From positions 119,484 through 160,884 of the forward strand of contig MU646930.1 in assembly GCA_026770585.1 (NCBI GenBank): 41,401 bases of DNA, read 5' to 3'. Origin of the DNA: Baffinella frigidus. Lineage: Eukaryota; Cryptophyceae; Cryptomonadales; Baffinellaceae. How positions within the stretch are numbered: the stretch's first letter is position 1; each line of letters opens with the position of its first letter. Position numbers and translations under genes: made by a program. The notes below the pieces were generated by a model that was not told where the DNA came from, did no database searches, and worked only from the letters and a program-made list of their open reading frames with translations. Positions 1 through 41,401 of this stretch are shown piece by piece.

Positions 1-131
1 ACCCCAAACCCCAAACCCCAAACCCCAAACCCCAAACCCCAAACCCCAAACCCCAAACCCCACACCCCAAACCCCAAACCCCGAACCCCAAACCCCAAAC
101 CGCAATCCCCGACCCCCAAACCCGAAACCAG
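1..131. repeat. CCCCAAA telomere-like array at left edge
   Basis: This is a tandem array of CCCCAAA heptamers, with variants near its right end. It finishes in GAAACCAG, a plausible 3' splice site in front of an open plus-strand stretch. The same arrangement (C-rich repeat, then CCAG, then exon) recurs at well-supported exons elsewhere in the window, so I read it as intron sequence and not as a telomere. Confidence 0.85.
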
Positions 132-327
132 GAGCGGCTCTGCTTCCACACGGTGGCGCACGCGCAGCTGTCGACGATGGTGCTGCTCAAGGCGTTGAGA
201 GCAGATCACGACGATCAGGGGCCCGCGTGGGACCACGCGACGGGAGCGCTTCGGGCGACTGGTCATGATCCGCAGCTGGGGGGACGGGAAGCTGATGGGA
301 TGCTCTCGCTTGACGACGGCGGGCTAG
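132..327 (+). CDS. possible internal exon of an unrecognised gene (partial)
   Basis: An open plus-strand stretch starts just after a CAG acceptor at 129-131. It reads ERLCFHTVAHAQLSTMVLLK at its start, then becomes polar and Gly/Asp-rich. A donor-like G|GTGTCC lies at about 328, just before a CT microsatellite. The first 30 residues look like an amphipathic helix, but I recognise no family. The upstream part of the gene would lie outside the window and no following exon was found. The support is the acceptor context and protein-like composition only; the real 3' end could be an earlier donor near 260. Confidence 0.35.
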
Positions 328-377
328 GTGTCCTCCCCGCCGCCTGCGCGATCTCTGTCTCTCTCGCTCTGTCCCTC

Positions 378-408
<31 letters not shown>

Positions 409-640
409 CCTTTCTCTCTCTCTCTCTCTCTCGCTCTGTCTCTCTCTGTCTCTCTCTTTCTCTTTCTCTTTCTCTTTCTCTCTCTCTCTCTCGCTCTCGG
501 GCTAGGTGCGCTCCCCGCCACCCTCATGCCGCCCTACCCTGGTCCGTCAGGTTGATACGCCACCGGACATGGAGCCACTTGTGAGCCACAGCCCTTGCGT
601 CCCTCCACCTCACGGTCACACACACACACACACACACACA

Positions 641-684
<44 letters not shown>

Positions 685-1256
685 ACAGGCACACACATAC
701 ACCGTAATTTCCTACCGGTAGGACACGCCACCGGACATGCGATAGGCCTTGCGTCCCTCCACCTCCCGGCCACACTCACAACCTGTTGATGCGATTCGTA
801 TCGGAAACTCGGTGGTGGCTTCCCGCGCGCCTCAGTCCCCGCGATAGTGGCTGTGTCCACTCAACGTCTTGAGTGGACACAGCACGTTTGCTAGCTGCTC
901 TTTGAATCTTGCCAGGGTGTGGACAGCAGACAGCATGCACACACCCGAGCTCATAACCCCCCCTCCCTCCCTCGGTGGTTCCCGCCCCTATCAGTTCCTG
1001 TGATAGCGGCAAACACCTGAGCTCACAAACTGCTCCTCGACCGCAGGCGGGCCTGGCGGGGAGAATGAGGAGGGGCTCCTCGAACCCTAAGTTGACCTGC
1101 CGTCAACTTAGGCCTGATGTCAACTTAGGTTGGCCCGGTGTCAACTTACCTGATGTGGAACCTCGACTACAAGACTCCGCCCCCCCCTAGGACCGTAGCA
1201 AGTCGACGCCTAGAGGACCATATGGTCCTGGGAGGGGGGCGGCATCTTTTTCGAGC
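328..1256. repeat. CT and CA/CT microsatellites, otherwise no gene seen
   Basis: CT-rich microsatellites run at about 355-500, and a CA tract followed by a CT tract at about 617-680. A short inverted repeat around 855-885 pairs GTGTCCACTC with GAGTGGACAC. Open frames here are simple-repeat artefacts (Ser/Leu or Arg/Glu strings). I see no exon. Confidence 0.8.
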
Positions 1257-1374
1257 TGCGGTTGCCCCCATCCCAATAGACGGGGTCAGAATCCCAATAG
1301 ATGGGGGCAGAATCCCAATAGCTGGGGTCAGAATTTCAATAGCTGGGGGCAGAATTTCAATAGATGGGGGCTGA
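1257..1374. repeat. 21-bp minisatellite
   Basis: About five tandem units of a 21-bp motif of the form AATCCCAATAGATGGGGNCA occur here. Because 21 is a multiple of three the array stays open and reads as a seven-residue repeat (I-P-I-D-G-V-R like). Nothing else suggests it is translated. Confidence 0.85.
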
Positions 1375-1437
1375 CTGCGTGGCCCACGGGCTTTGCAAGG
1401 CATGCTACATGTACGCTGCCTGGCAGCATACCAGGGG

Positions 1438-1499
1438 GGGGGTTAGGTTAGGTTAGGTTAGGTTAGGTTAGGTTAGGTTAGGTTAGGTTAGGTTAGGTT
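1438..1499. repeat. (TTAGG)n pentanucleotide array
   Basis: About twelve perfect GGTTA/TTAGG pentamers follow a run of G. This differs from the TTTAGGG and TTTGGGG heptamers that dominate the rest of the window. Confidence 0.9.
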
Positions 1500-1603
1500 T
1501 ATTCATGGTTTGGGCGGCGTTTGTTGGTCTATGAAGGGGGGGAAAGAACCTTACAAGGACGATGGTGCGTTGCCCTTCTGCGTGCGTACAGGAGTATCTG
1601 GGC

Positions 1604-1707
1604 TATCCCTCAAGTGGCCAGTAGGCTCATACGCCCTACGGTAGGGCCCTAGGACCTGCTCAGGGCCAGTTGGGGTGAATATTCGCCCTGTGGCCACTAA
1701 AGGGATA
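1604..1707. mobile_element. family C short inverted-repeat element, copy 1
   Basis: The element starts CTATCCCTCAAGTGGCCAGT and ends with the inverse (GTGGCCACTAAAGGGATA). Its core holds the shared CGCCCTACGGTAGGGCCCTA palindrome. Eight further full or half copies occur in the window, so it is a repeated non-coding, MITE-like family. Confidence 0.8.
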
Positions 1708-1738
1708 CGAACACGGGTGCTCCGACTTCGGTCGGTGT

Positions 1739-1851
1739 CTGTTTTCTCAAATTAGTACCAGAGGGTTGACTAAACGCAAGATTAAGTCAACCACCCTGAG
1801 GGTTGACTACGCAAGATTAAGTCAACCCTCTGGTACTAAACTAAGAAAACG
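1739..1851. mobile_element. foldback element
   Basis: The outer arms GTTTTCTCAAATTAGTACCA and TGGTACTAAACTAAGAAAAC are near-inverse. Inside them GGGTTGACT and AGTCAACCC motifs repeat in both orientations. No coding capacity is seen. Confidence 0.7.
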
Positions 1852-1967
1852 GGGGGCCCACATCCGGTCTGTGTTCTTAAGTTCTGGTTTCCTACAGCCC
1901 AGATACCCCTGCACGGAGCAGCGACCTGGACTGAGTACACGAGTAGCTCGCTCATAAGAAACGCTCA

Positions 1968-2270
1968 CCTGCCTAGGAACACCGCAGGGCCCTGAGCATA
2001 GGCCTAGTGTAGGGTCCTACATTGAGGGGGGAGGGGTTCTGATGAGCGAGGTACCCTTGTATCGCAGCCTTGCTCCGAGGCAAAGCCCCCCTGCTCGAAA
2101 CTTGCATGTCCCTCATACGGGCCCGCCTCGGGGCGAGAGGCCCGGAATACAGGGGTACCACACTCATGAGGAACCGCCACCCCCTAGGACCCTACAGTAG
2201 GCATATCCTGAGGGCTCTATGGTGGTCAAAAGGGGGGGAGCAATTTCGTATGAGCGGAGGTAGCCCTGTA
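1968..2270. mobile_element. family B short inverted-repeat elements (half copy and full copy)
   Basis: A half copy at 1968-2060 ends in GATGAGCGAGGTACCCTTGT. A full copy lies at about 2148-2270, with terminal TACAGGGGTACC...TCATGAG and its inverse. Family B ends are shared with elements near 10588, 32592, 32649, 34641 and 37184. Confidence 0.75.
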
Positions 2271-2591
2271 TCCCACAAGTGGCCAGGCAGTCAAATTTGA
2301 TGGCCAAGATGTCCTAGCTAGGCAGGTCTGAGGGTCCTACGGTAGGGCGTATGCGCCTACTGGCCACTTGGGGGATACCGACCCACCAGCTGCCAAACTG
2401 GACGCGGCAGTCGGGAGTGAGCATGCTAGGCGGGAGACTCACCACCAGGATCTACAGGGGTTCAGGGTTTGGGGTTTCGGGGTTATCGCTTCAGTGGCGA
2501 GTAGGCGCATACGCCCTACCGTAGGGCCCTAAGACCTGCCTAGCTAGGACCTCTTGGCGGTCAATTTTGACAGCCTTGCCACTTATGAGGA
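2269..2591. mobile_element. family C elements, copies 2 and 3
   Basis: Copy 2 spans 2269-2376 and carries the inverted CACTTGGGGGATA end. Copy 3 spans about 2484-2591, with CAGTGGCGAGTAGGCGCATA on the left and a decayed GCCACTTATGAGGA on the right. Copy 2 abuts the right end of the family B element before it. Confidence 0.7.
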
Positions 2592-2815
2592 CGCCTAGGT
2601 AGATTGACTTAGGCCTCCGAAGTAGATTCACTTGAGAGAGTTGACTGGAAACTGCAGTCCTTCTAAGAGAGAGTTGACTGGTAACACCGGTCCTTCTAAA
2701 TCCCGCTGACCCGTTTCAGTAAACGCAACGGAAAACAGGAGACTCCTCGTGACACGTGGGGCCTGAATCTTCGCCATTGTACTTGTCGGCTGCCGCGTTG
2801 GTACCAGCACAGGTC

Positions 2816-2846
<31 letters not shown>

Positions 2847-2974
2847 GCCTGCCTGTCTGCCTGCCTGTCTGTCTGTCTGTCTCTCGCTCTCTCTCTCTCT
2901 CTCTCTCTCACACACTCTCTCTCTCGCTCTCTCTCTCTCGCGCGCGCTCTCTCTCTCGTGCTCTCTCCTCGCCC

Positions 2975-3012
<38 letters not shown>

Positions 3013-3519
3013 CGCACGCACGCGCTCCCTGTCTCTCTCTCTCTCTCTCTGTCTCTCAGCTCCTCTCTCTCGCTCTCTCCTCACCTCTCTCTCTCTCTCC
3101 TCACCTCTCTCTCTTTCTCTCCTCACCTCTCTCTCTCTCTCTCTCCTCTCACAGCAGCCCGAGCATCAATCACGCGTTCCGCGTGCCCGTTCCCGATTTA
3201 GGGTTTCGTCTTCGCCTGTACCAGAAGGGAGGGTTTAGGGTTCAGGGTTGAGGGTTTAGGGTTTAGGGTTTGGGGTTTAGGGTTTAGGGTTTAGGGTTTG
3301 GGGTTTAGGGTTTATGGTTTAGGGTTTGGGGTTTGGGGTTTAGGGTGTAGGGTTTAGGGTGCAGGGTTTAGAGTTTATTCTCAAAGAGAGGCTTTTTCCA
3401 ATTTCTCTTTGAGACTGCATCCGACACTCCTTCTCCTGAGGACCTCCCTACCCCCCCCAAGAGGGGGGAGACGCGTCACGATCGAAACACCCACGCAAGA
3501 ACGGGGGTGAAAAACGCAC
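2592..3519. repeat. CT-rich microsatellite and TTTAGGG array downstream of the Ala-rich gene
   Basis: A CTGT tract gives way to a long imperfect CT tract at about 2815-3155. A degenerate TTTAGGG array follows at 3195-3376. An AGAGAG...CTCTCT-type hairpin lies around 3380-3412 (TCAAAGAGAG against CTCTTTGAGA). No credible exon was found, so the 3' end of the minus-strand gene to the right was not located; it may lie here or further left. Confidence 0.8.
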
Positions 3520-6500
3520 CGCATGAGCAGCCCCGTTCCCGTCAGGTGCCGTCGCAGCGCGCAACGCTCCCACCGCCACAGCTTTTGCCTGTGAAGCTGA
3601 TGCCGGCGCGGGTTTTGCCGCGGGCGCTGCTGCTTTGGCGGAGCTTGCTGCCACGGGCTTCACGGCGGCCTTGCCCACACCCTCAGCTGCCGCCCAATTC
3701 TTCTCCCGCTGCGGCGTGTGCGGGTTGAGGTTCCGTCAATACGCGTGTTTTTCTGGTACGGAAGTTTCTGGTACGACCAACCCACACAGTGAACTACAAG
3801 CCACTTTGTAAAAGTCAATATCCGTGTTTTCCGGGTGATGGTGATGGGTTGAGGAGCACGAGGGGGTGAGTGTCAGGGGCAGGGCGAGGTTAAGTGGCAC
3901 GACGGGGTGAGGTGAGGGGGTGAGGGAAATACCGTAGTGTTCAGGGTTAGGGTTTAGGGTGCAGGGATTCGGAGTGTGGGTCTGGCGTGTGGTCGGGGAG
4001 TTACATCCATGAGGTGGTGCATGGAACTCCTTCACCCCTCAAGATCGAGTTGATGAATGTAACACCCCCGCCCCCTCTCTGAAAACCGTCAAGCTTGAAA
4101 ATGTCCACGTTGCCGCCGTCATCAGCAAGATTGAGGTCATGAATGTAACTCCGCCCCACACTCACTCTGTGAGTCCCTGCCACGCCCACGCCCTGAATCC
4201 CTGGATCTGAACCTCCAACCCCTGAACCACGAACCGTCAAGCTTGAACATTTCAACGGGGTCGCCGTCACCATCAACTCGATCTTGAGGGGTGAAGGAGT
4301 TCCATTCACTACCTCCATCTTGAGGGGTGGGGAGTTACATTCATGATCTCGATCTTGGCATCCAAGGCGGCCACGCAAACCCTAGTCGCTATGTGGGACC
4401 CGCCTCCCCAACAGCAGGAAAGCCTGCTTCAAAATGCCGACGTGGTTTCTGGTGCGGGGTCCAGGGTGCAGGGATTCGGAATGTGGGTCTGGCGCGTGGT
4501 CGGGGTGGTACATTCATGATCTCGATCTTGGCATCGAAGGCGGCCACGCTGGCGATGGGCTTACTCCGCGCCGCCGCCGCCTGCCGTTAGGGTTTAGGGT
4601 TTAGGGTTTAGGGTTTAGGGTTTAGAGTTTAGGGTTTAGGGTTTAGGGTTTGGGGTTCAGGAATTAAATTGGTCTTACTCCGCGCTGCTACCACCTCTTG
4701 CTTTGGGGCCGTTAGGGTTTAGGGCTAAGGGTTGATGATTTAGGGGTTAGCGTTGAGGAGTTGGGAATTAAATTGGTCTTACTCCACGCCGCCGCCGCCG
4801 CCGCCTGTCGTTAGGGTTAAGGGTTTAGGGTTCATGGTTAAGAGTTTAGAGTTTAGAGTTTAGAGTTTAGGGTTGAGGATTTAAATCGGTCTTTACTCCG
4901 CGACGCTGCCTCCGGTTTTCGTGCCGTTAGGGTTTATGGTTTAGAATTCAGAGTTTAGTGTGTAGGGTATGTGGTTTAGGATTGAAAGTGGTTTACTCCG
5001 CGCTGCGGCAGCCTCCGTTCGTGCCGGGACGGCAACTGATCGAATCCCGCCAGATGAGATCAGTACATCTCACAAACAACAACCCGGCCCGGTCCCACAT
5101 TCATAGGCTAACGGCCTGAAAATGGGGTAGTTAGGCATACGGCATTGACTAGGACCTCCTACCGTAGGCCGAGGGATCCTAGGACCAAAAAGTCTTGGCC
5201 TACGGTAGGAGGTCCTAGGCAATGCCGTAGGCCTAACTACCCCATTTTCAGGCCGTTACCCCATTAACATCAAGATCATCGATACCTTCAGGGCGGCAGG
5301 CGCCGCACTCGCGCCTACAGCAGGCACGGGGTCGGGTGTGCCAATTCGAGAAAATGACGTTTCATGCTATCTTATGCATGAGATTGATGACACGATAGCA
5401 TCCCCCACCCACAAGATGACACGAAACGGCGCATTTTCGCCAGATTTCCGCCCGACTCGACCCTGAAAAAATCCAAGCCAACCCGCATTCTACAATACAT
5501 ACCTTGGGGGCGGCAGGCGCCGCGCTCGCGCCTACAGCAGCCGCCGACCCCCCCCCCCCCCCCCCACCTCCTGTCCGCACCGCAACGCCCACCCCCGAGC
5601 CGGCGGCGCCAACCACCGCGCTGGCGGTGGCGGTGCCGCCCACCGCAGCCGCGACCGTGCTGGCGGTGCTGCCAACCGCTTTGACCACTGCGCCCTCGGC
5701 GCTCGCCACCGCGCCCGCCATCTGGGGTATGGTTTGTGGGTAAGGTTTGGAGGCTTGCAGATATTGTGCCGCCCTGGTTCAAAATTGCTTTCTTGAGGAA
5801 GTATAGCCGAGCGGGACTACATAAACCCCCGAAACTGTAGCCCGTGCATCACCAGTGATAGTAACGATACGATGTAATCGCTCACGGCTCGCCATCTGGG
5901 GAGAGGCGCGCCGTCAGCTTATGCGTCGATTGTTGCAAGATTGTGCACACCTAATAGAGGTCTTGGGAAGTGGGCAGGGATGGCCGTCCACAGAGCTGTC
6001 CCGGAGGCGCGTCTAGCCAGGCAGGCAGAGGCGTGGCACTCCACCAGTTCAGTCCAAGATGAGGAATCGTTTCTTCGCTCGCGGCGTGCGGGTCGTCGAT
6101 CAAAGGGAGTGGGGTACACGTCTACAACGTTTTTCATCGAGGAGCACTGATTTTTCCGTCAAGCCCACGCCTTGCTGAACAAAGTCTCGTAATTATCAGT
6201 AGTGAAGTTTCATTTCCAAACTGTGCTCTGCGTGCACCTTCGCCATCATTGCAGACACGGACAATGCCGTGGCCTGCACGGGCTGCGCCGCGGGCTTGGC
6301 GTGCGAGCGCTGATACCGACATATACGTATATCAGGAGCGCTGATACCGACATAAACGTATAACAGGAGGGCTCGGGGATCTAGCGCACCTTCGCCATCA
6401 TCGCAGACACGGACGATGCCGTGGCCTGCACGGGCGGCGCCGCGGGCTTGGCCACAGCTGCCTCCTTGCTGCCGACCGCGGCCTGTTCGGTACCGCCGAT

Positions 6501-9291
6501 TTAACGCGGAAAAAAATTCAATTCAAACACGTATTTTTCTACCTCAAAGGTGTAAATGGTTATCTTAGCCTCGACAGAGCTGTACCATACCACAACAATA
6601 CCCAGAAGATGGCACACATGTGGTTTGAATTGAATCTGTTTCCACGTGCGATTCAGGCCGCACCTCTGCTGTCTCCTTGCTCCCTGCCGCGGCCTGTTCG
6701 GTACCGCAGATTCAGTGCCGCCGGGACCGCGCCGCCCCCCCCTCGTGCAGGTCAACGGGCGGGTGGTTCATCGCTGCCACCAGAGTCTCAATTGCCGACT
6801 GAATCAAGCTTTCCCTGGTACGAAGCCTGCTCTCATGCTCAGGGGCCACGTAAGGTTGCCCCGTCCTGGGCAAGCAAGGCGTGCTGGGTTTACTAAACCA
6901 CAACCCCCGCCATACCTGTGAAACGGCAAGCCATACCTGTGAAACGGCTTTTTGACAAAAAGCTGCCCACGAGACCCAGCCGGCAGTGTCGTGCGGGATC
7001 CTTTGTTTTTCTCTTCGTAGATCAAAAAAACAACAACGAGCTATCCCGAAACACAAAATATTTCGACCCACCGTGAGACACACGCTACGCACCCTCACCT
7101 CAAAACCCTCTCGACTGCAGGGTCATTTACCTTACGGTATTGACCACCTCGGCTCCTCGAAACAATGGGCTACCCCAAAGATTCAAAAACATACACAACC
7201 AAACCTAACAACGATTCACGCGCGCGCACCTATCGCCTCCTGCGCACAAAAAACTGCCAGCACTCGCGACGGCACAGCGCAAGTTGCGCTTCTTTCTGGA
7301 CAGCTCTACCATCTCTTCCTCTGCAACTGCTCGCCCGATAGCCGCGGATGAGTGAGGCAGAAGCCATACCTGTGAAACGGCAGGCTTCGCAGGCGTCGCC
7401 ACCGCGGCCGCAACCTTCGCGGCCGGCGCCGCAACTTTCACCGGCGACACGGCCACTTTAGGCGCGGGCGCTGCAGGCGCCACCTTGGGCGCGGGTGCCG
7501 CGCTTTCAGGCGCCTTTGCCGCTGCAGGGGGTGTCGCCTGTCCCGCGGTTTTGAGGGTTGAGAGTTGAGAGTTGAGGGTTGAGGGTGAAGGGTTCAGGGG
7601 GTGGAGCTGCCTTGGCCGCCGCAGGGGTTGCCTCCTGCAGGTAATCATAGAGCTTGAGATTGAGATTGAGAGAGATTTCATCCGGTCGAGTATTTGAGTC
7701 AAATACGATTTCGGGGATCTCCGGTTCGATTTGCAACGAAAATTACTACACGGACGTGACTGAAAATGTCCGGTGTGTAGTAATTTTCGTTGCCAGGACC
7801 GTATTTGAGTCAAATACTCGCCGCGATTAGATTGAGAGAGAGAGCCTCATGGGCGGCCTTGGCCGCCGCAGAGGGTGCCTCCTGCCTCGCGGTTTGAGGG
7901 GTTGGGGTTCAGGGGTTGGGTTTCAGGGGTTGGGTTTCAGGGGTTGGGTTTCAGGGGTTATTCCCCCGTCAAGCGGCGTACGCCCTACACCGAAACACAT
8001 AGCCGCCTTTGCCGCCGGTGCCTCCTGCATGTAATCAGAGGGATTGCGATTGAGATTGAGATTGAGATTGGGATTGAGATTGAGATTGGGATTGAGATTG
8101 AGATTGAGAGAGATCGAGAGAGACAGCCTCAGACGCGACCGTTGCCGCCGCCGCCGGCAACGGTCCCCCAACCCCGCGGTTTCAGGGGTTAGCACCCCAC
8201 CACGCGTCGTACCCCATGAGCCGAAAACGGAAAGCATCTCTCACCCAAGCACACACCGCACCGTGCGCCCTGCGCCAAAAGCAGGAAGCACCACACACCA
8301 AACACACACGCCTCAAGCACCACACCGGAAACCGCACGGGCGCAACCTGCACTGCCTGCGCTGCGCGCGCCTCCGAGAGGAGACTAGCCGGTCAACGCAT
8401 ATGGGCTTGGTGACAGGAGGAGTCTGGCGGCGCGCCGATGCCTATATACGTCACTAATCAGGCCCACATACGTCAACAATACCTGGGGCCAGCGGTGGGT
8501 CAACGCCCGTTCCGCCTGCTCTACCGCCTTCTCTCCCGCTTCAGGGGCTTTTTCCTATCCCTTAAGTGACCAGGCCTCCAAATTTGGGGGCCTGAGGTCC
8601 TAGGCTGGTCCTAGGGCCCTACGGTAGGGCGTATAAGCCTACTGGCCACTTAAGGGAGAGGTAAATCCTAAACTCTAAACCCGCAGGGGCGGAACCTGGG
8701 GCGAGCGGTGGGCCAACCTATAAACGTTAATAATACAGCTTGTATACGTCAATTGTACGGCCGTATACGTCAACAATACGGCCTGTATACGTCAACAATC
8801 AAGCCTATATACGTCAACGATACCTGGGGCCAGCGGTGGGCCAAGGCCTCACGATCCGCCTTCTCTCCCGCTGGAGGGGCTTTCTCCTATAGGTTTGTCC
8901 TACACCCTAAAACCGTAGGGGCGGAACCTGGGGCGCTCTGTTGGCCACCTATATACGTTAATAATACAGCCTGTATACGTCAATAATACGGCCGTATACG
9001 TCAATAACAAGGCCCGTATACGTAAATGGCACCTAGGGCGCGCGGAGGGCCAACGCCTCCCGCGGAGTACCGCATTCTCTCTCGTCTGAGAGGCTAGGAT
9101 CACATGATTTCCTACATGTACTAGATCCAACACGTGCGACTCCTGGGCTTGTGATGAACCCTGAAATCGCAGAGGGGGGGGACCTGGGGCGCGCGGTTGG
9201 CCAACACCTCACGATCCACCTTCTCCTTCGCCTCTGCCGCCGCCGCCGCCTGCGAGAGAGAGAGAGAGCATGAGAGAGAGCGAGAGAGAAT

Positions 9292-9327
<36 letters not shown>

Positions 9328-12300
9328 GAGAGATAGAGAATGAGAAAGAGAGGGAGAGAGAGTGTGTGTGTGTGTAAGAGAGAGACACTTAATTAATGAG
9401 AGAGAGAGAGAGCGAGCGAGAGCCGCCTGCAGAGCATGGCGCACCGCGCGCCAGCAAGCCTACTTCCTATCTCTGAAGGAGCAAAAGCCTCACGATCCAC
9501 CTTCTCCTTCGCCTCTCCGCCTGGTGTCGTTGCGTGTGCTTAGCTTCAAGGGTTGACAGTTGAGGGTGTATACACACGCTCAGGGGAGCATGCACCCCCA
9601 CTTCCTACCTCTGAATGAGCAAAAGCCTCACGATCCGCCTTCTCCTTCGCCTCTGCTGCTGCCGTCTGGCGTCGTTGTGTGCGCTTCGAGTGAAGGGTGG
9701 AGGGTTCATGGTCAAGGGTTGAGGAGTTTGAGTTCAATGAATGAGTAAAAGTGGGCTAGGAATAAAAATATTTGGACTTGGAAAAGCCTCGCGCTCTGCC
9801 TTTTCCTTCTTGCCTCTGCCGCCGCCGCCGCCTGGTTGAGGGTTTGGGGTTTGGGGTTTGGGGTTTGGGGTTTGGGGTCTGGGGTTTGGGGTTTGTTGAT
9901 GGTTTTTTGATGGTTTGTTGGGGTTTGTTGGGGTTTGTTGGGGTTTGATGGTTTGGGGTTTGGGGTTTGGGGTTTGGGGTTTGGGGTTTGGAGGCTTGGG
10001 GTTTGGGGTTGGGGTTCAGGATTCAGGGATTGGGGTTCAGGTTTTAGGGTTTAGGGTTTAGGGTTTAGGGTTTAGGGTTTAGGGTTCAGGGTTCAGGGGT
10101 TAGGGTTCAGGGTTGAGGTTTTAGGGTTGAAGACCTCCCGTGCGCGCACCATGCGAGCATGCTCCAGCTCCCGATCCTTAGCCTCCGCAGCCTGAGTGTC
10201 CGTGGAAACAGAGTCAATACGGATGGGATAAATCCTAACATAGTCAATACGGATGGGCTTAGCCTCGACATGGCTTCTCCATAGGACGAAACCCACACCT
10301 AAGATAGCCAAAAGTGTTTTAAATCAAATATGTGTCCACATGAGATAACATGCAAGGCTGCGAACACCATAAGGTGTTGGACTACACTAAACCCTAGGGC
10401 GCGAGCCCTAGGGCTTAGTCCGTCACCATAGCGGAACTCACCGAACGCACGGAGGCAGCAAAGGTGGCGGTACTTAACGCAGTGCGTGCCCCCCTGTATG
10501 GTGGCTGGGGTCGGGGGGTGTGTACCGCGGTCTGCCGACGCGAGCCCTGAGATAGTCCAAGGCGCGACTAGCCTAGGGCTCGAGGCCTACAGGGGTACTT
10601 CGCTCATGAGAAACGGCCACCCCCCTAGGGACCACCATGGGGCCCTAGGCATAGCCCTACTGTGGGGTCCTAGGGGGGGGGCGGTTTCTTACGAGCAAGG
10701 TACCCCTGTAGGGCCGACAGTCGCCCAACCCCTTCTGGCGAGTACCGTGCATTCGGTGAGTTCCGATATGCTGCCTGTGGGCGTGCTCCCCTGTGGTGGC
10801 TGGGGGAGGGGTGCACGTATCGCAACCGCCACCGCCGCCATACATCTCCTCCCGAGTGTACCGAGGAGGCCGTGTTTAGCCAGGGCGGGGGCGGGGGGCG
10901 GGTGCACGTACTGCGGTAAGAACCGCCGCCTCTGCCGCCTCCTTGGCTAGATGGTGATTAGGGGCTGGGTACACGTACCGGGGTAAGCACCGCCGCCTTT
11001 GCTGCCTCTGTGCATTCGGTGAGTTCCGCTATGGTGACGGACTATCTTAGGGCGGGGGCGGGGGGCTGGGTGCACGCACCGCGGTAAGGACCGCCGCCTC
11101 TGCCACCTCCTTGGCACCCTGTGGTAATTACTCTAGATTCGGTGCATCCCGACATGGTGAATAGGATTCCCTAGATTCCAACTGGAATGTCCCCCGAGAA
11201 TCCGGGCGAAACTATCTTCGGTCGCTGCTAAGTGGTTGGTGACTAGGGGCCGGGGGCACGTACCGCGGTAAGGATCGCCGCCTCAGCCGCCTCCTTGGCG
11301 CACCTCTCCTGATCGGCCTTCTCCTGCGACGCACTCGGGCGTCAGCGACGCAAATGGATCAGATTCTGGTACACATCGTTTAGATGGGACTGTATGCATC
11401 TAGATGGACAATACATCGTTACACATCGTTTAGATGGACTGTATTTAGATGGACCGCCGCCTCCTTGGCGCACCTCTCCTCGCCAGCCTTCTCCTGTCAC
11501 GCATGAGAAGTCAGCGTTCCCAGCCACCCCACTTAGCAGCGGCCGAGTTCCTTTCCCCCCGGATATCCGGGGGAAATGCGGTTAGAATCCAATGCAAATG
11601 GATAAGATACTAGTACATATCGTTTGGATGGACTGTATCCGTGAAGCACCCGGTGGCTGCCTAGTGGTAGGAACGGCGCGTGTCCTTAATTTCGAGCAAC
11701 CCCTGCCCGGCAGCCGATTCCCAGCTCTTCCTGAGTTTTATTCTGGCTGGTCGTGAAGGCTTTCTTTTCGCCCTGTTGTACTGAATTTCTGCTCTTAAAT
11801 ACTTCTGAGCACAAGCCAGATTAAAACTCCGACAGAGCTAGGATTCCCGCACGCGGCGAGCCTTGAGGGTGTGGTTCAGTGACACCCCCAAGCCGAAACC
11901 CGAAACCCTGTTGTGCAGGCTTTCGTGTTCTGGGTGCAGTGTTCTGGGTAAGGGTTTAGGGTTTAGGGTGCAGGGGGCAGGGTTCCGTTGGGTTCAGGGT
12001 TCAGGGTTCAGGGTGCAGGGTGCAGGGTGCAGGGTGCAGGGTGCAGGGTGCAGGGTGCAGGGCTCAAGGCTCAGGGTTTAGGGTTTAGAGTTCAGGGTGT
12101 AGGGTTGAGGTTTAGGGTAGAGGCTAGAGGGTTGGGGTTTAGGGTGAAGGCTAGAGGGTTGGGGTTTAGGGTTCAGACCCGTGCGATCAGGGTTGAGGGT
12201 TTAGGGTTCAAAGTTCAGGCTTCAGGATGTAGAGTGAAGGATACAGGGTTGGGGTTGAGGGTTGGGATTTAGGGTTGAGACCCGTGCGATCTGCTGAGGG

Positions 12301-12344
12301 GTGAGTTCGATGGGGGCCTCCACTGGCGCAGGAACAGCCGGCAC
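3520..12344 (-). CDS. Ala-rich, helical multi-exon protein (partial gene model)
   Basis: At least eleven minus-strand exons have AG|exon|GT borders and are all phase 0 at both ends: 12344-12282, 11323-11264, 10191-10135, 9665-9609, 9249-9184, 8886-8824, 8554-8483, 7537-7370, 6482-6390, 5721-5503, 4580-4512 and 3681-3520. The first reads VPAVPAPVEAPIELTPQQIA. Next come charged Ala/Lys/Glu helices (EKADQERCAKEAAEAA, AKEKVDREVLANR), likely coiled coil. Then Ala/Pro/Lys-rich stretches follow, as in histone H1-like tails (KVAAPAAKVAAAVATPAKPA), and a Gly/Ala segment. I recognise no family and no catalytic motif. Start and stop codons were not found, and which exons are really joined is inference. 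All lie on one strand and could read through in frame. Many are flanked by decayed copies of themselves. It could also be two genes, or a continuation of the CBM20 gene upstream. Confidence 0.6.
4043..4575. repeat. inverted and direct copies of the IEIMN exon end
   Basis: The minus-strand exon 4580-4512 ends ...AKIEIMN|GTACCA. A direct partial copy ends at 4339 (minus strand, AKIEIMN|GTAACT). On the plus strand related copies end at 4059 (LKIELMN|GTAACA) and at 4144 (SKIEVMN|GTAACT, open from 4088). The plus-strand copies are inverted relative to the gene. All keep the splice donor. Confidence 0.65.
4588..5040. repeat. four TTTAGGG-plus-exon-start units
   Basis: Each unit has a short degenerate TTTAGGG stretch followed, on the minus strand, by the start of the Ala-rich exon (GCGGCG...GCGGAGTAA). 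Copies lie around 4670-4700, 4770-4805, 4890-4925 and 4985-5025. They look like decayed tandem duplicates of the acceptor plus first codons of exon 4580-4512. Confidence 0.7.
5110..5257. mobile_element. near-perfect foldback element
   Basis: Two arms of about 60 bp (5110-5170 and 5198-5257) are almost exact inverses, beginning AACGGCCTGAAAATGGGGTA. The centre holds the CCTACCGTAGG motif also found inside families B and C. It lies in a predicted intron. No coding capacity is present. Confidence 0.85.
6238..6294 (-). pseudogene. partial duplicate of exon 6482-6390
   Basis: Minus-strand PAAQPVQATALSVSAMMAK followed by GTGCAC matches the second half of exon 6482-6390 (PAAPPVQATASSVSAMMAK, then GTGCGC). 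The duplicate has an AAG acceptor and stays in phase 0, so it could be used as a shorter extra exon or be a decayed copy. A copy of the exon's first part (AAAGSKETAE|GTGCGG) lies to the right at about 6672-6702. Confidence 0.6.
7688..7822. mobile_element. family E hairpin element, copy 1
   Basis: The inner arms are CGAAAATTACTACAC and GTGTAGTAATTTTCG (about 7737-7790). The outer arms include TATTTGAGTCAAATA, itself palindromic, on both sides. Related hairpins occur at 22330, 31362 and 35071. Confidence 0.8.
8430..9030. repeat. TATACGTCAA minisatellite units between duplicated exons
   Basis: Units of about 20 bp built on GTATACGTCAACAATACGGC recur at 8435-8480, 8715-8820 and 8945-9020. Each block precedes, in plus coordinates, a copy of the minus-strand exon ending AHRWPQ or ANRAPQ. 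Exon and intron unit therefore appear to have been duplicated together. A degenerate exon copy at about 9094-9040 has lost its CAG end (TAG). Confidence 0.7.
8556..8658. mobile_element. family C element touching a splice acceptor
   Basis: The termini are TATCCCTTAAGTGACCAG and CTGGCCACTTAAGGGA. On the minus strand its left end reads ...AAGGGATAG directly before exon 8554-8483 (GAAAAAGCCCCT...), so the element appears to provide the AG of that acceptor. The sister exon at 8886 uses CCTATAG instead. Confidence 0.75.
9253..9423. repeat. GA microsatellite
   Basis: This is a GA-rich simple repeat with a short GT tract at about 9361-9374. It separates two duplicated Ala/Lys/Glu exons of the minus-strand gene. 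Confidence 0.9.
9834..10134. repeat. TTTGGGG / TTTAGGG intron array
   Basis: Tandem TTTGGGG (9840-10010) grades into TTTAGGG (10030-10130). On the minus strand the C-rich array runs from the donor of exon 10191-10135 to the acceptor of a decayed Ala/Lys/Glu exon copy at about 9833. The array therefore fills that intron with its C-rich strand as sense. Confidence 0.85.
10421..11115. repeat. inverted and direct copies of the EAAKAAVLTA exon
   Basis: Minus-strand copies ending A/V-L-T-A|GT(A/G)CGT lie near 11112-11076, 11035-10983 and 10942-10907, besides the intact exon 11323-11264. A plus-strand copy at 10421-10486 (ELTERTEAAKVAVLNA, then GTGCGT) is an inverted duplicate of 11035-10983. Several keep good donors but lack a clear acceptor. 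Confidence 0.6.
10588..10710. mobile_element. family B element, copy 3
   Basis: The termini are TACAGGGGTACTTCGCTCAT and the inverse ACGAGCAAGGTACCCCTGTA. The core contains CCTAGGACC-like and CTACTGTGGGGTCCTAGG motifs. It sits in a predicted intron. Confidence 0.85.
11940..12281. repeat. TTTAGGG / GTGCAGG intron array
   Basis: A degenerate TTTAGGG array with a perfect GTGCAGG heptamer block at about 12012-12062. It begins just downstream (minus sense) of the donor of exon 12344-12282. A copy of that exon's last codons plus donor (GCACGG|GTCTGA) lies inside it at about 12173-12185. Confidence 0.8.
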
Positions 12345-14272
12345 CTGCTCGGTTCACACAATTTGCTCAGAGCAGTGTGCAGAGAACTTACTTTTGCCAA
12401 ATGTGAAATATAATTCTTGAACGGTCACTTAGCAGGGACCGAAGACCTTTTCACCTTGAATTCAAGGTGAAATTTCGGTTGGAATCCAGGGCAATGGATA
12501 ATATTTTAGTACTAATCGTTTAGATGGACTGTATCCGTGAAGCCCTCGTTGGCTGTTACGTGGATTGCTCGAACGCATCTCGGAATATATCTGGATCAAT
12601 TCCGTTTCTCTAGGAGATTGAATAGGAGAAATTAGATAGGGCATTGTAAATTCAATTAGGCCTCCTAAGTAAATGAAAACACTAACTAGGGAACTGATTC
12701 AGTTATCTTTCGAGATGAGAATGCATCGTGGCTTGCAACGCGGGTGTGTGAAGATCCATTCCTGAGCCTTGTTCCCTACCATTCACACAGTGGGCTTCGC
12801 AGATCGGTCCATGTATTTTCGTGCTATTAATCACGAGTTGCTAGGTACAAAAAAATCCGATTAACCGAAATTTCATCCAGAATTATGGGGTTGGGGTTTG
12901 GGGTTTGGGGTTTGGGTTTTGGAGTTTGGGGTTTGGGGCTGTTGGGTTTGGGGTTCGGGGTTTGGGTTTCGGGGTTTGGGGTTTGGGGTTTGGGGTTTGG
13001 AGTTTGGGGCCTGGTGTTTGGTGTTTGGTGTTTGGTGTTTGGTGTTTGGTGTTTGGTGTTTGGTGTTTGGTGTTTGATGTTTGGTGTTAATCACGAATTG
13101 CTTGGTACAAAGAAATTCGATTAACCGAAATTTCATCCATAATTATGGGTTTGAGATTTGGTGTTTGGGGTTTGGTGTTTGGTGTTTGGCGTTTGGGGTA
13201 TGGGGTTTGACCTCCCCGAAGAACCCACCGTGGATCACTCGCACTTCCGCGGGTCCCTCAGACGCTGCAATGGGCAGAAAGCCTTCAGAACATGAAGCCT
13301 TTAGGACGAGCCTCCAGACCACGTGCCCACGTTTTTCATTTGCCATTCAGGGCTAGCGTTAAGCGTGTTCCCTGCGACGCTGCAGAAACAAGGGAGAAAC
13401 ACTACGGTTTAGTGTCCAGGGTTTAGACCCTGGACACTAAACCGTAGATCCAAGGATTAGGACGGCTGCCCTCATCCTTGAATCCGTAGTCTAAGGATTA
13501 GGGCAGCCGCACGGAAGCCCAGCATTCACGGGCCAGGAGCATCACCAGAAAACTTCATAGCTTCTGAATTTATCTATAGCCTCGGACTTCCGCCGTTCCC
13601 TGGGATGCTGTGAGACCGGTTGAGACAAAGACGCGACAGTTGGTCTCTGTTTAGGGTTTAGAGTCAACCTCACACCCTAACGCAAGTAGGTGGGGAAAGA
13701 CCGGTCGAGACAAAGGTACGACGTTTTGGAGGTTGAAGGAGTTTAGGGTTTAGAGCAAGCCTCAAACCCAGAGTATTCCTCAACCCCTAGGTGTGGGGGG
13801 CGAAACCGGTCGAGACAAAGACGCGGCGGTTGGTCTCTGCTCAGGGTCCTAGTGCACAACGTGCCCTGCGTTGTACATCTGTTCCAAAGCGGGTTCGGCG
13901 TAGGGCTCAAGGGAAACTTCGAAGGAAGCCGACGCCTTATCCACGCCAGAACTGGCGTCGTTGACTTAATTAAGACTCAAAGAATTTACCCTGAAAGATG
14001 TGCAAAGCGGATGTTTCGAGCCCTCTGGCGGGTGGAGACCGGTGGAGACGAAGACGCGGCAGTTGGTCTCTCCAGGCTCCCAGTGAGACGAACCGGTTGC
14101 TCTCTGTTGAGAGTTCAGAGTAAACCTCAAACCCTGACTCAAGTGTGCCTGAGCCAGGGCCTCAAAACCTCAAACTCTGACTCAGGGGAGAGACTGGTTG
14201 AGACGAAGACGCGACGGTTCGTCTCTGTTTAGGGTTTAGAGTGACCCTGACACCCAGAACCCAGAGTAAACC
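12345..14272. other. region between CBM20 gene and Ala-rich gene: repeats, no gene seen
   Basis: It holds a TTTGGGG/TTTGGTG array at 12888-13205, and a direct duplication of about 60 bp around TTAATCACGAGTTGCT (12826-12890 and 13085-13147) that flanks part of the array. There is a perfect palindrome at 13401-13447 (GTTTAGTGTCCAGG and its inverse). Decayed copies of the last CBM20 exon lie from 13310 on. No exon with a convincing protein signal was found between 12345 and 13300. Confidence 0.7.
13616..14232 (-). pseudogene. tandem decayed copies of CBM20 last exon
   Basis: Minus-strand copies of the exon at 14374-14273 lie downstream of it. The one at 13878-13805 keeps the acceptor and reads MYNAGHVVH, then a stop replaces the Trp and a frameshift follows. 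One at 14086-14041 has lost the start but keeps HWEPGETN. Shorter tails occur near 14190-14230 and 13616-13656. They share the GGTCTCTGTTTAGGGTTTAG flank, so exon and intron were copied together. Confidence 0.75.
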
Positions 14273-17200
14273 TCAAACCCTAACTGAAGTGGGCGGGGAG
14301 AGACCGGTGGTGACGAAAACGCGGCGGTTGGTCTCTCCAGGCTCCCAGTGCACGACGTGCCCTGCGTTGTTCATCTGTACCGAAGCGGGCTCGGTGTCAG
14401 GCTCATAACCAAACCACACTCACCGACAGGCTCATAGATTTCTGGATGACGCAGACCACGTGCCTCCCGACCACGTGCCCTAAGTTGTGCATCTGCCGCT
14501 CGGGGTTAGCGTCTAGCTTGCCGCTGCGTTCATCTGCACCGGGCTCGGCTTCAGGTCCGTCAAGTGTTGATTTCGCCCCAACATAGGCGAAAACCTCGAC
14601 CTTCCGTAGAAAAGATCTGCAGAAAAAGCATTGTTTGCTTTCGGGTCGGATTCAGGCTCATAACCAAAGCGGGCTCGGCGCCAGGCGCAGATAATTTTGG
14701 ATCACTCACCTCCAGACCACGTGCCCTAGGTCGTGCATCTGCCGCTCGGGGCTAGCGTCTAGCGTGCCGCAGTCAAGTGCTTCTTCCAGGCGCTCATCAT
14801 AGACTTTTGGACCACGCATCTCCCAGCTTGAGAGCAACAAAGAGGAAGAAGAGAAAGAAGGTGGTTCAGCTGTCGCGCCACCGGGGTCCTGCAGCGATCG
14901 GTGCCTTCCAACAGGGGGGGGCGTTTCAACGTCAGCTCTAGGGATCTACGGGTTCTAGGGATATATGGGCTCTAGTGATGTATGGGCTCAAAGAATACAT
15001 GGGCTCTAAGGAAATATGCGCTCTAAGGATATATGGGCTCTAGGGGTCTACGGGTTCTACGGATCTATGAGCTCTAGGGATCTACGTGCTCTAGGGATGC
15101 ATTAGCTCTAAGGATATATGGGCTCTGGGGATTTGTGGGCTCTAGAGGTCTACGGGCTCTAGGGGTCTACGGGCTCTATGCATCTACGATCTCGACGGAT
15201 ATATGGGCTCTAGGGATATATGTGCTCTAGGGATCTGTTGGCTCCAAGGATGTATGGGCTCTAGGGATACATGGGCTCTAGGGGTCTAGGGGCTGTAGGG
15301 ATCAACGGGTTCTAAGAATCTAGGGGCTCTAGGGATCTACGGGCTCTAAGGATCTATGGGCTCTAGGGAAATACGGGCTCTAGGGGTCTATGAGCTCTAA
15401 GGATATATGGGCGCTGCGGATCTACGGGCTCTAGATGTATGGGCGCTAGAGGTCCATGGACTCTAGGGATCTACTGGCTCTTGGGATATATGGGCTCTCG
15501 GGATCCGTGGGCTCTAAGGATATATGGGCTCTGGGGCTAAGGATCTCTGGGCTCTAAGGATGCAAGGATATATGGGCTCTCAGGATCCATGGGCTCTAAG
15601 TATCTATAGGCTCTAAGTATCTATGGGCTCTAAGTATCTATGGGCTCTAGGGGTCTACGGGCTTTAGGGGTCTACGGGCTCTACGGATAAATGGGCTCTA
15701 ATGATCTATGGTTTCTAGGGATCTACGGCCTCTACGGATACATGGGCAGAGATGTATGGGCTCTAAGGATCTGTGGGCTCAAGGATATATGGGCTCTAAG
15801 GATATATCGGCTGTAGGGATGCATAGGCTCTCGGCATATATGGTGGCTCTAGGGGTCTACGGGATCTAGGGGCCTTTGGGCTACAGAGATCTACGGGCTC
15901 TTGTGATCTATAAGCTCTAAGGATATATGGGCTCTAGGGATCTACGGCCTCTACGGATGTATGGGCTCTGAGAATCTACAGGCTCTCGGGATCTACGGGC
16001 TCTAGGGATACATAGGCTCTTGGGATATATGGGCTCTAGGGATCTACGGGTTCTAGGGGTATATAGGCTCTCAGGATCTATGCATCTACGATCTCTAAGG
16101 ATATATGGGCTCCAGGGGTCTATGGGCTCGAGGGATGCACGGGCTCTACCGGTCTATGTGATCTAGGGATCTACGGGCTCTGCGGATCAGCATAGCGATC
16201 TATGGGCTCTAGGGATGTGTGGGCTCTAGTGGTGTATGGGCTCTATGGATCTATGGGCTCTAGCGATCTATGGGCTCTAAGGATGTATGGGCTCTAGGGT
16301 TTACGGGCTCTTCGGATATACGGGCTCGTCGGATCTACAGGTTCTAGGAATCTATGAGATATATGGGTCTATAGACTCTAGTGATCTAGGGCTTTGAAGT
16401 GTATGGGCTCTAAGGCTCTATGGGCTCTGTGCATCTACGACCTGTACGGATATATATGGGCTCTAAGGATCTAAGGGCTCCACGGGTCTATGGGCTCTGA
16501 GGGTCTATGTGATCTAGGGATCTACGATCTCTAGGGATCTACAGGATATAAGGGTCTATGGACTCAGGTGATCTACGGGCGCTAGGGATGTATGGGCTCT
16601 GGTGGTCTATGGGCTCTATGGATCTATGGGCTCTAGCGATCTATGGGCTCTAAGGATATATGGGCTCTAGAGGTCCATGGGCTCTACGGATCTACGGCCA
16701 TGCCACAGTGGAGGATCCAGCGCTAGGGACAACCATGTGTCTCACGGCCCCCGATCAAAAGATAGCAAGCAATCGAGGAGGAAGCCCCTCCGGAAACACG
16801 GAAACAAGTTGCATCTGCAGCCCAAGCCTGGCAGCTCGAGCATACCACCAACCATCACGGAAGGACCACATCGATTGATTTCGACCTGTTCCCAAAAGCT
16901 GATTGTGTACCAAGATTGAGACTCAAGTTCACTCAGCCAGGCGAATTCGCCTGGCTGGCAAGGTAAATCTGAGGTCAGAAAATCGACGATTTGGTCTTTT
17001 GTGAGGGTTGGCGGTAGGCACCGATAGCTGCAGGACCCTGCCGGCCCCTAGCGTACCTTGCAGAACTTGAACTCGATCGGAGTGCATCCCTCGAGCGGCT
17101 CCAGGTCCAGCCGTAGCTTCCACACTGGCCACTGCGGATCGGAGCGGGCGTAAGTCAACAGGATCATTCGGAGGCGGTGGTGTCGGTCCGGGGGGGGGGG

Positions 17201-17675
17201 GGGGGAGGGAGAGGGAGGGCAGGCTACCGTTCCGTCGCAGTTCATTGTCACGGGCGCCTGCCAGCACCCCATCTCCGGGGAGGATCCCACCATCCCAACT
17301 GCTCCATGGGGCGGAATCTCAGTTGCTCGTGAATGGGGCGGATTCTCAAACGGCAGGAGCGATGTGGTGTCAGCAGAGGAAGGAGGAAGGGAATGGGTGG
17401 GGGGGCGTACCGCGCTCGCCCCACTCTGTTTCCTCACAGCGCACTTGGAACTCCACCGTCTCCGTGGCACCCTTCTCGACAGCAGCAGGCTCATCCGCCC
17501 CACCACGGAGATGCATCCCATGAGCGATGAGGAGCGACTGCGTGAGCGTGGACCGCGGCGCTCGGATCGAAAGTTCACGCAGGGGGAAAGGCGAGGAGTG
17601 GGATGAGGAAGCCGATAAGGCTGATGCCCCAACGGTCACAAGGAGAAGCCCATAAAAAATCTGCATGTGGCGCAT
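14273..17675 (-). CDS. CBM20 starch-binding-domain protein with signal peptide
   Basis: Four exons (17675-17411, 17298-17228, 17131-17057, 14374-14273) with phases 1, 0 and 0 give a 170-residue protein ending in TGA. Residues 1-22 (MQIFYGLLLVTVGASALS core) look like a signal peptide. Residues 23-73 are Ser/Arg/Ala-rich, possibly a targeting or linker segment. Residues 74 to about 161 match family 20 carbohydrate-binding modules in order: VEFQVRCEETEWGERV, GMVGSSPEMGCW, WPVWKLRLDL, IEFKF and GHVVHWEPGETNRRVFV. The conserved Trp101, Trp113, Trp116, Trp147 and Asn153-Arg154 are present. Such modules bind starch or glycogen. No catalytic domain is attached, so the role is binding or scaffolding. 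The last intron is 2.7 kb and holds a large minisatellite and a MITE-like element. The stop depends on reading through a possible donor (ACCG|GTCTCT), so further exons cannot be excluded. Confidence 0.88.
14455..14738 (-). pseudogene. extra copies of the CBM20 last-exon start
   Basis: Two minus-strand copies upstream of the used exon begin after a CGGCAG acceptor. The copy at 14738-14710 reads MHDLGHVVW and has an ideal donor GTGAGT directly after. The one at about 14497-14455 reads MHNLGHVV and then diverges. Both start with ATG, as the used exon does, and would enter in the same phase. The 14738 copy could be an alternative exon, but its product would lack the WEPG..NR end of the domain. 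Confidence 0.6.
14934..16697. repeat. 17-bp minisatellite, about 100 units
   Basis: About 1.76 kb of diverged tandem units of the form GGGCTCTAGGGATCTAC, with variants such as GGGCTCTAAGGATATAT. It lies wholly in the last intron of the CBM20 gene and holds no long open frame. Confidence 0.92.
16845..17013. mobile_element. family A element, copy 1
   Basis: The termini are CCACCAACCATCACGGAAGG and the inverse of the same motif (TTTGTGAGGGTTGGCGG), with inner CGACGATTTGGTC. It contains a small perfect inverted repeat GCCAGGCGAATTCGCCTGGC. It lies 44 bp downstream of the 5' splice site at 17057, in the CBM20 intron. Copy 2 (19536) is similar in inverted orientation. Confidence 0.85.
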
Positions 17676-18608
17676 CCCCACGGGATTTTCAAAAATCTGC
17701 TCTCATCAATTAATATACGTATATGGTGCCGTAGCCAATCCGTATATACGTATATGTACCAGTTTGTACGTATATCAACGCATCTACCTGTTCCTTGTTC
17801 GTGGACCTTGTGAAACGCGATGGGCTGCGCGCACAGCCACCAGGACTCATGGACAGCCGGCGGTTTGACGGATTCACAGGTTCGTGTGCCACCTCCGCGA
17901 GGAGGCCCCGCCTGGGAGGGACACGGGTTCATCTGACCCCCAATGTCAGCATCCTGCTTTTTTGTTGGAATCGGTTGGACAGCGATGGAATGCGCGCACA
18001 ACAAGCAGAGCTCATGGACCGGAGGCGGGTTGACGGATGCAGAGATGCTTGTGCCCTTTCCGGGAGGAGGGTCCCATTGGGAGGTATAGGTCGGTAGGCG
18101 ATGGTAGTGTGGTGGAAGGGGACTTCAGTGCTGTCAACAGAGAATGCCGCTGTCTAATTTTAGGTCGGAGACCGGGTTGGACAGCGATGGGTTGCGCGCC
18201 GAGCCACCAGGATGCATGGCCCGCGGGCGGATTTACGAATGCAGAGGTTGTTCACGCCTTTCATCGCAGGGTTTGGTGGACACAGAGGATTTGGGGGGCA
18301 CTGAGGGCTGTGCGATATAAGAGAGAGAGACAGACAGACAGCGCGAACGGTGGCTTCCCTGGCGAGGATGCCAGCCAGAATTGCTCCAGCTGCCCGTCTA
18401 CTGTTGTCTCTTCACTTGCCTACCCGCTCAAACCCGTCGAAGAATCACTGAAGCACTGCCACCAGCCACTAAAGTGAACCAAATCGAGCGATCGCAAAGG
18501 TTGATTTCTCCGTGGGTGGTAAACCACCAGGGGTTACCTCTTGGTGAAATTGCCCACAGTTCTGGATATCGCGATTTGGTTCACTTCTGAGGGCTGGTGG
18601 TGTGTTCC
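17676..18608. promoter_or_regulatory. divergent intergenic region with three about 110-bp repeats
   Basis: This stretch separates the predicted start codons of the CBM20 gene (leftward) and the receptor gene (rightward), so promoters of both are expected here. Three imperfect direct repeats lie at about 17818-17925, 17978-18085 and 18182-18290, each around GCGATGGGNTGCGCGC...CATGGAC...GGCGG. A TATACGTATA-rich stretch lies at 17713-17780. A family A element (18459-18600) abuts the receptor start. No specific promoter motif is claimed. An upstream non-coding exon of the receptor gene may also hide here. Confidence 0.55.
18459..18600. mobile_element. family A element, copy 4 (diverged)
   Basis: The ends CCACCAGCCACTAAAGTGAA and TTCACTTCTGAGGGCTGGTGG are inverse, with inner CCAAATCG and CGATTTGG. 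It ends 8 bp before the predicted start codon of the receptor gene. Confidence 0.75.
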
Positions 18609-21600
18609 ATGGTGGTGCAGGTTGGGACGTTGAATGCGCTCTCGACGACGTTCTCGTCAATCTCATTCATAGGAAGCAGCCTCATCATCCTCTGCTACCT
18701 CTGCTTCCCGTCCCTCCGGAAGGTGTGTTGTTGATCCTACCAGCAAAAACCAACAGCCTTGCCCGCATCTGTCTCTGGGTTGTCGGCGAGACAGGTATCG
18801 GTGTTATCGGTCGCTATCGGCTGAGGATGCAGGAGTTATCGGCTGAGGACAACTCCTTTTATCGGACTGATGAGTCCGTTCAAAGGAGTTACCGGCTGAG
18901 GACGATAGAGCGCTTGCGGGAAAACTTGGCCGATTTCAAGAAGATTTTTTTTCAGAAATCGAGAATTTTGTACCAGGACGTGACATTCAAACGGTCCATC
19001 TAAACGATTATGGAGCAAATTCTGAGAAAAAAAATCTCTTGAAAATCGGCCAAGTTTTCCCGCAAGCGCTCCTCCGCCGATATTTTTTTTCATCTTCTCC
19101 TCGATAACTTATTGGCCATGGCTTTGGGGAAATTTTCCAATCCCGTGAGAACCATTTTGGACCGGCGGGATTCCCGCGGATCCAGCCTGAAAAAAACGCT
19201 CGCCTTCACGGCCATCCCGCTCATCAAGACCCTGCCGTGCAACCCTCTTCCACCGATTCACCCGAGGGGGGTATTTACACCTCCCCCCACACCCCCCTCC
19301 CCCCAAGGTGGATATTCACTGATGTTTCATTCGCCGTAAACAGTTGAATAACGTGTTGGCTCGCCCTGCGTGGTACGGGCAGCGTGAGCCCTCCGGCCTC
19401 GTCACACCTCTCCCCCTGGCTCCATGCCGCGGTCGTGTTTGTCAACTGAACAAACCTCGCCTTTCCCCATGCAGTTCGCGTTCAAGCTGGTCTTCTTCCT
19501 CTCCCTCTCCGACGCGATGTCCACCATCGGTGACTACCAACCCTCAGCAAAAGACCAAATCGTCGATTTTCAGATCTCAAATTCACCTGGCAGAGACCCC
19601 AGATCTGGGGTCTCTGTGTCAACCTAAGTCCCAATCTTGGTACACAATCAACTTTTGGGAACAGGTCGAAATCCATCGATTTGGTTCTTCCGTGAGGGTT
19701 GGTGGGACCATCCTAGACTTCCAGTTGGCGATTTCTGGCCACCCCTAGGTCTTGCACAGCTCGTCCGAATAGAAGCTTTCCGACCGAGAATGAGGCTGCG
19801 GCATCTATCCCCACACCACGCGTCGGCCCCCACGTATCACATTCCCCTACACCTGATCTCCACGCGCTCTCCACCACCGACCATTTTTTCGAGCTCCCAG
19901 CATAGGCGGACACGGTAGGGTCCTAGGAGGAGGCGCTTGCTTATCTATCCCCATGTCACGCGTCTGCCCCCACGTCTCACATTGCCCTGAGCCTGAGCTT
20001 TTCACGCGCTCTCCACCTTCGGTGACCATCCGACCCTCCTCCCCCCAAGTCTCGCATCGCCCTACACCTGAGTTTGCCAACGCCGTGCTGTCCGAGAGAT
20101 ACCCGTCGGTATCCTAGCTCTGTCCCAGTTCAATTTGGGCTAGATAGAGTGCCCCCCCCAAAATGGATAGAGTGCCCCCCCCCCCGAAATTGTAGTAGAT
20201 AGAGTGCCCCCCCCCCGAAATTTCACAAGTGAATTTTGACACCTCCCCATGAAATTCACCCGTGAAAATTCGAGGGGGGCACTCTATCTACGAGCCCGAA
20301 TTGAACTGGGACAGAGCTAGGGGTTCCCGTCTCGCTTTGCCCTGAGCCTCAGTTTTCCCAGGTCGATGTATTAACGTTGGTATCCACCGGCCGGCAGGGG
20401 AGTTCGTTGGAACGGGGCTGAAGCTCGAAGGCGGTCTTCCGGATAGCTGCAGCGTCTGTCTGTTCCAGGTGCCCCCGCCTCTATTGTTATCCCTTAAGTG
20501 GCCAGTAGGCTCCTACACCCTACGGTAGGGCCCTAGGACCTGCCTAGGGCGAGTTAGGGTGAATATTCACCAGGGTGGATATTCACCCTGCGGGCACTTA
20601 AGGGATATCAGCTGCCGGAGTTATCAGATGGTCTCCTTCATAATCAGCTGGTAAGGCTGATAACTTATCAGCTAAACGCTGTATAACCCTACAGACCCTA
20701 TAGGTTCTGATATCTGCATTGCCGGAGTTATCAGATGGTTGTCAGATGGTTGGCGTCGTAAATATCCGATGGCCAGCTTAACGTTGATCAGATGGTCAGC
20801 TTCATAATTAGCTGTCAAGTCTGATAACTTACCAGCTACACGCTGATAGAACAACGCTACTGGCCGTGTCCCGCCTTCTCCCTCTCCGCACAACGTTTCG
20901 CGCACACGAGACACTTGACTGGGACCTTTCGTGGACTTCACGGGGACCTTTCGCGGACACCTACGCTAGACCTGAGGGTGGTCAATCGCAAAAGTCAACT
21001 CCCCAGTGCCGCGAGGTCAACTTTTGGAAGAAAGCACGGATTTCCGTGCTTTCTGCAATTGAGTTGACTTTTAATTGCTCCCGGTCACGTCTAAAGTAGT
21101 TCACTGGGATCTTTCGTGGACACACACTTGCATTTGCCTTACCTTGACAGGGTTGTTTCGCGCGCGTGGGACACTTGCCTCTGATATACGTGTATGTGCA
21201 ATGCACCAGCGCTGGTGCATTTCCTGGACACAGACACATCGTCCTTGGGCTGTGTTGGTTTCAGTCCGTGATCAACGCACGTTCATCAGGCGTGGCTGAT
21301 CTTTGACCTGGCGTCGGTGCTCTGGACCACTTTTCTCAGGCGTGGATGTTGGTTCGATCCGAAGTTGACGGCACTTTCCGCGGGCCTGGCTGTATTCCGA
21401 CCGGACGTGGGAAGGACGTCTCACCAATGGCTACGTGCCATTTAGTACCACGAAATGAAACGTTGCGTTCTGAAATTCCCAGTCATGATTTGGCAGGCGT
21501 GGCTGACGTCGATCTTCGACCTGGCGTCGGTGCTCTAGACGTTCCTAGGACCAGGCCTACAGTAGGACGTTCCTAGGACTAGCGGTTACAATAACCGCGA

Positions 21601-24600
21601 TTTGATCAGGCGTGGCTAACGTCGATCTTCGACCTGGCGTCGGTGCTCTGGACCGCGTGTATCGCCCACTGCCTCTGGCGCGCCATCCGCTACCACGATC
21701 TCGAGGTTCTCAAATCCTGCCAAGATTCTTTTGACCACCAGGAAGATAATTTGACCACTACCGCTGGTGCGCTAGTCGCGACCATGACCTCGAGGTGCTC
21801 GAATCCTGCCAAGACAGTTTGACCTTTGGTTTGACCACTGCCTGTGGCGCGTGCCATTCGCTACCACGACCTCAAGGTTCCTGCCACGATACTTCTACCA
21901 TGTGTTTTGCCACTAGTAGTGCCAAGTAGACGGGTGCTGTTGCGGAAGTGCTGGCAACCTTGCCACAGCAGCCACCTCTCGTTCTGGAATCAGTCAAGAG
22001 GTGCCAAAACACTGACGTTCCTTGGTGCAGTGAGCAGTGGTCCCCCCTCTCGGTTGGGGCGCGCTGGTGTGCATAGGTTGTAGCGTTTCGCGTTGAGGGT
22101 TCAGCGCCGAATATTGACGGTCTCGGTTGGGGCATGCCGGTGTGCATAGGGTGTAGAGTTTCGGGGTGATGGGTACCGCCGAACTCTAACTGGCCCCCAT
22201 GGAAAAGGTGCACCGATTTGAGAAGTACTACCACCTCTTCGCATTCGGAGTCCCTGTGTTCCTCGCTCTCCTCCCACAGCTCGTCGGTACAACCTAATCT
22301 CCGCAAAATTATTGATGAATTGCTTTCGGGTAACGAAATTTGCTACACGGTTGGGTCATACTAGTGATAGTAAAGCATTTGTGTAGTAAATTTCGTGCCG
22401 TTGTGAGAAGTACTACCACCTCTTCGCCTTCAGAGTCCCAGTGCTTCTCGCGCTCCTCCCGCAGCTTGTCGGTGCAGCCCCGCACCAACATTTCCTTGAA
22501 TTGAGGTGTAACCCGCCCCCCACCCATTTTCCCAAGGGTCCAAAAATATCGAAAAACGTGAATCCGTCTTTGCAAATCGTGGTACAAATAATAGAAAGAC
22601 CCAGGACGGAAGTTACGCGGCGATGTAGGGGCGATGTAGAGCCACGCTAAAGGTCGGTACCGCCAGCTGACGTACGCCTTGAGGCGACGGTATGGGCCTG
22701 GCACACATGGAGAACCTCTCTAGTAAATCTGAATACTCGATGCAGGGGCATACGGGCTGGAGAATGGGCAGTGCTGGATCCTGTCGTCGTGGTCTTCGCT
22801 CATGTGAACCCCACACCCTCTAGCTCTGTCTCGACTGGTCGTTTTCACGCCGTAAGTTGTCAGATTTTTACCACACTCCCGTGGAAACAACTTCCGGATC
22901 CTGTCTTCATGGTTTTCCTTCATGTATACCCCACATCCTGGGTGTTTAGGGATTAGGGTTTAGCGGGCAAGAATCATTTGTACATTGTCGTGACGCTGTT
23001 CAAAGGGTATAGATCATGTACCGCAAGTGTGTCATCTGATATTACGTCCTCCTTTTCCAAAAATACATCCGAATCGTCCGAATCATGTACACGCTCGTTG
23101 AATCCGCCTCTTGCAGGGCAGAGATTTTTCGCGCCAAAGCCAAAGTATCGCCACGCTCCGTGGTGCCGTTCTCGCCCCAAATCGCGGCATCGTGACATTC
23201 ACTTCCTCCCCCCATCCTCCCTCCCTCCCAATGTACTTCTCCTTCTCCTTCTTTGTTTCTCGCGAGCCTGACAAAGTTTCATGGCGGTAGGTTTTCATCC
23301 CTTGGGGGCGTTATTACCCCTCTCCCACACTTGCCGAGCAAAACATGTCGACGTACAAAAGCCCGTCAACATAGGAAATTATAGCATGAAACTATCTCCG
23401 AGGTCGGGCGGCAGGTTTGTCTAGTTCTAAATTCCACTGTGGCTGGTGATAGCCTTCTTGCTGTTCTCAACCCAAATGCATGCATGCATCGTGAACTCCT
23501 TTTCCAGCCCTACTTTCCACGCTGGCACTAAATCGCTGCACTTTGCACTGCTCCCGCAGGTTTATCCACTTGTACATTCCACTGTGGCTGGTTGGTGGTG
23601 ATCTTCGTGCCGTTCGTGCCCTATATCTAATTGCGGGACACGCCAGACTCTGGCCCTCAAACCCTGAACCCTGAACCCTGAATACTGAATACTGAACACT
23701 GAACACTGAACACTGAACACTGAACACTGAACCATCTACCCCTGCAGGTTCATCCAGTTCTACATCCCACTGTGGTGTGTGGTGATCTTCAACGTGGGGA
23801 TCTTCTACCGAATCTTCCGCAACCTCCGCGGATTCGTCCAACCTGAGGACACCCAGGTTCTAGCTCTCTAGCTATGTCCCAGTTCAATTTGGGCTCGTAG
23901 ATAGAGAGTCCCCCCCGAAATTTCACAGGTGAATTTTGACGCCCCCCCCCCGTGAAATTCATCTGTGAAATTTCGGGGGGGGCATTCTATCTTCGAGCCC
24001 AAATTGAACTGGGAGCTAGGCTCTGTCTCCGTCTCCACACAGCGGTCTACGAAGGGATTGTCGGCCCAAATCGGGCCGACTTTCCTGTACCTTATCCGTA
24101 GGAACCCCCTTATGTCCCTACGGGTTGCCTACGGTACGAACCCCCCTATGTCCCTACGGGTTACTCGAAATCCGGTGGTGGTCTTCAACGTGGGGGTCTT
24201 CTACCGCATCTTCCGCAACCTCCGCGGATTCGTCCAACCTGAGGACACCCAGGTTCTAGCTCTCTAGCTATGTCCCAGTTCAATTTGGGCTCGTAGATAG
24301 AGAGTCCCCCCCGAAATTTCACAGGTGAATTTTGAGGGGGGGGGGGTCAAAATTCACCAGTGAAATTTCGGGGGGGGCGAAATATCTACGAGCCCAAATT
24401 GAACTGGGAGCTAGGCTCTGTCTCCGTCTCCACACAGCGGTCTACGAAGGGATTGTCGGCCCAAATCGGGCCGACTTTCCTGTACCTTATCCGTAGGAAC
24501 CCCCTTATGTCCCTACGGGTTGCCTACGGTACGAACCCCCCTATGTCCCTACGGGTTACTCGAAATCCGGTGGTGGTCTTCAACGTGGGGGTCTTCTACC

Positions 24601-27600
24601 GCATCTTCCGCAACCTCCGCGGATTCGTCCAACCGACGGAGACCCAGGTTAACTAGAAAAAGGTCTAGCCCTGGACCCCTTTCCAGGTCACTTACCTCGA
24701 ATTGACCATTGCACGGGGGCCTGGTCTAGCTCTGTCTCCGTCTTGTTTGGCTCACCAAAATGGTGAGCCCGGGCTCTTTCCCGCTCCAAAGTTGACGGGA
24801 TTGTGCCGAACACCCAGAATATCAACTTAAGAACAGTCGGTCAACTTAAGAACAGTCGGCCACCCAAGGCAGAGGTAGAGGTTGGTCAACCCAAAAATAA
24901 CTACTTCCCTGCATGTTGTGTCTCCCCCCTCCCGCGCGCCCCTCCCCCAAGACCCCCTCCGTTCTGCCCGCTGACACGAGGGTGCGCGGGTATGTCCAGG
25001 CTCCGTACTTGTTATTCAACAAAGCAACTTTCTCTCTCTCTCGCGCGCGCGCGCGCTCTCTCTCTCTCTCGCTCGCTCGCTGTCTCTCTCTCGCTCGCGC
25101 TCGCGCTCGCGCTCGCTCTCGCTCTCCCTCTCCCTCTCTCTAACACGAGGGTGCGCGGGCCTCGGCAGATGCGGTCCCCCGAAGAGACGAAGATGTTCTG
25201 GCGGCTGGGGCTGTACCCTGTCATTCTCGTCGTCTGCTGGAGCGTCGGGTCTGCACGCCCTCCATTATTTCATCTATTTCATCTATTCCACTCGATTAGG
25301 TATTTCATCTATTCCACGCGATTTGTTCTTAGAGTGGAGCGTCGGGTGTGCGCCCCTACCCCTTTCATTCACTATTACAGCTATAACACTTGGTGCAAGT
25401 GTACTTTATCTACAGCACGGATGTTCGGTTCTGCACTCCCCCCATCCCCTATTTGATCTGTAGCACTCCATTCATTCGTGTATGGCATCAGTATTCCATC
25501 GATAGCACTCGATTCGTTCTTACATGGATTTTCGGGTCAACACCTCCTCCATTCCCTATTCCATCTGTAGCACTCGATTCATGCGTTCTTCATCTACATC
25601 TATACCACGGATTTTCGGGTCCTCGCCCTCTTCATTCACTGCACCATCTATCTGTCTTTTCATCGTTGTTACTCTCAAGCCTGGAGATGAGTGCCCCAAA
25701 AGTCTATGTGTCTGAAGACGGACCCATCAAGCATGGCACTTCATTCGTTCGGACGTCCGAACGGTAGGGGGGTTCCTATGGATACGGTCACGGATTCCAG
25801 GTCCAGAGGTACTGCCAGCACACTCTCGTGAACGACGTTGATCGGTTGGCCTACACACATGGCATATTGTCCGTGACGTCCTCGGACTGCCCTCCCTTGA
25901 TCACGAGAAGGCCCCTTTCCACTTGCTCGGAGGTGCAAACGCCATCAGAGGTCTGATTCCTGCCAGGGACTGGACCGTTCTGGGATCCCAGTCATGGCTA
26001 CCAACTGTCAAGCATTGCGATCACATGCGGCGTAGGGAGGGAGATGGGTGTATTGAATTGGTGACGGTGACACAAACTTGCTGTTACTTGTAAACGGAAC
26101 TGGTTCCCAACAAAGACATTGCAACGCGCGTGAAGCTGCGGCCAACAAGGGCTTACCGTGCTGAGGAAGCCTGTTTTGCCCTTTGAGAGGTCCGGCATTG
26201 AGTCTGGAGCAATTGGGAAGTGGTTATGCACGGCGCTGCGCCCGTGCCTTTCCCGCAGGACGATTGTGCGGATCCACAACTCGATAAGCCCGATTCTCCC
26301 TGGTGATGCACGGCGCTCAGCCTGTCTGGGCCTTTCTTTTTTATCTTGATTACTCTCGATACAGGTCCTAGATATGCCTTCATGCCTCGAGTTGAGTGGT
26401 ACAAATGTCTACGAGTTTTAAGAACGAGCCTTTCCCGCAGGACGATTGTGCGGATTCACAACTCAATAAGCCTGTGTCGCCCTGGTGATGTCTTTCGCTC
26501 TCTCTATCTATCTTATCTACCTCTCTCTCTCTCTCTCTATGCACGGCGTTGAGCCTGATCCGTTACCGCAGAACGATTGTACGGACTGGCAACTCGATAT
26601 GAATGTGTCGACCTGTTGATCTCTCTCTCTCGCGCTCTCTCTCTCGCTCGCTCTCTCTCTCTCTGTGCACGGCGCTGCGCCTGAGCCTTTCCCGCAGGAC
26701 GATTGTGTCACAACTCGATAAGCCTGTGTCGCCCTGTTGATGCACTTTGCTGAGCCTGAGCCTTCCTCTTGCAAGCGCGCTGCTCACCGAGACAATAGTC
26801 GAGAGTGAGACGTCTCAAAGAAAAAGTGGTACTCGGCAGTTGGCTCTGCAGCGGTCTGCCCGTACGCCCTTGCATCACGTATCCACTGTGACTTAAGTTA
26901 ACGGAGGTGCCACTTTGTTTTGGTTGTAAACGTTAGTAACAGTGGATTTCCCGCAGGACGATTGTGCGGATCCACAACTCGATAACAAGCAGCCGGAAGA
27001 TCTTCGGCCTCTACGCCCTCCACTCCATTCTCGGACACTGCCAGGTACTACATACAAGAAACACACTTCCCCAGAGGATCCCCTCCCTTGTCTGAACTTG
27101 GACCTCCAGGCCTCTCACGCGAGCAATGTTGATCGTGTGGCCCACGGTTTCCCCTGATCTGTACACCAGCAGAGGGTTGCCGGGAATTGGCAACCACCTG
27201 GAGCAAGTGCGTGAGACCCAGACCATGAACGCACTTCATTTCGGAGGGTGGGTGGTAGTATCGAATAGCCCCGTCCTGGCGTGTCATGTGAGGCTGACGG
27301 CATGAACACACATAAATCCATAACCTGTTGTTCTGTTGTTGACGCCCTGGGCTCGCAACCTGTATATCAGCTTCATAACCTGTCGATGACGCCCGGTCTG
27401 GTATCGGATCGGATCCTGGCCCCGGGGGCAATGCCATCGCCGCTGGGTACATGCAAGCTCCTTAAGCACCAAGAACGAAGAGCCTGTGCTCCCGCGCAGT
27501 ATCTGATAGATAGCCCCGTCCGGGCGTGTCCTTTGAGGCTCACGACCTGTACACACATAAATCCATAACCTGTTGTGAACGCCCTGTGCTCCTGATCCCC

Positions 27601-30600
27601 ACGCGACGACAGGCTGTACCCCAAACACCTCTTATTATTTTTAACAAGTATTATAACGGTCACGCTTACGGGGCCGTGACGAGTCACTTGCACCTTTTCA
27701 GAAGGTCACAGCGCGGTCATTTTAAAGATCCTTGATGAAAAGGTTAATATTGGTGGACGTGAATTGAATAGAAAGACAGTTATCGAAACGTGATTTTCTA
27801 GATATAAACATAAAATCACAACAATGTTTTAAATTCATATATTACATTTATGCGGTATTTTTAGCCGTGCGTCCATCGACTCGAAGGTAACCAGGATTTC
27901 AATTCCTGGTACTAAATTGAAAACGAGTGTTGCTGTTCGGAATACGAACGTGAGTCCATCGACTCGACCCCTTTGTACCAGCTACAATAGTAATAGAGGG
28001 GGTGATTCAAAAGACGCACTCAAGTTGGTGCACAGGTCGTCGTCGAGTGGCCCGGTTTTGTCCTTCGAGGCTCGCAACCTGTATGTCAACCCCATAGCCT
28101 GTTGCTAACGCCATGTGCTCCCTCCCAGTCCTGAAACTCTTTTCTCATTCCAGGCTCGCAACCTGTACATCACCTTCATAACCTGTTGTCAACGCACTGT
28201 GCTCGAAACCTGTATATCCACCCCATAACCTGTTGCGAACCATAACCTGCTGCTTCTCCGCAGGGGCTCCTCAACTTCATAACCTGTTGATAACGCCCTG
28301 GTCTCGAAACCTGTACATCACCTTCTTAGCCTGTTGATGACGCCATGTGCTCAAAACCTGTACACGGCCTTCATAACCTGTTGCTAACCATAACCTGTTG
28401 CTCCTCCGCAGGGGCTCTTCAACTGCTGCGTGTACGGCATGAACGGCGCCGTCCGCGACAAGCTCAAATCGGTATGCCCCCCCCGGTGGTGGATTCATGC
28501 ATAAGGCCTATTCTCTTATCCCGTAAGTGGCGAGTAAGCTCATACACCCTACCGTAGGACCCTGGGACCTGCCTAGGACTTCTTGGCGGTCGATTTTGAC
28601 TATCTCGCCGCGACGATACGCCCCCCCAGAGAATACGTGATGCTGACCACACACTCAAGGTTCGTGGCCGAGTGTCTGACACACTCTAGAGTGTGTCGTG
28701 ACCGGGTGTCTGCCACACTCGAAAAAGTCGTGGCCGGGTGGCACTTGGTGGCATGGTGCACGGAGTTCCGTATCGGCTCCTGGAACGGCGGCGTCCATGA
28801 AACGTTGTCATCGGTTTGCAGCCTCGAGAGAATAGAGCGGTGTGCAGAGAACTTGGCCGCGAAAATAATGCAATAATGGTAAAAGTTGACAATTTGTACC
28901 AGGGCTCGCCAGAAAATACATTTGAAGCAGGCACTCTAGTATTAAAATCCAACTAAATGACCGTTATGACGAGCCCGGTTTTACTTAGGCAGAGCGAGAA
29001 TTCGCGCGGTCTGCACCGGGGGCTCACCTCCCACTCGACGGTGCGCGCTACGACAGGGGGGGGTGAAGGCTAGGTTTATTAACTTGACATACACGACCGC
29101 TTCACGCCAGGGGGAGAGGTGGGACAAGACCAGATGGCTGACTTTCCACGGAAGGGTCAGGTCTCCGGCTATGGCGGGTTTGCACCAAGCCTCAAGGTCC
29201 TAAAGGCTAAAGGTGGTTTGCCCCACAGGTATACCTCCGGCTGCTCGGACGGCCAGGGTCGCAGGGGCATTTCCCTGGTTTGCCCCCCTACCCCCCCTCA
29301 GATGGTGCGATGCCGAGTGACCCCACGATAGTGGGGATTATCGCAGAGGTTTTTCCTTGGTATGCCCCCCGCGCCACCTTGTAGCTCCTACTCTGATTAG
29401 TTGATTGCGAGTAACCCCACTGGGGTCGCGGGGGGCAGGAGAGCGTTTCCCTGGTGTTCCCCTCGCGCTACCCACACAGCGGGCTACGAAGGGATTTTCG
29501 GGCGCTGAGAACCCGAGTTTCCGTGACCTTATCCGTAGGAACCCCCCTATGTCCCTACGGGTTGCCTACTGTAGGGTCCTGAGTCTGATCACCTAGGGGT
29601 TATTCAAAATCCCTTCGAAGTCCGCTGTGTGGCTTGTGCTTTCTTCTCGGATCGTTCGATTCCGAGGGACCCCATCACAGGATGCGGGGTTCAGACGAGA
29701 ACATTTCTCCTTAAGTTGCTATCACGCCAAAAGTACTTGTGTTATCCGCGAGGAGAACACTTCTCCTCGAGGGGTCGCGCCGTTGATTGATCACACTGTG
29801 CGACCGTGGAAGGCTCACGCTCACTTAAGTTGCTATCACGCCAAAAGTACACACGCGGACTGACTGTTTCTTCTTCAGGCTCAGTGCAGGGAGAGATGTG
29901 GCGGCCGAAATCCGAGGACGAGTACCCAGAGGATCGGTAGTGACACGTACCCGATCTACCATACCCCACCCTAGTAGTAGCAGGTATCTTTCTTGAGGTT
30001 GAGTGAGCGCGGCTCTCACTCAAGATCAAGTAGTAGTGAAACGTACCCCTCTGTACCCCTGGGGTACGTGCACCGAGTACCCGGGTTTCGGCCGAGCGGA
30101 CACAGACACGGTCACGCCACCGCGGGCCGGAGACAAACCACGCGTGCTTTTCGGACCTCACCAAACCTGACCAAGCCACCTGAATAGCCACCTGGATAGC
30201 CCCACGGTGCCTGGTTAGGGTTGAACCCCTCAACCCCTGAGCCCCCCCAAAGCGGCCGGTTGTGACTTTACAGGTGCCTGTGGCAACGTTTCCGGTTTAA
30301 AACCAAGGACCTGGAGGATCCGTGGCCACGGGGGGGACACTGACAACCCACCTGGCCACGGTGCAAACACTCCCTCCAACCCTCACGGGGGGACCAAATC
30401 GTCGATTTTAGGATCTTGGATTTCCCCTACGGAGGGGTCGGATTCGACCCATCTGTCCGAAGGAAATGGTTCACAACAATCCTCGATTTGGTCCGACCGT
30501 GAGGGTTGGTGGTCACAAGGCGGCCCTGTTTGACTCGGAATGGACGCGCAGGGAGCGATATGGTAGAGCTGACCGAGGCCGAGAAAGAGGACGTGCGGGA

Positions 30601-31150
30601 AACAAGCACAGAGGTAAGCGCCCCCTATCCTTCAAGTGGCGAGTAGGCGCATACGCCCTACCGTAGGGCCCTAGGACCCGCCTAGGACTTCTTGGCAGTC
30701 AAATTTGACTGCCTGGCCACTTAAGGGATAGATTTTCGTCGCTAGCATGAATAACCCAATAAAAATTGTCATTCGTCTCCAAGGTCTCCATCCGTTATAA
30801 GGCCGAGAAGAAGGACGCGCGGAAGACAAATACAGAGGTGAGAGCCTCCATGAGAAATCTGGGGATACAACCCCGTGTAGGATGATCGGAGTGACTTTAC
30901 ACAGTCACGTCCACTGTAAGTTGACCTGGGTCAGAGAAGGAGGACGCGAGAGAGACAAGTACAGAGGTAAGAGTCCCCCCTCCACCAGCCCGGGGAGGTT
31001 GCTCAAACTGTGGTCTGGAATTTGAGCCATTTTACCTTGCATCTACACCAGATCTGGGGTAGATGTCCATCTATACGACCAATTTGTACCAGTGGGTAAC
31101 TTTTCCTGACCGAGGCCGACAAGGAGGACGCGAGGGAGACACGTACCGAG
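18609..31150 (+). CDS. seven-transmembrane receptor, cAMP-receptor/GCR1-like GPCR
   Basis: Ten core exons join in phase: 18609-18722, 19475-19529, 20398-20468, 21610-21705, 22223-22286, 22746-22791, 23748-23856, 25169-25248, 26957-27044, 28412-28471 (261 codons). Tail exons are 30569-30613, 30802-30837, 30937-30966 and 31115-31150. Helix 1 (13-32) ends CFPSLRK; helix 2 has LVFFLSLSDAMSTIG. Cys74 (SCSVCLFQ) before helix 3 can pair with Cys143 (GQCWIL) in loop 2, the usual receptor disulfide. Helix 3 has LWTACIAHCLWR; helix 5 YIPLW...FNVGIFYRIFRNLR; helix 6 LGLYPVILVVCW; helix 7 LYALHSILGHCQGLFNCCVYGMN..VR. These match the Dicty_CAR/GCR1 class, plasma-membrane receptors signalling through G proteins. 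The ligand is unknown. The ATG at 18609 is chosen because it is in phase, but a CAG at 18618-18620 could be an acceptor with an earlier start. The stop codon is uncertain. Confidence 0.9.
18911..19071. mobile_element. foldback element in receptor intron 1
   Basis: Arms of roughly 55 bp, beginning CGCTTGCGGGAAAACTTGGC, face their inverse at 19019-19071. The arms carry T- or A-rich stretches. The centre has TTTGTACCAGGACGTGACAT. Non-coding. Confidence 0.85.
19536..19705. mobile_element. family A element, copy 2
   Basis: It begins with CCAACCCTCAGCAAAAGACC, 6 bp inside receptor intron 2, and ends with the inverse CCGTGAGGGTTGGTGG. It includes a perfect inverted repeat AGAGACCCCAGATCTGGGGT. It is closely related to copy 1 in inverted orientation (shared TTGTGTACCAAGATTG). 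Confidence 0.85.
20115..20320. mobile_element. family F inverted-repeat element with poly-C core, copy 1
   Basis: The termini are TAGCTCTGTCCCAGTTCAAT and its inverse ending ACAGAGCTAG. Inner modules carry C runs and GAAATTTCAC-type inverted arms, and the left half holds three tandem GATAGAGTGCCCCCC units. It lies in receptor intron 2, less than 100 bp before exon 3. Confidence 0.85.
20488..20607. mobile_element. family C element, copy 5
   Basis: It begins TTATCCCTTAAGTGGCCAGT, about 20 bp after the donor of receptor exon 3, and ends GGGCACTTAAGGGATATCA. Perfect-looking terminal repeats suggest a relatively recent insertion. Confidence 0.85.
21290..21540 (+). pseudogene. two partial copies of receptor exon 4 upstream of it
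   Basis: Copy 1 (21290-21330) and copy 2 (21497-21540) each start after a CAGG acceptor and repeat the first part of exon 4 (coding AWL..IFDLASVLW). Copy 1 lacks two codons. Copy 2 carries a stop where the conserved Trp should be. A nine-base trace (GCGTGGATG after CAG) lies at 21340. Only the third copy, 21610-21705, is open through to a donor. Confidence 0.85.
21755..21890 (+). pseudogene. two partial copies of receptor exon 4 downstream of it
   Basis: About 21755-21812 and 21835-21890 repeat the second half of exon 4 and its donor flank (CGACCTCGAGGT...TCCTGCCA). Both carry small insertions or deletions. Upstream copies hold the first half and downstream copies the second half of the same exon. 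Confidence 0.75.
22330..22398. mobile_element. family E hairpin element, copy 2
   Basis: The arms ACGAAATTTGCTACACG and TGTGTAGTAAATTTCGT are inverse. It lies exactly between the two copies of receptor exon 5 and ends 10 bp before the second. Confidence 0.85.
22408..22471 (+). CDS. second intact copy of receptor exon 5 (helix 4)
   Basis: This 64-bp exon has the same length, TGAG acceptor, phase and G|GT donor as exon 5 at 22223-22286. It codes KYYHLFAFRVPVLLALLPQL, against the first copy's FGVPVFLALLPQL. Using both together would shift the frame, because 64 is not a multiple of three. Either copy alone restores the receptor, which is the arrangement of mutually exclusive exons. The first copy keeps the usual helix-4 Gly-x-Pro and is taken as the default here. 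Confidence 0.8.
22895..22922 (+). pseudogene. partial copy of receptor exon 6 end
   Basis: TTCCGGATCCTGTCTTCATG followed by GTTTTC repeats the end of exon 6 (TGGATCCTGTCGTCGTG then GTCTTC). The flanking TCATGTGAACCCCACA / TCATGTATACCCCACA is also repeated, showing that intron flank and exon were copied together. Confidence 0.7.
23415..23607 (+). pseudogene. two partial copies of receptor exon 7 start
   Basis: At 23415-23448 and 23560-23607, a GCAG acceptor is followed by sequence close to the first codons of exon 7 (FIQFYIPLW region, CATTCCACTGTGGCTGG). Both diverge before the helix-5 end. They lie upstream of the intact exon at 23748-23856. Confidence 0.75.
23640..23735. repeat. CCCTGAA / ACACTGA array before receptor exon 7
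   Basis: A short telomere-like array in C-rich orientation on the plus (sense) strand, passing from CCCTGAA heptamers to ACACTGA heptamers. It ends 12 bp before the CTACCCCTGCAG acceptor of exon 7. Confidence 0.85.
23780..24652 (+). repeat. 395-bp tandem duplication of exon 7 end plus two elements
   Basis: The last about 75 bp of receptor exon 7 (FNVGIFYRIFRNLRGFVQP) appear three times at 395-396 bp spacing (near 23785, 24181 and 24576). Between them lie identical pairs of a family F element (23869-24019; 24264-24414) and a family G element (about 24033-24170; 24428-24565). Copies 2 and 3 lack the exon's start and a clear acceptor, but keep an open frame and AG|GTT donors. They share changes (FNVGVFYR) not in the intact exon. 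Confidence 0.85.
25022..25142. repeat. CT/CG-rich microsatellite before receptor exon 8
   Basis: A CTCTCG-type simple repeat flanked on both sides by the direct repeat ACACGAGGGTGCGCGGG (at about 24975 and 25143). It ends 26 bp upstream of exon 8 and may act as part of the pyrimidine tract. Confidence 0.8.
25249..25640 (+). repeat. tandem units carrying the exon 8 end and donor
   Basis: Five units of roughly 85-100 bp repeat the exon 8 terminus (GGAGCGTCGG|GTCTGC at 25240). The decayed versions are GGAGCGTCGGGTGTGC (about 25337), TGTTCGGTTCTGC (25429), TTTTCGGGTCAAC (25528) and TTTTCGGGTCCTC (25612). They are separated by TTCATCTATTCCACTCGATT-like spacers. Confidence 0.7.
26259..26725 (+). 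pseudogene. four partial copies of receptor exon 9 start
   Basis: Copies start at 26259, 26441, 26572 and 26698, each after a CGCAG-type acceptor with the same GAGCCTTTCC flank. Each repeats about 30 bp of exon 9 (coding TIVRIHNSI) and then changes to unrelated intron sequence. Only the fifth copy at 26957 continues into the rest of the exon. CT microsatellites separate some copies. All share phase, so they compete for the exon 8 donor but reach no good donor of their own. Confidence 0.85.
27280..28400. repeat. CATAACCTGTTG minisatellite in receptor intron 9
   Basis: Irregular units of about 45-55 bp contain CTCGAAACCTGTACATCA and TTCATAACCTGTTG. The most regular block is 28140-28400. A duplicated longer segment (ATGAACACACATAAATCCATAA-type) lies at 27300 and 27550. 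A copy of the exon 10 acceptor and first codons (CCGCAG|GGGCTCCTCAAC) lies inside at 28264, ahead of the intact exon at 28412. Confidence 0.75.
28472..30568. other. receptor intron 10: elements, no further exon recognised
   Basis: It contains a decayed family C element at about 28517-28612 (45 bp after the donor), a family G element at 29478-29632 (CACACAGCGGGCTACGAAGG and inverse), and a family A element at 30375-30513. Between 28620 and 29470 I see no repeat family or exon I can support. Confidence 0.6.
30569..31150 (+). repeat. four-fold repeated receptor tail exon
   Basis: Four short segments end in an AC(A/C)GAG|GT(A/G)AG donor: 30569-30613 (LTEAEKEDVRETSTE), 30802-30837 (AEKKDARKTNTE), 30937-30966 (KEDARETSTE) and 31115-31150 (ADKEDARETRTE). 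All can be entered and left in phase 0, so any number could be included without a frameshift. The peptide is charged with Thr/Ser, as is typical of receptor C-tails open to phosphorylation. The fourth has TTTTCCTGACCGAG as acceptor; acceptors of the others are weaker. Confidence 0.7.
30626..30730. mobile_element. family C element, copy 7
   Basis: TATCCTTCAAGTGGCGAGTA to the inverse CTGGCCACTTAAGGGATA. It begins 13 bp after the donor of the first tail exon. A half copy (about 31164-31240) begins 14 bp after the donor of the fourth tail exon. Confidence 0.85.
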
Positions 31151-32387
31151 GTGAGGGCGCCCTATAGACCAGAAAGAGGTCCTAGGCAGGTCCTAGAGCC
31201 CTACGGTAGGGCGTATGAGCCTAGTCGCCACTTAAGGGATGCTGACTCACCTGCTGCCATCCCTCCCGCGTCCCACGAAGAGGCACTTGCCTCCCACAAA
31301 GTGGCCTTCGCAGACTCTTCGATGATTATCTGTTGACACCTGTTTTTCTTTTATTTGATGGCAATGAAAATTACTACACAATTCGTTCTTACTGGTACTG
31401 TTCAATTGTTCTGGTAGTAATTTTCATTGGAATCAAATGAAAGAAAAATAGGTTTCCCCGGATAAATGTATGATCGTGGTACGAACCTCTCGGAACACTG
31501 CGGGCAACATTATCAAGTTAATTATTGAATTATTTCTTAAGGAAACATGCCGAAAGTCGGCAATTTTTGTCACTTTATTCCCGGATATCCGGGGTCTATG
31601 TGCCCCGTAGCCTCCCGAGCGGCAGGAATTGCTTGGTACAAAGTCACCTTATGAACCGACGTTTCGACCAGATTTCTGGTCGAAATTTTCTTGGAAGCCC
31701 ACTGTGTGGTGCCGCGTACACGACCACCACTCACAGCTCTAAAACACAGCAGAAAGGCCACGCCAGATTTTAAGTCGATGTTTCATTTTTACTACACAAT
31801 CCTAAAGTCTGATTCTACCTGGAAAACACGCCAAAAGTGTTGGGAATTGGAGTTCTGCGCCGCCGCAGTAATGTTTTTAGATAAGAATGTGTACCAGGGT
31901 GAGCCATCTTTGGCGAACGAGTGTGTATGAACATCCCACGTCTACCCTGGCATGGAAGAGAAGAGCGAAGTCTGAGGCCCGCGCAGTACCCTGGGCAAGT
32001 TGCGATCACACCAAAAGTATCCCTTAAGTGGCCAGCTCATCCGCCCTACCGTAGGGCCCTAGGACCTGCCTAGGACCTCTGTGGGGTCTGTTTGGACCCC
32101 CTGGCCACTTGGGGGACAATCCCCTTCTTCTTCTTAATTACCCTCAGAAAAAGACCTCGAGAGAGCCCCCCCAGCCTTTTGAAAAGTGATCAACTTACTA
32201 CTACTCTAATACCGCGATGTGGCGGGCGGGCTTGACTCCTCTCCGGGGGATAATCAAGGGCGTGTAACGACGTGGTGCATCTGGCAGGCGGAGTCGAGGC
32301 CGACCGTTGCTGTGTAGTGAGAGAGAGGGAGCGAGAGAGGGGGGGGGGGGCAGTGATAGAGAGAGAGTGTGAGAGAGAGAGAGCGAG

Positions 32388-32439
<52 letters not shown>

Positions 32440-33057
32440 GGGCCTTCATACCTTCATATATGCTCTCGACGCTGATCGCAATCAGACGACGAGAACGGAC
32501 GGTTCTGAGGCCGTATTCGGTTTTCAATGCATCATCATGTAAGGCGTTGCATGCTTCACCTTTTTTTCGCCTGCAAGCGCTGCACCCAGTGTACAGGGGT
32601 ACCTTACTCAGAAGACATCGCCCCCCCCGTAAGACATTCACTGGGCCCTACAGGGGATACCCCGCTCATAAGAAACTGCTCCTCCCCCCTAGGGACCACC
32701 GTAGGGCCCTAGGCGTAGGCCTACTGTAGGGTCCTAGGGGGGGGGGGGGTCTTATGAGCGAGGTACCCCTGTAGGCATAGGTCTACGCCCGTACTGTAGG
32801 GTCCTGAGTTGGTCTTAGGAGGGGGGGCGTTCTTGTGAGCGAGGTACCCCTGTAGTGACACCCAGGCGTAAGGGAAAGCCAGAGCATTTCTCCAAAAGAG
32901 ATAATAACCCGTGTGGGATGACCGGAGTGACTTTACACAGTCACGTCCACTAAGGAGATATAAGCCTGCACGTGACCGCGGATCTTTCCTCTCCTCAGTA
33001 AAGCCTCACTCGCACACGATGTCTCTGTGTGTCTCGAGCGCCCGAGCGAAACCATAA
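31151..33057. other. receptor 3' region: MITE-like elements and microsatellite
   Basis: It holds a half family C element (31164-31240), a foldback with family E core (31342-31450), a family C element (32019-32117), and a GA microsatellite (32318-32440). Nested family B elements lie at 32592-32855 around 32649-32774. A dispersed repeat (GGATGACCGGAGTGACTTTA) at about 32918 is shared with 30880. No exon with clear protein signal was recognised. Confidence 0.7.
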
Positions 33058-33227
33058 ACCATCAACCATAAACCATAAACATGAAACCCTAAATCCTAAA
33101 CCCTAAATCCTAAACCCTAAACCCTAAACCCTGAACCCTAAACCCTGAAGCCTAAATCCCGAACCCTGAACCCTGAACCCTAAACTCTAAACCCTAAACC
33201 CTAAACCCCAAATCCCAAAACCTAACC

Positions 33228-33280
<53 letters not shown>

Positions 33281-33542
33281 ACCGTAAACCGTAAACCCTA
33301 AACCCCAAAACCAACACCCCAAACCCCAAACACCAAACCCTGAACCCTAAACCCTGAACCATAAAATCCAAGCCCTTAACCCTCAACCCTTAATTCTGAA
33401 TCCCAAACCCTCAACCCTCAACCCTCAACCTTAAACCCTGAAACCTATACCCTAAACCCTAAACCCTAAACCCTGAAACCTAAAACCTGAACCTTAAACC
33501 CTAAACCCTAAACCCTGAACCTTAAACCCTAAACCTTAAACC

Positions 33543-33581
<39 letters not shown>

Positions 33582-33800
33582 ACCCTTAACACTGAATCCC
33601 AAACCTCCAACCCTCATCCCTAAACCCGCAACCCTATACCCCAACCCCTAAACCCTAAACCCTGAACCCTAACCCCTAAACCCTAAACCCTAAACCCTTA
33701 ACCCTAAACCCTAAACCCTCAACCCTCAACCATCAACCCTCAACCCTCAACCATCAACCCTCAACCCTCAACCCTGAACCCTAAACCTTAAACCGTAAAC
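33058..33800. repeat. CCCTAAA / CCCTCAA array, C-rich on plus strand
   Basis: This roughly 740-bp degenerate heptamer array (CCCTAAA, CCCTGAA, CCCTCAA) has its C-rich strand on the plus strand, opposite to the arrays of the minus-strand gene to its right. By the pattern seen at supported introns, this fits an intron of a plus-strand gene, here the receptor's 3' end. Confidence 0.9.
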
Positions 33801-33806
33801 TGCAAG

Positions 33807-33839
33807 CCTGTTCCCGAACGTCGAGTCGGAGGTAGTTAG
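33807..33839 (+). CDS. candidate terminal exon of receptor gene
   Basis: Directly after the CCCTAAA-type array, an AAG acceptor (33804-33806) is followed in phase 0 by ten codons (PVPERRVGGS) and TAG. Phase 0 agrees with the last tail exon at 31150 and would complete a receptor of about 320 residues. A second frame (FPNVESEVVS, then stop) is equally tail-like but out of phase. The evidence is only position after the array, phase and a nearby stop. Confidence 0.25.
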   Translation, partial: PVPERRVGGS

Positions 33840-33996
33840 TTGAGGTTTTCATGATCATGCAGGATACATGCATTACTACCAACACGGCCGCCTTGTATGC
33901 ACCCGATCCGACGCTGTACCTCAGCAGGGCTTAGAGGCACGTGCGTGTGTTCGGTTATGTGCATGTATTTACAAATCGAACAGATTCCATTCCAAA

Positions 33997-36900
33997 CTAC
34001 AACGCGTTGAGCTCCTGCTGCACTCGCTTGAACTGCAGGATCGTGAGCCCCAATCCTTCGTCATCCGTGAGCTCCAAATAGCCCATGCTCTTCGTGACGT
34101 CCTTCTCCTACCGGAAACAACTCCTCAGTGGAAGCTCCCCCGTACGACTGTTGGAGAAACAGGACAAGGGTTGTGCCAGGAAGAACTGAAACTAGTCAAC
34201 CGTGGAAGGGGTCTGATCAGCGAGCACCCTGCCACGCAGGGCTGGAGGGGGGGGTATTCCAAAGTCATCTTTTGGAGGGAAATGGTATTCAAAAGTCAAT
34301 TTTGGGAAGAAAACGGCTCCAAGGGCGACCCAATGGCTCAAAGGGCGACCCTGGAATACCCCCCCGAAGGGCCCTGCGTGGTCGAGCCAAACTGCACGGC
34401 ACTCATTGAACTTCTCGCGACCACCGAGGACCGTTCCACTCCAGAAGTACGTTCCGAGCCGCAAGGCTAGAGTGGTTCCTCGAAAACAAGGTCACACGCC
34501 GCTCGGAGGGTGGTCCTATGCTACTTCCGCATAGGCCAACTGTAGGCTCCCATGCCACGGTGGACCTTGTTCCCAACTAGCCTCTGCGCAAATAGCCTCG
34601 GTGAAGAGACCGGCAGGAGGGGGTCGAGGGCTGGGGAAAGTACAGGGCTACCTCGTTCATGAGAAAACCAACCCTCCCTAGGACCACCATAGGGCCCTAC
34701 GCATGGGCCTACTGTAGGGTCCTAGGGGGAGGCGTTTTCGTATGCGCGAGGAACCCCTGTACTTGACGGACAGCTCACGTAGGAGGACGTTTGACTCGCC
34801 ACGCGCGCTTGATGAGCTTGCGAGTGCTGAGCACAAACGAGTCGATGATCGCGTCGAGTTCCGCCTCGTCGAGCACGAACACCTTGGCCGTGTTGTACAC
34901 CTTCCCACACGAGGCTATTCAGGCGAACATAATAAAGTGTAGCAATGGCTCTAATTGCTGACTTTTGGCGTGTTTCCTGGGCAATAATCCATTAATCGAC
35001 TCAGGAATCTGTTCGCATAGATAGCCTCGTGTGGTCATCTCCACAAAAGAATTAATCAATTGCTTCTGGCGTAACGAAATTTACTACACAAATGCTCTAC
35101 CATCACTTTTATGAGCAACTCGAGTAGTAATTTCCGTTGCCCAAAAGCAATAAATTATTACTTTTACGGAGAGTAACCTTGTGCGCCGGGTCCTCGAAGC
35201 AGTCGACGACCATCGCCCGCTCATCGTTATCGTCGATCTCGCACGCATCGCGAAGAAGTCGCCCCTGCTTCTCCGCCGCAGCCTTGCCAGGCCCCGTTTC
35301 GACAGGGGCTTCGAGGCTTGCGCAGCCGACCCGAAACCCGAAACCCTAAAATCTAGAACCCACACTCATATCCGCACTTCCCCCAGGATTGTTGGGGGGG
35401 GCAATTGATTCAATCATAAGTAAAATTATTTATGCCATAGTAATTTCTTTTATGATTTCGCCTACGTCCTAGGATTTCTCCTATGAAACAATGAAAATGG
35501 CTCCAATTTCAGCCCGCGTGGCTGTACAGTGGGGCTTGATATGATTCGAAAGGAAGCATGGCTATTTCACAAAACAAGTTCCGGACCTCCGGTGTCCACC
35601 TATGGTGGGATTTTATTAAAAGAACCTAGAGGACCTAAAGAATAACGCTTGCATAAGCTCCAATTGCTCCAATTGAAAAGAAGATAACCTTAAGCGGGTT
35701 TCTGCCGCGATCCTCTGTACAGGGGGGGTTTGATGTGATCTAAAAGAAAGCATGGCCTTTTTACAGAACAAGTGTATGGTGGAAGTTCAAAGAACCCAAT
35801 CGGGGCTGATCCTAATCGGTTCCCACCCCCCTGCAGCGGTGTAACTCACGCCCAACCAGGCACCTCCCTCCCCGACGCATTTCTTGTGAGGCTTCGCGCC
35901 TCCACGAGGGATCAGGGATAGGGCTGGAGACTTCGCTCCATGGATTGAGGATCCTGCAGCGGCGCGGGTGCAGGGTGGGACCCGCAGCCTAGGTGCTGAT
36001 TCTCCTCATCACCATCTTTGCCGCGTCCTTCTTCGCTCACAATCAGACACGCCATCTCCTTCCTGGTTCTTTCCGTGTCCGCGGAAGAGCTCAGCTCTAG
36101 CTGGGGTAAGGTGCAAGGGCGAGGGGCTCAAGGCAGTCCGGGATTCATCCAGGGAGGAGGTGCCCATCGTGTCATCTTTGTCCCGAATTTTGTGACCCCC
36201 TGGCACGCACCACCGTGTGGGTAGTGAAGGTAGGAGCTATGCTAAAAAGGGCATAGCTACCATGGCACTCCATATACGCATACAGCGAGAGTAGACTAAT
36301 AATGAGAGTCAGATTCGACAGTCATACGTATATTGAGTGCCATGGTAGCTATACCCTTTCAGGATGGCTCCTACCCTCACTACCCACACACCAGATCCAT
36401 CCTTTCTCCTATGAATTCTTAGCAGAAAATTGCCCCCGATTGAACCAGAGATGGGGGGGGGGCGCGCGACCCCCCCCCCCAATACAGACCCGGAAAACAC
36501 TAACCATTAAAACACTTCACTTCGGGGGAAGCGGTCGCTGCACCCTTGCGAACCTGAGGCTGCATGCCGGACCGTTTTCGTGGCTGGCAACCCGGAGTTC
36601 CGTACAGTCTACACCTGAGCGCTCTTCCAGGGCAGGGCGGCTTGCAGAGCTCCTGCGGGAGGCTTCCTACTGTGGTGTCTAATTTATATAAATTGGTCAA
36701 CTCGAGGTTGGAAACCTGATTTGGTTTGAACCGTTTGGTAAGGGCGAGTGACTTTCTCTCTTTCTCAAGGTTTCTGTCCTTTCACCTTTCTCAACACAAC
36801 GTGTAGAGTGCACATGGCCTCTATCTAGGTCCTGCTCGGGGGGTTTGCATACAAGACGGCCTTGTTGGTAGTACAGTAATTGGTCTCTCCTCTGTTCTTT

Positions 36901-39900
36901 ACTAATTACTTCATCGTGTCCTTACTAAACGCACTTCGTGTTTTCCACCAGAACTTTCCCTAGAGGGTGCTTTCAGCAAACAGCAACGACAGAGGTTGCT
37001 TCAATTCCAATTTTTTCGTTTTCAATTTCATCCAGATGAGACTTCAGATCTTGATAAAACAGTTGGAGCTTTGTTGTAATGATTTCACTTAAGTGAGAGA
37101 GAGACCTTTATCACAACCAACACGGCCGCCATGTATGGACCCCCGCCGATGCAACCACACCGAGGCTATCTGCGAACAGGACCTACAGGGGTACCTCGCT
37201 CAAAAGAAACTGCGCCCCCCTAGGACCCTACAATAGGCCTAAAGAGTATGCATATGGCCCCACGGCGGTCATGAGGGGGGGGCGCTTTCTTATGAGCGAG
37301 GTACCCCTGAAGGGAGCGGCCATACAAACTACACGGTGTGATTTTGACTTAATGGCATCAAGTTTGACTTAATGGCATCACGCCGCCCCCCCACCATCTG
37401 TCGGGCGCAGCTTGTTGAGAACCAGTTCGTCTTCAGAATCGCCCAAGCTGATCTCCTCGACGACTGCCGGCTTGCTCTCGGAGCCCCCCACCGCCCTGGT
37501 TTAGGGTTCAGGGTTGAGAGTTTAGGGTTTAGGGTTTAGGGTTTAGGGTTTAGGGTTTAGGGTTTTCGGTTGAGAGTTTAGGGATTGTGGGTTTCTGGGT
37601 TTAGGGTTTAGGGTTTAGGGTTGAGGGTTTAGGGTTTAGGGTTTAGGGTTTAGGGTTTAGGGTTTAGAGTACAGGGTTTAGGGTTCAGGGTTCAGGGTTC
37701 AGGGTTCAGGGTATAGTGTCTAGTGTCTAGTGTTTAGTGTCAAGTGTTTAGGGTTCAGGATTTTAGGGTTTAGGGTTTAGTGTTTAGGGTTTAGGGTTTA
37801 GGGTTTAGGGTTGAGAGTTTTAGGGTTTAGGGTTTAGGGTTTAGGGTTTAGGGTTTAGTGTTTAGTGTCTAGTGTTTAGTGTTTAGTCTTCAGGGTTCCG
37901 GGTTCAGGGTTTGAGAAGGGTTTAGGATTTAGGGATTAGGGTTTAGGCTTCAGGGTTTAGGGTTTAGGGTTCAAGGGATATGGTGTGGGGTTAAGGGTTT
38001 ATAGTTTATGGTGTACCCGCCATCCCCCTCAAGTTTGCTCCGCTTCGCCCCCCCCTTTGCCCCCCCCTTCTCCTCCCGCGTCCTCTTCCCCTCACTTGCA
38101 ACCTTCCCCTCTTCCGGGGGGAACGCGTGGCCCGCATGCCCCCCCCCGTTGCTCGCCTTCTGAACCGTGGAGGCAGCGCCGGTGCTCGCCCCCACCGCCT
38201 TCACGCCCGCGGTCGCTTTCTGCCCCGCGCTGTTGAGAGACGCTGCGGCCGGACGGTGCTCCTGTTTGGACGATGCACCTCCTGCGGCCGCGGCCGCGGA
38301 GCCCGCCTTCGGGAGCGAGCTGGCGTTCGCAAACGCAGCTGGCTCGCGTTTGGCTTCGGCCGCAGCCTTGATTTTGCGATTGCGACGATTGACCATCTCG
38401 CGAAAGTCCTTCCAGATCTGCGAGAGATTGGTTATTAATTGCCAAACAACCAGCGCCAGCACCGCACATGCCCGACGCATTGTGCTACTTACTGTACCCC
38501 GTGTCAGCCGCCCTTACGAGCTGTTTCCGGAATGATTCGATTTTCACGTCTGCGGCACAGCGCGAGTAGAGTTACAGGGATTCTCAAAAATCACAAGAGC
38601 CCACACTGCTCGAGGGGCGGTGGGGGCTGCGTCCTGAGGTGGGTCCTTCTCCGAGGGTCCTAGGACTCAAAAGGATTGGCCTACCGCAGGTTGTGGCGTG
38701 CAGGTTCAGGATTTAGGGTGTGGGACCGCCACGCGCAAAGGTGCCCCTCCCCAGAGGTGACGACAGCATTTTCGAGTAGTCCCCCCATGCTAGGTGTGCG
38801 GTACAAATCCGTCAACTTTGGAGAGGAACAGAGACCGGTCTGACCAAATCGGTGCGCACAAACAGACCGAGACAGAGCTAGAATTCGGTGGCCTGACCTG
38901 ATTCTTCTCTTCCGCCGCCGGCACCGGCGTCTGGATCTGTTTCATATTTCGAGTTTAGGGTTGTCGCATTTCAGGGATGAAAAAGCCCTCGTGGAGACGG
39001 AACGCTCCCTAAGGTCCTTGAGGTTTTAAGAGCTCCCAACATAAGCGAAAACCTCGCCTTTCCGTAGAAAGGATCTGCAGAAAAAGCTTCTCACGGAAGT
39101 CAGCTCCGAGAGTCGTAAGAGAATGCTAGGACGAAAATATTAGGGTTTAGAGCTCAGGGTTTGGGGTTGAGGGTCTGGGTCCTCGACCTCTTTATGAAGC
39201 TGGGCGATGTCATCCTGCAGTTTTGTCGCGATAAACAACTTGATTACCTTCAGGCGTTGGCTCTCCCTGGTTGAGGGTTTAGGGGGTAAGGGTTTAGGTT
39301 TTAGGGTTTATGGGTTAGGGTTTAGGTTTCAGGATTTAGGGGTGTTGGGTTTAGGGTGTAGGGTTTATGGTTTATGGTTTATGGTTCATGGTTTATGGTT
39401 CATGATCTATGGTTTATGGTTTATGATTTAAGGTTAAGGGTTTATGATTTATGGTTTAGGGTCCAGGGTTCAGGGTTTAGGGCTTAGGGTTTTGAGTTGA
39501 CCGCGCCTTGTTCCGTTCCTCGTGAGAATCTTTCACCGCTGCGAGTGCATCCGCGAACGTCCAGTTGCCCCCCCCTCCTGGTTTAGGGTTTAGGTTTTGG
39601 GGTTTGGGTTTTAGGTTTCAGGTTTTAGGGTTTAGGGGTTGGGGGTTGGGGTTAACGGTTTGAGGTTTAAGGGTTAGAGTTTACCGCCCTCCCCGGTCAT
39701 CCGCATGACGGTGACCTGGTTTAGAGTTTAGGGTTCAGGGTGTAGGGTTGAGGGTTTAGGGTGTGGGGTTTAGGGTTTAGGGTGTGGGGTTTAGGGTTTA
39801 GGGTTTAGGGTGTAGGGTTTAGGGTTCAGAGTTTAGGGTTTAGGGTTTAGGGTTTGGTGTTTAGTGTTTAATATTTCGAGTTTAGGAATCAGTGCTTAGG

Positions 39901-41344
39901 GTTGAGGGTTCAGGGTTTAGGGTCTAGGGTTTAGGGTTTAGGGTTAAGGATTTAGGGTGACCGCTGCGAGAACAGCCGTGTACTTTGTCCCGGTTTTGCA
40001 GTGAAGAAGCACCTGGGGAAAGAGGCGAGCGTGTCATCTTTTATTGCCTCCCAGCCAGACGCACCCGCCCGTGTGTCACACATCCTTGCGCTGTCTCAGC
40101 ATGTGTTGGTCTCACCAATTCGGTGAGACCGGGCTCTTTTTCACCCGCGCGCACGTACCACGGAGATGAAACTCGGAAGCTTGTCTGGAGTGGCCCGCCG
40201 CAGGACGCAATGGGCTGCATTTATTTAGGACCTTTTCGACGACGCCAGTTCAACAAAGTCGTCTCTCTCACTCTCTCTCTGCAGGGGCGGCACCTTGTTC
40301 CCTTTCTTGCAGTGGGCGATGATGAGGTTTGTGAGGTTCGTCAACTCCCTTCCAATTCCAAGCAGCTTCCCGCTGAAGAAGTCATCTGGCATGCCCACGT
40401 AGTCGATCCCCTGCAACCCAACAACGCGGTATTATGTTATTACACGGTGAGCTACGAGAGTTTCGGATCCGCTAGATTTAGCGGTAACATGAACAAGCTT
40501 GCATCAGAAAATCCTTCAAGTTGACAGTCCCCTGACAAGTTGGCTTTGGATGAAAGGTCCGTAGTCCACCGTGTGGGTAGTTGACCACTTTTCAAAAGGC
40601 TGAAGGGCATCTCGAGGTTCTTTCTGAGGATAATAAAGAAGACGACGAACAAGCTGACCCAACACCGCAGAGCGGTGTTGGGTGTCCCGTTCCGGAGAAA
40701 AACTGACTTTAGTGCCAAACCTCCTGCCCGGAGGCAGACCCCTCCTAGATTCTTTCCTGCAAGGCAGCACACCGACCTTGGAGTCCGTGTGGATTTATGG
40801 AGAACCCAGGTTTACTCGGACAGAGCTAGACCTCCCTCCGCACGGCACAAACACGTGATGTGGCCCACATCCCAGCGGGGCGCGCTGTCACATTTAGGAC
40901 CTTTAGGATTGACGGATTCCCAACGTAGGCGGACCTCTCGCCCTTCCGGCAAAGACTCAAAACGACTAAAGGGTAGTGAAAATGGGTATCGAATATTAAG
41001 CTCACTCCAGCTCGGATACCTTCTTCTTCTGCGTGCCCGTGAGGCTCCCCGCTTTGTTGGCGAACCTGGTTTGGGGTTTAAGGTTTAGGGTTTAGGGTTT
41101 AGGGTTTAGGGTTTGGGGTTTAGGGTTTGAGGTTTAGGGTTCAGGGTTCAGGGTGCAGGGTTTACTCTTTGCTGCACCCGACACCCATGATCAGGGAGAA
41201 GCCCTGGTCGGACAGAATCCTGGTTTCGGGTTCATGATTCATGGTTCAGGATTTAGGGATTAGGATTTGGGTTTAAGGGTTCAAACCGGAAGTCCAGCTG
41301 CGCGCTCCCCGCGAAGAACAGGTTGATGGACGGGCCCTCCGACC
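33997..41344 (-). CDS. dual-specificity phosphatase-like protein lacking the catalytic Arg (5' partial)
   Basis: Fifteen exons join in phase: 41344-41287, 41219-41166, 41065-41020, 40410-40294, 40012-39962, 39715-39685, 39577-39502, 39266-39188, 38936-38898, 38417-38017, 37495-37395, 36096-35982, 35316-35178, 34900-34796, 34107-33997 (506 residues visible; the 5' end lies beyond the window). Exons 1-7 follow the DSP fold: INLFFAGSAQLDF, ILSDQGFSLIMGVG, GIDYVGMPDDFF, LTNLIIAHCKKGNK, then the phosphate loop VLLHCKTGTKYTAVLAA, and NWTFADALAAV. Cys and the upstream Asp remain, but the loop Arg of HCxxGxxR is Tyr, which should weaken or abolish phosphate binding. It may be a pseudophosphatase that binds or scaffolds. 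A helical segment follows, then a 134-residue Ala/Gly/Lys-rich region ending in a basic RTREEKGG...KRSK stretch. The C-terminus is acidic (SLGDSEDEL) and partly helical, ending FKRVQQELNAL. Exons 12 and 14 have weak acceptors. Confidence 0.87.
34641..34762. mobile_element. family B element, copy 5
   Basis: TACAGGGCTACCTCGTTCAT to the inverse GCGCGAGGAACCCCTGTA. It lies in the last intron of the phosphatase-like gene, about 33 bp downstream of the exon 14 donor. Confidence 0.8.
34903..35141. mobile_element. foldback abutting an exon, and family E hairpin
   Basis: CCCACACGAGGCTATT (34904) and AGATAGCCTCGTGTGG (about 35020-35035) are inverse ends of a foldback about 130 bp long. Its left end, read on the minus strand, is CCTCGTGTGGGAAG, immediately before exon 34900-34796, so the element seems to carry that acceptor. 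A family E hairpin (35071-35141, ACGAAATTTACTACACA) follows and lies about 36 bp downstream of the donor at 35178. Confidence 0.75.
35510..35775. repeat. direct repeat in phosphatase-like gene intron
   Basis: Two copies of roughly 75 bp, about 35515-35585 and 35700-35775, share GGTTTGATGTGATCTAAAAG-like and AGCATGG...TTACAGAACAAGT-like sequence. The interval is more AT-rich than its surroundings. No coding signal. Confidence 0.65.
36215..36390. mobile_element. foldback element
   Basis: GTGTGGGTAGTGAAGGTAGG at the left and its inverse CCTACCCTCACTACCCACAC at the right enclose further paired segments (AGCTACCATGGCACTC and inverse). Arms are about 60 bp each. It lies in an intron of the phosphatase-like gene. 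The interval 36391-37183 shows C- and G-runs but no recognised exon. Confidence 0.85.
37184..37309. mobile_element. family B element, copy 6
   Basis: TACAGGGGTACCTCGCTCAA and the inverse TTATGAGCGAGGTACCCCTG define the ends. It is followed at 37337-37381 by a short tandem duplication of TTGACTTAATGGCATCA. Confidence 0.85.
37496..38016. repeat. TTTAGGG array filling an intron
   Basis: About 520 bp of TTTAGGG and variants (TTCAGGG, TGTCTAG) run from the donor of exon 38417-38017 to the acceptor of exon 37495-37395. On the sense (minus) strand it ends ...CCCTAAACCAG|, so the last repeat forms the splice acceptor. Confidence 0.92.
39267..39961. repeat. TTTAGGG arrays filling three consecutive introns
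   Basis: The introns 39501-39267, 39684-39578 and 39961-39716 of the phosphatase-like gene consist almost wholly of TTTAGGG-like repeats (also TTTATGG). Each ends on the sense strand in AACCAG directly before the exon. Exons of 76 and 31 bp are embedded between them. Confidence 0.92.
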
Positions 41345-41401
41345 CTGTTGGGATATTTAGGGTTTACGGGTTTGTGGTTTGGGGTTTGGGGTTTGGGGTT
41401 T
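41066..41401. repeat. TTTAGGG / TTTGGGG introns at right edge
   Basis: The introns 41165-41066 and 41286-41220, and the partial intron 41345-41401, are telomere-like repeats interrupted only by the 54- and 58-bp exons. The last tract is TTTGGGG to the window end and precedes exon 41344-41287 on the sense strand. Confidence 0.9.

Follow-up and report, generated by a model that had tools for sequence, protein, structure and literature searches.

Telomere-like repeat arrays in introns of six genes of the cryptophyte Baffinella frigidus nearly all keep one orientation relative to the gene and may often have begun as insertions

Introduction

The origin of new introns is a long-standing question, and a stretch of DNA from the cryptophyte Baffinella frigidus poses it in concrete form: how do arrays of a telomere-like repeat come to occupy introns, and why does the C-rich strand of these arrays lie on the sense strand of the gene? 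The window analysed here is the whole of this stretch, 41,401 nucleotides in length (G000:C613:119484-160884) with a G+C content of 54.2%, and it comes from an assembly of 382,457,362 bases in 1364 contigs. By our array detector the window contains 26 arrays and 10 simulated windows (five from a Markov model of order 1 and five of order 2) contain 0, which rules out a chance origin of the arrays. The commonest unit of the form CCNNNAA is CCCTAAA (188 counts), which may be the telomere repeat of the species itself. The arrays are degenerate, with unit variants that are locally homogenised. Across the assembly, (CCCTAAA)x3 has 27,288 + 25,832 matches (53,120, overlapping matches counted), compared to 14 + 13 (27) for a reversed control. 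A random sample of the genome yielded 12 stretches out of 19 that are entirely N, and six with arrays, which carry 22 arrays on the majority strand of each stretch and 2 on the opposite strand; these arrays, sorted by stretch and not by gene strand, stand outside all counts below. In two non-algal collections, viral contigs gave 0 matches to the repeat, and a Legionella-labelled contig that shares a 19-mer contains no array by the detector and is taken as a chance match.

The phosphatase-like gene and other arrays of the window

Eleven exons on the minus strand join into a single open frame that closes with a TGA at 37378 (Table 1). The product has a weak match to DSPc (E 8.6e-5, 22.8 bits, under the Pfam cut-off of 33.5), a protein search gave no homologue among 988 candidates at E up to 10, and no paralogue was found in the genome, where all five matches are the gene itself. 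Its junctions are predictions from reading frame and splice consensus. Among the ten complete introns, six are 93-99% array, one contains a 40-bp array and three are array-free. Together with the partial intron at the window edge, the six bear out the statement of the initial annotation that at least seven introns of this gene are almost wholly array. The detector marks eight arrays in 37395-41401, every one of them with its C-rich strand on minus, the sense strand, and stops occur in all three frames of each of the six introns that are nearly pure array. The initial annotation also had the exons directly following one type of acceptor sequence; this is correct for the six near-pure introns, all of which end in AACCAG/G (a slash marks a splice junction here and below), but not for the partial intron, which ends differently (Table 1).

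Table 1. Coordinates of genes, introns and arrays in the window (positions of the whole stretch; a slash marks the exon boundary)
Feature	Position	Strand	Remarks
CCCCAAA array before possible plus-strand exon	1..129	+	ends CCAG/GAGCGG
13 arrays, all C-rich on minus	3230..13208	-	probable minus-strand gene with Ala-rich mini-exons
C-rich array upstream of receptor exon (exon start 23749)	23659..23741	+	receptor gene backed by P0001, 63% identity
754-bp C-rich array	33047..33800	+	
Last exon, phosphatase-like gene	37378..37495	-	stop TGA
Array intron, 521 nt, 99% array	37496..38016	-	GTACACCATAAA...AACCAG
Array-free intron	38418..38897	-	
Intron with 40-bp C-rich-sense array	38937..39187	-	array at 39140-39179
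Array intron, 235 nt, 99% array	39267..39501	-	GTCAACTC...AACCAG
Array intron, 107 nt, 97% array	39578..39684	-	GTAAACTC...AACCAG
Array intron, 246 nt, 98% array	39716..39961	-	GTCACC as direct repeat (donor, downstream exon)
Array-free intron	40013..40293	-	GTGCCG...CCCCAG
Array-free intron	40411..41019	-	
Array intron, 100 nt, 97% array	41066..41165	-	GTAAACCCTG...AACCAG
Array intron, 67 nt, 93% array	41220..41286	-	GTTTGAACCC...AACCAG
First visible exon, phosphatase-like (DSP) gene	41287..41344	-	
Partial intron at window edge	41345..41401	-	CCCCAAA/CCCTAAA array, 46 bp detected; ends CCAACAG/G, not CCTAAACCAG

Elsewhere in the window, a plus-strand exon of a receptor gene had been described as preceded by CCCTGAA repeats. 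The array does precede the exon, but the intron ends in AACCATCTACCCCTGCAG, and the array has no CCAG of its own at the AG. The description of the left-edge segment as following a CCCCAAA array agrees with the array found there, and the exon behind it is a candidate. Between the 13 arrays of the probable minus-strand gene, Ala-rich mini-exons (AAAEAKEKADREA-like, by eye) are repeated.

The window also contains other repeats. Within the receptor gene (23779-24650), a 395-bp unit stands in tandem about 2.2 times and doubles an exon coding VV(I/V)FNVG(I/V)FYRIFRNLRGFVQ. A satellite of about 104 copies of the 17-bp unit GCTCTAGGGATCTATGG spans 14935-16694. MITE-like palindromic elements around CCCTACGGTAGGGCCCTAGGACC are seen by eye at 1620-1700, 8561-8660, 20490-20600 and 30627-30730, and similar elements are found in introns of the Prp8 gene, both array-bearing and array-free.

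Array introns in conserved genes

Because the protein search gave no homologue of the phosphatase-like gene, we moved the junction tests to conserved genes of the same genome, using a splice-aware aligner that permits GT/GC...AG ends (plus GA in the transcript-protein run) and is blind to the arrays. Prp8, located via PF08083, aligns with human PRPF8 over 582 residues at 86% identity, with 0 gaps and 23 introns, and alignments to PDB Prp8 chains likewise cover the full length of these 582 residues. The CCT1 model, with 17 introns, was rebuilt from similarity to human CCT1. Its 526-residue query is 100% identical to P0002, a protein of 552 residues in the MMETSP and EukProt sets, and when P0002 is in turn aligned to the genome, the match covers 552 of 552 residues across the 17 introns. 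Among the 120 matches listed for CCT1, the closest organism-named protein is P0004 (taxid 464990, the cryptophyte Hemiselmis tepida), at 82% identity; together with the matches to light-harvesting proteins given below, this leads us to read the host as a cryptophyte that photosynthesises.

We take the MMETSP entries, the source set of P0002, to be RNA-seq transcript assemblies. With P0002 as a transcript-derived protein, the complete match means that the array introns of CCT1, where 15 of the 17 introns have C-rich-on-sense arrays, are spliced out in living cells, with junctions exactly where predicted. These introns are removed precisely from CCT1 mRNA, and arrays in introns as an artefact of gene models are ruled out for this gene. 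In the other conserved genes, splicing of the array introns follows from homology. The GT(GC)...AG ends fit both genes, as frame and identity hold across the 17 introns of CCT1 and the 23 of Prp8; the one GC-AG intron among the 64 introns described below lies in CCT1 (G000:C94:461640-461818) and is consistent with the protein match. The donors of the Prp8 and CCT introns vary widely at positions +3 to +6 (GTTCGT, GTGACC, GTCAAA etc.), and U1 pairing may be unusual in this alga.

Strand rule and splice silence

Orientation was counted in 64 introns of six genes: Prp8 (23), CCT1 (17), CCT4 (7), CCT6 (4), CCT3 (3) and the phosphatase-like window gene (10). Introns 4 and 5 of the 6 in CCT6 were left out, as the alignment between them is poor; one has a 255 bp C-rich array and neither has a G-rich one, and with both retained the C-rich count would rise by one and the G-rich count would stay the same. 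In the 64 introns, the sense strand is the C-rich one in 54 arrays and the G-rich one in 3 (p = 4e-13). Counted by intron, 45 of 64 have C-rich-on-sense arrays and 2 of 64 have G-rich ones, the three exceptions sitting in two introns longer than 1 kb that also contain C-rich arrays. The rule is the same for CCT1, on the plus strand of its contig, and for the other five genes, on the minus strand. Orientation thus follows gene strand, as had been proposed for the window, in 54 of 57 arrays, and the rule holds in the six genes examined, a narrower scope than the genome. Two arrays downstream of CCT1 face the opposite way, perhaps because they belong to a neighbouring gene that runs on the opposite strand. 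Outside the 64, introns of light-harvesting (LHC) genes add three C-rich-sense array introns in the genes C169 and C14 and no G-rich one, with no array in the four introns of C13; the alignments of LHC C188 and C537 are doubtful. That the arrays act as whole introns, a further proposal of the initial annotation, applies to a minority of the introns examined, with 15 of 64 being at least 80% array and 12 of 64 at least 90%.

The arrays often reach the acceptor. In a set of 53 introns, 38 of which have arrays, 17 of these 38 have at most 2 nt between the array and the end of the intron, and AACCAG, the commonest acceptor 6-mer of array introns, closes 16 of 45 array introns and 0 of 19 others (p 0.0015), in line with the earlier suggestion that the arrays supply the 3′ splice site. 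Deriving AACCAG from CCCTAAA needs two changes (CT to AG), and one-change routes to AG exist elsewhere in the unit; we infer that AACCAG may mark the boundary of inserted DNA. The branching A that the initial annotation also ascribed to the array is putative. Among candidate branch motifs in the stretch 12-50 nt before the acceptor, YTNAY is present in 20 of 53 introns and CTAAA is present in 23.

The composition of the arrays points to a reason for the strand rule. We counted letters in 59 intronic arrays (6,877 bp, ends trimmed) from the six genes, the two dropped CCT6 introns and the three LHC introns. Per 100 nt, the sense strand contains 0.86 AG and 0.22 GT, and the other strand 9.68 AG and 14.80 GT. 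Flipped to G-rich sense, the arrays have about one GT per unit, so that a G-rich sense array, with its abundant GT and AG, would present splice-like sites throughout. These counts support retention of the C-rich orientation as splice-silent, its sense strand being almost without GT and AG. The substitutions inside the arrays follow the same pattern: at position 5 of the unit, where A>G makes no new AG, there are 51 A>G and 42 A>C, and at position 6, where A>G makes an AG, there are 10 and 36. The depletion of AG-creating A>G relative to A>G that creates no AG (Fisher p 2.5e-4) is weakened as a test of selection within arrays if the position-5 variant is itself a telomere variant, which it may be.

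Marks of insertion

If an insert duplicates a short stretch of exon, the start of the intron should repeat the start of the next exon. Of the 64 introns, 11 have direct repeats of at least 4 nt between the two, where 2.47 would be expected. This count was reached in 0 of 10,000 permutations in which partners were shuffled within classes sharing the first two bases, so that the background is one of permuted introns and not of known old ones. Array introns have 7 of 45 against 1.54 expected (p 0.0002), leaving 38 of 45 without such a repeat, and array-free introns have 4 of 19 against 1.58 expected (p 0.013), so that both classes of intron bear this mark. Such repeats include GTCTAC, from Prp8, and GTCACC, from the phosphatase-like gene. 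Where an exon that follows an intron starts with G, it begins with GT in 33 of 55 cases, compared to 273 of 1,727 G's (16%) in coding sequence, an excess expected if the donor GT copies the exon start. Backward matches, between exon end and intron end, show no excess (43 and 43.9 expected, in 33 introns).

The light-harvesting proteins, with 9 genome matches for PF00504, offer a comparison of paralogues. Gene C169 has an intron of 287 nt, 264 of them array, with an 11-bp direct repeat, AGGTGAACAAC, at both ends, and its paralogue C768 (91 of 173 residues alike) is intronless at this site. Around the empty site, 30 of 40 bases of C768 match C169, and the 11 bases of C768 that correspond to the direct repeat include 2 mismatches; this is the one empty site found for array introns, and it is paralogous, not orthologous. 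The second array intron of C169 has an array-free counterpart in the paralogue C13, at the same position and in the same phase, which suggests that arrays may also fill existing introns. The flanking direct repeats and the intronless paralogue speak for the earlier proposal that the arrays arose as introns, and they support many array introns having begun as insertions. Probably both processes occur, some arrays having entered exons as inserts and others having filled introns that were already there.

Origin of the array introns

We think it fairly probable that the arrays are ordinary GT-AG spliceosomal introns with a telomere-like body, inserted into exons at staggered breaks, of which the splice-silent orientation survived. 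Telomere-like DNA would enter an exon at a staggered break, and the short duplication made there would give the donor (GTNN...) in its left copy and restore the exon with its right copy. The right end of the insert (...AACCAG) would provide the acceptor. An array that is C-rich on the sense strand would be splice-silent and free to grow or shrink, whereas one that is G-rich would offer an acceptor-like TTTAG/GG plus a donor-like GGGTTTAG in every exact unit. The insert would be a product of telomerase or a captured piece of telomeric DNA, and mutation and slippage would then have blurred its repeats.

That telomerase itself made the arrays is a guess. It is possible, though in our view doubtful, that this lineage owes its introns mainly to telomerase or to the capture of telomeric DNA in break repair. 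Exonic breaks would then be healed with telomere repeats, the duplication would become the donor, and the ...CCCTAAACC-AG end would be an imprint of the start of synthesis (e.g. bases beside the telomerase RNA template). If the telomerase reading is true, the flank of the telomerase RNA template is expected to read ...CCCUAAACCAG.

The strongest alternative, which we nevertheless consider unlikely, is that telomere-like minisatellites landed in pre-existing introns, or expanded there by slippage, and that selection against cryptic splice sites purged the G-rich orientation. The intron position common to C169 and C13, with an array in C169 only, is what this predicts, and local runs of variant units suggest slippage. 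Long non-array parts are frequent, few introns reaching the 80% mark, and splice silence accounts for the strand bias with no need of insertion into exons; array-free introns, moreover, carry direct repeats too. Against it stand the introns that are at least 90% array, with repeat from donor to acceptor, the confinement of the AACCAG end to array introns together with the GT-start excess of downstream exons, and the 11-bp repeat of C169 with its intronless paralogue.

A transposon-type family of introners, i.e. elements with target duplications and their own 3′ splice site, in which the arrays are filling, is quite improbable in our judgement. The splice layout is that described for Symbiodinium introners in passages of Gozashti et al. 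2022 (PMC9860276), where the target site duplication gives the donor and the insert carries the acceptor. The same passages report introners that lack terminal inverted repeats, and none are seen by eye in the printed intron ends here. Those ends have in common only the repeat, and often AACCAG, as judged by eye; near-pure array introns leave no space for another shared core, and direct repeats of 4 to 11 nt vary more in length than is expected from a single transposase. Least credible of all is a general bias that would favour pyrimidine-rich repeats of every kind on the sense strand because they act as polypyrimidine tracts: the C-rich arrays of the 53 introns do supply pyrimidines, as first noted (57% C+T on sense), but this is insufficient, since other pyrimidine repeats in these introns show no sense bias, with 7 (TC)n and 15 (GA)n runs on the sense strand, opposite to prediction, although the numbers are small and several runs may come from one tract.

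Comparison with known systems

Insertion into exons with the donor derived from a duplication and the acceptor carried on the insert would give the array introns the layout of the Symbiodinium introners. Target duplication with co-option of splice sites is likewise seen here in direct repeats above chance and in the 11-bp case, at array-free introns as well. The array introns differ from the introners of those passages in their degenerate 7-bp telomere-like body, in showing no common core or terminal inverted repeat by eye, and in the variable length of the duplication (PMC9860276). The introners of Amoebophrya are described as having direct repeats of 3-5 nt at intron borders, and strain A120 as having telomeres of TTTAGGG/TTTGGGG (PMC7789003). 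Border repeats and a repeat of the TTTAGGG/TTTGGGG type are shared with B. frigidus; those introners, however, are described as mostly non-canonical with inverted repeats, and the introns studied here are GT-AG, apart from the single GC-AG case.

Telomere repeats inserted at double-strand breaks, some with target duplications, are described from rodents and primates (PMC2246262), and the arrays resemble these interstitial telomeric sequences in having telomere-type repeats at sites of putative breaks, some with duplications. The passages of that paper cited here do not call its loci introns, whereas in B. frigidus the arrays are strand-polarised and removed by splicing, and 45 of the 64 introns tested contain them. 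A review reports that introns of Daphnia were gained in break repair, with short direct repeats flanking them, that in Drosophila conserved introns carry such repeats as often as gained introns do, and that conserved introns are the advised control for direct repeats (PMC3443670). The array introns share the short flanking repeats, found here in 11 of 64 introns by permutation within classes, and perhaps the conversion of filler DNA into an intron; they differ in that the filler is one repeat class under an orientation rule (PMC3443670). Amorphochlora amoebiformis is, like B. frigidus, an intron-rich alga with simple repeats in its introns, and [AT]n occurs in half of the 26 introns that its relative lacks (PMC12730881). 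This repeat, unlike that of B. frigidus, is not telomeric, and it is self-complementary, so that a strand rule is impossible there.

Among the titles and abstract openings of the open-access matches listed, a scope that leaves most subscription papers outside, there is no report of telomere-repeat introns. What appears to be new, with no report known to us, is the joining of telomere-repeat insertion, an introner-like layout and an orientation rule.

Significance

If telomere-type DNA becomes introns at such a scale, the healing of breaks would stand beside transposons as a large source of introns. The strand rule offers a simple and testable reason why one orientation survives, namely invisibility to the spliceosome, and the genome of B. 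frigidus is a natural test of which sequences are tolerated as the body of an intron.
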